A stretch of 64,000 nucleotides of DNA from the NCBI RefSeq assembly GCF_003443615.1, contig NZ_CP031967.1:1550001-1614000 (forward strand). The letters are read 5' to 3'. Shown here piece after piece: positions 1 through 64,000 of the stretch. The notes beneath the pieces are model-generated. The model worked only from the letters and a program-made list of their open reading frames with translations, was not told the DNA's origin and ran no database searches. Source of the DNA: Alteromonas sp. BL110 (GTDB taxonomy: Bacteria > Pseudomonadota > Gammaproteobacteria > Enterobacterales > Alteromonadaceae). The stretch's first letter is position 1, and every line of letters starts with the position of its first letter. Both the position numbers and the translations under genes were made by a program.

Positions 1-144
1 CAAAGGTCCAGTATTGTTTTTCTACTGTTTTTGATGGGTACAACTAAAGTTCATTGGTGAGGATGAGGCATAACACCTACGCTTTATTAAGTGCTAGAGG
101 TTTAATCTTCTAAGAAGTCACGGGTAAAAAAAGCGAGCTCCACT

Positions 145-624
145 ATGCGAGTATCAACACTTTTAGGTATTGCCACTTTCTTGGTATTTCCCCCCATTGC
201 TGAAGCTAAGGGGGCTGCAAGTGGCGCTGCTCATCATTGGGAAACGTCACCCCATCATTTATCGGCACTAATAGGTACCACTTACACAAAAGAGTGTGGC
301 AACGCATTCACATTGGGCATCGATTATGAGTATCGGCTTAGCGACTTTTTAGGCGTGGGGTTTGTTGCAGAATACGCTTTTGAAGACTTAGACGCTTATA
401 CTTATTTGCTAGTTGCCGACCTTCATATTACAAATAACTTTATTGCACAGATAGGCCCTGGCGTTGAGTTTCACGGTAGCCATAAAATGGAAGTGGCAAG
501 GTTGGGCTTTCTATACGAATTTGAAATGTCGGGCATTACCGTGTCGCCGCAGCTTCATTACGACTATCATCGTAACCACAAAAGCGCGGTTGTTGCGGGG
601 CTTGCGATTGGTATGTCGTTTTAA
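145..624 (+). CDS. Putative outer-membrane beta-barrel-like protein, unknown function
   Basis: The 159-residue product starts with a signal peptide (about residues 1-21, ending IAEA). The rest alternates polar and hydrophobic residues and ends in a C-terminal aromatic residue (Phe), as expected of a small outer-membrane beta-barrel. There is a His-rich patch just after the signal peptide (AAHHWETSPHH). I do not recognise a specific family. Its stop codon overlaps the stop of the convergent flavoprotein gene by a few bases. The barrel call is inferred from composition only. It could also be a periplasmic beta-sandwich protein. Confidence 0.6.
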   Translation: MRVSTLLGIATFLVFPPIAEAKGAASGAAHHWETSPHHLSALIGTTYTKECGNAFTLGIDYEYRLSDFLGVGFVAEYAFEDLDAYTYLLVADLHITNNFIAQIGPGVEFHGSHKMEVARLGFLYEFEMSGITVSPQLHYDYHRNHKSAVVAGLAIGMSF

Positions 625-1802
625 ACCACCTGCCCTGCTGCCCAGCCGCTGCTCCACGCCCACTGGAAGTTAAAGCCGCCTAGCCAGCCGGTAACGTCAA
701 CCACTTCACCAATAAAGTAAAGGCCTTCGACGTTTTTGGCCATCATGGTTTTTGACGAAAGTTCGTTGGTGTCTACGCCACCTATGGTGACTTCCGCTGT
801 TCGGTAGCCTTCTGTGCCATTGGGCTTTATTTGCCAATTTTCTAGCGTGTCAGCAATAGCGTCGCACTCGCTGTGGGTGAGCTGCTTCACTGGTACATTA
901 CGCCAGTTGTGATATTCGATAAAGCTTTGCACCATGCGTTTGGGAAACACTTTATTTAAGCAGGTAGCAAGCAATGCATCTGGCGTTTCGGTACGTGCAC
1001 TTTGTATAAGTGCAGTGGCATCGTCATTGGGTAATGTATTAATGCTTAAGCTATCACCTGCCTCCCAATAACTTGAAATTTGCAGCATAGCGGGGCCGCT
1101 TAAACCGCGGTGGGTAAAAAGCATCGCTTCTTTGAAAGTAGTATCGTTACAGCTAGCGTAAACATCAACGGCAATACCGCTAAGCTCTGCCAGCGTCTCT
1201 TTGTCTTTATCGTGCAAGGTAAAGGGCACGAGTGCTGCGCGAGTGGGTAATACTTTCAACCCAAATTGTTCAGCAATTTTGTAACCAAATGGAGTGGCAC
1301 CAAGTTTAGGCATACTTAAGCCACCGGTTGCGATAACTAAAGACTCGCAGCTATATTCGCCGTTCGACGTTTTAAGTAAGTACCCACTTTCCACTTTCTC
1401 TACAGTCTGAATTTCACAGCGTGTAGTAATGGTAACGCCCGCTTTATTACATTCATTAAGCAATAAATCGACGATGTCTTTTGCGCTGTCATCACAAAAC
1501 AATTGGCCCAGGGTCTTTTCGTGGTAGGCAATACCATGCTCGGCTACCAAGCCAATAAAGTCCCACTGGGTATAGCGGCTTAGTGCTGACTTACAAAAGT
1601 GCGGGTTTTGCGATAAGAAATTAGCAGGTTCGGCATACATATTGGTGAAATTACACCGTCCACCGCCTGACATTAGAATTTTCCGGCCCACTTTTTTGGC
1701 GTGATCGAGCACTTCTACGCTGCGCCCGCGCGCGCCTGCTTGTGCGGCGCAAAACAGCCCTGCGGCACCTGCTCCAATAACTATAACATCGCGCTCAATC
1801 AC
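621..1802 (-). CDS. HI0933/YhiN-family FAD-dependent oxidoreductase
   Basis: The 393-residue flavoprotein begins with a Rossmann dinucleotide-binding motif (VIGAGAAGLFCA, residues 8-19). Residues around 45-54 read LMSGGGRCNFTN, the signature of the HI0933/YhiN family (BaiN-like). A second glycine motif (VIATGGLSMPKLG) lies mid-protein, and the C-terminus carries the FAD-contacting stretch GLYFIGEVVDVTGWLGG. The length is normal for the family. Members are cytosolic flavoproteins, usually annotated only as NAD(P)/FAD-dependent oxidoreductases, and the substrate here is unknown. The gene is monocistronic and convergent with the gene to its left. Confidence 0.9.
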   Translation of the reverse strand: MIERDVIVIGAGAAGLFCAAQAGARGRSVEVLDHAKKVGRKILMSGGGRCNFTNMYAEPANFLSQNPHFCKSALSRYTQWDFIGLVAEHGIAYHEKTLGQLFCDDSAKDIVDLLLNECNKAGVTITTRCEIQTVEKVESGYLLKTSNGEYSCESLVIATGGLSMPKLGATPFGYKIAEQFGLKVLPTRAALVPFTLHDKDKETLAELSGIAVDVYASCNDTTFKEAMLFTHRGLSGPAMLQISSYWEAGDSLSINTLPNDDATALIQSARTETPDALLATCLNKVFPKRMVQSFIEYHNWRNVPVKQLTHSECDAIADTLENWQIKPNGTEGYRTAEVTIGGVDTNELSSKTMMAKNVEGLYFIGEVVDVTGWLGGFNFQWAWSSGWAAGQVV

Positions 1803-2091
1803 TCTGTATTTACCTTACATCAAGCCAAAAATAATCACGCATTTTGCAGCGTAGGTTAGGAGTTCGGGATTATACGTAATAAGCCATACCACACAATGCA
1901 AAGCCGAATCTTACTGTAAATTTAATCTAGTTCTTTAGTAGAAAATTATGGGTTTTAATACTTTTTAACAATACTAAAAGATTTTTAATTCACCTATAAC
2001 TACGCACCAGAATTGAGGTGCAACTCAATTTGAACGAACAAACGAACAAAACAAGCAGTAACTACTTCACAAATTACAGAGGATTGTATCC

Positions 2092-2922
2092 ATGGAAGAG
2101 TTCTTAGCATCACTCGATATTAACGAGTACCTGCCTGCAGCATTAGCTTGGGCGACCAATATACTCCTAGCGCTAGCCATTCTAATTATTGGTCTTTGGG
2201 TTGCTAGCAAGGTTTACAAAGGCATTGTTTCAATTGCCAACCGCCACCCTCAACTCGATGACACACTATTTAAGTTTTTTGGTAGCGTAGCGCGCTATAC
2301 CATTCTTGCCTTCGTGGGCATAGCGGTACTGAATCGCTTTGGTGTTCAAACCGCGTCTATTATTGCGCTTTTAGGTGCTGCCGGTCTTGCTATTGGTTTA
2401 GCACTTCAGGGCACACTGTCTAACTTAGCTGCGGGCGTCATGCTGCTTATCTTCCGCCCTTACAAAGTTAATGACTTTGTTGATGCAGCGGGCAAGTTCG
2501 GTAAGGTGACTGAAATCGACTTATTCACTACTATTTTGCAGACCTTCGATAATAAGCAAATTATTATCCCGAATAGCCAAATTTGGGGCGAGCAAATTGT
2601 TAACCACTCCCATCATGAAATTCGTGGTGTAGACATGACCTTTGGTATTGCCTACAACGAAAACATTGATGCCGCTCGCGCCGTTATAGATAAAGTACTG
2701 GCAAACCACCCGCACGTACTTAAAGACCCAGCGCCATTTGTTGAGGTATCTACGCTTAACGATAGCTCAGTAGACTTTATTGTTCGTCCATTCTGTCACG
2801 GTGAGCATTATTTCGACATTCTGTTCTCAGTGCCAGAGCAAGTTAAGAAAGCGCTAGATGAAGCTAACATTGAAATTCCGTTCCCGCACCGTAAAGTGAT
2901 TGTGGTAAACGAAAACGCATAG
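2092..2922 (+). CDS. mscS: Small-conductance mechanosensitive channel, MscS family
   Basis: The 276-residue product has the short MscS architecture: three N-terminal membrane helices (about 20-45, 63-85 and 88-115), then a soluble beta domain and a C-terminal alpha/beta domain. The third helix is Gly/Ala-rich (GAAGLAIGLALQGTLSNLAAG), the pore-lining TM3 signature. The cytoplasmic part has the family stretch IIIPNSQIWGEQIVN. It opens under membrane tension to release solutes on hypo-osmotic shock. The ATG is preceded by AGAGGA with good spacing. A strong bidirectional terminator follows. Confidence 0.93.
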   Translation: MEEFLASLDINEYLPAALAWATNILLALAILIIGLWVASKVYKGIVSIANRHPQLDDTLFKFFGSVARYTILAFVGIAVLNRFGVQTASIIALLGAAGLAIGLALQGTLSNLAAGVMLLIFRPYKVNDFVDAAGKFGKVTEIDLFTTILQTFDNKQIIIPNSQIWGEQIVNHSHHEIRGVDMTFGIAYNENIDAARAVIDKVLANHPHVLKDPAPFVEVSTLNDSSVDFIVRPFCHGEHYFDILFSVPEQVKKALDEANIEIPFPHRKVIVVNENA

Positions 2923-2953
2923 CGCGTATGTAAAAAATAACGTGCTAGTGATT

Positions 2954-2982
2954 AAAAGGGCAGCCCATAGGCTGCCCTTTTT
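2954..2982. terminator. Bidirectional rho-independent terminator
   Basis: The stem AAAAGGGCAGCC / GGCTGCCCTTTT with a CATA loop is flanked by A-run and T-run on opposite sides, so it can terminate both the mscS transcript (plus strand) and the iron ABC operon (minus strand). Confidence 0.9.
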
Positions 2983-3022
2983 GCATTCTGTTTTTTTTAG
3001 TGAGTTTTAAGCGACTTACTAT

Positions 3023-4054
3023 TTAGTTTTTTGGAAATACGGCTAAAGGATGAGTAGTAATTAACTGAACGAAAGCACGAGAATTTGGCTTAACCGCATT
3101 CTCATGACTTACACGTACTTTAAGTTCATCACCGCTATCTAGTACAACAGCGTAAAGTCGACTTTCGCCCTCATAACGCACCCACTTCACCGTACAGTTA
3201 GTTTCGCTATGGGCTGCATCTAAACTTAAATCATCAGGGCGTACCAGCAAATCTACATTGCCGTTAGCGCCTTGAAGCGGCGTGCCTGGCACCTTGCCGA
3301 TCTCTGTAACAACTGTTTTGTCTGTATTTACTTCACTAGCATCAAATGTTGCACTTAAAAAGCTTGCCTCACCCATAAAACGCGCCACAAAGCGGCTAGC
3401 TGGTGAAGAGTAGCAGGCTTCAGGGGTGTCTAATTGCTCCAGTACACCTTTATTCAGTATCCCTACTCTATCGCCAACACTTAATGCTTCTTCCTGATCG
3501 TGCGTTACCCAAATTGCGGGTACGCCTGCCTTTTTAAGCGCATCGCGAATTTCCCAACGCAAGCTGTCTTTTAACGCTGCATCTAAGTTTGAAAGGGGCT
3601 CGTCTAGCAGTACAAAAGAAGGTTCGTGCGCTAGGGTACGGGCTAATGCAACACGCTGCTTTTGACCACCTGAAAGACGTGCAGGTTTAGCATCGCGGAA
3701 ATTATCTAGACCTAACAGTTTAAGCCAGTGATCCGCAAGCTTAGTGTCTTTTAAACGAAAGCATACGTTTTGCTGAACGGTAAGATGGGGAAATAACGCA
3801 AAGTCTTGGAACACCATACCAACGTTACGCTTTTCAGGCGGCACGTGTTTATTTGCTGTACTTTCCCAATTACCTAGGCTCATAGCGCCTTCTGAAATAG
3901 GGATAAGCCCTGCCAATGCTTGCAAAATAGTAGTTTTACCGCAGCCAGTTGGCCCCACCAACATCAGGATTTCGTCTTGCCCAAGCTCAAGATTTAACTT
4001 GTCGACAACGCGGGTAGACCCATAATTCACTGACAAATTACTTACACTAAGCAT
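3023..4054 (-). CDS. fbpC: Ferric-iron ABC transporter ATP-binding protein (FbpC type)
   Basis: The 343-residue ATPase has Walker A GPTGCGKTT (residues 34-42), ABC signature LSGGQ (127-131), Walker B VLLDEP and an H-loop VTHDQEEAL. The C-terminal extension (about 240-343) is the TOBE-like regulatory domain typical of FbpC/PotA-type ATPases. It energises import of Fe(III) from the periplasm. The start abuts the fbpB stop (shared nucleotide at 4054), so the two are translationally coupled. It is the last gene of the four-gene iron operon. The specificity comes from the neighbours and the upstream Fur box, not from the ATPase itself. Confidence 0.92.
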   Translation of the reverse strand: MLSVSNLSVNYGSTRVVDKLNLELGQDEILMLVGPTGCGKTTILQALAGLIPISEGAMSLGNWESTANKHVPPEKRNVGMVFQDFALFPHLTVQQNVCFRLKDTKLADHWLKLLGLDNFRDAKPARLSGGQKQRVALARTLAHEPSFVLLDEPLSNLDAALKDSLRWEIRDALKKAGVPAIWVTHDQEEALSVGDRVGILNKGVLEQLDTPEACYSSPASRFVARFMGEASFLSATFDASEVNTDKTVVTEIGKVPGTPLQGANGNVDLLVRPDDLSLDAAHSETNCTVKWVRYEGESRLYAVVLDSGDELKVRVSHENAVKPNSRAFVQLITTHPLAVFPKN

Positions 4055-5577
4055 TACGAACGATCATCCTCGGTAACAGTAAACTGGGCTTTTCTTTCGC
4101 CCGACAGCATGAGAACCAGCCCCACGCCAGATAATAAAACCAGTAGAAGCCCAGGTACGGCAGCGCGTCCAAAGTAACCTGCCTCGTAAACACGCCACAT
4201 GTAAGTAGCTAAGGTTTCAAAACCTGTAGGCCCCAACATTAAGGTGGCGGGCAGCTCACGCATGGCTTCCAAAAATACTAAAGCAGCCCCTGCAATCATA
4301 CCACGAAGGGTTAAGGGCAGCGTAACTCGTATAAAGGCTTCTCTTGGGCTAGCACCAAGCACGCGTGCAGCCTTCACTAATCCCGAATCAATATTCTCAG
4401 CGGTACTTCTAACGCTTCCTACCGCAAGAGGAATAAAACGCAGTACATAGGCCATCACCAACAAAGTTAAGGTTTGATACAGCGCAGGCAGATATTTAAG
4501 GCCCACATAAACCAGCGCTGTTCCCATAACAATGCCCGGAACGCCAAAGCCGAAATAAGTAATACGCTCCATAAAGCGGCCAGCTTTACCTGCAATGGCC
4601 GCGTGAGCCACCGGAATGGCAAGTAGCACGGCTACAATCGCGGCGATAAACGACGCATGGGCTGAATTCCACGCATAGCTTAATTCAAAGCCGCCTGTCC
4701 CCTCTCGCACTAACCACAGCGTAAAGATAGCAAGGGGAAGTACAATGGCCATAAAAACTACGGGCATAGTCGCAAGCAGCATTAGGTTTCGCTGCCAGCG
4801 CGCAGGAAACAAGGACAAGTGCTTTCCTGGGCGTTCTTGAGCCCCACCTATTCGACTTTCTATAAACAGAATAAGCCCAACAATCACCATAAGCTGCAGG
4901 CTTAGCATAGCCGCTTGACTTAAACCAAAAGCGTTGTATTCAACAAAAATAACGCGAGTGAAGGTGTCAAAGCCCATTATCGCGGGCGTGCCAAAATCAG
5001 ATAACGCGTAAAGCGCAGCAAGCAATGCTCCCGCAGCAACGCTATTTACTACCCGCGGTAGCACCACACGCCATAAACTTGCGCCTAGCGATAGCCCTAG
5101 TGTACGCGCCGCGTTAACCAAACTGGCATCTAAACTCAGCAAGCTTGAACGGGTTGTCATCATCACAAAAGGATAGGTGTATAGGCTCATAACCAAAGCA
5201 GAGCCCCACAAACCGCTAATTGGCGGGGTAGAAAACCCTAATATATTTTCTATTTCGCCACCACGACCGAAAGAAAAATACATGGCGAATGCGCCAATAT
5301 AGCTTGGCAGGGCCAGCGGCGCGGCCAGCAAAATAAGCCAGAACCGTTTAAATGGCATTTGCACATAGGCAGTTAAAAAGGCAAGGGGGACACCTATAAG
5401 CACCGAACCAATGATAGTAAGCACTACCAATGAGATAGTATTGCCTAGCACACGAAGGTTATGGGTATCGAAAAGTTGCGCACTATCTTGAGCTAAAGAA
5501 AATAAAACGCCGACGGGCAATAAAGCCATCAGCGCAATAAGTAGTGCCAGTGGATACGACTTTGGCCATTTTGTCAC
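4054..5577 (-). CDS. fbpB: Ferric-iron ABC transporter permease (FbpB type)
   Basis: This 507-residue inner-membrane permease is a tandem duplication of a six-helix BPD_transp_1 unit, as in FbpB/SfuB. Each half ends in an EAA-like loop; the second reads EAMRELPATLML, very typical of ferric-iron permeases. It forms the transmembrane channel of the importer. The start overlaps the substrate-binding gene by four bases and the stop abuts fbpC, indicating one transcript. The length is normal for the family. Confidence 0.93.
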   Translation of the reverse strand: MTKWPKSYPLALLIALMALLPVGVLFSLAQDSAQLFDTHNLRVLGNTISLVVLTIIGSVLIGVPLAFLTAYVQMPFKRFWLILLAAPLALPSYIGAFAMYFSFGRGGEIENILGFSTPPISGLWGSALVMSLYTYPFVMMTTRSSLLSLDASLVNAARTLGLSLGASLWRVVLPRVVNSVAAGALLAALYALSDFGTPAIMGFDTFTRVIFVEYNAFGLSQAAMLSLQLMVIVGLILFIESRIGGAQERPGKHLSLFPARWQRNLMLLATMPVVFMAIVLPLAIFTLWLVREGTGGFELSYAWNSAHASFIAAIVAVLLAIPVAHAAIAGKAGRFMERITYFGFGVPGIVMGTALVYVGLKYLPALYQTLTLLVMAYVLRFIPLAVGSVRSTAENIDSGLVKAARVLGASPREAFIRVTLPLTLRGMIAGAALVFLEAMRELPATLMLGPTGFETLATYMWRVYEAGYFGRAAVPGLLLVLLSGVGLVLMLSGERKAQFTVTEDDRS

Positions 5578-6608
5578 AGTACGCCAACTTCCCTCATAAG
5601 GTTAAGTGTTGGGCGTAAATCAGCCAGTTTACGAAGGTCCATTTCAGGTGGCGAAAGCGTACTTAAATCCGCTAAGCCCTGTGGTGGTTCAACCCCTTGA
5701 ACCAAAGGTATTTCATATGCTTCGCGAGCAAGGTAAGACTGCACTTCATGCGACAGCAGGTATCGAATAAAGTTAACCGGCAAATCACCGTCGCTCAACG
5801 CCACAATGCCTGAAGCGTTAACGAGGCATCCCGCATCGCCTTTACTGTAAGCAAGAGCCACATTCGCGTTTGGCTTACCTGATTTAAGACGAAGGGTGTA
5901 GTAGTGATTAGCAAAACCAATATCTACTTCACCACGTTCAACGCCCATCACTACACCAAGCTCACCGGCGTACTTTTTAGAGTGCTTATTAATGCCTTTA
6001 AGCCACGCTTTGGTCGCTTTATCGCCTTCCAAAATGCGCATGGCGGTAACGAAAGACTGGAATGACGAATAAGCGGGAGCCCAGCCAATTTTTAAATCAC
6101 TATCTGCTAACGCCATCACGCTTTCTGGGATTTGCTCGGGCTTAACACGTTCTGTGTTATACGGCAGTGTGCGCACACGACCTGTTACCGGTGACCAGCT
6201 AGGATACTGAAAGTCTTCGCGAAGCTGTGAACGCAAATCGTCAGGCAACGGCTTTGCAGCGCCGGTATCAGTAACAACACCAATAGAGCCCGTATCTACA
6301 GCCCAAAACAGGTCAGCACGTTTAACGCCAGCTTTTGTTTCAGCAACAATGGTATTTGCCAGTGCTGCTGAACCGCCGCGTCTAACTTTTAAGTTTAGTT
6401 TAGGGTTGCGTTTTTCGATGGCTTTTAGAACATTTTCGTACAGGCCGCCTTCACCACGCCCCAAATATAAGGTGAGATCACCTTCTAGTTTAGGCAAAGA
6501 CTCTACTGACACGCTGCCTGTTTGGGTCATAGCGTGAGCAAAGCTAAACGGCAAGCCAGTTAATGCACCAGCTGCGGCTAGACCTTGCAAGAATGTTCTA
6601 CGTTGCAT
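5574..6608 (-). CDS. fbpA: Periplasmic ferric-iron-binding protein (FbpA type), Tat signal
   Basis: The 344-residue substrate-binding protein starts with QRRTFLQG followed by a hydrophobic stretch and an AHA cleavage region (about residue 26). This twin-arginine motif suggests Tat export. The mature part is a family-1 extracellular solute-binding fold. A YY pair in NHYYTLRL matches the paired tyrosines that ligate Fe(III) in FbpA proteins. The start is supported by AAGGAAGGGGT just upstream. It delivers iron to the FbpB/FbpC complex. It lies 9 bp downstream of the small periplasmic gene and overlaps fbpB. Confidence 0.92.
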   Translation of the reverse strand: MQRRTFLQGLAAAGALTGLPFSFAHAMTQTGSVSVESLPKLEGDLTLYLGRGEGGLYENVLKAIEKRNPKLNLKVRRGGSAALANTIVAETKAGVKRADLFWAVDTGSIGVVTDTGAAKPLPDDLRSQLREDFQYPSWSPVTGRVRTLPYNTERVKPEQIPESVMALADSDLKIGWAPAYSSFQSFVTAMRILEGDKATKAWLKGINKHSKKYAGELGVVMGVERGEVDIGFANHYYTLRLKSGKPNANVALAYSKGDAGCLVNASGIVALSDGDLPVNFIRYLLSHEVQSYLAREAYEIPLVQGVEPPQGLADLSTLSPPEMDLRKLADLRPTLNLMREVGVL

Positions 6609-6617
6609 ACCCCTTCC

Positions 6618-7427
6618 TTAAAATACGTCTTTGCGACTTTGTTCAACTTCAACTAAAAGTGCGCGAGCGCGATCGAGTTTAGCCTGCATAGACTCTACAA
6701 CTTTGCGTACTGAATCTACGCCAGTATCTTTCGAAATGGCCTGAGGAAGCGTTACGTTAAAGTCTTTTTCTAGGTCTTCTACCAAGGCTGCGTCTTTCGC
6801 AATTAAGTCACCTTCAACACCTTCAAAGCGCTGAAGGTAGGTGTCGTGAACTAATGTTGTTGCGACTTCGTGAAGCTGTTCTGCGTACTTGGCAACAACA
6901 CGATCAAGACGTGTTTTAATATCATCGATAACTTCAGGGCCTGTAGTAGGTTCTTCTTCAGTGGTTTGAACTTGGCCTACCAGACCTTTCTTTTGATATT
7001 GAGACGCAAGTTTAACCGCGCCTAACGCCTGCCACAAGGCATGATTTAGCTTCTCTTGCTCGACGCGCACATCAGCAACTGGCTTACCTTCATCAATAGC
7101 TACTTTTACACCATAAATACCTTGCCAAATTGAGGCGTAAATAGGCACGTATTGTGTTTCTATAGCTGAGTGAAAATCTACTTCCTCCCAGTACTCAATA
7201 AGCGCGTCTGTCTTAACAGACTTATCTTTCGCTTCATACGCGTCAACAACACTACCAAACTTGCTTTCTAACCAATGTACTTCTTCGGTATATTCGCCGA
7301 TGTGCGCATGAAGATTGTTCACGTGTTCGCCAATGGCACCATTTGCAAGCGCCTGAGAGGATAGCATTGAGAAAGTAACCGCAGAAGCCAGTACCAAAGC
7401 ACTTATTTTTTTCAGTGTTGTTGTCAT
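6618..7427 (-). CDS. Fur-regulated helical periplasmic protein, unknown function
   Basis: First gene of the iron operon. I place the start at the ATG at 7427 (269 residues), not at the upstream in-frame ATG at 7484. From 7427 the protein begins with a clean signal peptide (MTTTLKKISALVLAS... to SQALA), and the upstream in-frame stretch contains the Fur box. The mature protein looks almost entirely alpha-helical and is rich in Glu, Lys, His and Val. N-terminal His/Glu patches (HVNNLHAHIGEYTEEVHWLE, then YWEEVDFHSAIE) could bind metal. I do not recognise the family. Its promoter-proximal place suggests a periplasmic partner in iron handling, which is an inference. Confidence 0.75.
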   Translation of the reverse strand: MTTTLKKISALVLASAVTFSMLSSQALANGAIGEHVNNLHAHIGEYTEEVHWLESKFGSVVDAYEAKDKSVKTDALIEYWEEVDFHSAIETQYVPIYASIWQGIYGVKVAIDEGKPVADVRVEQEKLNHALWQALGAVKLASQYQKKGLVGQVQTTEEEPTTGPEVIDDIKTRLDRVVAKYAEQLHEVATTLVHDTYLQRFEGVEGDLIAKDAALVEDLEKDFNVTLPQAISKDTGVDSVRKVVESMQAKLDRARALLVEVEQSRKDVF

Positions 7428-7459
7428 ATTTTTTCCTAAAACATTTGTCTTATCTCGCA

Positions 7460-7478
7460 AATGATACTTATTATCATT
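7460..7478 (-). promoter_or_regulatory. Fur box
   Basis: The 15-mer TGATACTTATTATCA (7462-7476) matches the 7-1-7 Fur consensus TGATAATNATTATCA at all but one defined position. The surrounding AATGATA...TATCATT extends the palindrome. It lies about 35 bp upstream of the chosen start of the iron operon, where Fur-Fe(II) would repress transcription under iron sufficiency. Confidence 0.88.
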
Positions 7479-7724
7479 AAGCAAGTAAAGGTAACTAACC
7501 GAGGCTACATGCTAAGTAACGCAGTGCATCGGTCTTACGCTAGGCTTTAATTTTTCTACGTTTTTCACCAAGATAATGCAGGTTAAATGATTAACCTTCG
7601 CTGAACACTTTGATATTCAACGCAATTAGCAAACTGTGAGATCATAGTTTGGTTACATTTTAATGAAAATAGCGGCCAAGTATACGCATATATAAATTAA
7701 TGAATATTCACAAAAAGCTAAAAG

Positions 7725-7755
7725 AAAAAAGCCCGCAACAATTGTTGCGGGCTTT
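7725..7755 (-). terminator. Rho-independent terminator after the peroxiredoxin gene
   Basis: A near-perfect inverted repeat AAGCCCGCAACAATTGTTGCGGGCTT (13-bp arms, self-complementary centre) is followed on the minus strand by a T-run. It ends the recG-rsmJ-peroxiredoxin transcript. Confidence 0.9.
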
Positions 7756-7780
7756 GAGTAATTAACGCCTTTTGAAAAAA

Positions 7781-8254
7781 TTAAAGGCTATCTAACATGC
7801 TCTGGGCATCGCTTACGTCAAAACGACCAGGGTCTTCAACGTTTAGCTTTTTCACTTCGCCATCTTCTACTAGCATAGAATAGCGTAGCGAACGCAAGCC
7901 ACCGAAGTTACCTGTACTCATGTCTAAGCCAATTTGCTTGGTAAAGAAACCATTACCGTCGGCCAGCATAGTAATTTCTTCTGCATTATTTGCTTTACCC
8001 CATGCATCCATAACGAATGCATCGTTCACACTAAGGCAAATAATACTATCAACACCTTTTGCCTTAAGCTTATCAGCAAGCGCTACATAGCCTGGCAAAT
8101 GTGCTTGTGAGCAAGTAGGTGTAAAAGCGCCAGGTACTGCGAATAGTACAACGCGCTTTTCCGAAAACATTTCGTTCGTTCCTGGGTTAGTTATTTCGCC
8201 ATTTTCTAAAAGGCTAAAATCTACTTCAGGCAAAGTGCCCCCAACTTGTATCAT
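7781..8254 (-). CDS. Peroxiredoxin, Prx5 family
   Basis: The 157-residue thioredoxin-fold peroxidase carries the Prx5 active-site signature PGAFTPTCSQAHLPGY, with the peroxidatic cysteine at residue 48. The only other cysteine is residue 73 (IICLSVND), so the resolving mechanism is probably 1-Cys or uses an external thiol. It reduces H2O2 and organic hydroperoxides in the cytosol. The gene follows rsmJ on the same strand with essentially no gap, so it is probably co-transcribed, and it ends at a strong terminator. The length is normal for a stand-alone Prx5 without a fused glutaredoxin. Confidence 0.92.
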   Translation of the reverse strand: MIQVGGTLPEVDFSLLENGEITNPGTNEMFSEKRVVLFAVPGAFTPTCSQAHLPGYVALADKLKAKGVDSIICLSVNDAFVMDAWGKANNAEEITMLADGNGFFTKQIGLDMSTGNFGGLRSLRYSMLVEDGEVKKLNVEDPGRFDVSDAQSMLDSL

Positions 8255-8255
8255 G

Positions 8256-9041
8256 CTACTCTCCTAGATTTTTTTGACACAAATACACATCAAATCTGTG
8301 TTTTTTGCTTTCAATAGCCATTGATGCTTTTATTCCTGCCAGCACATCTGCACTGTTTGGGCGTTTAACCACTACCCGGTGCGTAGCTAGCTTTAGTGCT
8401 GGCGGTAACAGCGCATCTGCGTCTGGGTCATGACCAAGCAGTTGCTGAAACAGCCGCATTTCCTTTTTCACCAAGGCTGACTTCTTTTTGTGTGGGAACA
8501 TGGGGTCTAGATAAATAGCGTTCACATTCTCACCAGTGAAGTATTGCATTACCTCAGCGCTATTTCCATGCTGAAGCGACATTTTAGCTGCAAGTTCTGG
8601 AAAACTAAGTGCTAATCTGCGAATACCATCTTCAAGCAAGGCGGCAACCACAGGCGATCGTTCAATCATAGTGACCTTGCAGCCCACGCTAACCAACACA
8701 AAGGCATCACGCCCAAGTCCTGGCGTTGCATCTACCACATGCCACGCTTCATTGCCTTTAAGGCCAATAGCTTTAACTATGGGTTCTTTTCGCCCACCGC
8801 CATGTTGCTTGCGATATAAGCTGGCCGGTGACGCAAAATCTACTTCAACGGGATGCACTTTTTTCTCACCTGCGTCAGCAAGGCCCAGCACGCCATTTTG
8901 CACCTGTAGATACAAGCCTTCGTCGGGCTTTTCACCATCACTGATAACAGGAAAGCCCCATTTTTCGCTGATTGCGCTTATTAATTCGGCGTCATCGCGA
9001 CTTGTGTCATTGAAGATAACTAAAGGCACACTTTTAAGCAT
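8256..9041 (-). CDS. rsmJ: 16S rRNA (guanine-N2)-methyltransferase RsmJ
   Basis: The 261-residue class I SAM methyltransferase carries the RsmJ (YhiQ) motifs DATPGLGRDAFVL for SAM binding and YLDPMFPHKKKSALVKKEM for catalysis. RsmJ methylates G1516 in 16S rRNA helix 45. The start overlaps the 3' end of recG by 8 bp, which implies translational coupling. The N-terminal 60 residues show the variable small domain of the family. The length matches E. coli RsmJ (about 250). Confidence 0.93.
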   Translation of the reverse strand: MLKSVPLVIFNDTSRDDAELISAISEKWGFPVISDGEKPDEGLYLQVQNGVLGLADAGEKKVHPVEVDFASPASLYRKQHGGGRKEPIVKAIGLKGNEAWHVVDATPGLGRDAFVLVSVGCKVTMIERSPVVAALLEDGIRRLALSFPELAAKMSLQHGNSAEVMQYFTGENVNAIYLDPMFPHKKKSALVKKEMRLFQQLLGHDPDADALLPPALKLATHRVVVKRPNSADVLAGIKASMAIESKKHRFDVYLCQKNLGE

Positions 9042-11109
9042 GGCCGTATTGCTCCTTATGCCCTATCCATCTATTAATGATAGCTTGAGCGTGAGACGGG
9101 TATTTGTCCCAAAGGGTATAGGCAATTTCTTGTACTTTAGGAATAAGAGCAGCATCGCGTACTAGATCAGCTATTTTAAGCTCCGCCATTCCGGTTTGTT
9201 TCGTACCCATAAATTCACCCGGCCCTCGAATTTCCAGATCACGCTGGGCAATATAAAACCCGTCGTTAGACTCACGCAGTACACCAAGGCGCTGAGTAGC
9301 GGTTTTAGATAGCGGACTTTGGTACATAAGTACACACTGACTTTCTACTGCACCACGACCAACTCGGCCTCGTAACTGGTGAAGCTGTGCCAAACCCAGG
9401 CGCTCAGGGTTTTCTATTATCATGATGCTGGCATTAGGTACGTCTACACCTACCTCAATAACCGTCGTAGCCACCAGTAAGTCCAGCTTACCGTCTTTAA
9501 AGTCGGCCATAACCTGTGCTTTTTCAGCAGGCTTTAACCGTCCATGAACTAAGCCTACTTGCAAATCTGGCAATGCGGTACGCAAGGTTACCGCAGCGTC
9601 TTCAGCTGCCTGACACTCCAACACTTCCGACTCATCGATAAGCGTACACACCCAATAAGCCTGTCTGCCATTATCTTTACACGCCTGACGCACGCGTTCT
9701 ATCACATCGGCGCGGCGTGTATCAGGAAGCACCACGGTTTGTACCGGCGTTCTGCCGGGCGGCAGTTCATCAATTATCGAAGTATCTAAATCGGCATAAG
9801 CTGTCATGGCCAATGTTCTTGGAATAGGCGTTGCCGTCATAATTAACTGGTGAGGATAGCGACCTTGTTGTTCGCCTTTATCACGCAGAGCTAAACGCTG
9901 ATGTACACCGAAACGGTGCTGCTCATCCACAATAACCAGCGCTAGCTGCTGATAGTTCACGCTTTCTTGGAAAATGGCGTGAGTACCCACCAACATTTGA
10001 ATATCACCAGCCTCTAAGCGCGCCATAACTTCATTGCGCGCTTTACCTTTCAGCTTTCCGGCAAGCCAGCCCACTTCAATACCTAGTGGCTCTAGCCAAC
10101 CTCGAAAGTTATTGGCGTGTTGCTCGGCCAATAGCTCTGTTGGTGCCATTAACGCTACCTGGTGCCCAGCGCCAATGGCCGATAACGCGGCCAGTGCTGC
10201 AACTAAGGTTTTACCCGAGCCCACATCACCTTGTACAAGGCGCATCATAGGCCGCGCGTGCTGCATATCTTTTTGTATATCTTCGACTACCCTTGCCTGT
10301 GCACCGGTAGGCGAAAACGGCAGCTGAGCTAGCATTTTATCGATAAGCGGTTGGTTAACCTTAATAGGAATACCAGGCTGCGCGTCTGATTGCTTTCGTA
10401 CCTTAAGCACACTTAAATGATGAGACAGCAGTTCTTCCAGAATTAATCGATATTGAGCAGGGTGCAGCCCCTCTTCCATTTCATGTACGTCTACATCAGG
10501 CGGCGGGCGGTGCACCAAATGAAGCGCTTCGTTAAGGCTAATCTGATCGTCATAAATGCCTTCTGGTAGCAAATCGGCCAACGCGCCTTTATCTAAAAGC
10601 TGTAAGGCTTGGTCAGTTAAATTGCGCAAAGTAAGTTGTTTTACGCCATCTGTCGTCGGGTAAACCGGCGTAAGTGACTCTTCTGTGGGTGGCGCGTCTT
10701 CGTCCACTAGCTTAAATTCAGGGTGCATCATTTCAATGCCCCACTTGCCAGTACGCACTTCGCCGAAACAGCGCACCGTGTTTCCTGGCGTCATGATAGA
10801 CCGCTGTACGGCGCCAAAGTGGAAAAACCTAAGGGTTATTGTACCTGTGCCGTCGCTTAGCTTTACCACGAGCATGCGTTTCTTGCCGTATTGAATGTCG
10901 GCACTCATTACCTCGCCCTGTACGCTTACATGGGTAAACGGGCGGCATTCTGCCACGCTGTAAATACGGGTTCTGTCTTCGTAGCGATGAGGGAGGTGAA
11001 ACAGAATATCTTGAAGGGTAAACAAGCCAATTTTATTGAGCTTTTCTGCCACCTTTGCGCCTACGCCTTTAAGCGCAGTTATGGGTGTAGTGGCCAGTGC
11101 TTGCATCAA
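9034..11109 (-). CDS. recG: ATP-dependent DNA helicase RecG
   Basis: The 691-residue helicase is full length. It has an N-terminal wedge/OB region (about 1-150), Walker A GDVGSGKT (about 295), DEQH box (VDEQHRFGVHQR), motif III TATPIPRTL, and C-terminal motifs VATTVIEVGVDVPN and QLRGRVGRG. RecG regresses stalled forks and processes Holliday junctions and R-loops. The start MMQ leaves two candidate ATGs three bases apart. It heads the recG-rsmJ-peroxiredoxin unit. In E. coli recG also lies downstream of spoT-trmH, so this part of the gene order is conserved. Confidence 0.97.
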   Translation of the reverse strand: MMQALATTPITALKGVGAKVAEKLNKIGLFTLQDILFHLPHRYEDRTRIYSVAECRPFTHVSVQGEVMSADIQYGKKRMLVVKLSDGTGTITLRFFHFGAVQRSIMTPGNTVRCFGEVRTGKWGIEMMHPEFKLVDEDAPPTEESLTPVYPTTDGVKQLTLRNLTDQALQLLDKGALADLLPEGIYDDQISLNEALHLVHRPPPDVDVHEMEEGLHPAQYRLILEELLSHHLSVLKVRKQSDAQPGIPIKVNQPLIDKMLAQLPFSPTGAQARVVEDIQKDMQHARPMMRLVQGDVGSGKTLVAALAALSAIGAGHQVALMAPTELLAEQHANNFRGWLEPLGIEVGWLAGKLKGKARNEVMARLEAGDIQMLVGTHAIFQESVNYQQLALVIVDEQHRFGVHQRLALRDKGEQQGRYPHQLIMTATPIPRTLAMTAYADLDTSIIDELPPGRTPVQTVVLPDTRRADVIERVRQACKDNGRQAYWVCTLIDESEVLECQAAEDAAVTLRTALPDLQVGLVHGRLKPAEKAQVMADFKDGKLDLLVATTVIEVGVDVPNASIMIIENPERLGLAQLHQLRGRVGRGAVESQCVLMYQSPLSKTATQRLGVLRESNDGFYIAQRDLEIRGPGEFMGTKQTGMAELKIADLVRDAALIPKVQEIAYTLWDKYPSHAQAIINRWIGHKEQYGHA

Positions 11110-11298
11110 GCGACATCCTTCTTATGAAACATAGTTTACTTAGCCTTTAAAGGGCACAAGCTGGTGTTATTCAACGTATTATTAGAAAAGAAGTGTAAAG
11201 GATTGTAGCAGGGTTGGCGAGTACGCTTTAGGCCAGTTTTTTACGCTGGCCCTATGCAAGTGAGAGCAAAAGTAAAAGCAAAACTTGTACGTTAGTTA

Positions 11299-12006
11299 CT
11301 AGTCGGCTTCTAGCGCGTTAGCTTCTGCTTTCGTAATTTGCATTTCTTGCCACCAGCTATCTTCGGCATCCACTTCACCTAGAGTATTAATAGCAGGTAG
11401 TGGCAAACCTTTGCGTTGGCAAAGTTTATACAAACGAGGGTAACCATTTTGAAATGCCAATGCCTGGCATTCTTCTTCAGGTAACTGCTGGGTGTTGTAC
11501 ATACCCGCAATAGTACGCTGACGCTGGGCTTCATAAAGCACCAACGCTGCGGCTACCGATACATTTAGCGACTGCACCATGCCCATCATGGGAATAACGA
11601 TGTCTTGATCGGCAATGGCTTTCGCCTCATCAGAGGCACCGTATTTCTCTTGGCCGAATAAGATAGCAGTAGGCTTTGTGTAATCAACATCGCGAAAATC
11701 TACCGCTGTATCAGATAAATGAGTGACCAGCACCTGCATACCTTGGCCTTTTAGCTCAGCCATTGCATCGCTAATACCATCGTGGTTGGTTTGGCGCACC
11801 CATTGCTGGCTGCCCATGGCCGTGCCACGTCGAAACTGGTATTTCTTTTCCCACACGGTGTGAACGCGATGAATTCCAACGGCGTCACAGGTTCGCACTA
11901 TGGCAGAAACATTGTGAGGCTTATGCACATTTTCAAGACAAACCGTAAGGTCAGTTTGCCTTTTTTCCAACACATCTCTAATGCGTTGGTAACGCTCAGG
12001 TGACAT
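11299..12006 (-). CDS. trmH: tRNA (guanosine-18-2'-O)-methyltransferase TrmH
   Basis: The 235-residue SpoU/SPOUT methyltransferase carries all three trefoil-knot motifs: NVSAIVRTCDAVG (motif 1), LFGQEKYGAS (motif 2) and IPMMGMVQSLNVSVAAAL (motif 3). The C-terminal extension is typical of TrmH and not of TrmL. It methylates the ribose of G18 in tRNA. Its start lies 3 bp downstream of ridA, within a spoT-ridA-trmH transcript. A gap of about 190 bp without evident genes separates it from recG. Confidence 0.95.
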   Translation of the reverse strand: MSPERYQRIRDVLEKRQTDLTVCLENVHKPHNVSAIVRTCDAVGIHRVHTVWEKKYQFRRGTAMGSQQWVRQTNHDGISDAMAELKGQGMQVLVTHLSDTAVDFRDVDYTKPTAILFGQEKYGASDEAKAIADQDIVIPMMGMVQSLNVSVAAALVLYEAQRQRTIAGMYNTQQLPEEECQALAFQNGYPRLYKLCQRKGLPLPAINTLGEVDAEDSWWQEMQITKAEANALEAD

Positions 12007-12009
12007 GGC

Positions 12010-12396
12010 TTACTCCGGCAGTTCCATCACACCATCAATTTCAATTTGTGCGCCTTTAGGCAGCGCTGATACCTGAACGGCAGCGCGAGCTGGGTAAGGC
12101 TTATTGAAGTAACGGCTCATAATTTCGTTAACCGTTGCGAAGTGACCCAGATCAATCAGAAAGATATTCACTTTTACTAAGTCGTTCGTGGTGCCGCCAG
12201 CAGCGTCACAAACAGCTTTAATGTTTTCAAAAACTTGTACCGCTTGCGCTTCAAAATCGTCAGAAACCATTTCCATGGTTTCTGCAACCAATGGAATTTG
12301 GCCTGAAAGGTAAACAGTGGTGCCTGCTTTTACCGCTTGGCTGTAAGTACCAATAGCAGCAGGTGCCTTATCGGTCTGAATAATAGACTTAGACAT
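12010..12396 (-). CDS. ridA: RidA-family 2-iminobutanoate/2-iminopropanoate deaminase
   Basis: The 128-residue YjgF/YER057c/UK114 protein has the family signatures [20 protein letters not shown] at the N-terminus and the catalytic Arg region [20 protein letters not shown] near the C-terminus (Arg about 105). It hydrolyses reactive enamine/imine intermediates released by PLP enzymes and acts as a cytosolic trimer. The insertion of ridA between spoT and trmH is common in gammaproteobacteria. Spacing to both neighbours is short, supporting one operon. Confidence 0.95.
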
Positions 12397-12420
12397 AGTA
12401 GTTCCTAAATTTTGTAGTAA

Positions 12421-14532
12421 TTAGTGTCGTGATTGACTATGACGAGACACTTTCTGAACTTCCGGCATGGTGCGTATTTTCTTCATTACTCGCGCCAAGT
12501 GCACTCGGTTGTGCGTGGTAAGTTCTAGGTCGATAAAGTAGATATTACTCTCTTTTTCTTCAGTTTGCAGACCAATGATGTTGGAATCGCACCCTGAAAT
12601 AGTGTTCGTTAAAGTTGCCAGTGTGCCCTGATGGTTTATCAGTTCTATGCGCAGTGATGCTTTGAATTCACCCTGCGGGTTGTCGTCCCATTGCATAGGC
12701 AGCACGCGCTGAGGCTCTTCTCGAGTAAGCTTGCGAATGTTATTGCACCCAATTTGGTGAATAGTCATACCGCGGCCTGGGCTTAATACCGCTACAATTT
12801 CATCGTCAGGAATAGGATGGCAACAGCGAGAATAGTGCACAAGCAAGCCTTCTGTACCGCGAATAGCCACATTGCCTTTTTTGTCAGATAAATCAGTGGT
12901 GCTTTCACCTAATAAACGGCGCGCTACGATGGCGCTTAGCTCGTTACCAAGGCCAATATCTACTAACAAATCGTCAAAATTAGCGTGCTTGGTTTCCGCT
13001 ACCACACGTTCGATATCTTCATTTGGAATATCGTCTAATTTAACGCTACCTAACGCATGGCGAAGCAGTCGGTTCCCCATGTTCACAGCTTCTTGAGAAT
13101 GCTGTTTACGCAGGTATTGGCGGATACGCGTTCGCGCGCGGGCACTCACCACAAAGTTTAGCCAGTTCGCATTAGGCTTCGCTTTAGGCGAGGTAATAAT
13201 TTCCACGGTTTGGCCGTTTTCAAGGGGCTTACTTAAGCTGAAGTTCCTGCGCTCAACGCGCACACCTACACAGGTATTACCTACATCAGAGTGTACCGCG
13301 TAGGCAAAGTCGACGGCGGTTGCGCCCGTTGGCAGCTCGATAATTCGCCCGTCTGGCGTAAATACGTAAATTTCATCAGGAAATAGATCAGTCTTAACCG
13401 ATTCGATGAATTCAAACGATGAACTAGCCGATTGTTGTAGCTCAAGCAAGCTTTGCATCCACTTGCGAGCACGTAGCTGTGCAGTAGTACCATTATCGCC
13501 CGGCTCTTTATAAAGCCAGTGCGCAGCTACCCCTTTATCTGCCATTTGGTCCATTTCCTGGGTTCGAATTTGAATTTCAACAGGAATACCATGAGGACCA
13601 ATTAACGACGTATGTAACGACTGATAGCCGTTAGTACGAGGAATAGCAATATAGTCTTTAAAGCGGTTTTCAATTGGCTTGTACAAACCATGCATGGCGC
13701 CAAGCGCGCGATAGCAGCTGTCTACTGATTTAACGACTATACGAAACGCATAAATATCCATTACCTCGTTGAACATAAGTTCTTTGTTTTTCATTTTTCG
13801 GTAAATGGAATACAGGTGCTTCTCACGGCCTAATACATCAGACTCTATCTCGTAGGCATCAAGGCGCGTGTTAAGCTCTTCGCGAATATTCTCGATGATT
13901 TCTTTACGATTTCCCCGCGCTTGACGTACCGCAGATTTTAATGCCCGATGACGCATGGGGTACATGGCCTGAAAACCTAAATCTTCAAGCTCATTTTTAA
14001 TATCGTGAATACCCAAACGGTGGGCTATAGGTGCATATATTTCTAGCGTTTCGCGAGCTATACGACGGCGCTTATCAGGACGTAGAGAGCCCAGCGTGCG
14101 CATATTGTGGGTGCGGTCTGCAAGCTTAATAAGAATAACCCTGATGTCTTGCACCATGGCCATCATCATTTTGCGAAAGTTTTCCGCCTGCGCTTCTTGT
14201 TTAGTGCTAAAAGCAAGTTTATCTAGCTTACTAACACCTTCTACCAGTTCGGCAACGGTCTCACCAAACGCTTCAGCTAAATCTTCTTTGCTGTAATGGG
14301 TATCTTCAATAACGTCGTGAAGAAGCGCTGCCATGATCGTTTCGTGATCAAGGTGCATATCGGCAAGAATACCCGCGACAGCCACAGGGTGAGTAATATA
14401 CGGATCGCCACTTGAACGCATTTGCCCATCGTGCGCATCTTGAGCTAGCACAAAAGAATCCTGAACCAGCTGAACGCGCTCTGCTGGCAAGTACTCTACA
14501 ACTTTCTGCTTTAAACCTTCAAACAAATACAC
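12421..14532 (-). CDS. spoT: Bifunctional (p)ppGpp synthase/hydrolase SpoT
   Basis: The 703-residue Rel/Spo protein has the full domain set. The N-terminal HD hydrolase has its catalytic HD at residues 72-73 (ALLHDVIEDT). The synthetase domain follows (EKHLYSIYRKMKNK and RTNGYQSLHTS). Then come TGS (DEIYVFTPDGRIIELPTGATAVDFAYAVHS), a helical/CC region and a C-terminal ACT/RRM domain. An intact hydrolase motif and the position next to rpoZ identify it as SpoT rather than RelA. It sets the alarmone level in response to nutrient and fatty-acid stress. Confidence 0.96.
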   Translation of the reverse strand: MYLFEGLKQKVVEYLPAERVQLVQDSFVLAQDAHDGQMRSSGDPYITHPVAVAGILADMHLDHETIMAALLHDVIEDTHYSKEDLAEAFGETVAELVEGVSKLDKLAFSTKQEAQAENFRKMMMAMVQDIRVILIKLADRTHNMRTLGSLRPDKRRRIARETLEIYAPIAHRLGIHDIKNELEDLGFQAMYPMRHRALKSAVRQARGNRKEIIENIREELNTRLDAYEIESDVLGREKHLYSIYRKMKNKELMFNEVMDIYAFRIVVKSVDSCYRALGAMHGLYKPIENRFKDYIAIPRTNGYQSLHTSLIGPHGIPVEIQIRTQEMDQMADKGVAAHWLYKEPGDNGTTAQLRARKWMQSLLELQQSASSSFEFIESVKTDLFPDEIYVFTPDGRIIELPTGATAVDFAYAVHSDVGNTCVGVRVERRNFSLSKPLENGQTVEIITSPKAKPNANWLNFVVSARARTRIRQYLRKQHSQEAVNMGNRLLRHALGSVKLDDIPNEDIERVVAETKHANFDDLLVDIGLGNELSAIVARRLLGESTTDLSDKKGNVAIRGTEGLLVHYSRCCHPIPDDEIVAVLSPGRGMTIHQIGCNNIRKLTREEPQRVLPMQWDDNPQGEFKASLRIELINHQGTLATLTNTISGCDSNIIGLQTEEKESNIYFIDLELTTHNRVHLARVMKKIRTMPEVQKVSRHSQSRH

Positions 14533-14605
14533 AGTGAAGCGTTACCCTTATATATCTTGACACCCTAAGAATACGTTTAATTGTGCAATAAGCCAATACA
14601 CCAAA

Positions 14606-14641
14606 AGCAAAGCGCCAGTGCTTTTTTCAAAGCACTGGCGC
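14606..14641 (-). terminator. Hairpin between rpoZ and spoT, probable terminator or attenuator
   Basis: A 13-bp perfect stem GCGCCAGTGCTTT / AAAGCACTGGCGC is followed on the minus strand by TTTGCTTTT. It lies between rpoZ and spoT. It could partly terminate transcription after rpoZ, so spoT may also have its own promoter. Confidence 0.75.
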
Positions 14642-14673
14642 CAAAATATCGATAAAACCGTTAAAAAGAGGTC

Positions 14674-14946
14674 TTATTGATCAGATAGAATATTTGCCAC
14701 TGATGCAAATTCAGCGTGTTCTTGCTGCTCTTGTGCTTGAAGTTCTGCTTGTTCAAGAGTCGATGCAGTTACCAAACCTTCTTCAATTTCACGAAGCGCT
14801 GTTACCGTTGGCTTATCGTTTTGAACGTCAACCATAGGATCTTTGCCTCCAGTGGCAATTTGACGAGCACGGCGTGCAGCAACAAGCACTAGGTCAAAGC
14901 GGTTACCAATTTTATCTACGGCATCTTCTACAGTTACGCGAGCCAT
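14674..14946 (-). CDS. rpoZ: RNA polymerase omega subunit
   Basis: The 90-residue protein matches omega throughout: [20 protein letters not shown], then [12 protein letters not shown] and [15 protein letters not shown]. It assists RNA polymerase assembly and forms part of the ppGpp site. ATTTCTCCGAAA on the plus strand gives a GGAGAAAT ribosome-binding site on the minus strand. In E. coli gmk lies immediately upstream. Here gmk is about 22.8 kb away with an accessory island between, so rpoZ needs a promoter in the short segment upstream. A TATACT hexamer lies at 14997-15002 (minus strand), but I see no good -35. Confidence 0.97.
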
Positions 14947-15424
14947 GTATTTCTCCGAAAATTAGGTTGAGCAAGTTATTCAAAAAACGGCCGCGTAGTA
15001 TACACAGATACACTGCACGATCCTAGTATTTTGTTTGAATTTGAAGCAGTCAGATCGCAGGGCGACCTTATCGTTAATGAAATATTATTCCTAACTTGGA
15101 CAATACTAACCAAAGGTAGTCGCGATCGTACCACTAAACCGTGAAACCCGAGGTATAAAGATAGAGCATCAACAGGCTAGAGATTTACTGTATAAGTTAA
15201 TTTATCGTCGTATTATATATTGTAATAAAAAAGTAATATTAAATATTACAAAACATGTTTTAAAAAATGATTCCTTAACCTATCATAATGGTTAGGTTTT
15301 GTGTAGTGTTTTACTATTGATTGAATATTAGAATGCTAGGCTATTTCTTTAATCTGAATCGTAATATACCTGAAGAGCCCGACCTAGCACTTCATTTTTG
15401 TATCAAAGGGAATTGTGTGTTGAA
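14947..15424. other. Intergenic segment at the left boundary of the island
   Basis: No gene is seen in about 480 bp between the divergent rpoZ and the ToxR-like regulator. It should hold both promoters. Base composition turns clearly AT-rich from about 15180. I see no tRNA, no integrase gene and no direct-repeat attachment site that would explain the insertion. Confidence 0.5.
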
Positions 15425-17611
15425 ATGGGACATGTAGTAGATAACGAGATCAGTTTTTCGAGAAAAATTAAGCATGTTATCTTGGGTCACTGGCATCTAT
15501 CAATTAAACACCAAACTCTTAACGACGGTGACATTTCTAGAGAGCTAGAACCCCTTATTTTTGGTATCCTCGTATATTTTATCAGAAACAACGACAGAGT
15601 CATTACTAGGCAAGAGCTTGCCGATGAAGTATGGAAACAAAACTACGTTGACGACAACGCGATAAATCGAGCGATGTCTGAACTAAGAAAAGCGCTGAAG
15701 TCAGAAAAACAACGTGCACAGATCATCAAAACCCACTATCGCGTTGGCTATAGCCTCTCTGTAGTGCCCGAAGTTGAGTATATTGATGTATCGAAGCAAA
15801 AAGAAACACCAGTCTCCCCTGCTCCTTCAGAAGCGATAGAAAGCAGTGACATAGCTGAACGCACTGACTTTAAAATAACAAAAAAGATGAAATTCTTCCC
15901 TGGTGTCTTACTGACTCTCGTATTTGCCATCGCGGCTGCATATTACTTTACTTCAAGCAGAGCATCTAAATCACAGGAACAGAGCCCCGTTACAGTAAAA
16001 GAAACATTACTATCATGGAAAAAAGGTGTTTCAGTGGCGCCGTTAATGTCTAAAAGCAAGCGCTATCTTGCCTACACATACAAGGGTTCTGACGACACTT
16101 CTTTCGGTTTATACATTAAGAATACTGAAACACTTGAAGAGATGCGTCTTTCGGAAGATGGCGCACAGCTATATCCCATTGCATGGTCAGAAGAAGACAG
16201 TCTCTTTTATCAAATGGTGGATATGGAAGCGGAACAACCCTGTCAAGTATGGAAAGTCGATTTGGCAGAAAATGGTATTAACAGTAATCATAGCAAATTA
16301 TTCGACTGTTACGGCATTAACTTACTGCACGCTGATACTTCTGACAATGGCAAAACCCTGCTATACACTAAATTTAACTACCGCAACATTCCGAATTTAT
16401 CTTCTATTGTACATAGAGACCTAGAAAAAAACACTGAGTTCCAAATATCTTCGCCTCAGGTTTCAGAATTCGGAGACTATTTTGTTAAGATCTCACATTC
16501 CGGCAAAAAAGTAGCTATTTTACGCAAACAAGCTAAAGGCGTTAAAATACTTGTTGCAAACAAAGATGGAAGTAGCCCTCGAGAAGTGATTTCTGTTGAT
16601 TACTTCGTCGATGCAATTGGCTGGTCAGAAGATGACTCTCGGCTTTTCTGGCTTAATCGCGATGGCACATCAATTGTGTCTCTATCAATAAACTCTTTGG
16701 AGTTGTCTTATCACACGTTGGACACAGAATCGGTAGAGGGTGGCAAAATTGGTATTAACCTGGTGGATGAAAGCACAATGATTATAGCAACCGATTATGC
16801 AGACTCAAACTTGTATAGTCTAAGTACCAACGAACTTCAGCCAAAAGATTTCTCGAGCACAAATCGTTTAGAAATAACAGCATCCTCATTACACAATAAC
16901 GAGGCCATAATGTACTTAGTTGGCTGGAAAAAACAGGCGCTATGGAAGGCCGAAAACGGGTCTAGGCAAGAGTTATTTGATTCGATGCCGGATAAAAAAA
17001 TCAGCTATATGGCCGTTGCCCCAAATGACGTTAAATTTGGGTTGGCAAATAAAGACTCAATTTACATCTACAACACTAAGTCACTTGAATTAGTAGATGA
17101 AATTAGTCCACCCGGTTTGATCAGCGATTTTTCGTGGCCGTTCAACAACACATTGCTCATCACATATGAAGTGGACGACAAAGCAAATGCTTGGTTTTAT
17201 GACCTTGATTCAAAAAAATATGTGTTGATTGCCAAAGACGTCCTCGGCGCTGCAAGAGTCGTTAATGGCAATACTTTAGTTTATCTGAACTACGATCATA
17301 ATCTTGTTAAGCAAAACCTTGATACTGGAGAGAAAACTATTGTGGTAGAACTATCTGCAGCAGCTAAGCTGCGCTGGACAGTTAATGAACGATTTATTTA
17401 TTACACTGAAGATGCAACCACAGTATACCAAGTACCTCTAAATGATCAGAACAATAAGGTAAAGAAGGTTGCGCATACGCATGAAAAGGAAATATGGCGA
17501 TTAACAGCTAATAATAGCGGAAAGCAGCCGGAGCTATTCCTCACATTAATAGAGCAGAAAAATAATATGCTGTTAAAGCTTGATATCGAATTTAAAGCGC
17601 CCCTCGATTGA
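15425..17611 (+). CDS. ToxR/CadC-like membrane transcriptional regulator with PD40/beta-propeller-like periplasmic part
   Basis: From the ATG at 15425 the product has 728 residues; a TTG start at 15398 is possible, and AAAGGG at about 15406 does not decide between them. The N-terminal ~100 residues are an OmpR/CadC-type winged helix (ELEPLIFGILVYFIRNNDRVITRQELADEVW, then AINRAMSELRKALKS and IIKTHYRVGYSLS). One transmembrane helix follows (VLLTLVFAIAAAYYF, about 160-177). The long periplasmic part has repeated W-S-x-D-x-x-L/F-like blades typical of TolB/PD40 propellers. Such proteins bind DNA while anchored in the membrane and sense periplasmic signals. It sits at the island edge, so control of the bacteriocin genes is plausible but not shown. 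Confidence 0.85.
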   Translation: MGHVVDNEISFSRKIKHVILGHWHLSIKHQTLNDGDISRELEPLIFGILVYFIRNNDRVITRQELADEVWKQNYVDDNAINRAMSELRKALKSEKQRAQIIKTHYRVGYSLSVVPEVEYIDVSKQKETPVSPAPSEAIESSDIAERTDFKITKKMKFFPGVLLTLVFAIAAAYYFTSSRASKSQEQSPVTVKETLLSWKKGVSVAPLMSKSKRYLAYTYKGSDDTSFGLYIKNTETLEEMRLSEDGAQLYPIAWSEEDSLFYQMVDMEAEQPCQVWKVDLAENGINSNHSKLFDCYGINLLHADTSDNGKTLLYTKFNYRNIPNLSSIVHRDLEKNTEFQISSPQVSEFGDYFVKISHSGKKVAILRKQAKGVKILVANKDGSSPREVISVDYFVDAIGWSEDDSRLFWLNRDGTSIVSLSINSLELSYHTLDTESVEGGKIGINLVDESTMIIATDYADSNLYSLSTNELQPKDFSSTNRLEITASSLHNNEAIMYLVGWKKQALWKAENGSRQELFDSMPDKKISYMAVAPNDVKFGLANKDSIYIYNTKSLELVDEISPPGLISDFSWPFNNTLLITYEVDDKANAWFYDLDSKKYVLIAKDVLGAARVVNGNTLVYLNYDHNLVKQNLDTGEKTIVVELSAAAKLRWTVNERFIYYTEDATTVYQVPLNDQNNKVKKVAHTHEKEIWRLTANNSGKQPELFLTLIEQKNNMLLKLDIEFKAPLD

Positions 17612-17678
17612 TGGATTTTAGTTTCGGTTTATAGCTACCATAATGAATCGACCAGACTATACTAGACTGATTTTCTGT

Positions 17679-18015
17679 TTAAATTCTTCTCTTTATTCGT
17701 TCTCGCTCGAATAGTTCGAAGAAGCTTTCTGCTACAACATTATCTTTGCAGTCGCTTCGACAAATTATTGTAGCCTTGAGTTCGTACTCTGTTATAAAGT
17801 CGCTGCATTCATAGCTTGTAAATTGACTAATCTGATCTGAGTTTGTACGTACCTGCTTTTAGACTTTCGTCTTCTAACTGTCGTTTTGACTTTGGCTTAT
17901 CCATCCATGCATAGAACTTGGTTTACTGTATTGCAAGCGCTTGCCACCCAATTATCTCGGTCAATAACTTTTTAGTGGCCTGTATTTTAAACTCTTCTGT
18001 AAATCGCTAAGACAT
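17679..18015 (-). pseudogene. IS3-family transposase relic (orfA start plus orfB end)
   Basis: On the minus strand an AGGAGTAAAG ribosome-binding site precedes ATG TCT TAG CGA..., so codon 3 is a stop. The frame then continues as RFTEEFKIQATKKLLTEI, the usual start of an IS3-family OrfA. At the far end the minus strand reads SDCKDNVVAESFFELFERER to a TAA at 17679, the classic C-terminus of IS3 OrfB. About 340 bp remain of an element normally near 1.2-1.5 kb, so it has a large internal deletion as well as the nonsense codon. I could not identify terminal inverted repeats. Confidence 0.85.
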
Positions 18016-18390
18016 CTTTACTCCTTAGTACACATACTGAAAAAGCAATTTAGTGTCGAAGATAACCTAGACTATTCAAAAACTCGCGGATTCAACACTT
18101 ATTAAACGCGATATTTGTACATATTTAGTTACATTTTAAAAATGTTAATATTATTAATTCCTGAGACATCATTATGAAACAGTAATGTTTACGCATAAGT
18201 AGCTGTTATTAATACACTTTGTTGATTTTTGACTTAGCCGTAATTTAGGTACAGGATTAGATGGACTTTCAGCTTGGGGTTGCTTTTATCAAATTATCGA
18301 GTTGTTAGTACTACTAAGAATCGAGACGCCTTATAGAGGCCGCTCGGTCAATATGTTGTTAACTTAAAGGGGAAGTGGACAGTACTATTT

Positions 18391-18639
18391 ATGTACGAAC
18401 TAACCGAAACTAACTTGTCAAATGTAACAGGTGGAAACGCAGACAGAGAAACAAACCAACTTATGGCATCTATGTTTGCTGGCGCGGTATCAGGAGGAAA
18501 TGGATTCGTAATGGCAGGCGCTGCTTATTTAATGGGCTTAACATATGACTTTTCACCTTCAGGCAATACGGGGCCCTCTGGCCCTGCTTCAAATCATCTA
18601 ACAACAGCCCAATTTAGAAGTATGCATCGGGGCGAGTAA
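18391..18639 (+). CDS. Double-glycine-leader class II bacteriocin-like precursor
   Basis: The 82-residue peptide has leader MYELTETNLSNVTGG, a textbook GG leader for C39-peptidase exporters. The predicted core (from residue 16) holds a hydrophobic Gly/Ala segment (MFAGAVSGGNGFVMAGAAYL) with GxxxG-like spacing, then a polar Gly/Ser/Pro tail. It has no cysteine in the core. The ribosome-binding site is weak: AAAGGGGA ends 17 bp before the ATG. The gene starts 7 bp before a small membrane protein that could be its immunity factor. Processing by the exporter at 32598-34814 is an inference. Confidence 0.75.
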   Translation: MYELTETNLSNVTGGNADRETNQLMASMFAGAVSGGNGFVMAGAAYLMGLTYDFSPSGNTGPSGPASNHLTTAQFRSMHRGE

Positions 18640-18646
18640 ACGAAAG

Positions 18647-18841
18647 ATGAAAAACCGTTTATCCTATTGGAGTAATTTAATTTTCTCACTTATCACCTGT
18701 ATGGTCATAATTGCGTGTTTTTTTACCCCAGATATGTTCATTGAATATAGCCTCATTAGATTGATAATTCTAATTGGTGGTGGACTCTTGCCCTTGAAAT
18801 ATCTTATTACAATAGGTTCTTTCTCGAAAAGTCGTGATTGA
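18647..18841 (+). CDS. Small two-helix membrane protein, candidate bacteriocin immunity protein
   Basis: The 64-residue product has two predicted membrane helices (about 8-28 and 35-57) and a charged C-terminus (SFSKSRD). It starts 7 bp after the GG-leader peptide gene, with GAAAGATG acting as start context. I do not recognise a family. Small integral-membrane proteins directly downstream of class II bacteriocin genes usually protect the producer, so immunity is the best guess from position. Confidence 0.5.
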   Translation: MKNRLSYWSNLIFSLITCMVIIACFFTPDMFIEYSLIRLIILIGGGLLPLKYLITIGSFSKSRD

Positions 18842-18891
18842 TTACTTGCGTTAGTAAAATACGGTTTTCAGTAAGCGTCCGGCAATCCCAC

Positions 18892-20002
18892 CTAGCACTT
18901 GGCAAACTGCCATAGTAGTAATTGCTCGATGTTAGGTTCCGGGTTGACGAGTTCATCAAGGCAAGTGCTCACTTACTCGAACACATTGAGGTCGTTGGCT
19001 TTTGCGGTTTCTATGAAGCTGTAGAGCACGGCGCTGGTGTTTGCACCTGTGGCGGTCTGGTTGAACAGCCAGTTTTTTCTGCCTATGACGAACGGCTTAA
19101 TCGCGCTCAGCGCGATTATTATCAATGCTCAGTAATCCCGTGCATTGCCCAGCGCGACTATTGTGATAGTCATACAGCACGATATGAATGTTGGTGAATT
19201 GGGTGCATTACCAGTAGGTGAGTCAGCGCCACTAGCGTACAGCCACATATAGCTACGCACTTTCTCAGACTCAACCACTTTCAACGTGGTTTCATCCGCC
19301 GCGATAACCCGCTGTTGTAGCAGCTGTTGATGAAGCTGCTCATAAAGTGGTTTGTACAGCTTTGCGCAACGGATTATCCAATCAGCCATCGTTTTACAGC
19401 TTAGTTCGATACCATGCTGTTTAAACATCGCCTCTGGATGATAAAGCGGTAACCCATACTGATATTTACTGGTAATGATTTGCGCTAACAAGCTTGGCGT
19501 CGCATAACCTTTGGAGATAACGCTGTGAGGCACAAGTGCTTGTTTTACCCCGTTGCTTATTCTGTCCTTTTCACAGGTACGGCACGCATATTTGGGGCGA
19601 ACATGCCCAATCATTTTAACCTGAGCTGGGATAAACTGAAGCTTCTCTGACTTATCTTCACCGATGCGATATAAGTCGCCCGAGCAACAGTCACAGATTT
19701 TTCTTCATCCGTAATGTCGTGAACGATAACTTCACGAGGTAGGTCTTTAGGTAGGGGATACGTGTCGGCTTATTACGGGTGTAGCGAATCGCTTCTTCGG
19801 CTGTCTCAGTTTCAACAACCAGCTCTTCCGCTTCATTGAACAACACATCTTGCCCAGGGTCGCCTTCAATGCTTTTACCGAACTGCTTGTGCTGGGCAAT
19901 ACGAAACTGCTTTTCAAGATATTGATAGCGCGACATAACTTGCGACAACATCTTTTTCAGTGTCGCTGGGTCGTCAGGTAAGTTTTCGACATCAATATTC
20001 AT
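18892..20002 (-). pseudogene. tnpC: IS66 transposase TnpC, frameshifted and internally deleted
   Basis: Three out-of-frame blocks of a minus-strand IS66 transposase are visible. An N-terminal block at 19691-20002 holds MNIDVENLPDDPATLKKML... and RIAQHKQFGKS. A central block at about 19200-19614 has the zinc-finger-like YACRTCE and the catalytic-core text RVIAADETTLKV. A C-terminal block at 18892-19130 ends in the family tail IEQLLLW. The normal protein is about 500 residues in one frame. A deletion around 19130-19200 has removed part of the catalytic domain. It is not functional. Confidence 0.88.
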
Positions 20003-20088
20003 GACGTTGTTATCATGTAATAAGCCGCTGACTACCCGACATTATTAAGACTATTTCGTGATCTTTAATTGCTACTTATGATCACAGG

Positions 20089-20283
20089 TTATAAGCCGGA
20101 TGTATTGTAGTGCAGCGGCTGATGGCCTGTGACATCGTAGCCCGATAATAGCCACTGTAACTGCTGTTCACTCACATGCATCTGCTGTTGGCGACAGAAC
20201 TCCACCGCAGTAAGTCCACTTTGTTTTGTTTGTTCAAATAGATTGAGCCAGTCTTGGATGTCTCTTCGTTGATGTTGCTGCAT
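20089..20283 (-). pseudogene. tnpA: IS66 accessory protein TnpA, 3'-truncated
   Basis: From the ATG at 20283 (preceded by AAGGAG) the frame reads MQQHQRRDIQDWLNLFEQ then GLTAVEFCRQQQMHVS, the helix-turn-helix start of IS66 TnpA. It then runs into unrelated sequence and stops at 20089 (about 64 residues against ~110-130). The tnpB gene that should follow is missing from this copy. Confidence 0.82.
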
Positions 20284-20448
20284 GGTCATTCTCCTTAGCA
20301 AAGAGAAAACCATGCCGTAGCTAACTTATGAATTGAATGTGGGGATTACCGGACGGACACTTTTTTCATAGTCGCGTCCTGCGTTAATAATTGCAGAAAA
20401 CTCCAATTAAGTTTGTCTTATTAATAGGGAAGTGGAAATCTTATTTTG

Positions 20449-20544
20449 AGCAACAAAAAGCGCAATAACGTCAAAGTACTCAATTGGGATAAAACGGGCT
20501 TTGCACTCTGGTATAAACGTCTCAAGAAGTACCACTTTACATGA
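20449..20544 (+). pseudogene. tnpB: IS66 tnpB C-terminal fragment, plus strand
   Basis: The plus-strand frame from 20449 reads SNKKRNNVKVLNWDKTGFAL then WYKRLKKYHFT and a stop. This matches the well-conserved core of IS66 TnpB (normally R-x-D-R-x-K-I-L-x-W-D-x-x-G-F-x-L-W-Y-K-R-L-E). It lies just outside the right end of the 18871-20360 relic and in the opposite orientation, so it comes from another IS66 copy. Confidence 0.8.
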
Positions 20545-20616
20545 CCTGCCAATAAAAACTTACAGCAGGTTAATACGGGATAATAGTGGTATGAACGAAA
20601 AAGAACTTAAAAATCA

Positions 20617-20781
20617 CTAACGCGCTTTTATGGATTTCAAAGTTAAGTACATTACAGTTAAAGAGACTAATATCGCTAATAACGATTTGTTAAACTGGAT
20701 GCTATCATTCAATAGGTAATAAATTGAGAAGGAAAAAAATACTATCAGCGCGATGTCAAATATAACTTTAACTTTTTTCAT
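20617..20781 (-). CDS. Small membrane protein, candidate immunity protein
   Basis: I choose the ATG at 20781 because CGGAG lies 7 bp upstream on the minus strand; an upstream in-frame start at 20820 lacks one. The 54-residue product has a basic N-terminus (MKKVKV), two predicted membrane helices (about 7-22 and 30-47) and a basic tail (LKSIKAR). It follows two very short GG-leader peptide genes in the same direction with gaps of 10 and 62 bp, the classic layout of a two-peptide bacteriocin with its immunity gene. Function is inferred from position. Confidence 0.6.
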   Translation of the reverse strand: MKKVKVIFDIALIVFFSFSIYYLLNDSIQFNKSLLAILVSLTVMYLTLKSIKAR

Positions 20782-20843
20782 TCTAGGCTCCGTTTGTGAA
20801 CACAGTGAGCGGACGCTCACTGTGGTATCTTAGATTTAGATCA

Positions 20844-20993
20844 TTATTCGCTTGTTAATGCAATTAAGGCGATATTAAGACCAATGTCTATTCCTACAGC
20901 TACTCCGATGATGAAAGGAACGACGCCACCATTAACTTCTTGCACCTGCTCCAGCGTTAATTCTTGAATATTGCTTGAATCAAAATTAGTCAT
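20844..20993 (-). CDS. Short double-glycine bacteriocin-like precursor B
   Basis: This 49-residue peptide starts at an ATG preceded by AAGGGGAAATAC on the minus strand. The leader ends ELTLEQVQEVNGG (GG at residues 22-23), a canonical C39 cleavage site. The 26-residue core is very hydrophobic and Gly-rich (VVPFIIGVAVGIDIGLNIAL...) and has no cysteine. It is the second of a close pair whose leaders are nearly identical, implying recent duplication of the leader with divergent cores. A two-peptide pore-forming bacteriocin is the likely role. Confidence 0.75.
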   Translation of the reverse strand: MTNFDSSNIQELTLEQVQEVNGGVVPFIIGVAVGIDIGLNIALIALTSE

Positions 20994-21003
20994 GTATTTC
21001 CCC

Positions 21004-21147
21004 TTATTTCAATGCTGCGTAAATGCCTGCGCCAGCCGCTACTAAGCCAAGACCAGCACCTACACCTTTAATAAAAGCAGGGGCTGCTGCTAAAAATAAT
21101 AGCCCACCGTTTACATCTTGCACTTGTTCAATTGTTAATTCACTCAT
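21004..21147 (-). CDS. Short double-glycine bacteriocin-like precursor A
   Basis: This 47-residue peptide starts at an ATG preceded by AAGGAATAAATC on the minus strand. The leader MSELTIEQVQDVNGG is a textbook GG leader of 15 residues. The 32-residue core (LLFLAAAPAFIKGVG, then AGLGLVAAGAG) contains GxxxG-like helix-packing motifs typical of class IIb two-peptide bacteriocins. It lies 10 bp upstream of precursor B and heads the A-B-membrane-protein unit. There is no cysteine, so no disulfide or lanthionine is expected. Confidence 0.77.
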   Translation of the reverse strand: MSELTIEQVQDVNGGLLFLAAAPAFIKGVGAGLGLVAAGAGIYAALK

Positions 21148-21542
21148 GATTTATTCCTTATTTATGTGTTAAAAAAAATGAATAATTTTTCATCTTTACC
21201 TTATTACATTCTGAAATTAATGAAATATCCGCCAAATTTATCCATTAATATTATTGAATGTTGAGCGACAGTATTAAGTCGCCAAATAGATATTTAAACA
21301 AAAGCGTTAAAATCACAAGTTTAAGAAAAAACCCAAATACACACAAGAAAACAACAACTTGCAACCTTATATTACGAAACCATACGGCTTTTATAATAAT
21401 TTATAATAGTGTTCGAGGATCCATTTAAATATAGGTGCCAAGAAATTTTACATCCGTAATTTACATTTAGCATATTCCGCCTTTTGTTACCGTGGGAACG
21501 GAGTCAAGTTTTTACTACTAAGTACAATGTAAGCAGTACATA
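21148..21542. other. Gene-free AT-rich segment
   Basis: This lies upstream of the short-peptide operon and should contain its promoter. I see no further coding potential and no RNA gene. Confidence 0.4.
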
Positions 21543-21900
21543 GTGTCCGTCTGGTAATCTCTACGTTCAATTAATAAGTGAGCTACGCAAAGTTTTCTCT
21601 TTGCAAAGGAGAATGACCCTCAGCAACATCAACGAAGAGAAGTACAAGACTGTCTCAACTAATTTGAGCAAATAAACAAAGCGGACTCGCTGCGGTAGAA
21701 TTTAGTTGCCAGCAGCAGACTAACGTTCAAACCTACTATGATCGACGTCATGATATTCAGCTTCAGCAAACTAGTAGTAAATTCGTTCAGGTGAAGCGTG
21801 AAGTCACGAAGGTCGAATCATATACCGAGGAAGTGGTCGGCTAACATCTTCTACAATCGGGGTGGCACAGCTAAGCGTGCCAATAATTGAGGTAGCTGGT
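21543..21900 (+). mobile_element. IS66 left-end relic with degraded tnpA
   Basis: The segment begins GTGTCCGTCTGGTAATCTC, an IS66 end. It then follows the tnpA region of the 18871-20360 relic base for base with many substitutions; the tnpA ATG of that copy is replaced by CTC here. A later stretch reads FVQVKREVTKVESYTEEVVG to a stop. No opposite end is found. The right limit is approximate. The sequence from 21901 to 22225 holds no gene that I can see. Confidence 0.75.
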
Positions 21901-22225
21901 TATCAAACTCTTTACTTAGTGCTTTGGGCTCGAGTATCAATCGTTCCCTCATATTTCTTACGCGACACATAAGTAAAAACCTATACAGCAATTCAACACT
22001 CATACTTTTTTTGCGTGATAATACCCTCATAAGATTTCATCAAAAACCCTACAAATATAGATAGAAGGTTACGAAAAAGCTTTTACTTACGGATAAAACT
22101 ATAAGGCTTTCGTAAGAGAATAGTTTAATTTCTCCGGTTAAACTTGAGCGTGATCGTGCACAGCAGTAAGGACCGCTACTTGAAACACTTACTGATTCAC
22201 TTTTAAACATATAAGGATTAACGTT

Positions 22226-23107
22226 ATGAAAAACCTGTCATTAAAAATTGTAACACTTGCACTTGCCCTGGCTTGCTGGTCAACTAACACATTAGCAAGC
22301 GACGCAACAACGTCGGTTTGGAAAGTATCAAATGGGGAAGACACAGTGTATATAGGTGGCACTATACACATTTTGCCAATATCAGAATTTCCACTACCAG
22401 ACGCTTTTAGCACTACCTATGAGAAAAGCGATACAATAGTGCTTGAAGCAGAATTACCAGCCCCTACTGATTTAGCTGCACAACGAAAAATAATGGCCGC
22501 AGTCGCCTACGAAGATGGCCAGTCTCTTAAAGATGAGCTTTCCGAAGAAACCTATGGCGCTCTCAATACCTATTTAAGCGCATTTGGTGCCACGGCAGAC
22601 CAAGTGGCGAGCTTCAAGCCTGGAATGGTCGTCTCTATGCTTGTTGCTATGGAAGCCCAACGTAACCAATTGGCAGGCGAAGGAGTTGATGCCTATTTTA
22701 ACCAACTAGCAAAACGCGACGGCAAAACAAGAGATTACTTGGAGACCTTAGACTTTCAAATCCAAATGATGGCAAACATGGGCGAAGGCGAAGAAGATCG
22801 CTTTATCTCTGAAACCCTAACCACATTACCCGAACTTAAAGAACTGCTTACACAAACTATTAAGGCATGGAGAAACGGCGATACCGAAGAAATAAACGAA
22901 TATGTTGTTGAAAAGTTTAAACGTGAGTCACCCGTATCTTTTAACGAAGTATTTACTCAGCGAAACGCGAACTGGGTGCCACATATTGAGGCCATGTTCG
23001 GCGACGAAGATCAAGAGTTTATATTGGTTGGTGCAGGTCACCTTGTAGGTGAAGGTAACGTCCTTAAGTTACTAGAAAATAAAGGATATAAAATAGAGCA
23101 ACTTTAA
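22226..23107 (+). CDS. TraB/GumN (Tiki-like) family secreted protein, possible metallopeptidase
   Basis: The 293-residue product has a signal peptide (about 1-24, ending TLAS). It has the family pair of GxxH motifs: GGTIHIL near residue 45 and GAGHLVGEGNV near 275. A conserved acidic strand TIVLEAEL lies near 72. TraB/GumN proteins are related to Tiki metalloproteases and to TraB/PrgY proteins that shut down peptide pheromones in enterococci. The length is normal. AAGGATTAACGTT precedes the ATG. It sits among bacteriocin genes. A role in degrading or restraining exported peptides is a guess, since the family also occurs outside such clusters. Confidence 0.85.
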   Translation: MKNLSLKIVTLALALACWSTNTLASDATTSVWKVSNGEDTVYIGGTIHILPISEFPLPDAFSTTYEKSDTIVLEAELPAPTDLAAQRKIMAAVAYEDGQSLKDELSEETYGALNTYLSAFGATADQVASFKPGMVVSMLVAMEAQRNQLAGEGVDAYFNQLAKRDGKTRDYLETLDFQIQMMANMGEGEEDRFISETLTTLPELKELLTQTIKAWRNGDTEEINEYVVEKFKRESPVSFNEVFTQRNANWVPHIEAMFGDEDQEFILVGAGHLVGEGNVLKLLENKGYKIEQL

Positions 23108-23128
23108 CGCCACACCACCGCTACTTTT

Positions 23129-23170
23129 AGTAATGCCAAGCCTATAGGAATAAACTGGCTTGGCATTACT
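23129..23170 (+). terminator. Strong hairpin after the TraB/GumN gene, probable terminator
   Basis: 14-bp perfect arms AGTAATGCCAAGCC / GGCTTGGCATTACT flank a 14-nt loop, 22 bp after the stop codon. No T-run follows, so it may act as a transcript-stabilising or rho-assisted 3' end. Confidence 0.6.
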
Positions 23171-23784
23171 TACCGCTAAGCAAGCAAGGCTTTTGAACTA
23201 CGCTAAGGTACATTCGGTGAGTCACTCATATTTATCTTTGGTCCTGCGGTAAGGGTCGCGAGCTTTAGCGTAGACTATTCTTTTGGTTCGATTTTTTACA
23301 CGCCTCAAGCCTCTAAATGCCCATAGCGGCTCGTTCGCCGCCCGGCAAATGACATAGACAATTTCGATTTAACCTGACAAGACAAATAAGCATTCATTCG
23401 AAGACTGCTCTACACATGGCTTTTTTCAATGTATTGTAGCTTTTTAGCTAAGCATTGCCTGCATGAGGTTTAATTAATTAGATAGCACCTTTGCATATTC
23501 ACCCATTACTAGTTTTAAATGGCAAAAACATATCAAATTACAGATATTATAAATGCTAATAAATCGTTACTAAACAATAACAATTAAACGCAAACTATTG
23601 AAAATAGTAAACTATGTAATTTTTGACAAGGCCGTAAAATAAAGACAATTTAGAGACCGTACTTCAACAAGTTTTGGGATTTAAGACTAAAACCGATGAT
23701 TGAAGTTACTCACAAGAATCATAACTTCTCTGGCGGGAGATATGGTTCGTTATTGTTAATTTAATTTTATAAGCGAGATTTGTA
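23171..23784. other. Gene-free segment upstream of the cysteine-containing bacteriocin pair
   Basis: No coding potential is seen. The segment becomes AT-rich from about 23500. A TTCTCTGGCGGGAGA hairpin at about 23729 (TGGCGG loop) resembles the hairpin ahead of the second graspetide gene (37126-37153). Confidence 0.4.
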
Positions 23785-23991
23785 ATGAAAGAACTAAATT
23801 GTAACGACCTATCAATTGTAAACGGTGGCGGTGCTGCAGAGTTTGCATGTTATAGCGGCTTCACTGCATTAGGCGCACTAGGTGGTTTTATAGCTGGTGG
23901 TATTGCTACTGCAGGGTTGGGAATGGGGCCAGGAGCACTGTGGGGAGCGGGTCTGGGTTCTAGAATTGGTAGCGCTGTTTGTTATCCATAA
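23785..23991 (+). CDS. Double-glycine class II bacteriocin-like precursor with two core cysteines (a)
   Basis: The 68-residue peptide has leader MKELNCNDLSIVNGG (GG at 14-15). The core is dense in Gly/Ala with repeated GxxxG spacing (ALGALGGFIAGGIATAGLG). It holds one cysteine near its start (residue 22) and one at residue 66 in the final CYP. The next gene encodes a peptide of the same design. The two core cysteines could close a disulfide linking the two ends. It is likely one half of a two-peptide pore-forming bacteriocin. Confidence 0.75.
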   Translation: MKELNCNDLSIVNGGGAAEFACYSGFTALGALGGFIAGGIATAGLGMGPGALWGAGLGSRIGSAVCYP

Positions 23992-24005
23992 ACTAAGGAG
24001 TGGTC

Positions 24006-24200
24006 ATGAAAACATTAGCTCAAAAAGAGATACAGTCTGTTAACGGCGGTATCGATTGTATGGATGCATTCACGATTGGCGGGAGTGTTCTTGGAGGTTT
24101 CGCCGGTGGTTATTTTGGCGGTTTTGCTGGTGCTCGCTATGGAATTGCCGGTGGCGCAATACTTGGAGGAGCGGCTGGCGCTTACTTCTGTTACCCATAA
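24006..24200 (+). CDS. Double-glycine class II bacteriocin-like precursor with two core cysteines (b)
   Basis: I use the ATG at 24006, 5 bp after TAAGGAG. A GTG at 24000 overlaps that ribosome-binding site and is less likely. The 64-residue peptide has leader MKTLAQKEIQSVNGG. The Gly-rich core (VLGGFAGGYFGGFAGARYG, then AGGAILGGAAGAY) has a cysteine at residue 18 and another at 62 in a terminal CYP identical to its neighbour's. It lies 14 bp after that gene, indicating a co-transcribed pair. Confidence 0.77.
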   Translation: MKTLAQKEIQSVNGGIDCMDAFTIGGSVLGGFAGGYFGGFAGARYGIAGGAILGGAAGAYFCYP

Positions 24201-24259
24201 GCGTCTTTGGAGGTAGCGGTTAGCTACCTCATTTTTAAGCGTTAAAAGATGAGTTATTA

Positions 24260-24670
24260 ATGAGCCAGAGTACACCTATGAACATAAAGTCTTTTTTTTT
24301 ACTGATTATATATTTGGGCATATACGCTCCTATTTGGGGTGTTTTACTCGCCATTTTTATTCAAACACTAGAAAATCACGATTATGGTTTCGCTTTTCTA
24401 ATCGCTATAGTGTTAGGTCCTCTTCTATTGTTAATCCTTGCCTGTTCTCGATATTCGATGTTTGTAAAAGGGCAAAAGCTCGTCGTCGCTTCTTTTCCTC
24501 AATACATTTCTTTTTCACTCGCGCAAGTTGCTAACGTTACTATCGAGAAAAAGCATATCATCGTTGAGAAAAATAACGGAGCGGTTAAAGAGATATCTTT
24601 TTTGTTCCCACCAAAATACTACATAGACACGAAATCGTGTAGGGAGAGGATTCCAGGCTTGAAGTTGTAG
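24260..24670 (+). CDS. Membrane protein with small soluble domain, candidate immunity protein
   Basis: The 136-residue product has two predicted membrane helices (about 10-32 and 40-63). A soluble part of ~70 residues follows with a beta-strand-like pattern (KGQKLVVASFPQYISFSLAQ, then VTIEKKHIIVEKN), reminiscent of small PH-like membrane domains. I do not recognise a family. It follows the Gly-rich bacteriocin pair by 59 bp in the same direction, so immunity is the best positional guess. Confidence 0.6.
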   Translation: MSQSTPMNIKSFFLLIIYLGIYAPIWGVLLAIFIQTLENHDYGFAFLIAIVLGPLLLLILACSRYSMFVKGQKLVVASFPQYISFSLAQVANVTIEKKHIIVEKNNGAVKEISFLFPPKYYIDTKSCRERIPGLKL

Positions 24671-24714
24671 AGCGAGCAACCGTGCTTATTTTCATAGGCA
24701 TACATTACTCGGCC

Positions 24715-24812
24715 GTACACGTCCGCTAATCCCAGCTAGCGCTCAGAGCGAATATTATCGATACTCAGCTGGCCGTCGAGTGTTTAACGTGCAAGCTTTT
24801 CTCATTGGTTCT
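24715..24812 (-). mobile_element. Short IS66 end fragment
   Basis: It starts with an IS66-like end (CGTCCGCTAATCCCAGCTAGC). After an internal deletion it continues with text parallel to the longer relic at 25494-25545 (CGTCGAGTG...CATTGGTT). Only about 100 bp remain. The fragment directly abuts the 5' side of a bacteriocin core that has lost its leader. Confidence 0.7.
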
Positions 24813-24830
24813 CAGTCGGTATCCAGTACA

Positions 24831-24959
24831 ATGAGGGATATCGGTATGACTGCTCTCAATGGGGCGTGGGCTGGTGCTACCATTGGATCAGAAGCGGGTC
24901 TTGCGGGTTCAGTAGCTTCAGCTGGTGCTGGGTTGTTCATGAATGAGTTTCTGGATTAA
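24831..24959 (+). pseudogene. Leaderless remnant of a Gly/Ala-rich bacteriocin gene
   Basis: From an ATG at 24831 the frame encodes 42 residues, MRDIGMTALNGAWAGATIGS then EAGLAGSVASAGAGLF and a stop. This has the GxxxG-rich look of the neighbouring bacteriocin cores but no GG leader. The frame stays open upstream into the IS66 fragment, so I read it as a precursor whose leader half was lost when the element inserted or was deleted. An intact leaderless peptide is possible but less likely, as no ribosome-binding site precedes the ATG. Confidence 0.6.
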
Positions 24960-25014
24960 GAAACTATTTTTGGGGTCTAGTTTCAAGGCCCTTTTCTTTT
25001 AAATTAGTATTAGC

Positions 25015-25212
25015 ATGCAGAATTTAAATTGGATTGGATTAGGAATTGGCATATTTCTGGGTGGCTCACTTGCTTTAGTTATCACACGAATATTTGGTCT
25101 TAATGTAGGCTTAAATGAAGGTTCAGTTGTATTTATTTTTATGTTGATATTCGGCTTAATCGGCAAAAAAATAGGTGCGGACTTCTCTATAGGTTCAAAG
25201 TCTAAAATCTAA
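25015..25212 (+). CDS. Small two-helix membrane protein, candidate immunity protein
   Basis: The 65-residue product has two hydrophobic helices (about 5-27 and 37-53) and a C-terminus ending SKSKI. It lies 55 bp after the broken bacteriocin remnant in the same direction, which matches the precursor-immunity order seen elsewhere in this island. No family is recognised and the ribosome-binding site is weak. It may be an orphaned immunity gene. Confidence 0.45.
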   Translation: MQNLNWIGLGIGIFLGGSLALVITRIFGLNVGLNEGSVVFIFMLIFGLIGKKIGADFSIGSKSKI

Positions 25213-25230
25213 TGAAAGCAGCAACAGAAT

Positions 25231-25572
25231 GTAAGCGTCCGCTAATCCCACCTAGCGCTTAGCGAATTACCATGGTAGTAGTTGCTCGATATCGTCATTG
25301 GCTCGACCGAGCTCATCCAGGCAAGTCATCACATACTCGAACACATTAGGGTCGTTGGCTTTGGCGGTTTCGATGATGCTGTAGAGCACTGCGCTGGCAT
25401 TCGCACCATTAGCAGTCTGGCTGAACAACCAGTTCTTCCGGCCGATGACGAACGGTTTTATCGCGCGCTCTGCAGGGTTATTGTCGCTGGCGAGGTGACC
25501 ATCGAGTGTGTATCGAACCAGCTTCTGCCATTGGTTTAAGCAGTATTTTATCGCTTCAATGTTAAGTTCTTG
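25231..25572 (-). mobile_element. tnpC: IS66 relic: left end and TnpC C-terminal fragment
   Basis: It begins GTAAGCGTCCGCTAATCCC, a close match to the left end at 18871. The minus strand then encodes the TnpC C-terminus: [37 protein letters not shown] and a final DIEQLLPW before the stop. This copy is less decayed than the one at 18892-19130. The right end is missing and the limit near 25572 is approximate. Confidence 0.85.
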
Positions 25573-25661
25573 AGGTTAGCCTTACCGCTCGTGTGCACCT
25601 TTCTTTTTAATTAATTTACTCAACTAAGAAGGGTCTAATGAATCGCTGGCAATTCCGAGAT

Positions 25662-25871
25662 TTATTTTCTAACAACCGAAAAAAAACCTCGTTCAATCTT
25701 AAGAACTTGACCGCCGCTCAGAAGACGTGAAATACCCCCAAAGAGTAAGCACGTGAACGTTATACTGAACACCACGAAAATAAGATAAACGGGTTTTAAC
25801 CAATCAAACATCAAGAAAAATAAACTACAGATTACTGACAAGCAAAGCGCTGACGCGAAATTTTTTAACAT
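25662..25871 (-). CDS. Small membrane protein, unknown
   Basis: The 69-residue product starts at an ATG preceded by AAGGTGAAGAA on the minus strand, a good ribosome-binding site. Two predicted membrane helices (about 5-22 and 28-50) are followed by a basic tail (IERGFFSVVRK). No family is recognised. It has no adjacent precursor gene on its strand. It resembles the other putative immunity proteins of the island. Confidence 0.5.
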   Translation of the reverse strand: MLKNFASALCLSVICSLFFLMFDWLKPVYLIFVVFSITFTCLLFGGISRLLSGGQVLKIERGFFSVVRK

Positions 25872-26318
25872 TTCTTCACCTTAAAATACTAAATATTAAA
25901 CTCGTTTCGAAATAAACGATGATTGATTTTAGACAGCAAGTCAAACCTTCAAAAAAAACAGAATAATCATTAAAAATCTGAAAGTGAGATCAGATTATTA
26001 CTCTTAAAAAACTGGATGATATGTTTTAATACGTTTTGATAATACTTTTTCTTCTTATCACTTTATTTTAGATACTAAATCTCATAGCCGTTTTAACATT
26101 AAAAATTCAGTAGCCTTAAAATCAGACAGACTTTACTGAGTTTAACCTTGAAGTGATTTAACAAAATCTGAGGAAGTCTGTCTCTGATAGGCAATCAGCA
26201 TCTCAGTGCAGTCACATTGATGACAACAGCTATTTGGAATTACTTATCCAGTCTAGCCCAGATAAGTGATGATGCAGTCACGACAATTGGCTAGTGGTAG
26301 AGTGAAATCGTCAAATTT
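25872..26318. other. AT-rich gene-free segment downstream of the LanB gene
   Basis: It carries two inverted repeats: AGACAGACTT / AAGTCTGTCT (26124-26133 and 26174-26183), and ACTTATC / GATAAGT (26242-26267). The motif TGCAGTCAC is repeated at about 26215 and 26274. These could form the 3' end of the LanB transcript. No coding potential is seen. Confidence 0.45.
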
Positions 26319-29300
26319 TTATTGTTGATAAAAACCGTTCTTCATTTCGTCTACAAATGCCTTTCTACTAGTAAGAGATAGATAAAAACGTCGTAGCAAG
26401 TCATACATAACGAATTCGTGTTCTCGCGTGTACGCGTTGAACAACCGATTATTAAGCATATGTAGTATAGACGTTACCAGCTCATCTTTATTTATACTTG
26501 ATGATCGCAGAGCTGAGCTTGCAGCAGCGACGGCTTGTTCGTATTCACGACCCCAGCTTTCAATCTTAGAGAATAATTCTTGCGGTGTCTCTGCGCCGTT
26601 TTTTTCTTCGGGCCGTAGGACAAAATGAAAATCATTGATTAATACTGATTTTAAGTTCCTATATTTCTCGCCTAATTGCTTTCGTAACTCTACATTCTCG
26701 TTAAACTCCCTTCCAAACGCTTCTCTTAAAGCGTTTACCAAAGCAAGTTTATGAGGCCAGCTGTAACCAAAATAGGTCAGTATTCGGTCAATACAAAGCG
26801 CGGCAGCCCTCCATCGAATATCATCTCCATAAATATGAACCAATGGGATTAACTCGGTAGCTAAGTCACTTTCCAACCTGAAAAGTGTTTCACAGTGTTC
26901 TAGTAGCTGTTCGCCTCCATAGCGCTCTAACTCTCTCTGGTAAGTAAAAAGCTCGACACGATCGACCTCATTGTTGTCAATAAAGGGTTGAAGATGCTGG
27001 TGTATACGGGGCAAAAGCTTCCCATATAGCACCTCAGGCTCACCTAGAAACCTAATTCTCAGATGCCAATCAGGATCACCAAAACGAATGAAAAACCATT
27101 TATCAAATAGTGATGTCGACGATTTAATAAATGACGCCAGGTGATAAGCTAATACACCTTCAACTTGATTATTGCCGGAATACACTTTAATGCTCATCCA
27201 TTTTGAACCTGGCGAGTAGCTTCGCGGTTTGTTGTCAATCATTGTATGGCGTTGATTTAACCGAATGGCTTTATAAGAAGCCGCTTTTTTGTTCACCAAA
27301 GGGACGATAATCTCATTAGCGTATCCCTCACCCTTTTCGTTTTTGACTGATGAAACATACTGATTGGGTAGTGACTCTTTAAGAACTACTTCTTTGAACA
27401 TTCTCGATTCTTCAACGAGCATAGTAAAAAGTAAGGGATTTTTGAGGTCGAGGGTCAGTGCGTTGTCACCAACAGAAAAGACTACAACATCATCAAGCTG
27501 ATACTTTTCTTTCAACGCATTATATCGGTTATCACAATATTTGTTTTTCTCAAGAACGCTGGATAAAGCGGAGTGGGGAATACGCCACGTTTTTTCGTGC
27601 AGCACGATATCATCCAACATTACTCTTGGTGTAAAACAATATGTCGAAAATACATCGGGCATGATATTTGTGGGTATTGAGTAATATTGATACTGAATCG
27701 AGCACAAAAATCGGTATACGCTTAAACTTCGATTCGAAAAGTTATGGGCATTCGACATTCTTGGTATCACTTGCTTTTTCAGTCTTTCAGACCATAACTT
27801 TATTCTATTTTCTTCCACCCAAACATATAGATCGTTTACTGAGATAGAATATTCATTTTCAATATCGCTATCAGCCATAAATACAATCTCATAATCCCTT
27901 AAGCGCGGACGCGCAATCACGTTACCCGGACGTCCATCCGGCATGTGAACGACTTCGGCAAAAACGACATCCTCAGAGTGAAGCTCTTCTTGCTTAAGGT
28001 GTACTTTAACGTGTTCTTTCAAATTTTCATCGAGATGACAAAACCTACCGATTAGATTTGCCGCCGAGGGACCATAAACTGATATAAGTTTGATTAACTC
28101 TTTGTCGTCATTTTTAAACATAGAGACAACCGCGCCGTAAGAATATGGAAGCTTTGTATTGTCTTGTGTTGAGTCAATCGCATCTGCTAGTTCTTTCGAA
28201 GACAATGTAAGTGTTTCTGTGTTCTGATAATTCGGAAGGCTCATCTTTTGCAAGATTAGCTTATGCATAGGGCTCAATTCATTGGTTTTACGACTTGATA
28301 AACGACTTCGTAGATTTAAATTTGATAGCAAGCTCGATTCATAACCCGTATCTTCTGAGAAACCAATACCAGATTCATCGTCTAATACTGCTGTTAAAGG
28401 GATGAGCTGCTGATCAAAGCGTTTAGTAAACTGTGAAATAAAATTAGAAAATGGATTATGTGTGACCGCACTTGCTCGAGAGAGCAACTCAATGGCCTGC
28501 TGAATTGTGGAGGTAACATCCACCGCTAATTCACTCTTAACCATTTCAGGTGCTATATCTACCTGAAACAGTTTATTCTCTTGAATATTGATTGGTAAAT
28601 CACGCAGCGTAGTAATTACGTTTTTATAGTCTTCTATGCTGGCGCAATCGTCTTCATCAATACGTTGCAATAATTCCACACCTTTTTTTAACCCATCATA
28701 TTCGGCAAATGGTTCAAGTGAGGCTAGCAATGCTTTATCAGGTGATGAAGCAGTTAAAGACAGTGGTAAGTGTGGAATAATGATAGACTCATCTATCAGT
28801 TGCTTCACAAACGCTTCAAGTTCTGCGACGGAGAAGCTTTCGTATTGTGCATGTAATTTCAGCGTTATGTCGTCGAAAGAAACTGGCAAGTCGCAAAACG
28901 ATAATACAAAGTCTAGAATATCAGTTTTTTGAACGGATGAGAGTCTATACTGCTTTGCATCTTCGCTGTCATATGACTCGATGTAACGGATCGTCTCAGC
29001 GCAAGCAGCTATGGAAGGGTTCGCGCGATAAGATAGATTTTTAACCTCTCTTTTTGATACGGCAGCTTTAAGCTGACTAAGCATCAATATATCAAACCGT
29101 GTTTTTCTCGTATATCTACTATAAGCGGGTACTATTAATTTTGTATGCTCCGATGGCTTACCCATGCTTATGCCAGAAAACAGCCCAAAGGGCGTAGGTC
29201 TTGACGACATACGAATAAAGTACTTAATCAGGGTATTTCGTATTTTTTTGCCTTGCTTAGAGTGCGGCCGCTTTGACCATATGGCAATACGCGAATGCAA

Positions 29301-29468
29301 AGATGGGCTAGCAATATATAAGCTTTCCATTACCTGTTCGCGATTCAGCCAATTTAATAAGAGTTCGTCTGCATCATTAGACGCGATAAACAGTGGCTTG
29401 AGAAGATCAAAAGGTAATCTTGGTATACGAAGAACGAAAAAACCATCAGGAGCACTAGTCTGCTTCAT
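26319..29468 (-). CDS. Full-length LanB-type lantibiotic dehydratase
   Basis: The 1049-residue protein contains both halves of a LanB enzyme. The N-terminal glutamylation domain has KYFIRMSSRPTPFGLFSGIS near residue 90, the family signature. The C-terminal elimination (SpaB_C/thiopeptide-type) domain has KWFFIRFGDPDWHLRIRFLG and ELFTYQRELERYGGEQL near 810-880. LanB uses glutamyl-tRNA to activate Ser/Thr of a precursor and then eliminates glutamate to give Dha/Dhb. The gene is divergent from the precursor at 30156, about 690 bp away. No LanC cyclase is in the window, and the precursors nearby lack core cysteines, so the product may be dehydrated but not lanthionine-bridged. Confidence 0.93.
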   Translation of the reverse strand: MKQTSAPDGFFVLRIPRLPFDLLKPLFIASNDADELLLNWLNREQVMESLYIASPSLHSRIAIWSKRPHSKQGKKIRNTLIKYFIRMSSRPTPFGLFSGISMGKPSEHTKLIVPAYSRYTRKTRFDILMLSQLKAAVSKREVKNLSYRANPSIAACAETIRYIESYDSEDAKQYRLSSVQKTDILDFVLSFCDLPVSFDDITLKLHAQYESFSVAELEAFVKQLIDESIIIPHLPLSLTASSPDKALLASLEPFAEYDGLKKGVELLQRIDEDDCASIEDYKNVITTLRDLPINIQENKLFQVDIAPEMVKSELAVDVTSTIQQAIELLSRASAVTHNPFSNFISQFTKRFDQQLIPLTAVLDDESGIGFSEDTGYESSLLSNLNLRSRLSSRKTNELSPMHKLILQKMSLPNYQNTETLTLSSKELADAIDSTQDNTKLPYSYGAVVSMFKNDDKELIKLISVYGPSAANLIGRFCHLDENLKEHVKVHLKQEELHSEDVVFAEVVHMPDGRPGNVIARPRLRDYEIVFMADSDIENEYSISVNDLYVWVEENRIKLWSERLKKQVIPRMSNAHNFSNRSLSVYRFLCSIQYQYYSIPTNIMPDVFSTYCFTPRVMLDDIVLHEKTWRIPHSALSSVLEKNKYCDNRYNALKEKYQLDDVVVFSVGDNALTLDLKNPLLFTMLVEESRMFKEVVLKESLPNQYVSSVKNEKGEGYANEIIVPLVNKKAASYKAIRLNQRHTMIDNKPRSYSPGSKWMSIKVYSGNNQVEGVLAYHLASFIKSSTSLFDKWFFIRFGDPDWHLRIRFLGEPEVLYGKLLPRIHQHLQPFIDNNEVDRVELFTYQRELERYGGEQLLEHCETLFRLESDLATELIPLVHIYGDDIRWRAAALCIDRILTYFGYSWPHKLALVNALREAFGREFNENVELRKQLGEKYRNLKSVLINDFHFVLRPEEKNGAETPQELFSKIESWGREYEQAVAAASSALRSSSINKDELVTSILHMLNNRLFNAYTREHEFVMYDLLRRFYLSLTSRKAFVDEMKNGFYQQ

Positions 29469-30155
29469 TGTAAAACACCGTTTATTCCATTATGTAACGG
29501 TAAATTAGCAATTAAAATAGCATCATTAAAGCCTGCCTCATAAACAAATAAGTTAAATAATGATGTACTTGCTTTAAATCTTGTATTAAGTGCGGACTCA
29601 TATAATCTTACGCATCACACGACTGCCTTTACAGCATCTTCTACCAACGTATAGCAACTGCTTACATGCTACCCTTTCGACAATTTATACATAGAAACGT
29701 ATCAGAGGATTACAGAGGTTGAAAGCTGCTTTATCTTTAGCGATAGAGATGAGCTCATTTTCGGCTAACTTTTGCAGTCTTATTGAAAAACTATGTAAGT
29801 AATGCGCTTGAGAGCTGAATTCGGGGCATAAAAAAGCCTCAACATGGCGGTGTCGAGGCTTTCCTTACAAGTGCGAGATTTTGCAAATGTAATAAGGAAT
29901 TTAAATAGTAAGGTCTACATTCCCTTTTTTCAAGGCCATTCTTATCTTATGTCAACATTATTAAAACTTAGCAAAAAATAAAAAGCTATATATAACAAAA
30001 ACATAAATCACAATCTTATTTTTATTTTCTAACATCTTCATAAGCGACTTTTCCTCTCAATTCGTTAATCATCATTTTGCGGTGCATGTGATTTGCGATG
30101 CTTATAGAATGCACTCTCACAAAATATTTTCAATATAAAACGATAAGGAAATACT
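29469..30155. other. Divergent regulatory region between the LanB gene and the export operon
   Basis: About 690 bp, AT-rich, with no convincing gene. It must hold promoters for both directions. It contains an orphan copy of the precursor-leader element at 29833-29899. From about 30130 it shows GATAAGGAAATACT, the ribosome-binding context of the precursor at 30156. Confidence 0.5.
29833..29899. promoter_or_regulatory. Orphan hairpin plus ATGTAATAAGGAA box
   Basis: A hairpin (AAAGCCTC...GAGGCTTT, 29833-29862; on the minus strand it ends in a T-run and could terminate) is followed by ATGTAATAAGGAA at 29887-29899. The box is identical to the one preceding three precursor genes in this island. 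No precursor start codon follows here, so this looks like the leader of a lost precursor gene or a regulatory remnant. Confidence 0.6.
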
Positions 30156-30365
30156 ATGGCACACAACAACCAACCAACGCTCATGCTTAATAAAACAACA
30201 TTGAAGAACTTAAGTTTAGACGGTGCGGTAATTCCCAGAGAGGCAACAAGATCCGTTGTTGGAGGGACAAATGACAAAGAACAAGTCGACGGTTTTTACA
30301 GACAAGAAAATGTGCGAGCCGCGTCGACCAATATTACCTTTAGCTCTACATATCCACGGCTTTAA
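30156..30365 (+). CDS. RiPP precursor, cysteine-free, probable LanB substrate
   Basis: The 69-residue peptide has a long leader with LMLNKTTLKNLSLDG (residues 9-23); LSLD resembles the FNLD-type box that LanB enzymes recognise. The leader ends TRSVVGG (GG at 36-37). The 32-residue predicted core has seven Ser/Thr (T38, S57, T58, T61, S63, S64, T65) and no cysteine. TAAGGAAATACT gives a good ribosome-binding site. It heads the accessory-HlyD-ABC operon and faces the LanB gene. Being the LanB substrate is inferred from position and leader form. Confidence 0.72.
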   Translation: MAHNNQPTLMLNKTTLKNLSLDGAVIPREATRSVVGGTNDKEQVDGFYRQENVRAASTNITFSSTYPRL

Positions 30366-30370
30366 AAGAA

Positions 30371-30934
30371 ATGAAGACAATGCCTTTAATAACCGTGACA
30401 GCTGCGCTTAGTACAATTGTTTCCGGGTTTACTAATGGCACAGAAGTCCAGCTATTTAAACCAAGCGCAGCCGTTGTTCTGGCAAGAAAGGGCGGAGATA
30501 TAGACGACATATTGGCGCAAGTGGGAGACGTGTTGGAAAAAGGCGATGCTCTTATTCTTGTGCGAGGAGGAGACGTTAGCAGCGTTATCAAAGCCCCTCA
30601 ACGAGGTGAGTTGAAGCGCTATGGCTCCAATGTAAAGGTAGACAAGCACCTGCAAGCTGGAGATTTCGTAGCAGTGTTGCAAACAAAGTACGTTGACGGC
30701 GTTATTAGTTTGGATGTCAATCCACAAATAACCGATCAACTAAGTATAGGAAAGTACTGCTGCATTGTTGTTAACGAGGAATCATTTACAGTTCAAGTAA
30801 GCGATGTCACGAAGCATGACGACAGATACTTTCTCTACTTTTCATCGCAAGACCAGTTGTCAGAATTAATGGTTCTTCTTGAATCTACAAAACCGCAGGA
30901 ATTAGATATTTCATTTCAATTGAGCCAGAAATAA
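30371..30934 (+). CDS. Small biotinyl/lipoyl-like (HlyD-type hairpin) protein, accessory of the peptide operon
   Basis: The 187-residue product has no clear transmembrane helix. Residues about 30-105 resemble a barrel-sandwich (biotinyl/lipoyl) domain as in HlyD adaptors: ILAQVGDVLEKGDALILVRG then SSVIKAPQRGELKRYG and HLQAGDFVAVLQ. The rest is beta-rich. It lacks the lysine motif for biotin/lipoyl attachment. It starts 6 bp after the precursor stop, so the two are probably coupled. A second ATG at 30380 is possible. It could be a periplasmic or cytosolic partner of the exporter. I cannot name a family with certainty. Confidence 0.55.
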   Translation: MKTMPLITVTAALSTIVSGFTNGTEVQLFKPSAAVVLARKGGDIDDILAQVGDVLEKGDALILVRGGDVSSVIKAPQRGELKRYGSNVKVDKHLQAGDFVAVLQTKYVDGVISLDVNPQITDQLSIGKYCCIVVNEESFTVQVSDVTKHDDRYFLYFSSQDQLSELMVLLESTKPQELDISFQLSQK

Positions 30935-31003
30935 CTATTTGAAATAAAGCGAAAGTGAAAAGGTTAACTGTTCAAGTTATACCGGCACGCTGAGGATTAA
31001 AAT

Positions 31004-31348
31004 ATGACAGTTAACGATTTTTTTAAACACTACTACGATGTTATTTGTAACGGCGACTTAAATGCATTGGACGAGCTTTATCATAGTGATTCCCCTTTTC
31101 TGGCTAATGTAAAAGCGCAGTATGAGTCAATTCGCCAACAGCTTGAGATGACCATTGAAGTGCTCTCTATTGAGCTGGTCGCCAAGCAAAATGACCTACT
31201 AGTTATCCGCGATAAAATTAATTTTCAAGGAAAGCAGGGAGCACAGGTCATGTCTAACCAATCGGAAAATTTGCATGTAATGACTCGAAAGCCCGACCAA
31301 GATTGGAAGGTTCATAGTACTGCATGCTTAAGAGTAAAAGAGGCGTAA
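31004..31348 (+). CDS. NTF2/SnoaL-like small protein
   Basis: The 114-residue product fits the NTF2-like cone fold: an N-terminal helix pair with FFKHYYDVICNGDLNALDEL, followed by alternating strands ending DQDWKVHSTACLRV. GAGGATTAAAAT before the ATG is a good ribosome-binding site. The gene lies between the lipoyl-like gene and hlyD in the same direction. NTF2-like proteins act as small enzymes or binding scaffolds, and the role here is unknown. No cleavable signal is seen. Confidence 0.65.
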   Translation: MTVNDFFKHYYDVICNGDLNALDELYHSDSPFLANVKAQYESIRQQLEMTIEVLSIELVAKQNDLLVIRDKINFQGKQGAQVMSNQSENLHVMTRKPDQDWKVHSTACLRVKEA

Positions 31349-31353
31349 GCAAA

Positions 31354-32598
31354 ATGGCTAACTTGTTTAGAAAGGAAGCCATTGCACATCAAGGGCAAAG
31401 GCTAGACGGTGAAGTAACACTTGCTACTCATATGTCTTTCAGTATTGTCGCATTTTTATTGGTTTCAGTAGTCTTAATTTGTATTGCTTACTTGTTTTGG
31501 GGTGAGTATCACAGAAAAGAAGTAGTGCCTGGGTATTTAAGACCCACAACCGGATTAAGCAAGGTCTACGCTATCGCACCGGGACTTGTAGATGAAGTTT
31601 ATGTGGAAGAAGGTGATGTTGTAAAAAAAGGGCAGCCACTTGCCCGAATTAGAATGGATCGACAATTGAGTTCGGGAAAAGGTGCCAACGATACCATCAT
31701 ACAAGAGTTAGTAATACAGAAAGAACTGATTAAGAATAATATCGAGCACGAGCAACAGCTTTATCAGGCAAACAAGAAACGACTACAGAGCCAGAAGAAG
31801 AACACCTCAGCAATGTTCGAACAAGCCTTGTCACAACGAACACTATTAAAGGAAAGGGTTAAATTAAGTCAAAATAAGATAGACGATATTAAGGCACTCA
31901 TTGAACAAGGCTTCGCATCCCAAAGAGAGCTAGAAAATCAACAAGATTCATTACTCGCAATTAAACAACAGCTCGAAGACGTCCAGTCTAAGATTCTTTC
32001 AACAAAAGACAATCTCAGCCAGTTAGATTACCAGTACGAACAGCTTCCTGTAGAACACGAGGATAAAATCTCGAAGCTTAAGTCACAACTTGCAGGAATC
32101 AATCAGCAAATATCACAAGCTGATTCACAACGTAGCTTTGAAATAGTTAGCAACAAAGCCGGTGAGGTAACAAACTTACTCGTCAATAGTGGGATGATGG
32201 CTAATACTAATCAGCCCATCATGACAATACTACCCGTTGAGGCTTCACTCGAAGCTGTCCTTTACGTTCCCACCCGAGCTTACGGTTTTGTTAGTACTGG
32301 TCAGCAAACGCGCATTCGTTATCAGGCCTTCCCTTATCAAAGATTTGGTATTTATGAAGGTGATATTACGGAAGTTTCCAAAGCAGTTATTTTACCAAAT
32401 GAAGCCTCTTTACCTGTTAGTTTTCAGGAACCCGTATACCAAGTAGTCGTTACACTTAAAAAGCAGGGTGCCATGGCTTACGGCGTTACTGTTCCTCTAC
32501 AGGCTGGAATGCTGCTCGAGGCCGATATAATGGTTGATAAACGCAGTTTATTCGAATGGCTTCTGGAACCCATCTACAGTATTAAGGGAGCCGTATAA
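31354..32598 (+). CDS. HlyD-family periplasmic adaptor of the peptide exporter
   Basis: From the ATG at 31354 the product has 414 residues (an upstream ATG at 31324 would overlap the preceding gene). It has a short cytosolic N-terminus, one membrane helix (about 25-50), a lipoyl half-motif (VDEVYVEEGDVVKKGQPLAR), a long coiled-coil hairpin (about 115-250), the second lipoyl half and a beta-barrel domain. This is the adaptor layout of type I and C39 peptide exporters. It shares TAATG with the ABC gene downstream (stop and start overlap at 32598). An outer-membrane TolC must be encoded elsewhere. Confidence 0.92.
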   Translation: MANLFRKEAIAHQGQRLDGEVTLATHMSFSIVAFLLVSVVLICIAYLFWGEYHRKEVVPGYLRPTTGLSKVYAIAPGLVDEVYVEEGDVVKKGQPLARIRMDRQLSSGKGANDTIIQELVIQKELIKNNIEHEQQLYQANKKRLQSQKKNTSAMFEQALSQRTLLKERVKLSQNKIDDIKALIEQGFASQRELENQQDSLLAIKQQLEDVQSKILSTKDNLSQLDYQYEQLPVEHEDKISKLKSQLAGINQQISQADSQRSFEIVSNKAGEVTNLLVNSGMMANTNQPIMTILPVEASLEAVLYVPTRAYGFVSTGQQTRIRYQAFPYQRFGIYEGDITEVSKAVILPNEASLPVSFQEPVYQVVVTLKKQGAMAYGVTVPLQAGMLLEADIMVDKRSLFEWLLEPIYSIKGAV

Positions 32599-34814
32599 TG
32601 GAAAATCCAAGACATCTCCTGAAGTTTGGTGGCTCGCGAAAGCTACCAATGATCATGCAAACAGAGGCTGCTGAATGCGGGCTAGCGTGCCTTGCAATGG
32701 TTGCGGGCTATCACGGGTACAAGACCGATCTTACACATCTACGTCAGAGCTTTTCCATATCGTTAAAAGGCGCCAGCTTAGAAGAGCTGATGGAGATTGC
32801 AGACAAAATGCATATGAGCTCCCGCGCACTCAGACTTGAGCTTGAGCATTTACATCAGCTGAAAACGCCATGTTTACTACATTGGGATATGAACCACTTT
32901 GTAGTCCTTAAAAAAGTGAGTAAGCACCATGTCGAAATCCTCGACCCCGCATTAGGTACTCGACGTTACACCAAAGCAGTGTTTTCCAAGCATTTTACCG
33001 GAGTTGCATTAGAGCTTTCTCCTACCAAAGAGTTCAAGTCCCAAGATAGCCGTGTAAATATGAAGCTATCGGATTTTTGGGACTCCATCTCTGGATTAAA
33101 GTCTACCCTTCTAAAAGTATTTGTACTGTCAATACTGTTGCAAGTCTTTGCCATTGCAAGCCCCTACTACATGCAGCTTGTTGTTGACGAGGTTATCCTT
33201 AGCTACGACCAAAATTTGCTTACTGTTCTGGCAATAGGGTTTGCCATACTTATGCTCATAGAAATGATTACTGGGGCAGTGAGAAGTACACTGTTACTTC
33301 ACTTTGGAAACTTATTGAGTATACAGCTTGGTGCAAACCTGTTTCACCACTTAGTCAGGCTGCCCTTGCAATATTTCGAAAAAAGACATATCGGAGATGT
33401 TGTATCACGATTCGGCTCTTTACAACAGGTTAAGAGCCTTTTGACCGAAGGTGTTATTGCAGCCCTTATCGATGGCCTTATGGCGATCACAACACTAGTA
33501 ATGATTTTTATTTACAGTCCCAAATTGAGCTTAGTTGTTCTAATTGCCATGCTCATTTATGCCGCTTTTAGAATTGCGATGTACAAGCCTCTTAGGCAGA
33601 TGTCTGAGGAAGTCATTGTTAGTCAAGCAAAAGAACAATCCAACTTTATGGAAACAATAAGGGGTATTCAGACAATTAAATTGTTCGGTCGTGAAGTACA
33701 ACGCCAAGGTGTATGGCACAACAAGTTTGCTGACTCTTTAAATGCTGGTATCAGAGTTGGGCATTTAAACATTGGTTACCAAGCTTTCAATAGCTTTATC
33801 TTTGGCATCGAAAACGTTCTGGTTGTTTACTTCGCCGCAATGCTTGTAATGAGTGGTGACCTTACAGTTGGTATGCTATTCGCTTTCATGTCATACAAAC
33901 GTCAGTTTACAGAAAAAGCAGCTAACCTAATTGAAAAACTCATTGAATTTAAGATGCTTAACCTGCATTTCAACCGATTGGCAGATATATCGCTGACCGA
34001 AAAAGAGCAGAATCTTACAGGAAGCAGAACGTCTCGCCCCCTGGAAGGTACGCTAAATTTGAAAAACGTGACTTATCGCTACAATGAAAAAGACCGCCCC
34101 GTTTTCTCTAACTTAAACGTAACCATCAACGCCGGCGAATCCGTGGCGCTTGTAGGCCCTTCAGGGTGTGGAAAAACCACTCTGGCGAAAGTCATGCTAG
34201 GTTTATTCTCTCCTGAGTGCGGGCAAGTTGAAGTAGATGGAATAGATATAAAGCAAATGGGCTTGGGTGAATATAGAAAGCAAGTTGGCGCCGTTATGCA
34301 AGATGATCAGCTTCTATCAGGTTCAATCTCGGATAATATTTCTTTTTTTGACCCTCAAAAAGATATGGAACGCGTTGAGTGGGCGGCTAATATCGCAGCC
34401 ATAGATAAAGATATTAGCCAAATGACCATGGGCTACAATACCTTGGTGGGTGACATGGGAGCAGCTTTATCTGGCGGCCAAATTCAGCGCTTATTGCTCG
34501 CTAGAGCACTTTACAGAAAACCAAAAATTTTATTTATGGATGAGGCCACTAGCAATTTAGATACGACGCTTGAGGCATCTGTAAATAATGCTATTAAATC
34601 GCTAGATGTAACCCGAATTATTATTGCCCATCGCCCCGAAACAATTGCCAGTGCAGACCGAGTTTTAGAGCTAAGGTATGGAAAGCTAATAGAACGCGTA
34701 GAACCTACACACTACAAAGATGATGAAAGCTCAACATCTACTGTTCTTAATATCGACGCTGAGCCGACCACGGGCGAATATGAACCACTCGGTTCAGATT
34801 TTGAATTAGCTTAG
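32598..34814 (+). CDS. Bacteriocin ABC exporter with N-terminal C39 peptidase
   Basis: The 738-residue protein has an N-terminal C39 peptidase with MQTEAAECGLACLAMVAG and an apparent triad Cys27, His100, Asp116. A six-helix membrane domain (about 165-440) and an ATPase domain follow. The ATPase has Walker A GPSGCGKTT, signature LSGGQIQRLLLARAL and Walker B ILFMDEATSNLD. It cleaves after GG leaders while exporting. It is the only such exporter in the window, and ten nearby precursor or precursor-like genes exist, nine of them with intact GG leaders, so it probably serves several peptide classes. It is coupled to hlyD. Confidence 0.95.
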   Translation: MENPRHLLKFGGSRKLPMIMQTEAAECGLACLAMVAGYHGYKTDLTHLRQSFSISLKGASLEELMEIADKMHMSSRALRLELEHLHQLKTPCLLHWDMNHFVVLKKVSKHHVEILDPALGTRRYTKAVFSKHFTGVALELSPTKEFKSQDSRVNMKLSDFWDSISGLKSTLLKVFVLSILLQVFAIASPYYMQLVVDEVILSYDQNLLTVLAIGFAILMLIEMITGAVRSTLLLHFGNLLSIQLGANLFHHLVRLPLQYFEKRHIGDVVSRFGSLQQVKSLLTEGVIAALIDGLMAITTLVMIFIYSPKLSLVVLIAMLIYAAFRIAMYKPLRQMSEEVIVSQAKEQSNFMETIRGIQTIKLFGREVQRQGVWHNKFADSLNAGIRVGHLNIGYQAFNSFIFGIENVLVVYFAAMLVMSGDLTVGMLFAFMSYKRQFTEKAANLIEKLIEFKMLNLHFNRLADISLTEKEQNLTGSRTSRPLEGTLNLKNVTYRYNEKDRPVFSNLNVTINAGESVALVGPSGCGKTTLAKVMLGLFSPECGQVEVDGIDIKQMGLGEYRKQVGAVMQDDQLLSGSISDNISFFDPQKDMERVEWAANIAAIDKDISQMTMGYNTLVGDMGAALSGGQIQRLLLARALYRKPKILFMDEATSNLDTTLEASVNNAIKSLDVTRIIIAHRPETIASADRVLELRYGKLIERVEPTHYKDDESSTSTVLNIDAEPTTGEYEPLGSDFELA

Positions 34815-34874
34815 CTGAAACTAATTTGGTAGCGAGTGAGAATACTCGTAACTAAATGTGCAACAACTGCAAAA

Positions 34875-34920
34875 TTGCTCTGATTCAAAGAGCAAAACTA
34901 TTAAATGTAATAAGGAAAAA
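34875..34920 (+). promoter_or_regulatory. Leader hairpin plus ATGTAATAAGGAAAAA box (copy 1)
   Basis: The stem TTGCTCT / AGAGCAA (34875-34895) is followed by ATGTAATAAGGAAAAA (34905-34920), directly before the peptide gene at 34923. AAGGA is the ribosome-binding site. ATG TAA TAA just upstream is a start-stop trinucleotide set that is conserved in all copies. Confidence 0.65.
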
Positions 34921-34922
34921 TA

Positions 34923-35057
34923 ATGGAAACTCTTAAACAAAATGAAATCAAAAATGTTTCAGGCGGTGCGTTATTCGCTGATAACCCAATATTGTTCGAA
35001 CAACACTATGGGTATCCGATGCCACATTGGGCACTCTTCGCGCTTAACCTTAACTAA
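34923..35057 (+). CDS. Short double-glycine precursor peptide after the exporter
   Basis: This 44-residue peptide (too short for most ORF cut-offs) starts after AAGGAAAAATA. Its leader METLKQNEIKNVSGG is a clear 15-residue GG leader. The 29-residue core is aromatic and rich in His, Tyr and Pro (FEQHYGYPMPHWALF) with no Cys, Ser or Thr. It cannot be a LanB substrate in the usual sense, and its few acidic residues make a graspetide unlikely. It may be an unmodified class II peptide or a pheromone-like signal. It ends 37 bp before a terminator. Confidence 0.72.
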   Translation: METLKQNEIKNVSGGALFADNPILFEQHYGYPMPHWALFALNLN

Positions 35058-35756
35058 ATTTCGGTCTTACACTGACAACTATTAATTGTCCTTTAAAGGG
35101 CGAAAGCATTTTCGCCCTTTCTTACATATCCGCCATCATTCAGATTTTATTTAACTAACTCAACAATACTTCCTGTTTACAATCCTAAATTAAACAGCAA
35201 TAGCTTTTCCCGCCATTTAAGATCTCATTGTTCAATTTAACTAAATATTCATCTTAAGTAATGAGGAATTACGAACGTACAACTTCCAATGAGAAGTTAA
35301 CACATGAGCGTTTAAATAAAGTCCCTAAATTCCTCTAAAAATTAAAATCTCCGTACCATTTTCTACTCCCAAGCCTTGCCATAATCAGTCAAATTTATTA
35401 TCAATATTTGTTTAATAGATCGATATAAACATCGATTAAGCACTTCTCTACACTAGCTACAAGAATTGCTATTTTCTATGAGAAATATATTGTTGAAAAA
35501 ATATTCTTAGCAAACCATACCTTTTAAAAAATAGCATTATCGAAAGATAACAATTAGATATATCTGTCTGAAATTACTAGATATTTACCATTTAGGCAGA
35601 GTTTGATTTTTTCCTTACCTTGAATAAATAATAGCTTCACGAATAGGAAAACTAAATTAGAAAACGTTAGCGGGCATGCTCAGCTTAATAAGCTTAACTG
35701 ATTAAGGGCTTGTCCACATCGAAACCAATATTGAAAACTTGAGAAGGGAAACGTTC
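35058..35756. other. Intergenic segment between the exporter unit and the graspetide unit
   Basis: It contains the terminator at 35095-35120 and then about 600 bp of very AT-rich sequence with no gene, presumably including the promoter of the ATP-grasp gene. A small palindrome AGCTTAATAAGCT lies near 35680. Confidence 0.5.
35095..35120 (+). terminator. Terminator of the exporter-peptide operon
   Basis: 11-bp perfect arms AAAGGGCGAAA / TTTCGCCCTTT with a 4-nt loop follow the peptide gene; only a short T-rich tail (TTTCTT) is present. Confidence 0.75.
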
Positions 35757-36719
35757 ATGCACCACGTCATACTAGGCCACCAGAAAGACCTGCACGCTAC
35801 TTATATGCTTGACGCGATGCGAAAAAAAGGGCTAAACGCACATCTATTGCAGTCAAGTGACTTTCCTCGCTGTATTCAATTGGCTTACTCACCGTCAAAT
35901 GGTTTTGGCCATTTAATTTCAAGTGATGGCAATAAATTGGCTTTCGAAGAAGTTAAGTCTGTCTACTGGCGTAATTTTTGTGGCGTATCAGATGAAGCAC
36001 ATCGAGGCAATTTTGGCACAGCTGAATATATTTCGGCAAAAGATAGCATGGCATGTTTGCGTAGCTGGTTCAATGTTTCTGAAAACACACTATGGGCTAA
36101 TAGTTGGCAAGCCTATGAGCACCACAAAGAAAAACCTTGGCAGTTATCGAAGGCAAAAAAATTAGGCCTAAACATTCCAAGAACATTAGTGACTAACGAT
36201 ATTCGCGAGATTAAAAGTTGGTATACATCTTTAGAAAAAAGCATATTCAAACCTGTCACAGGCGGCACACACACAGAGATTTTGTGTGCCGCCCATTTTG
36301 ACAGTGCTCACATTACCGATGCGTTATCAAAAGCGCCAATAACTGTCCAGGAATATATTGAAGGCACTAACATTCGAACATTTGTTATCGGTGACCAAGT
36401 TTTCTCTGCGGAAATACGTAGTGATAGTGTTGATTTTCGCGAGGATAAAAATACGGATGTCATTCCAATCGAAACACCGAAAGATATTGCCTTACAGGCT
36501 ATATCAATTATGAAAACCCTGCATATGACTTGGACTGCTATTGATTGGAGAAGAGACAAGAGCGGTGTTTACTACTTCCTAGAGGCGAATCCGTCGCCTA
36601 TGTTTTATGGGTTTGAAGTTCAGACTGGCATTTCAATCACAGACCATCTGATTTCGTTCTTAGCTAAGGGCAAACCAGGGTTTTCACAAGTAAAAGATAT
36701 GCATCGAGTTACGGCTTAG
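35757..36719 (+). CDS. Graspetide (microviridin/marinostatin-type) ATP-grasp ligase
   Basis: From the ATG at 35757 (GAAGGG 9 bp upstream; a TTG at 35739 is the alternative) the product has 320 residues. It is an ATP-grasp ligase like MdnB/MdnC/MvdD. The ATP-binding strand is SIFKPVTGGTHTEI. VQEYIEGTNIRTFVIGDQVF follows, then VDFRED, a DxR-type segment seen in these ligases. The metal-binding end is YYFLEANPSPMF. These enzymes phosphorylate core Glu/Asp side chains and form esters or amides with Thr/Ser/Lys. Two matching precursor genes follow directly. There is only one ligase and no acetyltransferase. Confidence 0.9.
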   Translation: MHHVILGHQKDLHATYMLDAMRKKGLNAHLLQSSDFPRCIQLAYSPSNGFGHLISSDGNKLAFEEVKSVYWRNFCGVSDEAHRGNFGTAEYISAKDSMACLRSWFNVSENTLWANSWQAYEHHKEKPWQLSKAKKLGLNIPRTLVTNDIREIKSWYTSLEKSIFKPVTGGTHTEILCAAHFDSAHITDALSKAPITVQEYIEGTNIRTFVIGDQVFSAEIRSDSVDFREDKNTDVIPIETPKDIALQAISIMKTLHMTWTAIDWRRDKSGVYYFLEANPSPMFYGFEVQTGISITDHLISFLAKGKPGFSQVKDMHRVTA

Positions 36720-36757
36720 ATGCAACTAAGTTTCAGTATAATTTGCTGAAAAAAAAA

Positions 36758-36806
36758 GCTTTCGGAAAGAAAGCATCATTAACTTTAAACATGTAATAAG
36801 GAAAAA
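36758..36806 (+). promoter_or_regulatory. Leader hairpin plus ATGTAATAAGGAAAAA box (copy 2)
   Basis: The stem GCTTTC / GAAAGC (36758-36774) is followed by ATGTAATAAGGAAAAA (36791-36806), 3 bp before the ATG of the first graspetide gene. It has the same order and spacing as the copies at 34875 and 37126. Confidence 0.65.
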
Positions 36807-36809
36807 ATT

Positions 36810-36998
36810 ATGCATCCATTTGCATTAAATCAAAAAGCAACAGCATTAGTAACTGGCGGGGCTAATGTAACTACACCTAACGATGGAAAAGCACTTAACG
36901 ATAGAAAAATTGGTGTTTTCCCCGAGTTTCCACCTATTTACACAACCATGGCTCTCGGTGAAGAAGGCGGGGAGTACCCACCTGTTATTACTCGTTAA
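36810..36998 (+). CDS. Graspetide precursor 1
   Basis: The 62-residue peptide has leader MHPFALNQKATALVTGG; HPFALN recalls the PF-containing helix that graspetide ligases bind, and LVTGG (13-17) is a GG cleavage site. The C-terminal core PPIYTTMALGEEGGEYPP holds Thr45, Thr46, Glu51, Glu52 and Glu55. This is the Thr-Thr...Glu-Glu arrangement whose side chains are ester-linked in this RiPP class. Many graspetides inhibit serine proteases. It lies 90 bp after the ligase gene. Confidence 0.88.
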   Translation: MHPFALNQKATALVTGGANVTTPNDGKALNDRKIGVFPEFPPIYTTMALGEEGGEYPPVITR

Positions 36999-37125
36999 TT
37001 TGCAATAACTTTCAAAATTAGCGATATAGTTTTAATTAAATACTCATTCGAATTCTACAAAAATTGCTCCCTAGTATTTGCTCGATGAGAAAAGAAGTGA
37101 TCCATAGTGATCACGTGTGCCGAAA

Positions 37126-37178
37126 GATAAGTCTTCTGGCGGGAAGGCTTATCGTAAACAAAATGTAATAAGGAAAAA
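37126..37178 (+). promoter_or_regulatory. Leader hairpin plus ATGTAATAAGGAAAAA box (copy 3)
   Basis: An 11-bp stem GATAAGTCTTC / GAAGGCTTATC (one G-T pair, loop TGGCGG; 37126-37153) is followed by ATGTAATAAGGAAAAA (37163-37178), 2 bp before the ATG of graspetide gene 2. It is the strongest hairpin of the set. Confidence 0.7.
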
Positions 37179-37180
37179 CT

Positions 37181-37390
37181 ATGCACCCATTTGCATTGAA
37201 TAAACAAGCAATAAACTTAGTCACTGGTGGATCGAACGGTTTTAAGCTAACTGACGGCCAAACTTTTGACGATAGACTTACTGGCGTTGCGCCTCCACCT
37301 AGATACCCTGTATTTAAATATTTTCCTATCTATACCACTATGGCAATAGGGGAAGAAGGTGGTGAATATCCGGTTGACACATATCGGTAA
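37181..37390 (+). CDS. Graspetide precursor 2
   Basis: The 69-residue peptide is a paralogue of the preceding one: leader MHPFALNKQAINLVTGG, a variable middle with extra Pro/Tyr (VAPPPRYPVFKYFP), then the core PIYTTMAIGEEGGEYP. Thr52, Thr53, Glu58, Glu59 and Glu62 occupy the same spacing as in precursor 1. The leader and ring region are conserved and the spacer and tail diverge. That suggests one ligase modifies both, with different flanks setting the target. It is followed by its own terminator. Confidence 0.88.
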   Translation: MHPFALNKQAINLVTGGSNGFKLTDGQTFDDRLTGVAPPPRYPVFKYFPIYTTMAIGEEGGEYPVDTYR

Positions 37391-37433
37391 AACGACTCCT
37401 CGAATATTTAAAGCGCATACACCGAAGATTTGG

Positions 37434-37464
37434 CGGTAATTAAGAGGCAGTTACCGTCTTTTCT
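37434..37464 (+). terminator. Terminator of the graspetide genes
   Basis: The stem CGGTAA / TTACCG is followed by TCTTTTCT, 44 bp after the graspetide 2 stop codon. Confidence 0.65.
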
Positions 37465-37512
37465 CAGACAGGAAAAGTATGCGTAATTAAAAAGTTTACC
37501 GATAAGTTGTGT

Positions 37513-37545
37513 AAAAGAGAAGCTGAAAATTAAGCTTCTCTTTTT
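37513..37545. terminator. Bidirectional terminator between the island and gmk
   Basis: 9-bp arms AGAGAAGCT / AGCTTCTCT are flanked by AAAA on the left and TTTTT on the right. It terminates plus-strand island transcripts and the minus-strand gmk transcript, uncoupling gmk from anything downstream. Confidence 0.88.
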
Positions 37546-37710
37546 GTACCCTGTAATTTTCGCTGCATAAACTTATTATAGCAACTCAGTTTTTCATCTT
37601 AATTGGGTTTCACGCTACAATGAAGCTAACTACGGCTTTAGGTCGAGCATCAACTGAAGATTGCTCAATCGAAGATATTTACCTTTTTATTAATTGAATC
37701 ATTTCTAATT

Positions 37711-38358
<648 letters not shown>

Positions 38359-38512
38359 TTAAAATTCTATCAAAATGTGGTTATTTCAAGTGGCAATGAT
38401 AGCATATGAAGCCATTGCGCCGTAACTGCGATTATCTGGTTTATCCATTGATGGTTCGCCCATTTCAATTATAGCCGGCGCAAACCAACCAAATAACAAT
38501 AATAAGCTCCTA

Positions 38513-38554
38513 AGAATGATGGGGTCAGAGTCGTGACTCTGACCCCATCATTCT
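38513..38554. repeat. Perfect 20-bp palindrome, REP-like element
   Basis: Two 20-base arms (38513-38532 and 38535-38554) are exact reverse complements around a GT centre. The inner text is GGGGTCAGAGTC / GACTCTGACCCC. It lies between the divergent gmk and esterase genes. Such palindromes often are dispersed REP-type repeats moved by RAYT transposases. No T-run follows either arm, so it is not a standard terminator. Confidence 0.8.
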
Positions 38555-38629
38555 CGGAAAAGACAGAGATTGCCCGTGAGAAAGGATAACCATTGGTAAT
38601 AGGGTAACAACAAAATTAGGAAACAAAGA

Positions 38630-39301
38630 ATGACTCAGCAACTTCTGCCGTGCGTAGAGATAAACCCTTCCACTACGCCTGATGCCTGCGTTATCTGGCT
38701 ACACGGTCTAGGCGATTCAGGCCACGGTTTTGCGCCTATCGTGCCTGAACTAAAGCTTCCTGAATCAATGGCCGTCAAATTTCTATTCCCCCATGCACCT
38801 GAGCGCCCCGTAACCATTAACGGTGGTATGCGTATGCGTGCATGGTACGACATCAAATCACTGGATTTTGAAAGCCGTGCAGACTTAGAAGGCGTAAAAG
38901 AATCTGCTGCACAAGTAGAAGCACTTATTGAAGCGCAGATTGAAAGTGGTATTCCCAGTGAACGCATAGTGCTTGCTGGATTCTCTCAAGGCGGTGTGAT
39001 TGCACTTCACCTAGCGCCTAGATATGCCCGTAAGTTTGCTGGGGTTATCGCGCTATCTACATACATGTGTGAGCCATCACTACTTGAAAGTGAGGCGTCA
39101 GACACCAACCGTGAAACGCCTATTATGATGGCCCACGGTGACCAAGATGAAGTGGTACCCGTATTTATGGGCAACGCGGCATTTAAAACGATAAATGAGG
39201 GCGGTTTTAACGCTACGTGGCAGACTTACACCATGCAACACAATGTATGTATGCAAGAACTTAACGACATCAGTGCTTGGCTTCAAAAAGTTCTAAACTA
39301 A
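38630..39301 (+). CDS. Carboxylesterase/phospholipase, alpha/beta hydrolase
   Basis: The 223-residue enzyme of the carboxylesterase-2 (acyl-protein thioesterase-like) family has the oxyanion-hole text IWLHGLGDSGHGF (21-33) and the nucleophile elbow GFSQGG (Ser about 119). The acid is in AHGDQDEVVP and the histidine in YTMQHNVC. The family consensus at the His is usually GHSV; here it is QHNV, a small deviation near the catalytic residue. It is cytosolic with a normal length. It hydrolyses short-chain esters or lysophospholipids. Expression appears independent of gmk (divergent). Confidence 0.9.
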   Translation: MTQQLLPCVEINPSTTPDACVIWLHGLGDSGHGFAPIVPELKLPESMAVKFLFPHAPERPVTINGGMRMRAWYDIKSLDFESRADLEGVKESAAQVEALIEAQIESGIPSERIVLAGFSQGGVIALHLAPRYARKFAGVIALSTYMCEPSLLESEASDTNRETPIMMAHGDQDEVVPVFMGNAAFKTINEGGFNATWQTYTMQHNVCMQELNDISAWLQKVLN

Positions 39302-39319
39302 ATTTTACCATGCACTATC

Positions 39320-39360
39320 CAGTGTGATAGCTGGCTACAACACGCCCAACTATCACACTG
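39320..39360. terminator. Hairpin between convergent genes
   Basis: 11-bp perfect arms CAGTGTGATAG / CTATCACACTG lie with a 19-nt loop between the esterase and diguanylate cyclase stops. There is no T-run; it is a probable shared 3' end. Confidence 0.55.
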
Positions 39361-39452
39361 AACCCCGCAGCTTTCTGACTACTACCGTTATATGTACTCG
39401 TCGCCCCCATACTCTGCATTAAGATGCATAGCAAAACGTTTCAAACATAGCG

Positions 39453-40514
39453 CTATTCAGCGACGCGGTTTCTGCCTCCATTTTTCGCTTTATAAAGATT
39501 ATCGTCAGCTTGCTTTAAGCTAGCGTGAAGTTTGTCGTCGGTAAGTGCAGTTGCAACGCCAAAGCTGGCGGTAATATTGTGATTGATATCCCCTTCTATA
39601 AATGGGCTTTCTTCAACCACCTTTCTCATTTTTTCCGCAAGTTTTACGCCTTGGCTCAGCGGAGCCAGAGGAAAGAGCACTAAAAACTCTTCTCCGCCGG
39701 TGCGCGCAATAATGTCAGACGCTCTAACTGCGCTTTTGATAATGCTAGTGAAGTGGATTAGCGCCTCATCACCAATATCATGCCCATAGGTGTCGTTAAT
39801 CTTTTTGAAGTGGTCTATATCGACAACAACCGCGGTTAGAGGGAAATAGGCGCCAGGGTCTTTCATGGCTCGTTCAAAAAAGACAGTTTCTAAAAAGCGT
39901 CTGTTTGGTAATTTGGTTAGCGGGTCTGTATTCGCTTGCCTCATTCGCTCTAAGTTTTCACGCAGCATTTCTTTTCGGCTTTTGTGCCAGAAATTTTCGC
40001 TTATAAAGGCAACGCTAATAAAACAGAATGTTGCAATCAAAAACCGTGAAACATGCTCAGCAGGATATTTTGCAACGATAACGTCTTGGTTATAGAGCAT
40101 ATAAATCGACAGCCCTATGGTAACCGCAACATAGAGCATAGCTGGCTTAAATCGCACTACTATTATTTGTATAAAAAGTAGTGGAAATATGAAGTACAAG
40201 CCCGTGTTATTAAGCCCGCCGGTATAAACCAAGGCATTGATGGTGAAAAGAACAATAAGCCCTGCGAAATAATAAAACACATCACTTTTTGGGAAAATAT
40301 GTGAGAGCGCAACGTTAAGGTAAATAACGGTGGCAGATGTAGCTAATACGCTAACCAATAATGGGTTATTGGTGCCAAAATTAAGCCACGCCATAAACGC
40401 GATTATGGTGCCACCAACATAGGAAATGAAATACAACGTAAGTTTGCGTCTTTTTACTTCAGCTTCGTCTTGTTGCGCGTTTCTTAGTAACTGTCCAATT
40501 GGCGTGTTGTCCAT
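39453..40514 (-). CDS. Membrane-bound diguanylate cyclase (GGDEF domain)
   Basis: From the ATG at 40514 the product has 353 residues; GGGGAG lies 13 bp upstream, and the longer in-frame extension to 40622 has an implausible Cys/Arg-rich N-terminus. About six membrane helices (30-190) precede a GGDEF domain with DPLTKLPNRRFLE, DIDHFKKINDTYGHDIGDEA and the active site RTGGEEF. GGEEF is a catalytically competent variant. It makes cyclic di-GMP from two GTP. The sensor part is an unnamed membrane domain. I see no RxxD inhibitory site immediately upstream of GGEEF. Confidence 0.92.
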   Translation of the reverse strand: MDNTPIGQLLRNAQQDEAEVKRRKLTLYFISYVGGTIIAFMAWLNFGTNNPLLVSVLATSATVIYLNVALSHIFPKSDVFYYFAGLIVLFTINALVYTGGLNNTGLYFIFPLLFIQIIVVRFKPAMLYVAVTIGLSIYMLYNQDVIVAKYPAEHVSRFLIATFCFISVAFISENFWHKSRKEMLRENLERMRQANTDPLTKLPNRRFLETVFFERAMKDPGAYFPLTAVVVDIDHFKKINDTYGHDIGDEALIHFTSIIKSAVRASDIIARTGGEEFLVLFPLAPLSQGVKLAEKMRKVVEESPFIEGDINHNITASFGVATALTDDKLHASLKQADDNLYKAKNGGRNRVAE

Positions 40515-40711
40515 ACTAACAACTCTACTCCCCAAATTTATAAGCAGACACTTTGTCCATCTACAGCATAGACGTATATCCACGCGAAAACCAAGTAGAA
40601 AACTGCGTCTAATTTCAAACATTAACGCAGAAAATGCGTATACTACAAAGTATCTCGTATAACGCTGAGTTACAGCGTTTAAGTTTATTTTTTACAGAGT
40701 TTGGAATAGCC

Positions 40712-41650
40712 ATGAGTTACCTCAACACTACCCGCACCGTTCGAATTGCTACCAGAAAAAGCGCGCTAGCGCTTTGGCAAGCAGAGTATGTGAAGGCAAA
40801 ATTAATGGAGCACTATCCATCGATGACCGTTGAGCTTGTACCAATGAGCACTCAGGGCGACAAAATTTTAGATACGCCACTGGCCAAAATTGGCGGCAAA
40901 GGCCTGTTCATTAAAGAACTTGAAATAGCTATGTTGGAAGGCCGTGCTGATATTGCAGTGCACTCAATGAAAGACGTGCCCGTAGCGTTTCCTGAAGGTT
41001 TTGGTTTGCACGCTATTTGTGAACGCGAAAACCCGTTTGACGCTTTTGTCTCTAACGATCACGATAGCCTAGATGCGTTACCACAAGGCGCAGTAGTGGG
41101 CACATCTAGCCTTCGCAGACAATGCCAAATTCGCAAGTATCGCCCAGATCTCATCATTAAAGATTTACGCGGTAATGTGAACACGCGATTAGCAAAGCTA
41201 GATGCGGGCGAATACGACGCCATTATCCTAGCTTCTGCAGGTCTTATTCGCCTTGAAATGGAATCTCGCATTCGTATGCCGTTACCTGCTGATATTTCGC
41301 TACCAGCTGTTGGCCAAGGCGCGGTAGGTATTGAATGCCGTAACGACGACGAAGAACTGATTAACTTACTACAAGCGTTGAATCATACAGATACCAATAC
41401 CCGTGTTACCGCAGAGCGCGCCATGAATGAAAGATTGGAAGGCGGCTGCCAAGTACCTATCGGTAGTTTTGCAACCCTTGATGGCGACGTACTTACTTTA
41501 ACCGGTATGGTTGGAAAACCAGATGGTACTGAACTGCTGTTTGCGTCGGCTACCGCGTCGCGTGAAAAAGCCGCAGACATCGGCGTCGAAGTGGCTGACG
41601 CGCTTTTAGAGCAAGGTGCCGGAGAAATCCTTAAAGCACTTTATAACTAA
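40712..41650 (+). CDS. hemC: Porphobilinogen deaminase (hydroxymethylbilane synthase)
   Basis: I choose the ATG at 40712 (312 residues) since the protein family starts at [18 protein letters not shown]. Diagnostic stretches are [39 protein letters not shown] and the dipyrromethane-cofactor cysteine in EGGCQVPIG. It joins four porphobilinogens into hydroxymethylbilane in tetrapyrrole synthesis. It heads the hemC-hemD-hemX-hemY operon and is divergent from the diguanylate cyclase. Confidence 0.97.
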
Positions 41651-41727
41651 GTTATATTCAGTAGAAGCGCGCATTTCTAGGCACATAGGAATGCGCAACA
41701 AACTTAAAAGGATGAGAGTTCGATAAA

Positions 41728-42459
41728 ATGCTTCTGTTCACGCGTCCACTGCCAAAATTAAAAGCGAGTGCTTCGGCTTTCGAACAAGCGGGCATTAATG
41801 CGGTAGGCGTAGCCACCTCTGACATTATTGATATTCCATCTGAACAAAAAGCCTCTGAAGAGTATTTAGCTTCAAATACAGTAAACGCAATTATTGTTAC
41901 CAGCGTATACGCTGTGAATAGTGTTATTTCGGGGCTGCGTAACACTGCCACCCCACTCCCTTTGATTATTGCCGTTGGCGATGCCACTGCGCGCAAGTTG
42001 CAGGCTGGCCTTGAAACGTTTTCTTCGGCCAACGTGGTTACTCCAAAGGTCCATACATCCGAAGGTATACTGGCAATGCACCAACTTAATGAGGCAAACT
42101 GTCAGCATGTCGTTATTATTAAAGGTGAAGGTGGGCGAGACGCCATAGCTAAAGGATTAGACGAAAAAGGTATTTTAGTGAATAGCTTTTGCGTTTATAA
42201 AAGAGAGCAACTTACGCGCCCAGTTTACACAAAACGGTGGAAAATGGGCGAAGTTAGCGGCATTATCGCAACAAGCGAAGCAATGGCACTGCAACTGATA
42301 GAAGAATTCGGTAACGCTTTGTTAGCTTTTAAATGGTTAACAGTGAGTGACCGAGTCGCCCAAACCCTTAACAGCAAAGGTGTTGAAGAGGTAGCGGTTT
42401 GTCAGCGAGCCACCGATCAGGCACTCATCGCCTGGGTAAAGGATAACTGGGAGTATTGA
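41728..42459 (+). CDS. hemD: Uroporphyrinogen-III synthase
   Basis: The 243-residue product follows hemC by 77 bp. It begins LLFTRPLPK and has the two-lobed HemD pattern with AIIVTSVYAVNSV, IIAVGDATARKL, VVIIKGEGGRDAI and GIIATSEAMALQL. HemD sequences are poorly conserved, so position supports the call strongly. It cyclises hydroxymethylbilane with D-ring inversion. Its TGA directly abuts the hemX ATG (42460), indicating coupling. Confidence 0.93.
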   Translation: MLLFTRPLPKLKASASAFEQAGINAVGVATSDIIDIPSEQKASEEYLASNTVNAIIVTSVYAVNSVISGLRNTATPLPLIIAVGDATARKLQAGLETFSSANVVTPKVHTSEGILAMHQLNEANCQHVVIIKGEGGRDAIAKGLDEKGILVNSFCVYKREQLTRPVYTKRWKMGEVSGIIATSEAMALQLIEEFGNALLAFKWLTVSDRVAQTLNSKGVEEVAVCQRATDQALIAWVKDNWEY

Positions 42460-43632
42460 ATGGCCAACAATAATGAAAATAGCCCACAAAAAGAGGAACT
42501 CGTAAAAGTGGAAGCTGAAAAAGAAGTAATTGAGTCTTCTGCCACGCAGAGTGAATCGACTGAATCTGGCGCTAAGAAAAAGAAATCATCAGGCAATGGC
42601 CTGTTGTGGTTCGTCGTTATCATCTTATTCTTGGTAGTGATAGGCATGGCTGGCGCAGGCTATTGGTATTACATGCAGCAGCAGTCGGCAAGCGCAGATA
42701 CTGCCACCACACAGCAAAGCAACACCACCAAGTTAAATACTATCGAGCGCGAGCGTAGCGACATTCTAGCGTCGCTAGAAGCCGTGTCGCGAACAAATGA
42801 AGCTTTGCAAGGTACGGTAGCCGAGCTTAAAGCACAGAATGAAAAGCTTAGTCTTCAAGCAGAATCTACCCTTCAACAGCTAAACAATATGGAAGGTCGT
42901 CGCCCAGCCGACTGGCTAATCGCTGAAGCCGACTATTTAGTTCGCATGGCAGGCAGAAAGCTATGGCTTGAAAACGATGTTCGTACAGCAATTTTGCTGC
43001 TGGTTAATGCAGATAAGCGTTTAAAATCATTGGCTGACCCATCGGTGCTACCCGTTCGCGCTAGCCTAGCTGAAGATATTCAAACGCTACAGCAGCTAAA
43101 CCCTGTCTCGCAAAGCTCAGTAGCGCTTGCCCTTACCGGTATGATTGCGCAAATCGATAAGCTTCCTCTTGATACTTTTGAAAAGCCAGAAGATGCTAAC
43201 GCAGAAGACACCACCTTGTCAGAGTCGGCTGACGACTGGCAGGAAAACCTTGCGAAGGTGTGGCGTTCGTTGGTGAATGATTTTCTTACGGTTAAAACCA
43301 TTGAAGGTCCTGTAGAGCCAGTACTTTCATTAGAAGCGCAGTTCCTGGCAAAAGAGCAGCTTCGCCTACAGCTTATGCACGCACAAACCGCAGCGCTTCA
43401 GGGCGATGCCGGGCTTTACAGCCAATCGCTTCAGTATGCGCAAACGCTGCTTATTGAAAAATATGATACTGAGAAGAGCCAGGTAACCGGCTTTGTTGAT
43501 GCACTTCAAAACCTGATTGCTACTGATGTATCACGCCCAATTCCAACAGAGCTAGCGTCACAAAAACCGCTAGAGCGTTTACTGGATAGCCGCGTTAAAC
43601 AGGTGTTTGGTCAAGGAGCAAGTGCACTATGA
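42460..43632 (+). CDS. hemX: HemX, putative uroporphyrinogen-III C-methyltransferase-like membrane protein
   Basis: The 390-residue product has a charged Lys/Glu/Ser N-terminus, one membrane helix (about 47-68), a coiled-coil segment (about 90-145) and a helical HemX domain with RPADWLIAEADYLVRMAGRK, the family hallmark. Despite the traditional name it lacks a methyltransferase fold. It is a bitopic inner-membrane protein with no proven enzymatic role. It overlaps hemY by four bases (ATGA). Confidence 0.93.
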   Translation: MANNNENSPQKEELVKVEAEKEVIESSATQSESTESGAKKKKSSGNGLLWFVVIILFLVVIGMAGAGYWYYMQQQSASADTATTQQSNTTKLNTIERERSDILASLEAVSRTNEALQGTVAELKAQNEKLSLQAESTLQQLNNMEGRRPADWLIAEADYLVRMAGRKLWLENDVRTAILLLVNADKRLKSLADPSVLPVRASLAEDIQTLQQLNPVSQSSVALALTGMIAQIDKLPLDTFEKPEDANAEDTTLSESADDWQENLAKVWRSLVNDFLTVKTIEGPVEPVLSLEAQFLAKEQLRLQLMHAQTAALQGDAGLYSQSLQYAQTLLIEKYDTEKSQVTGFVDALQNLIATDVSRPIPTELASQKPLERLLDSRVKQVFGQGASAL

Positions 43633-44804
43633 AATGGTTAGCTATTGCCCTTGCGGTATTAGCCGCATTCGTTGTTGCGCTTATTGTTGGTCCAATGATA
43701 CTTGGCGATAAAGGTTACGTACTTATTTCCTTAGGAAGTACAGCTATTGAAATGACCGTGATCAGCTTTTGTATTTTGGTCATAGGTGCCGTCATTGCCT
43801 GGTATGTGTTATCTCGTTTTGCTCTGTGGGCATTAAGCTTAATTACAGGCTCACATAAATGGTTTGGCACCTTAGGTGAACGTAAGCGCAAGCGCGCGTT
43901 TTACGATGGCTTACACGCCATGGCCGCAGGTGATTTTGATTCGGCGCAAAAAGCATTAGGTAAAACCACCAATGGTGACTTTGAAGGCGTAAACTATTTA
44001 GCCTCAGCGCAAATTGCGTTTGCCAACGACGACCTATCCAAAGCCCGTTATTTTCTGGTTCAAGCCACTGACTTTCCGAAAGCAAAAGTAGCCGCAACAG
44101 TAATGCATGCACGCATTGATGTAGCTGAAGAAAAGTTTGATGCGGCGTTAGAAAAGCTTAACGAGCTAGACGAACAAGACCGTGAGAACAAGCAAGTTGT
44201 GCAATTGAAAGCACAAATTCTTGCCAAGCTAGGTAAGTGGCAGGTGCTTCAAGAGAATTTATCAGGCTGGCGTAAAGCCTTGCCTAAAGCTGACTACACC
44301 GCGTGGAGCCAGCGTATTGCTAAGGGTAAGTTTGCAGAAATTGCCAGTAAGCAAGGTGCCGTTGAGCTTAAATCGTATTGGGACACCCTGCCCCGTAAGC
44401 TGCGTCACGACGACGCTTATCGCGCCGCTTACGTTCAACAGCTACTTGACCAAGGCATGCATGCCGACGCTCAGGATTTGTTAGTTGAATGGCAAAAACG
44501 TGGACCGAACAGCGCCCTATTCCCGTTGTTCACACAGCTTAATATTCCAGATGCATCGCCATCATTACGTTTACTTGAAAGCTGGATAAAACAGGACGAA
44601 GAAAACGTTGAGCTTTATTCCACGCTAGGCCAAGTGGCGTTTAACTCTGGCGATGATGTGTTAGCTGAGAAAGCTTTGCTTAAAGCCACTAAAATGCAGT
44701 CGCGTAAAGAAGATTTATTGCTGCTATCTGCCATTAGTGAGCGCAAGCATGACACAGCCACCGCCCTTCAGCTTTACAAAGAAGGTCAACAACTAGCTAG
44801 CTAA
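43629..44804 (+). CDS. hemY: HemY, TPR-containing inner-membrane protein
   Basis: The 391-residue product has two N-terminal membrane helices (about 3-25 and 40-62). The HemY_N region is followed by TPR-like helical repeats (AMAAGDFDSAQKALGKTTNG, then LAEKALLKATKMQ). This is the gammaproteobacterial HemY, a scaffold-type protein linked to late heme synthesis, not the protoporphyrinogen oxidase of the same name in Gram-positives. It is the last gene of the operon; a 12-bp hairpin follows. Confidence 0.93.
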   Translation: MKWLAIALAVLAAFVVALIVGPMILGDKGYVLISLGSTAIEMTVISFCILVIGAVIAWYVLSRFALWALSLITGSHKWFGTLGERKRKRAFYDGLHAMAAGDFDSAQKALGKTTNGDFEGVNYLASAQIAFANDDLSKARYFLVQATDFPKAKVAATVMHARIDVAEEKFDAALEKLNELDEQDRENKQVVQLKAQILAKLGKWQVLQENLSGWRKALPKADYTAWSQRIAKGKFAEIASKQGAVELKSYWDTLPRKLRHDDAYRAAYVQQLLDQGMHADAQDLLVEWQKRGPNSALFPLFTQLNIPDASPSLRLLESWIKQDEENVELYSTLGQVAFNSGDDVLAEKALLKATKMQSRKEDLLLLSAISERKHDTATALQLYKEGQQLAS

Positions 44805-44877
44805 ATGAATATTCGTTTAGCTTTCTGGTAGTACTTGTATTTCAACTAAAGTTGAAGCTATAGTAAAAAGGAATTCT

Positions 44878-44914
44878 CAATTCGGGCTGCTTCAGCAAAA
44901 AACAGCCCGAATTG
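44878..44914 (+). terminator. Hairpin after hemY
   Basis: 12-bp perfect arms CAATTCGGGCTG / CAGCCCGAATTG lie just before the TPP riboswitch. No T-run follows, so termination efficiency is uncertain. Confidence 0.6.
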
Positions 44915-44924
44915 AAACAAACAA

Positions 44925-45019
44925 CTTGTCGGAGTGCTTCACTGTTAATCCAGTAAGCTGAGACCGCGAAAGTGGGATCCGTAGAACCTGATCAGGCTAG
45001 TACCTGCGAAGGGAACAAG
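44925..45019 (+). ncRNA. TPP riboswitch (thi element)
   Basis: The conserved thi-box text is all present and in order: CGGAGTGC, then AAGCTGAGA, GGGATCCG, ACCTGATCAGG and AGTACCTGCGAAGGGAACAAG. The outer helix P1 pairs CTTGT (44925-44929) with ACAAG (45015-45019). It binds thiamine pyrophosphate and should turn down the downstream thi operon when thiamine is plentiful. Confidence 0.96.
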
Positions 45020-48867
<3,848 letters not shown>

Positions 48868-48875
<8 letters not shown>

Positions 48876-49710
48876 TCAATCTGTACATCATACAGCTAAT
48901 GGCCCATTTAATTACGCTAATGGCCCACGTAATAACGCTAGCGGCTTTAGCCCCCAACTTTCGCACCAAGATATACAGCGTTACAGCAGACAGCTTTTAC
49001 TCGACTGTATTGACCACGATGGTCAGCTTAATCTAGCGAACGCCCATGCCGTTGTTGTGGGGCTGGGCGGCCTAGGAAGCTTAACCGCCCGATATTTAGC
49101 TGGCGCAGGTGTTGGTAATATTACTTTGATAGATGGCGACACTGTCGATATCAGTAATTTACAACGCCAAGTTAGCTACAACGAAATGCACTTAGGTGAG
49201 CTCAAAGCTAAGTCGTTGTATAACGAACTTCGCAAAGTTAACTCTCACTTAAACATACAGTTTAGAAGTAAGTTTGCTGATAGTAATAACTTACCAACCT
49301 TAATTTCATCAGCCACCTGTGTACTCGATTGCACTGACAATATTACAGTAAGACGACAGATAAATGCGGCGACCTATCGCGCATCGATTCCACTTTTTAT
49401 AGCGGCGGCCAGCGGGCTCACCTGGCAAGCGCTGAACTTGCCTCAAAACTCAGCGACCTGTGGTTGTTACGAGTGCATAGTGAATAACATAGCCGTACGC
49501 GAAGACTGCCTGAGCAAAGGCGTACTTGGCCCCGTAGTTGGTATGGCAGCATGCCATCAGGCAACACAAGCTTTGTTGTTTTTAGCAAAAGGGTTTAAGG
49601 CCGACATTAAATGGGGCCACTACCTGACCGGGAATGCTGGCTTAGGTTCCCTACAAAGCTTTGCATTACCCCCCTCTTCTACTTGTGAGGTTTGCAATGA
49701 CACAAATTAA
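48868..49710 (+). CDS. thiF: ThiS adenylyltransferase ThiF
   Basis: I use the TTG at 48868: AGGAGG (48856-48861) sits 6 bp upstream and no ATG fits. The 280-residue E1-like protein has the ATP-binding [27 protein letters not shown] and four zinc-ligand-type cysteines (CGCYEC and a C-terminal CEVC). It adenylates the ThiS C-terminus. The extra N-terminus (about 1-30) contains an imperfect 7-residue tandem repeat ([14 protein letters not shown]) from a 21-bp DNA repeat at 48895-48936. It overlaps thiDE by 8 bp. Confidence 0.92.
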
Positions 49711-49906
49711 AGTAAACGTAAACAATCAACCTATGGACGTTATCTCGCCGATCTCACTTAGCGAGTTAATCTCCCTCAAACAACTGAATGACGACGGTAC
49801 CGCCATTGCTAAAAATGCCGCCATAGTGAGTAAAAAAGAATGGTCGACCACTTACCTTAAAGACAACGACACCGTTGATATCTTCACCCTAGTGGCAGGA
49901 GGCTAA
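49697..49906 (+). CDS. thiS: Sulfur carrier protein ThiS
   Basis: The ATG at 49697, with GAGG upstream, gives 69 residues. The ubiquitin-like fold pattern ([12 protein letters not shown]..., then [12 protein letters not shown]) ends in the diglycine that is adenylated by ThiF and thiocarboxylated. It overlaps the thiF end by 14 bp; thiG starts 2 bp after its stop. Confidence 0.94.
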
Positions 49907-49907
49907 T

Positions 49908-50678
49908 ATGCTAACGCTTGCAAACCACACTTTTTCATCACGCCTTTTAACCGGTACAGGAAAGTTCAGCAACGCCGCCACTATGAAAGACGCAGTGGCC
50001 GCTGCACAAAGTAACATTGTTACCTTAGCAATGAAGCGCGTGGCAAGTAATAGCGCGCAAGATGAAACGTTAACGGCGCTTCGAGAGTTAGGGGTTACCC
50101 TGCTGCCTAACACATCGGGGGCTAAAAATGCCCAAGAAGCTATATTTGCAGCAGAACTTTCTTATGAAGCGCTTGGTAGCCCATGGATAAAGTTGGAAAT
50201 TCACCCTGACCAGCGCTATTTGCTGCCCGACCCCATAGAAACCCTTCAGGCCGCCGAAGCACTAGTAAAAAAAGGGTTTAACGTACTGCCTTACTGTGGC
50301 GCAGACCCCGTTTTGTGTAAACGTTTAGAAGAAGTAGGCTGCGCCGCTGTTATGCCGTTAGGTGCACCCATTGGTAGCAATCAAGGATTACAAACTAAGC
50401 CTTTTTTGCAAATTATTGTTGAACAAGCCTCTATTCCGGTCATTGTAGATGCAGGTATTGGCAAGCCCAGTGAAGCCATGGCGGCCATGGAAATGGGCGT
50501 CGACGCAGTATTAGTAAATACGGCCATTGCCACTGCCCAAAACCCTGTTGCTATGGCAGAGGCCTTTGCAAATGCTGTGGAAACAGGCCGAAAAGCATTT
50601 GAAGCAGGGCTTGGGGCAACATCTGATTTGGCGCAGGCTTCAAGCCCGCTTACTGCCTTTTTGGAGCCAGCGGTATGA
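49908..50678 (+). CDS. thiG: Thiazole synthase ThiG
   Basis: The 256-residue TIM-barrel enzyme has [14 protein letters not shown] near the start, [17 protein letters not shown] (with the family Lys for imine formation), [20 protein letters not shown] and [20 protein letters not shown]. It builds the thiazole ring from DXP, ThiS-thiocarboxylate and dehydroglycine. It overlaps thiH by four bases. Confidence 0.96.
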
Positions 50679-51808
50679 AGGTAGCACGGGCGCTAATGCA
50701 GCAAGACTTAGCTCATCTAGCTATGTCAGTTAACAGTAAAACCGCGAACGATGTAGAGCGAGCGTTAAACGCAAATACACTTTCGTTAGATGACTTTATG
50801 GCGCTTATCTCACCTGCTGGCTCACATTACTTGGAAGCCATGGCAAGTCGCGCGCAAGCACTCACCCGCCACCGGTTCGGCAATACCATGCAGCTATTTG
50901 TGCCTTTGTACTTATCGAACCTGTGTGCCAACGAATGTACCTATTGCGGCTTTACCATGAGTAACAAAATAAAGCGCAAGACCCTATCTATAAGTGAAGT
51001 ACTTACCGAAATCGAAGCTATTAAAGACATGGGCTTTTCTCAGGTGTTGCTGGTAACAGGCGAACACGAAACTAAGGTGGGCATGGACTATTTTGAGCAA
51101 ACCCTCAGCGCCATTCGCGACAAGGTAAGCTACCTTATGATGGAGGTGCAGCCATTAAAAAAAGAGCAATACGAAACCCTAAAACACCAAGGGTTAGATG
51201 CTGTTTTAGTGTATCAAGAAACTTATTTTCCCCAGCAATACGCCAGCTACCATACCCGAGGTAAAAAGCAGGATTTTTTATGGCGATTAGAAGCCAGCGA
51301 CCGCATAGGGCAAGCCGGTATAGATAAAATAGGTATAGGTGCGCTACTTGGTTTAGGTGACTGGAGAGTTGATAGTGCTATGACCGCCCTTCACGGCAAA
51401 TTAATTCAGCAACATTATTGGCAAAGCCGTGTATCTATTGCTTTTCCGCGTCTTAGAAGCTGCGAAGGTAATAGCACTGGCGGGAATGCGCTCACCAACA
51501 GCAAGCTGCCAAATGAGCGAGACCTGTTGCAGTTAATTTGCGCCCACCGCTTGTTCAACCCGCAAGCGGAGTTATCCCTGTCTACCCGCGAGTCGGCTGC
51601 GTTTAGAGACGGCGTAATGCCGCTTGGTATCACATCGATGAGCGCTGCGTCACAAACTCAGCCCGGCGGTTACAGTGAACCTTCACAGGCACTAAATCAG
51701 TTTGATATTGATGACAGTCGCTCGGTGCCAGAAGTGGTAAATGCGATTGCAAGGAAAGGGCTAGAGCCTGTTTGGAAGGATTGGATGCCCTTTGAAGTAC
51801 GTGTTTAG
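50675..51808 (+). CDS. thiH: Tyrosine lyase ThiH (radical SAM)
   Basis: The 377-residue radical-SAM enzyme has the CxxxCxxC cluster motif in [12 protein letters not shown], then [21 protein letters not shown] and [20 protein letters not shown]. It cleaves tyrosine to dehydroglycine plus p-cresol under anaerobic-type chemistry. Its presence in place of ThiO sets the source of dehydroglycine. It is the last gene of the thi operon; a strong terminator follows. Confidence 0.96.
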
Positions 51809-51956
51809 GCTTACTACACTGGATGCCTACTAACGCTCAAGGCATGATTAAAGCGCTGATTTATAGCCCATCAAACATTAGTTTTTTTAAGGCAAAATAA
51901 ATAAAAAATTTGTTTTGCTTTCGTGTAAAACCCTCCGTAAAATCCGCCCAAATTTT

Positions 51957-51989
51957 AGCCAGACGCTATTTTTAAGCGTCTGGCTTTTT
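51957..51989 (+). terminator. Terminator of the thi operon
   Basis: 11-bp arms AGCCAGACGCT / AGCGTCTGGCT with an AT-only loop are followed by TTTTTC. It lies inside a longer possible reading frame of the next gene, which supports a downstream start for that gene. Confidence 0.92.
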
Positions 51990-52037
51990 CGTCTTATTTG
52001 TTCCATATTACATTTATCAGAAGTTAAGGAATTGGCG

Positions 52038-53264
52038 TTGGATACTTTTGAATTTATTCAAATTCGAAAATTTATTGTGAAGCTTGGAAAAATGCTTCAC
52101 AAATACGGTACGCCTGCATTTCGGCTAGAGGCCTACCTTGGCGACGTGGCAGAGTATTTAGGCGTACATGCTTCTTTTATCTCTACTCCAACCTCGCTCA
52201 CTTTTGTAATCTGGAGCGACCGTCACGAAGACGAATACAACCACTCAGCGCGATTACAGCCAGGTGATTTAGATATGAACGCGCTGTCGCTAACCGACGA
52301 ATTAGCTAGCGAGCTATTATCGGGAAACCTTTCGCTAACTGAAGCCGATAAGCGTCTAAATGAAATAGATGCGATGGGCAGCCCCTACGGCAAATTATCT
52401 ACCGGAACGGCGTTTGCCATGGCCACGGGCGCATTCGCTATGCTAATGGGTGCAAGCTGGAGCGAAATTGGCTGGTCTGCGGCACTGGGCATTATAGCCT
52501 ACCTGTGGACCTTATGGGCAGAGCGCTCGAAGCGCGTAAACCTAATGCTAGAACCTGTTACGGCATTCGTAGGCGGCATTTTAACCTGTGCCATAAGCCA
52601 GTATGTTGACCCGGGAATTAACATTCCCTTGGTTGTGCTTTCATCGGTCATTGTATTTGTGCCTGGGCTTGCGCTGACGATGGGCTTAGCGGAACTATCT
52701 TCCCGTAACATGGTGTCGGGCACAGCCCGCACTATGGACGCCATTATGCAGTTATTCAAACTGTATTTCGGTGCGTTTTTGGGTGTATCGGTAGGCTTTA
52801 GCGTATTTGGTGAAAACGTGTATACCCCGGCTGAATCGTTGCCTTACTGGGCAACTTGGCTTGCTGTGTTTTTACTTTGTATTGCGCTTGTTGCGATATT
52901 TAGAACCCGTATTAAACACATCCCGTGGGCACTGGCAGCGGCGTTTATCGCTTACAGTGCAACTGCATGGAGTTCAGATTACATAAGCCCTGGGTTAGGT
53001 GCATTTGTAGGCGCGTTTGCGCTAGGTATTTTTGCTAATGCCTTCACCCGCATTGCCAACCAGCCTGCCACCATAGTTGCAATGCACGGGCTTATTGTTC
53101 TAGTGCCGGGGTCGAAAACCTACATTGGCTTAAACTCGTTTATGACCGGTCAAGACTTTGTGAAGGCCGATCATTTGGGCCAAGAGGTGTTTTTGATTTT
53201 CATGTCGCTAGTAGCTGGGCTTATCTTTGCTAACGTGGTTATGCCCACCAAAAAGGCGCTGTAA
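52038..53264 (+). CDS. ThrE/YjjP-YjjB-like threonine/serine exporter, fused form
   Basis: I place the start at the TTG at 52038 (AAGGA 7 bp upstream; 408 residues), because the frame open from 51915 contains the thi terminator and encodes nothing family-like. The N-terminal domain (about 1-120; KLGKMLHKYGTPAFRLEAYL) is the ThrE/DUF1212 domain. About ten membrane helices follow, including the YjjB-like half. Members export threonine/serine or, in YjjPB, succinate, and the substrate here is unknown. A structured gap (GGGAAACC...GGTTTCCC with a nested stem, 53289-53348) follows. Confidence 0.85.
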   Translation: MDTFEFIQIRKFIVKLGKMLHKYGTPAFRLEAYLGDVAEYLGVHASFISTPTSLTFVIWSDRHEDEYNHSARLQPGDLDMNALSLTDELASELLSGNLSLTEADKRLNEIDAMGSPYGKLSTGTAFAMATGAFAMLMGASWSEIGWSAALGIIAYLWTLWAERSKRVNLMLEPVTAFVGGILTCAISQYVDPGINIPLVVLSSVIVFVPGLALTMGLAELSSRNMVSGTARTMDAIMQLFKLYFGAFLGVSVGFSVFGENVYTPAESLPYWATWLAVFLLCIALVAIFRTRIKHIPWALAAAFIAYSATAWSSDYISPGLGAFVGAFALGIFANAFTRIANQPATIVAMHGLIVLVPGSKTYIGLNSFMTGQDFVKADHLGQEVFLIFMSLVAGLIFANVVMPTKKAL

Positions 53265-53398
53265 CAGCGTTTGTTACGGCGCAGCCTCGGGAAACCAAAC
53301 CTTTGTTTAGCAAGTTAATAACGCTAACTTGTAAGTGGCAGGTTTCCCTAAACAAGCTTAAAAAAGACAGCTTTAAAAAGGTAGCGTAGCTAGAAGCG

Positions 53399-54475
53399 CT
53401 ATTTAAGCAGCTTGATTAGCGCTCTTCCTAAGCGAGCGTTAAGCGCACCTGCGGCAATGGCTTCAGCCGAGTTTTCCATAAACTTGGCTGACAAGCTACC
53501 GCCAATTTGATTAGCCACTTCGTCGGTAGCTAAGTCGAATACGCCCTGCGCTGCAATGTTTTGCGCCAATACTTTTAGCAGTTTCCAGTTTCCCGCTGTG
53601 CTTGGCCTTACCCCGTATACTCGCGCCATACGGCGAATAGTGCGAAAACTAATCCATACTACGGCAAAGGTTTGAATAAGGTTGTTAGGGCTAATAAATG
53701 CCAGGCTTCCTGCGGTTACCGATTCTTTATTTAACACCTTATGTGCTTTTTCCTGCACTGGCTTCAATACCGTATCTTCGTAAAGGCCAAGTCGCTCAGG
53801 CCCCGTCATGTCATCTTGAAGCTGCTGTTTGTAGCGGTCAAAACAATGCGCCGCGTAAGAGCTTCGAGAAAAGCGTTTGCCGTGCTGATTTAACACGCGG
53901 TCTATTTGTTGCGGCGATGTTTCACTTCCTTTATTAGCCAGCAAATCTCGAATAACGCTGGCATCTTCCATCGCTGTGTTTACTTGCTTGTAGCCACGCC
54001 ACTCTTTAAAGCTTAGAAAGCTAAAACAGCTAACAAACCCCACCAGCAGCGCACCTAAAACGCCTGTTCCAATGGGATGCTCAGAAGCGTTCGCGGCAAG
54101 GGTGGTGTAGGCTTCAAATACAAAAAAGCCAATTAACGAAACAACACCAAAACCCAAGGTTGCTGCACCTAACGAAAAGCCACCTTTTTTCGCTTCTACT
54201 TCCCAGACGTCTTCGGTGACTTGCTGTGGAAGCTTGGTTTCAGGCTGCGCGATATCTAAAGTTTGCGTTTTCACTTTGGTTTTATACTGCGGCTTGTTTA
54301 TTTCACTACTATTTTGCTCGCCCTGAGATGCTGTTTGAGATTTCGGGTTTGCTTCATCTTGCTGATCGCTATTTGCGCCATAAAGCGCTTCGCTTCTGAT
54401 ATTGGGCGAGTTGCTAATATCGGACGAGCGAGGCGGCTCTGGGCTTTCGTCAAATGTATAAGGTTTATCGCTCAT
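53399..54475 (-). CDS. ycjF: YcjF/TIGR01620-family membrane protein
   Basis: The 358-residue product has a long polar N-terminus (about 1-95), two membrane helices (about 100-122 and 132-155) and a conserved C-terminal DUF697-like helical domain (RLGLYEDTVLKPVQEKAHKV, then FISPNNLIQTFAVVWISFRT and AIAAGALNARLGRALI). It overlaps ycjX by four bases. ycjX and ycjF form a conserved pair linked to the phage-shock regulon in E. coli. Molecular function is not established. Confidence 0.9.
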   Translation of the reverse strand: MSDKPYTFDESPEPPRSSDISNSPNIRSEALYGANSDQQDEANPKSQTASQGEQNSSEINKPQYKTKVKTQTLDIAQPETKLPQQVTEDVWEVEAKKGGFSLGAATLGFGVVSLIGFFVFEAYTTLAANASEHPIGTGVLGALLVGFVSCFSFLSFKEWRGYKQVNTAMEDASVIRDLLANKGSETSPQQIDRVLNQHGKRFSRSSYAAHCFDRYKQQLQDDMTGPERLGLYEDTVLKPVQEKAHKVLNKESVTAGSLAFISPNNLIQTFAVVWISFRTIRRMARVYGVRPSTAGNWKLLKVLAQNIAAQGVFDLATDEVANQIGGSLSAKFMENSAEAIAAGALNARLGRALIKLLK

Positions 54476-55863
54476 TCTTGCTCTCCTTTGCCCAGTAAAA
54501 ACTGAAGCAATCTGTCTACGCCCTTACCCGCTAAAATACGCGCTTTGAAATCACTCGGCACACTTACATTAGGTACCGGGAAGTGACTGCCCTCTTCCAT
54601 ATCTTTTAATGTACGGGGTATGGATTCAAACGTAGATTCTACATAATGGCCATCGGTGTCTTTGTAACGAATAGCGTCTGGGTTACTGCCGTCGTCAGTG
54701 ACTTGCATGCTAGACACCAAAAAGTGTTCAAACTGAATAGGTTTTCCATCGAACCGTGCTCTGGCTCCCTCTGTAATTTGGGTGAGCAAGTTAAGTAAGT
54801 TTACGCGCTGATTTACCGGCACTAAGTCAGACTTAGTGGCAACAAACGCCACTTTTCCTATCTGTTCTTTTTTCAATATATTGCGGGAAAACCAAGTACT
54901 TTGGCCGTACACAAAAGTATCGGCCAAGTGACTTAACGTTTCTTTTAACTGATACAAATGCTGTCTGCTGTGGTTAAGCCCTTCAAACAAATCCACAAGA
55001 ATAATTTGCTTATCGGTTTCTTTGAAAATGGACTGCTTTAACGGTGTTAGCCAAGCACTTTGAAACTTCGAAAAATGCTTATCAAATATTTTAAACCACG
55101 GGTGCGACACGTCGCTGGTAATGCTAGAAGGCAGCGGCGTAAAGCCAAAAGCCTGCCAATCAAAATCGCTCGACTCCAATAAAAAACTGCCCGGCTGAAG
55201 CAAGGATATGCCGTTAGCTTTAGCCTCAACCAAATAATCACGGTAGGCGTTAACAAGCAGCTGAATGCGCTGTTCCGTGGGCTCTTGTTCAAAATCAAAC
55301 TGATTAACAAAAGCTTTCCACTGGCTTGCAAAGTATTGCTGCGGCCCGCTGCTAAGCTGCGCCCATGCAGAGTCTGACCAATGAGCATAGGTTTTACTTA
55401 ACATGGGAATATCGGTAACCCACTCGCCAGGATAGTCAATGAATTCAAACACAACTTCGCTATGGGGCAAAACATGACGCTTAAGTGAAGCGGTTTCTTT
55501 TAAACGTACCACTAACTTAAAGCCAAACGCTTCTTCAGTAGCCTTAGGCCACTGGCCGTTTTCAAGATCAGCAATATTCTGCAAATGCGGAAAGGGTTTA
55601 TAGCCTTCAATGGGCGCTATGCGCATATCAAGCACCTGGGAAGGTGGTAAATATCGCAGCAACGGCAGACAGGCATAGCCCTCTTCACTTCGGCTTTTCA
55701 GCATGGTGATAAGGCTCGTGAACAGCATAGATTTACCACTTCGACTTAGCCCGGTAATAGTGAAACGGTGCGTTTCTTTGTTAAACGCACTGCTAAGTTT
55801 GTCGCCAGTTAGCGACGCCATAGCCCGAGTTTTGTCAAAAAGTGTAGCGATGTTTTTCTGCAT
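54472..55863 (-). CDS. ycjX: YcjX-family P-loop NTPase (DUF463)
   Basis: The 463-residue product has a Walker A FTITGLSRSGKSMLFTSLI (about 33-51), VVFEFIDYPGEW as a switch-like motif (DYPG), IILVDLFEGLNHSRQHLYQL and VAFVATKSDLVP, a G4-like TKSD. This is the DUF463/YcjX GTPase-like family, with normal length. It acts at the membrane with YcjF and is stress-induced in E. coli. No sigma-54-type promoter could be recognised upstream by eye. Confidence 0.92.
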   Translation of the reverse strand: MQKNIATLFDKTRAMASLTGDKLSSAFNKETHRFTITGLSRSGKSMLFTSLITMLKSRSEEGYACLPLLRYLPPSQVLDMRIAPIEGYKPFPHLQNIADLENGQWPKATEEAFGFKLVVRLKETASLKRHVLPHSEVVFEFIDYPGEWVTDIPMLSKTYAHWSDSAWAQLSSGPQQYFASQWKAFVNQFDFEQEPTEQRIQLLVNAYRDYLVEAKANGISLLQPGSFLLESSDFDWQAFGFTPLPSSITSDVSHPWFKIFDKHFSKFQSAWLTPLKQSIFKETDKQIILVDLFEGLNHSRQHLYQLKETLSHLADTFVYGQSTWFSRNILKKEQIGKVAFVATKSDLVPVNQRVNLLNLLTQITEGARARFDGKPIQFEHFLVSSMQVTDDGSNPDAIRYKDTDGHYVESTFESIPRTLKDMEEGSHFPVPNVSVPSDFKARILAGKGVDRLLQFLLGKGEQE

Positions 55864-56090
55864 TATTGTTTTGTGTTCTGCCTTTGCAGCTCCTATAGCT
55901 TTAAACCTATACCTTTGAACCTATTACCATGAAGATAAGGTGCCGCGAGAGCAGCTTTCACTTCATTGCCCCCACTTTAGCATAGCGTTAGCGATATAAG
56001 AGTAATGCGGTTTCGTAGGGGAAAAGCAAGGGCAGTGCCATTTAAACACGCTTGGTTCCAGTTAACATAGCCTTGTCTACAGGCTGTTAA

Positions 56091-56852
56091 CTAATGCTCG
56101 CGAGTTTGATTAAAGAACTTTTTCTTTATGCGGTTTTTGCTGGAGTGCCAGTGGTTCTTAGGTTTGCGAGGTGCGTTCTCGATAACGTGCTCAAAATCAA
56201 TATCCGACTTTTTAGTTGGCGGCACATGGGCGCAAAAGAATGTATCAATGTGTGACTGTGCCAGCTTTTTTAAGCTTTCGCGATATTGATTTGGATGACA
56301 TAACGGATACGGCGGTACTAGTTCGCCTTTTACTTGTACCAATACATCGGCGATGTAAGCCTGCCGCGTAGGTATGTGCTTAAGCGTTAAGTCGTGATCG
56401 GTATGGCCGGGCGTGTACATTACCTGCCAATCGGGAAAACCCGGCAAAAGCTGATTGTCGGCAAGCGTGATATCTGGCGCTAAAATTGGGTTGTACCAAA
56501 TAGGCATTCTAGGTTTACCAATACGGTTTGCCACCCACCAGGTTAGCAACAAATCGATACCATGAGCGGCACGCCCGGCAAAGCCTGCATACCAGTTGAT
56601 AGCTTTGGGGTGAGAGGCCACCTGTGCCCCTGTGCGCTTACGCAATTTAATGGCGCCACCAGCATGATCGGGGTGCATGTGGGTAACCACAATAAGCTTT
56701 AGGTCTGTTAAAGGGCGCTCCAAGGATTGGGTAATGTATTTACACACATTGTCTACATCGGCTCGACTACAGCCATCGAGCAACAGCAAGCCACTGCTGT
56801 CTTCAACAAGATAAATATGCTGTATGTAGCCTGATAATGTGTGAATTTTCAT
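56091..56852 (-). CDS. MBL-fold metallo-hydrolase
   Basis: The 253-residue product has the metal-binding motif VVTHMHPDHAGGA (HxHxDH, about residues 57-64) and later YTPGHTDHDL and ADVLVQVKGE that complete the di-zinc site. It has no signal peptide. Substrate cannot be told; relatives include glyoxalase-II-like thioesterases and lactonases. It is monocistronic, convergent with nothing, and upstream of a ~190-bp gap. The C-terminus is basic (KNRIKKKFF). Confidence 0.88.
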   Translation of the reverse strand: MKIHTLSGYIQHIYLVEDSSGLLLLDGCSRADVDNVCKYITQSLERPLTDLKLIVVTHMHPDHAGGAIKLRKRTGAQVASHPKAINWYAGFAGRAAHGIDLLLTWWVANRIGKPRMPIWYNPILAPDITLADNQLLPGFPDWQVMYTPGHTDHDLTLKHIPTRQAYIADVLVQVKGELVPPYPLCHPNQYRESLKKLAQSHIDTFFCAHVPPTKKSDIDFEHVIENAPRKPKNHWHSSKNRIKKKFFNQTREH

Positions 56853-57043
56853 TACTACTTCCTTTTCACCCGAACCTGCAGCGCTTGCTAAAAGTACTTC
56901 GTAAGAAGCACGCGCACTTACTTCTACCCACTTTCAAAACCATCACAGCCTTTTACTATAAAGTCGCGAAGCACCACAATGCACAAACACTTTGCTGGTA
57001 TTCGCCTTTCCCCAGCGACGAGTGGTATAAACCTTATCAAAAC

Positions 57044-57979
57044 CTATCTGGTATGACCAGATTCAGCAAACAAGTGTAGCATCAAATCCCGTAGCCACAT
57101 CAATCCTGGCTCGCCTTCTTGTTGGCTATGCCAGTAAAGGTGTGTTTCCAGTGCGGGTATTTGATAAGGGAGTTTAGTGCTGATCAAGTTATCGTCGCTT
57201 ACTGCATCGGCCACCGAACCCGGCAAAGTTAATAGCGCCTCAGTATTTGCCACCACATCTGCCGCAGCGCGATAGTTTTGGCAGCGCCACAAAGAGGGCC
57301 GACTTACGCCTAGCTGTTGCAGCGCAATTTCTTCCACCGACGCACCTTTAGCACGATTAGACACCGTAATATGACGGGCCGTTACATACTTTTTCTTATC
57401 TAAACTCTGTGCCAGAGGATTTTGCTTATTCATAAGCACTTTGTAAGTATCGCGACGTAACAGCGAATGTGAAATAGGCGCGGCAACGGCACGACCAATA
57501 TCAATAACTAAATGAAGATTTCGATTTGATAGGTCTGCCAACATGGTATCGCGATGTAAGCGAGTGCTTACTATTTCGATATTAGGCGCTTGCTTTTCTA
57601 AGGTTGAAAGCAGTACAGGCAAAACCCCTAACTCTAACGACTCCTGCATGGCAACAACAAAACGTTGATGGCTGTGTAGCGGGTCGAAATCGGCAAACTC
57701 CCCTAACGCCTTTCGAATATCGCCCAGGGCTTTTAAGATAGCGGGCGCTAACCGTTCACAGGCAGCGGTAGGCAACATGCTTTGTTTTTCTTTTACAAAA
57801 AGCGGATCGCCTAAAATATCTCGAAATCTTCGCATGGCATGGCTCACTGCCGACGGCGTAATGTGCAGCGCTTCGGCCACGCGGGTCATGTTTCTATGCT
57901 GCCAGAGTGCTTCGAAAACCTTGAGTAAGTTCAAATCTAGCTTTTCAAATTGCCTATTTTCTAACACCCGCACCACCAT
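57044..57979 (-). CDS. LysR-family transcriptional regulator
   Basis: The 311-residue regulator has the LysR winged helix at its N-terminus (VFEALWQHRNMTRVAEALHI, then TPSAVSHAMRRFRDILGDPL) and a substrate-binding-like effector domain. It is divergent from the acyl-CoA dehydrogenase gene, with a 221-bp shared upstream region, so regulation of that gene is likely by the usual LysR logic. The effector is unknown. Confidence 0.93.
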   Translation of the reverse strand: MVVRVLENRQFEKLDLNLLKVFEALWQHRNMTRVAEALHITPSAVSHAMRRFRDILGDPLFVKEKQSMLPTAACERLAPAILKALGDIRKALGEFADFDPLHSHQRFVVAMQESLELGVLPVLLSTLEKQAPNIEIVSTRLHRDTMLADLSNRNLHLVIDIGRAVAAPISHSLLRRDTYKVLMNKQNPLAQSLDKKKYVTARHITVSNRAKGASVEEIALQQLGVSRPSLWRCQNYRAAADVVANTEALLTLPGSVADAVSDDNLISTKLPYQIPALETHLYWHSQQEGEPGLMWLRDLMLHLFAESGHTR

Positions 57980-58200
57980 GAATGAAATTCACACTATTTA
58001 AGGATTATATTTCATTTCATTCACCGAGCAAGTTTCTCTAGTATGAACTTGACGAATAGCTTTTGCATAGCTTCAGTGCTTACTAATAAACATGGTTTGT
58101 AAGTGTTGATTAAACAGCCCGAATATATAGCGCGAAGCTAAAACACGCTGCTCCTAAACATTACAAATTAGAGCAAACGGTATAAAGAAAAAGGTGCCCT

Positions 58201-59421
58201 ATGGATTTTTCACATAACGACAAAACCAAAGCTTTATTAGAAAAGCTTGATAACTTCATTGCTGAGCATATTGCGCCAATTGAAAATGAAGTTTACGACT
58301 TTCATCATAAAGAGAATAATCACGGCGATTGGAAAAGCTGGAAGCTACACCCTGGCACTGAAGCACTTAAAGCCAAAGCACGTGAAGCGGGCTTAGCTAA
58401 CTTATTTTTACCAGATGCTGAATTAGGCCAAGGCCTTACCACGCTTGAATATGCGCCAATGGCTGAGCGCATGGGTAAATACTTATTTGCCCCTGAAATA
58501 TTTAACTGTAATGCACCTGACACCGGCAACATGGAAGTGCTTTATCACTTCGGTAGCGATGCACAAAAAGAACAGTGGCTAACACCCTTACTGGCTGGCG
58601 AGATCCGCTCAGTGTTTGGCATGACCGAACCTGACGTTGCGTCGTCTGATGCCACCAACATGGCCGCAACCATCATTGAAGATGGTGACGACGTCGTTAT
58701 TAACGGCAAGAAATGGTGGTCGACAGGCTTAGGGCACCCTAACGCGGCCTTCACTATATTCATGGGTTTATCGAACCCTGACAACGACAAACACAGCCGC
58801 CACAGTATGGTAATAGTGCCGCTAGACACGCCTGGAATTACCATTAAGCGTATGCTAGATGCTTACGGCGATTACGACGCGCCATACGGCCACGGCGAAA
58901 TGCACTTTGACAATGTTCGCGTAAGTAAAGACAACATTATAATGGGTTTAGGCAAAGGGTTTGCGATAGCGCAAGGCCGCTTAGGCCCTGGCCGTATTCA
59001 CCACTGTATGCGCGCAATCGGCATGGCCGAAAAAGCTTTAGAGCTTGCGCTTAAACGCGGTCATGAGCGCGTTGCTTTTGGTAAGCCTATCATCCGTTTA
59101 GGCGGTAACTTAGAACGCATTGCCGATGCTCGCATGGCTATTGAGCAAGCGCGATTACTTACCCTTCACGCGGCGTGGAAGATAGATAACTTAGGCGTTA
59201 AGCACGCTATGACAGAGATCTCGGCCATAAAAGTGGTAGTGCCGAACATGCTACAAAACGTGGTGGATATGGCACTGCAAATTCACGGCGGCGCAGGTAT
59301 GTGTAGCGACTTCCCACTAGCACGCTTTGCCGCTGGCGCCAGAGCCCTTCGCCTAGCTGACGGCCCTGACGAAGTACATAAAGGTATGGTGTCGCGCTTA
59401 GAGTTAAAAAAATACCAATAG
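58201..59421 (+). CDS. Acyl-CoA dehydrogenase, ACAD10/11-like
   Basis: The 406-residue flavoenzyme has acyl-CoA dehydrogenase signatures: FGMTEPDVASSDATNMAATI, KWWSTGLGHPNAAFTIFMG, a central helix with QGRLGPGRIHHCMRAIGMAE and the C-terminal QIHGGAGMCSDFPLARF, then LRLADGPDEVHKG. The EPDVASSDATN form is typical of the ACAD10/11-type clade. It oxidises acyl-CoA to enoyl-CoA with electrons to ETF. AAGGTGCCCT precedes the ATG. A terminator follows. Control by the divergent LysR protein is likely. Confidence 0.94.
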   Translation: MDFSHNDKTKALLEKLDNFIAEHIAPIENEVYDFHHKENNHGDWKSWKLHPGTEALKAKAREAGLANLFLPDAELGQGLTTLEYAPMAERMGKYLFAPEIFNCNAPDTGNMEVLYHFGSDAQKEQWLTPLLAGEIRSVFGMTEPDVASSDATNMAATIIEDGDDVVINGKKWWSTGLGHPNAAFTIFMGLSNPDNDKHSRHSMVIVPLDTPGITIKRMLDAYGDYDAPYGHGEMHFDNVRVSKDNIIMGLGKGFAIAQGRLGPGRIHHCMRAIGMAEKALELALKRGHERVAFGKPIIRLGGNLERIADARMAIEQARLLTLHAAWKIDNLGVKHAMTEISAIKVVVPNMLQNVVDMALQIHGGAGMCSDFPLARFAAGARALRLADGPDEVHKGMVSRLELKKYQ

Positions 59422-59437
59422 CAAAAGCTAATATAAA

Positions 59438-59466
59438 AAATGCGGCTTAATGCCGCATTTTTTTAT
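59438..59466 (+). terminator. Terminator after the acyl-CoA dehydrogenase gene
   Basis: The stem AAATGCGGC / GCCGCATTT with a TTAAT loop is followed by TTTT. Confidence 0.9.
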
Positions 59467-59488
59467 AGGTTCTAAGAAGCTCAAAGAA

Positions 59489-60007
59489 CTAGTTGTCTTC
59501 TTTACGCTGCTCGATGCGCTGATGTAGCGCGTCTAGCTTGCTAAAGCTGTCGAACAGGTCTGGGTGTGTGGCAACTAACGCTGCAACATGCTCGAAAGCT
59601 TCTTCTCGCGTGTCTTTAGTAAGAAAACGAATATCGTCATCGCTAGGTAAGCGATTGAGGTCAATTCCTACGCCTGTAGAAGAGGTTCGAATCTTCATTG
59701 CGCGAAAGTCTTTCACAAAGCGGGGCTCGCAACTCTTGCGGGCAATTTGGCTACCAATGGGCTTTTCATACTTGCAGATAACATCGAATTTCGCAGTTTC
59801 ATTGATGCTATTGTACAGCTCTAAGAATTCGAAGCGCTGTTTATCGAAGGCTTTCTTTAATTGCGGCGTGGTCTTTTCGCCGAATACTTCAATGCTTTCA
59901 ACGCGTTCTTTGTCGTTTTGCGCGGCTACCTGAAAGCTTGCTGCAAGCGCTAGCGAAAGCGCAGCTGTTTTAATGGCATGAAGCCCGTATTTACGTGGGT
60001 TTATCAC
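59489..60007 (-). CDS. Periplasmic protein of unknown function
   Basis: The 172-residue product has a signal peptide (about 1-29, ending QVAAQ). The mature part begins NDKERVESIEVFGEKTTPQL, reminiscent of the plug-proximal text of TonB receptors, and is otherwise helical and charged (FDKQRFEFLELYNSINE). It has one cysteine pair in the middle (VICKYEKPIGSQIARKSCEP) that could form a disulfide. I do not recognise a named family. It is followed on the minus strand by the plus-strand terminator region and preceded by the TonB receptor gene. Confidence 0.7.
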   Translation of the reverse strand: MINPRKYGLHAIKTAALSLALAASFQVAAQNDKERVESIEVFGEKTTPQLKKAFDKQRFEFLELYNSINETAKFDVICKYEKPIGSQIARKSCEPRFVKDFRAMKIRTSSTGVGIDLNRLPSDDDIRFLTKDTREEAFEHVAALVATHPDLFDSFSKLDALHQRIEQRKEDN

Positions 60008-60073
60008 AATTAACTTCCTCGTTGTTTTACTTGTACATTTCTTAAACTAGCACTTGGATAAATTTCAGTCAAA

Positions 60074-60108
60074 AAAATACCGCTTCCTATAACAAAGAAG
60101 CGGTATTT
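60074..60108 (-). terminator. Terminator of the TonB-dependent receptor gene
   Basis: 12-bp arms AAATACCGCTTC / GAAGCGGTATTT with a 10-nt loop are followed on the minus strand by a T-run (AAAAAAA on the plus strand). Confidence 0.9.
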
Positions 60109-60158
60109 AATTTTGTTTATAAACTAGCTAGTTAGCTTATTACCTAGCTAAAACTGGC

Positions 60159-62885
60159 TTAGTAAGTGTAGCGAGCCTGCACGTACCACATACCACCATT
60201 GAAGCCAAACGGGCTAGACTCAGAATAAAGCTGACCTAAGCTTCCTGCGCTAGGGTTTTCTTCTGGATATTCGTCGAACAAGTTGTTTACACCAACAACA
60301 AGATCTAAGTTTTCGCTATAAGAGTATTTGGCTTCTACGTCTATCAAAATAGCCGCATCAATACCATCTACGCCATTACCTGTGTCGTCCCAACCACCGT
60401 AGTAGTTAGCACGAACTAGGGTGCGAAGTGCGCCTTGCGTGTGAGTCCAAGAAATATTACCGCGAAGGTTTGGCAGTAAGTCTTCAATTGCAGCAACACG
60501 GCCTTCGCCAATTGGGTTAAGCGTACCTACATCGTCCACTTCTGTTTCGTTGTAGTTTGCCGCTAGCGTAATACGTGAATTACCTTCCCATAAATCGAAG
60601 CTGTAGTTACCTACGATGTCGATACCGCGTGTAGTAGTGTCGAAGCTGTTCGAGAAGAAGCGGAACTGTGATAGGTCGTCTAGACCAATAAAGTCTGAAC
60701 GGTCGATAATGCCCGATGCATCAAGCTCGGTAAGCGCTTCAGATACGGTTGCGTAGTCTGTACCGCCACCTGCGAAGTTAAGTGCGTCTAGGAAGTTGAC
60801 GTTGGCACCTAGTGCAACACGGTTTTCCATTTCGATGTTATAGAAATCGATGGTCCAGCTCATGTCTGCCACATCAATTGATGCACCAAACGAGAAGTTA
60901 ACTGCTTCCTCTGGCCCCAAGTCTGGGCGTCCGTTACCTTGGCTTTCAATGAAATCTGCCGCTAGCTGACCTGCCGCTGACGATAATGGCAATGTACCTT
61001 GGTCAATTAGCACACCGTTCACGTTTTGCGTGGTAACGTTAGTAATGCTTGCCTGCCCCGCTGTTGGCGCGTGGAAACCGGTTGAGTATGCACCGCGTAA
61101 ACGGAAATCGTCAGTTACGTGGAAAATACCCGCAAGTTTAAAGTCGGTAGTATCGCCAAACTCACTGAAGTCTTCACGACGCAACGCTGCTTGCAAGGTT
61201 AGTTGATCGGTAACGTCAGCTTCTAAATCAATATAAACCGCGTTACTGTCTTGCGACGAGCTGGTATCACGAGGGAAACCACCAAAACCGTTCGAGCTAG
61301 ACGAGAAGCCTTGGCTTGCTAGCGGGCCTAGTGCGTAAGACGCTTCATCACCGGCAAACAAATCAAACTCTTCTTTGCGGTATTCTGCACCAAACGCAAC
61401 GTTTAAGTCAGATGCTAAACCTACATCTACACCGTATACAAAGTTAAGGTTAACCAAGGTTTCGGTTTGCTCTTGTCCACCAGGCACAAAATCACGCGGT
61501 GTATCTGGGCCTAAAGACGCATTAATGGTGTTCTTAATGAAAAAGTCAGTACGGTTAGAGCCCCGCTGGGCACTGAAGTCGTAGCCTAAGCCGTTACCAA
61601 TTTCTAAGTCACCACGTACACCTACGGTAAACGCCATGTCTTCGTTATCGCCACCAAAGCGCGGTACAAAGCCCGTTGGGATGGTTTCAATGAACGAGAA
61701 ACAGTTATCGTCAGCCTGTACTTGTGCTAGGAATGTTGGGTCTGGGAATACATTGCCTTCACCGCCAATTGGAATACCGTCAATACAGCTTCCACCTACG
61801 CCTACACCGTCTAGGTCGCCAACAAGTACTGAGTGTACGCCGTCTGGGTCGGCTAAACCTGTTAGTGGGTCAACCGTTGGGCCTGCATATACACCGCCGC
61901 GCTGGCTTCCTTCCGTTACCGGGTTACGGTAGAAGAAACCACCGGTAACCGTACGTTTACCGTAGTTACCAAATAAGTAAAGCTCGGCTTTGTCGTTTAG
62001 CTCGTACGCTGAGTTAATAAATACTTTATAGTCGTCTTCTACGTCTGGCTGGCCCCAATACTGAGGTACTTCATTGGTATAGGTATTAATGGTAGAAAAA
62101 TCTGACTGACTTAAGTAACCGGCATCGACCATACCTTGTACGTCGTCACGCACGACTGAGCGTACGGTACCTTCAACATCGCGAATTTCACCTGTGATGT
62201 TCACAAAGCCGTCTGCACCTAGCGAGAAACCGGCGTTGGCTGAAATAGTGTAGTTGTCGCCATCGCCTTCATAGGTAGAGCCATAGTTTGCGCGGAACTC
62301 GAAACCTTCATCATCGTCGCGAAGCAAGAAGTTAAGTACACCTGCGATAGCGTCTGAACCGTACTGCGACGATGCACCGTCACGCAGTACTTCTACTTGC
62401 TTCAGGGCCAGCGAAGGAATTGCTGATATATCTACACCCTGCGCACCGTCTGAAATACCGCCGCCAAGGAAAGAAATGATAGAGCCACGGTGACGGCGCT
62501 TACCATTTACCAACACCAACACGTTATCTGGTGATAGGCCTCGCATGTTTGCCGGGCGCACAATGGTAGCTGCATCGCTGATTGGCTGTGTGTTTACATC
62601 GAACGACGGTACGTTAGTACGCAGCATGTCTTGCACGTCGCTAGATGAGTTCTGGCGGAATTCATCGCCGGTAATTACGTCTACCGGCACAGGTGAATCT
62701 GCCGCTGAGCGGTTGCTCATACGCGTACCGGTTACAATGATATTTTCAACGTCTTCTGCTTTTTCTTCTGCTTCTTGTGCAAAAGTTGGCGCTGACATTG
62801 CCGCAAAAAACGGTAAAGAACTAGCAATAATGGCTGAAGTTATTCGATTAAGTTTTTTTCCCTTAGGGAAGTTACCTTGATCCAC
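60159..62885 (-). CDS. TonB-dependent receptor, substrate unknown
   Basis: The 908-residue outer-membrane receptor has a signal peptide (about 1-36, ending TFAQ), a TonB-box-like IIVTGTRM and a plug domain (RGLSPDNVLVLVNGKRRHRG, then LKQVEVLRDGASSQYGSDAI). A 22-strand-type barrel follows with the C-terminal VGVNNLFDEYPEENPS and a terminal YVQARYTY. This plug type is common in large marine TonB-receptor families for oligosaccharides or other nutrients, and the ligand is not clear. It is transcribed alone. Confidence 0.93.
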   Translation of the reverse strand: MDQGNFPKGKKLNRITSAIIASSLPFFAAMSAPTFAQEAEEKAEDVENIIVTGTRMSNRSAADSPVPVDVITGDEFRQNSSSDVQDMLRTNVPSFDVNTQPISDAATIVRPANMRGLSPDNVLVLVNGKRRHRGSIISFLGGGISDGAQGVDISAIPSLALKQVEVLRDGASSQYGSDAIAGVLNFLLRDDDEGFEFRANYGSTYEGDGDNYTISANAGFSLGADGFVNITGEIRDVEGTVRSVVRDDVQGMVDAGYLSQSDFSTINTYTNEVPQYWGQPDVEDDYKVFINSAYELNDKAELYLFGNYGKRTVTGGFFYRNPVTEGSQRGGVYAGPTVDPLTGLADPDGVHSVLVGDLDGVGVGGSCIDGIPIGGEGNVFPDPTFLAQVQADDNCFSFIETIPTGFVPRFGGDNEDMAFTVGVRGDLEIGNGLGYDFSAQRGSNRTDFFIKNTINASLGPDTPRDFVPGGQEQTETLVNLNFVYGVDVGLASDLNVAFGAEYRKEEFDLFAGDEASYALGPLASQGFSSSSNGFGGFPRDTSSSQDSNAVYIDLEADVTDQLTLQAALRREDFSEFGDTTDFKLAGIFHVTDDFRLRGAYSTGFHAPTAGQASITNVTTQNVNGVLIDQGTLPLSSAAGQLAADFIESQGNGRPDLGPEEAVNFSFGASIDVADMSWTIDFYNIEMENRVALGANVNFLDALNFAGGGTDYATVSEALTELDASGIIDRSDFIGLDDLSQFRFFSNSFDTTTRGIDIVGNYSFDLWEGNSRITLAANYNETEVDDVGTLNPIGEGRVAAIEDLLPNLRGNISWTHTQGALRTLVRANYYGGWDDTGNGVDGIDAAILIDVEAKYSYSENLDLVVGVNNLFDEYPEENPSAGSLGQLYSESSPFGFNGGMWYVQARYTY

Positions 62886-63266
62886 TGTGTTTCTCCTTCA
62901 AGACTTGTTGTTTTTTATATGGTTTTAATATTTTTATTATTGGCGTGGGTAATACTTAGCAGTGACTGCCAATAAATACGCATGACAGTTACACTAATAA
63001 ACATCGAACAATTAGAATGGAATAACTAAAAAAGAACCCTGAAAGAGATAATTATCACTCATAAGGCGTAATTTATATTAGTCTTTAGGATAGTGTCGCT
63101 TTTGGGCTTTCTGAAGGATGGGATTTAGGGCCGCTTTTACTTAAGGTAAAGCGAGCTGAAAGTAGAAGGGTTAATTATTCTTAAGGTTTTGTAATCAGGG
63201 TAGTTATTAGACAAGCGGCAGCTAACCCTGAAAGATTAGCTACCTTTGCCATTTAATAGCGCTTTA
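62886..63266. other. Intergenic segment between two TonB-receptor genes
   Basis: About 380 bp without a gene. It has an inverted repeat TTATTGGC / GCCAATAA (62937-62944 and 62968-62975) upstream of the 908-residue receptor gene, possibly an operator. GATAATTATC near 63047 is a palindrome but too short to call a Fur box. A weak stem AGCTAA / TTAGCT lies at 63220-63241. Confidence 0.45.
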
Positions 63267-64000
63267 TTAAAAGCTATACGAAGCACTTAATTGCGCGTTA
63301 ATGCCTGCGCCGTAGTAACCCACAGTATGTAGGCTGTTAATGTACTTCTTATCAAAGATGTTGTTGATGTTCATGCGAACCGTTAGGTTTTCAGTGAACG
63401 CTTGCGATGCATACACATTACCCAAGAAATACGCACCTTGTTCAACGTTATAATCGACATTACTTATCTCAGACTGCCAGCGACCGCCAAAGCCTACTTC
63501 TACCTCTGGTGCTTGCGGTACGGTGTACGCTAGTTGGAAGGTTACTACGTCGCGCGGCGCCCATAGGTTAGCATCGTTACCTTGTTCATCTTCTACGTCG
63601 ATAGCGGTATAAGACGCATTAACACGCAGTGCATCGGTTACCTGCCCCGCCACTTCAATTTCAAAACCATCAGACTCTACCGACACACCCTCATAGTAAT
63701 ACTGCAGGGTTTCTGGGTTAGTGCCAGCGTAAGCGGCTAGGTTGTCTTGCTCTGCAGTAAAGTAAGCGAACGTTGTTAATAAACGGTTGTCGAACCACTG
63801 GGCTTTCACACCCGCTTCAAAGTTTTGACCTTTGGTAGGGTCTAGGTACTGGCCGTTAATGTCGTACTGCTCTTGTGGCTGGTACACATCTGAATAACTT
63901 ACATACGCGTTCACATCTTCAGTTACCGCGTAAGTAGCACCAACATAGGGGCTGGCTTCGCTTTCTGAGTTATCGATAACCGCGCCTGCGTTTTGCCCTG
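63267..64000 (-). CDS. TonB-dependent siderophore receptor, C-terminal part (runs off the window)
   Basis: The frame is open to the right edge, so the true start lies outside. The visible ~244 residues are the barrel end of an FpvA/FhuE-type receptor: ASPYVGATYAVTEDVNAYVS, then YSDVYQPQ, GQNFEAGVKAQWFDNRLLTT, NNIFDKKYINSLHTVGYYG and a final aromatic SYSF. This class imports ferric siderophores with TonB energy. It fits the iron theme at the left end. An internal GTG at 63914 is not a start. Confidence 0.9.
   Translation of the reverse strand, partial: GQNAGAVIDNSESEASPYVGATYAVTEDVNAYVSYSDVYQPQEQYDINGQYLDPTKGQNFEAGVKAQWFDNRLLTTFAYFTAEQDNLAAYAGTNPETLQYYYEGVSVESDGFEIEVAGQVTDALRVNASYTAIDVEDEQGNDANLWAPRDVVTFQLAYTVPQAPEVEVGFGGRWQSEISNVDYNVEQGAYFLGNVYASQAFTENLTVRMNINNIFDKKYINSLHTVGYYGAGINAQLSASYSF

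What the first reader, a model, noticed from the sequence alone, without database searches (positions are those of the whole stretch)
26319..37390. Hybrid RiPP locus: LanB dehydratase and graspetide ligase around one C39 exporter
A full LanB gene, a Cys-free precursor, an HlyD/C39-ABC exporter, a further GG peptide, an ATP-grasp ligase and two graspetide precursors lie within 11 kb. All four precursors end their leaders in GG. One exporter-peptidase could therefore mature both dehydrated and ester-crosslinked peptides, or one peptide could even meet both enzymes. I know of no described cluster combining these two modification types with a shared C39 exporter.
Basis: partly seen in the sequence, partly recalled or inferred. 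Interest (0 to 1): 0.9.

Follow-up and report, generated by a model that had tools for sequence, protein, structure and literature searches.

The report
Three-class peptide island, one exporter
A marine bacterium carries a 22.7-kb DNA island that appears to make three chemically different kinds of small secreted peptides (dehydrated, ester-looped and unmodified) beside a single cutting-and-export machine, and similar combinations occur in related bacteria.

Summary
In detail: every gene named lies where stated, and all four leaders end in GG. The 11 kb is the right half of a 22.65-kb island (15,060-37,714), absent at that site in 6 of 6 same-genus relatives examined. The island holds nine plausible GG-leader peptides (one LanB-type, two graspetide-type, five class II-like, one unassigned) and one C39 exporter.

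The association recurs. In 395 family genomes, all 7 with a window-like graspetide ligase also carry LanB and the same exporter type ('hub': NTF2-like protein, HlyD, C39-ABC), closely linked in several. Most LanB genomes (28 of 35) lack that ligase. The Cys-free peptide has a LanB-substrate leader (E 1e-9); in the hub loci read, such peptides precede a truncated HlyD-like protein that was seen only in LanB genomes.

No LanC was found in this genome. I infer a cyclase-free dehydrated peptide exported by the hub, alongside plesiocin-like graspetides (TTMA[LI]GEE) and unmodified peptides. Exporter sharing is inferred; four relatives keep a separate exporter beside LanB/LanC. Nothing suggests that one peptide meets both enzymes. 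A 2026 paper mentions lanthipeptide dehydratases in some graspetide clusters, so this is a new variant of known kinds.

The parts
15060..37714 (.). 22.65-kb RiPP/bacteriocin island between genes recognised by eye as spoT/rpoZ and gmk
   Evidence: the flanks are contiguous (about 60 bp apart) in 6 of 6 same-genus relatives examined
15398..17611 (+). ToxR-like regulator, 737 aa, with a C-terminal part that may be a beta-propeller
   Evidence: PF00486 E 8e-17; Peptidase_S9_N propeller E 2e-4, below cut-off; proteins similar by eye stand beside the precursor / mini-HlyD genes in related hub loci
18391..18639 (+). GG-leader peptide, 82 aa, leader class unassigned
   Evidence: GG pattern; weak in both leader profiles, E 1.4 and 7.1
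20844..20993 (-). class II-like GG peptide
   Evidence: class II leader profile E 3.3e-4
21004..21147 (-). class II-like GG peptide
   Evidence: class II leader profile E 7.8e-5
23785..23991 (+). class II-like GG peptide
   Evidence: class II leader profile E 9.3e-5
24000..24200 (+). class II-like GG peptide (Bacteriocin_IIc-like)
   Evidence: PF10439 E 8.5e-6, 26.1 bits against a cut-off of 27.1; class II leader profile E 3.1e-5
26319..29468 (-). full-length class I lanthipeptide dehydratase LanB, 1049 aa
   Evidence: PF04738 and PF14028; profile matches NisB 4wd9/6m7y E about 1e-51 and 9g04 E 7e-100
30156..30365 (+). pepA: LanB-type precursor, core of 32 residues, no Cys, 7 Ser/Thr
   Evidence: LanB-leader profile E 1.1e-9, next window ORF 2.7; core counts
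30371..30934 (+). mini-HlyD: truncated barrel-sandwich protein, hydrophobic N-terminus by eye
   Evidence: weak Biotin_lipoyl match, E 4e-4, below cut-off; model pLDDT 79, Foldseek hits BesA, CusB, MexA, AcrA and BCCP with low TM-scores except BCCP
31004..31348 (+). NTF2/SnoaL-like protein, marker of the hub exporter
   Evidence: model pLDDT 93, NTF2-like folds; match in 12 of 395 family genomes at E<=1e-8
31354..32598 (+). HlyD-family adaptor (start chosen; longest frame from 31324)
   Evidence: PF13437 over its cut-off; TIGR01843 E 1.5e-44, below its cut-off
32598..34814 (+). C39 peptidase-ABC exporter of the hub clade
   Evidence: PF03412, PF00664, PF00005; hub set SH-aLRT 99 on a quick tree
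34923..35057 (+). pepB: class II-like GG peptide, 44 aa
   Evidence: class II leader profile E 1.3e-4
35095..35120 (+). possible intrinsic terminator closing the pepA-to-pepB operon
   Evidence: read by eye; not listed by the scan
35757..36719 (+). ATP-grasp graspetide synthetase, 320 aa
   Evidence: TIGR04187 E 1.3e-41, TIGR04185 E 2.7e-28, below curated cut-offs; nearest PDB 7drm E 4e-46
36810..36998 (+). graspetide precursor G1, core motif TTMALGEE
   Evidence: graspetide-leader profile E 5.5e-4; core Thr and Glu invariant in the 11 precursors aligned
37181..37390 (+). graspetide precursor G2, core motif TTMAIGEE
   Evidence: graspetide-leader profile E 5.3e-5
34903..34917 (+). shared 5' element AAATGTAATAAGGAA (pepB); further copies at 36789 (G1, one mismatch), 37161 (G2) and 29885 (no gene recognised after it)
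   Evidence: 5 matches genome-wide with at most 1 mismatch, 4 of them in this locus

Best explanation
This is a horizontally acquired peptide-antagonism island built round one promiscuous C39 exporter (the hub: NTF2-like protein, HlyD, C39-ABC). Three kinds of GG-leader precursor feed it. (1) LanB glutamylates and eliminates Ser/Thr in the Cys-free pepA. With no LanC and no Cys, the product stays a linear peptide rich in Dha/Dhb; the mini-HlyD encoded with pepA helps its secretion or its producer tolerate it. (2) The ATP-grasp ligase closes ester rings in the TTMA[LI]GEE segment of G1 and G2, giving plesiocin-like protease-inhibitor graspetides. (3) Five class II-like peptides, pepB among them, leave unmodified. 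The C39 domain cuts all of them after GG during export, and the ToxR-like regulator probably controls expression. Shown: genes, leader classes, no detectable LanC, island borders, recurrence. Inferred: the chemistry, exporter sharing, horizontal gain rather than loss elsewhere, mini-HlyD role, regulation and bioactivity.
For: Genes and domains. Three leader classes that separate in profile tests. No LanC match in the genome. Of 12 hub genomes, the 8 with LanB have a pepA-like peptide before a mini-HlyD and the 4 without LanB have neither in the stretches read (Fisher p 0.002, not corrected for kinship). A mini-HlyD profile hit 16 of 395 genomes; one hit lies in a full-length HlyD frame, and the other 15 genomes have LanB; its 14 seeds came from LanB genomes, at least 8 of them in the draw, so the informative part is the absence of a mini-HlyD hit in the 360 genomes without LanB. 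Window-like ATP-grasp: 7 of 7 genomes carry the hub marker and LanB. P. aliena and Colwellia TT2012 also show no LanC and keep LanB about 3-10 kb from hub genes. One island. A 15-base 5' element shared by pepB, G1 and G2. Core Thr and Glu invariant in the 11 graspetide precursors aligned.
Against: Another strong C39 exporter exists in the genome. Four LanB+LanC relatives keep a separate LanB-linked exporter although the hub is present. The graspetide genes lie 699 bp downstream, after a possible terminator, so probably a separate transcript. Colwellia has the LanB-hub part without the ligase; T. actiniarum has its LanB at least 1.4 Mb away with its own LanC. The co-occurrence is not corrected for kinship: five of the seven ligase genomes are one genus. 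pepA-like leaders of three of the eight hub genomes score weakly in the LanB-leader profile (G343 E 0.002, G314 0.018, G239 3.4), and G314's core has two Cys. LanC-less LanB is not more clustered on the tree than chance. No expression or mass data exist.
Confidence: 0.6

Rival explanations
1. Two independent clusters side by side in an insertion hot spot. The graspetide half is served by another exporter, such as the second C39-ABC next to the genome's other graspetide ligase, and the hub exports only pepA and the class II peptides.
For: Probable separate transcripts; second graspetide/C39 locus at 2.23 Mb; C39-ABC next to graspetide ligases in 16 of 19 same-genus loci read; LanB-hub without ligase in Colwellia.
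Against: Window-like ligases co-occur with the hub marker in 7 of 7 genomes; the hub set differs from the 7 exporters beside other graspetide ligases on a quick tree; shared 15-base element at pepB, G1 and G2; a single island.
Confidence: 0.23
2. pepA is not a LanB product in this strain. LanB is a remnant of a former LanB/LanC cluster or acts on precursors elsewhere, and pepA is secreted unmodified.
For: LanC and Cys are both missing; LanB is divergent from pepA's operon and in its own transcription unit.
Against: LanB is full length with residues invariant in 20 aligned LanBs; pepA has the LanB-type leader; pepA-like peptide with mini-HlyD tracks LanB across the genomes read (with the seed bias stated above); a related 66-aa peptide also has a Cys-free core.
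Confidence: 0.13
3. One precursor is modified by both enzymes, giving a true dehydrated and ester-crosslinked hybrid molecule.
For: Co-localisation of both enzymes; every precursor has Ser/Thr. A graspetide-type precursor in relatives (L110, also in L138, no LanB seen there) matches the LanB-leader profiles weakly (E 0.06 and 0.23).
Against: Among the window's ORFs the LanB-leader profile does not list G1 or G2 and the graspetide-leader profile does not list pepA, at E up to 10.
Confidence: 0.04

Closest known systems
Class I lanthipeptide clusters with C39 export (Pseudoalteromonas, Rheinheimera, Colwellia LanB-LanC-HlyD-C39 loci)
   Same: LanB mostly 39-45% identical in these genera; LanB-type leader ending in GG; HlyD plus C39-ABC in most of the loci read
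   Different: No LanC found in the whole genome, Cys-free precursor, exporter of another clade (hub), mini-HlyD and NTF2-like genes, graspetide genes alongside
Group 2 graspetides (plesiocin, PsnB)
   Same: TTxxxxEE-type core (motif recalled); nearest solved ligase 7drm (taken to be PsnB from memory); single ligase
   Different: One motif per precursor instead of repeats, MHPFxL..GG leader, linked LanB; plesiocin's repeats are described in PMC13097080 (introduction read) and PMC12291112 (passages)
Graspetide loci with a C39-ABC transporter
   Same: C39/ABC tops the list of partners of ATP-grasp loci by weighted frequency (Makarova 2022, PMC8939145, passages)
   Different: No LanB mentioned in the passages read; here the exporter also lies with a LanB-type precursor
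Graspetide BGCs containing lanthipeptide dehydratases (Carter 2026, PMC13097080)
   Same: Same gene combination mentioned in one sentence (passage)
   Different: Shown only in a supplementary figure not held here; organism, precursor type, LanC and exporter unknown to me
Class II microcin/bacteriocin C39 systems
   Same: GG leaders, C39-ABC plus HlyD, glycine-rich peptides such as 24000-24200
   Different: Precursors of two further, modified classes share the island

Membership tests
class I lanthipeptide system | full-length LanB with glutamylation and elimination domains | tested here: met
   PF04738 and PF14028, NisB alignment
class I lanthipeptide system | LanA precursor with LanB-recognised leader | tested here: met
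   leader profile E 1.1e-9; recognition itself untested
class I lanthipeptide system | Cys in the core for (methyl)lanthionine | tested here: not met
   pepA core has no Cys
class I lanthipeptide system | LanC cyclase | tested here: not met
   no PF05147 match in the genome; the same search matched beside LanB in five related genomes and in 1 of 14 control genomes
graspetide | ATP-grasp synthetase of the MvdC/MvdD/TIGR04187 type | tested here: met
   TIGR04187 E 1.3e-41, significant but below the curated cut-off; PDB 7drm E 4e-46
graspetide | precursor with Ser/Thr/Lys preceding Asp/Glu in a conserved core | tested here: met
   invariant Thr and Glu in the 11 precursors aligned; three further MHPF-leader precursors with other cores (L127 at 10564 and 11313, L132 at 9317) were not in that alignment
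graspetide group 2 (plesiocin) | TTxxxxEE motif, hairpin-like bicyclic topology | tested here: inconclusive
   motif present once in each precursor, motif definition recalled; topology not testable
marinostatin/microviridin precursors | match to a curated precursor family or PFFARFL leader | tested here: not met
   no Pfam or NCBIfam hit at E <= 1 for G1 or G2; PFFARFL (named in PMC7823629, passage) absent by eye
C39 peptidase-containing exporter | C39, ABC transmembrane and ATPase domains | tested here: met
   nearest PDB chains 8vp3 and 4ry2, 'ABC-type bacteriocin transporter'
shared-exporter hybrid cluster | the same exporter processes both modified classes | not testable with these tools
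   needs an exporter deletion with mass spectrometry

The most novel reading that the evidence does not exclude
LanB, the Cys-free pepA family and the dedicated mini-HlyD form an undescribed RiPP class: cyclase-free, dehydroamino-acid-rich peptides matured by a C39 hub that also exports graspetides and unmodified bacteriocins. Repeated absence of LanC in hub-bearing lineages would mean that the dehydrated linear peptide is the selected product.
Probability: 0.33. Interest if true: 0.8.

Novelty: new variant of a known kind. Interest (0 to 1): 0.6.

Why it matters
If true, one secretion machine matures three RiPP/bacteriocin chemistries, which is useful for combinatorial peptide engineering. 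It would also show that class I dehydratases have natural substrates without Cys, a group that at least one published mining scheme discards by design: Walker et al. 2020 drop ORFs whose estimated core has no Cys (PMC7268733, passage seen). The recurrent set in Pseudoalteromonas and relatives makes both ideas directly testable in marine bacteria.

Tried and rejected
Considered and rejected: (a) accidental neighbours (speak against it); (b) marinostatin-type graspetide as the class: a short motif is similar (recalled), but there was no family hit, and the TTxxxxEE pattern with the nearest solved ligase fits better; (c) one peptide for both enzymes; (d) pepB as a LanB or graspetide substrate (class II leader).

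Led nowhere or limited: promoter scan (13 found against 20.9 expected; terminators 9 against 6.6). Paper searches for LanB without LanC and for LanB or dehydratases in graspetide, Pseudoalteromonas or C39 context gave, in the listings and in the passages I opened, no description of this arrangement beyond the one sentence in PMC13097080; I read no paper whole. The SI of that paper was not readable; Ramesh 2021 is not held. The LanB contig scan kept the best 80 of 225 loci, so distant LanBs are under-sampled. The thresholds (ATP-grasp E<=1e-85, LanB 1e-100, NTF2-like 1e-8, mini-HlyD 1e-10) were my choices; the ATP-grasp one was set after seeing a gap between 4e-90 and 3e-77, and G115 and G123 were checked for LanB only at 1e-100. 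At E<=1e-55, 7 of 25 ligase genomes have LanB, 2.2 expected. G115's hub is incomplete (C39 fragment only). Rows left out of the LanB tree: L076, L077, L079-L096, L098-L102. Both trees are quick ones with long branches flagged.


Full report
What is there. All claimed genes are present at the stated coordinates. LanB is intact: both Pfam domains, full length. Residues invariant in the 20 aligned LanBs include R86, R90, D126, R475, R795, R849 and H1003; the printed part of the alignment with NisB shows several of these motifs shared, and their catalytic roles are recalled, not tested. pepA is followed after 5 bp by a truncated HlyD-like protein, then after 69 bp by an NTF2-like protein, 5 bp, HlyD, and a 1-bp overlap with C39-ABC: an operon by spacing. 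pepB follows at 108 bp. Then come a possible terminator and a 699-bp gap before the ATP-grasp gene, G1 and G2, so the graspetide genes are probably a separate transcript.

The island. I compared the window with the gmk region of six same-genus genomes (six chosen from the 39 relatives with a gmk hit). Window positions of about 15,057 and 37,715 are neighbours, about 60 bp apart, in 6 of 6. Everything between is therefore an island in this strain or a loss elsewhere; LanB matched in 1 of 60 relatives, the strain itself, which favours gain. The island also holds a ToxR-like regulator (15398-17611), IS66 fragments, a TraB-family gene and five further GG peptides. A GG-leader pattern finds 10 of 162 small ORFs inside and 0 of 281 outside; nine of the ten look like genes.

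Three leader classes. Profiles built without window sequences sort the island's peptides: LanB-type, pepA alone (E 1.1e-9, next 2.7); graspetide-type, G1 and G2 alone (5.5e-4, 5.3e-5, next 0.28); class II, the peptides at 24000, 21004, 23785, 34923 and 20844 (E 3.3e-4 or better, next 1.1). The LanB-type profile came from 37 distinct leaders of Cys-containing precursors found at the loci held. The 18391 peptide fits none clearly. The seeds of the graspetide and class II profiles (13 and 33 leaders) were picked by regular expression, which narrows them.

Relatives, hub. In 395 family genomes (drawn evenly from a larger group): ATP-grasp E<=1e-55 in 25, of which 7 form the window-like set at E<=1e-85; LanB E<=1e-100 in 35; the NTF2-like hub marker E<=1e-8 in 12. 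All 7 window-like ligase genomes, this one included, are in both other sets. Positions (organisms named by matching contig lengths): P. aliena (G239) has hub C39, ligase and LanB within about 15 kb of one contig. G314 (NC201) has LanB, LanC, a LanB-linked C39, ligase and hub within 33 kb. P. rubra S2676 (G396) has ligase and LanB 12 kb apart on one contig, the hub on another. G343 and G378 have them on different contigs (unresolved). T. actiniarum (G119) has the ligase about 6 kb from the hub but LanB at least 1.4 Mb away. In addition P. luteoviolacea MMG020 (L027) has ligase, graspetide-type precursor, LanB-type precursor, C39, LanC and LanB in 12 kb. Protein searches point to further shared contigs by equal length only. 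Of the 80 LanB loci kept by the contig scan, a ligase match lay inside the fetched stretch in 2 (one at 50%, one at 24% identity; at most 10 kb each side), so LanB without a ligase is the commoner state.

Relatives, pepA and mini-HlyD. Of the 12 hub genomes, the 8 with LanB have a pepA-like peptide before a mini-HlyD; the 4 without a LanB match (G011, G034, G115, G123) have neither in the stretches read. By the LanB-leader profile the pepA-like leaders score E 8e-5 or better in five of the eight genomes (G000, G358, G119, G378, G396) and weakly in three (G343 0.002, G314 0.018, G239 3.4); those three were named by position and by eye. Cores are Cys-free in 7 of the 8; NC201's has two Cys. The mini-HlyD profile hits 16 of 395 genomes at 1e-10; one hit (G274) lies in a 433-aa frame, taken to be a full HlyD, and the other 15 genomes all have LanB. 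The 14 seeds of that profile all came from LanB genomes and at least eight belong to genomes of the draw, so much of the 15 of 15 is by construction; what it adds is that no mini-HlyD was hit in the 360 genomes without LanB. Cys-free LanB-type precursors precede a mini-HlyD at further LanB loci (L025, L028, L040, L043, L068); at L059 the two precursors there have one and three Cys. None of these counts is corrected for kinship (12 of the 15 are one genus). The model of the mini-HlyD (pLDDT 79) resembles membrane-fusion proteins and, over its lipoyl-like part, BCCP domains.

LanC. No PF05147 match in this genome, in P. aliena or in the Colwellia TT2012 genome; found beside LanB in G314, G343, G378, G396 and G119. 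On a quick LanB tree of 66 rows the LanC-less label needs at least 4 changes. One of these is Shewanella abyssi, read on stretches that start 0.2 kb before LanB, so its LanC may be unseen, and the label is no more clustered than chance (66 of 500 shuffles as low). LanC absence thus looks recurrent; in the three genomes where it was searched genome-wide and not found, LanB lies about 1-10 kb from hub genes.

Exporter. On a quick C39-ABC tree of 70 rows the hub exporters form one set of 11 (SH-aLRT 99; one of the 11, L144, I had mislabelled 'other'). They lie apart from 45 of the 51 LanB-locus exporters (one set, 100; the other six, three from Bacteroidota, lie elsewhere) and from 7 beside other graspetide ligases, which fall in two sets. 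This genome has four C39 matches, two strong: the hub, and one beside its other ligase at 2.23 Mb. P. aliena is informative: LanB stands just upstream of glmU (named by eye) with no LanC, whereas LanC-bearing relatives have HlyD-C39-LanC-LanB downstream of glmU; its hub ends 10 kb before LanB. It is as if LanB had lost its cyclase and exporter while the hub took over. That is an inference; P. aliena has one other C39 match, untested for clade.

Shared 5' element. AAATGTAATAAGGAA occurs 3 times exactly and once with one mismatch in this locus, and once more (one mismatch, window 52001) in the rest of the 4.46-Mb genome; the reversed control gave 1. Copies precede pepB, G1 and G2; the fourth lies between LanB and pepA with no gene recognised after it. 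This argues for shared origin or regulation, but part of it is probably a ribosome-binding site.

Chemistry expected. G1 and G2 carry TTMALGEE and TTMAIGEE. In the 11 precursors aligned (2 here, 9 picked from relatives) the second Thr and the first Glu are invariant, while the relatives mostly read [IV]TxxIPE[DGN]. Three further MHPF-leader precursors (two in L127, one in L132) have other cores and were not aligned. I expect two nested esters here and perhaps one in relatives; the TTxxxxEE motif of plesiocin is recalled. pepA's core has 7 Ser/Thr in 32 residues and no Cys; a relative (P0242, 54% identical) keeps a Cys-free core and the pattern TxxTFxSxxPR.

Novelty. Known separately: LanB/LanC loci with HlyD and C39 exporters (seen here) and graspetide/C39 loci (PMC8939145, passages). 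Carter 2026 mentions dehydratases in some graspetide clusters (PMC13097080, introduction and passages). In the searches listed under Tried and rejected I found no description of the cyclase-free Cys-free LanB product, the mini-HlyD partner, or the three-class hub; most subscription papers are not in that library. I therefore call it a new variant of a known kind.

Noticed in passing
G000:C1:2218500-2238400 (L137): A second graspetide ligase (31% identical) with its own HlyD and C39-ABC elsewhere in the same genome; many same-genus genomes carry a similar ligase-exporter pair.
   Followed up: partly
L131:4073-5725, L127:5420-7494, L144:14673-17190, left ends of L145 and L146: Arrays of short, often nearly identical GG-leader peptide genes (MKELN..GG and MREL..GG) downstream of the hub exporter in relatives.
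   Followed up: partly
L023:2320-2911, L032:2151-2982, L052:2429-2998, L066:2323-2928: P. luteoviolacea-type LanB loci carry several LanB-type precursors, nearly all with a Cys-free core that holds a conserved SSDTSVT segment, another apparent Cys-free LanB substrate family, here beside LanC.
   Followed up: no
window 19129-20002: Fragments of an IS66-type transposase in the middle of the island, suggesting stepwise assembly.
   Followed up: no
window 24260-24670 and 24780-24959: A small possible membrane protein next to the class II-like peptide pair (perhaps immunity) and a glycine-zipper-like ORF without a GG leader.
   Followed up: no
window 29833-29862: A bidirectional terminator-like hairpin between the divergent LanB and pepA genes (by eye), next to the orphan copy of the 15-base element: perhaps the remnant of a lost peptide gene.
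   Followed up: no
L131:6776-9189: Transposase-like genes (by eye) between the hub peptide array and the graspetide genes in P. aliena.
   Followed up: no
L110:1193-1378 (same as L138:9220-9405): A graspetide-type precursor whose leader resembles the LanB-type leader weakly (E 0.06-0.23).
   Followed up: no
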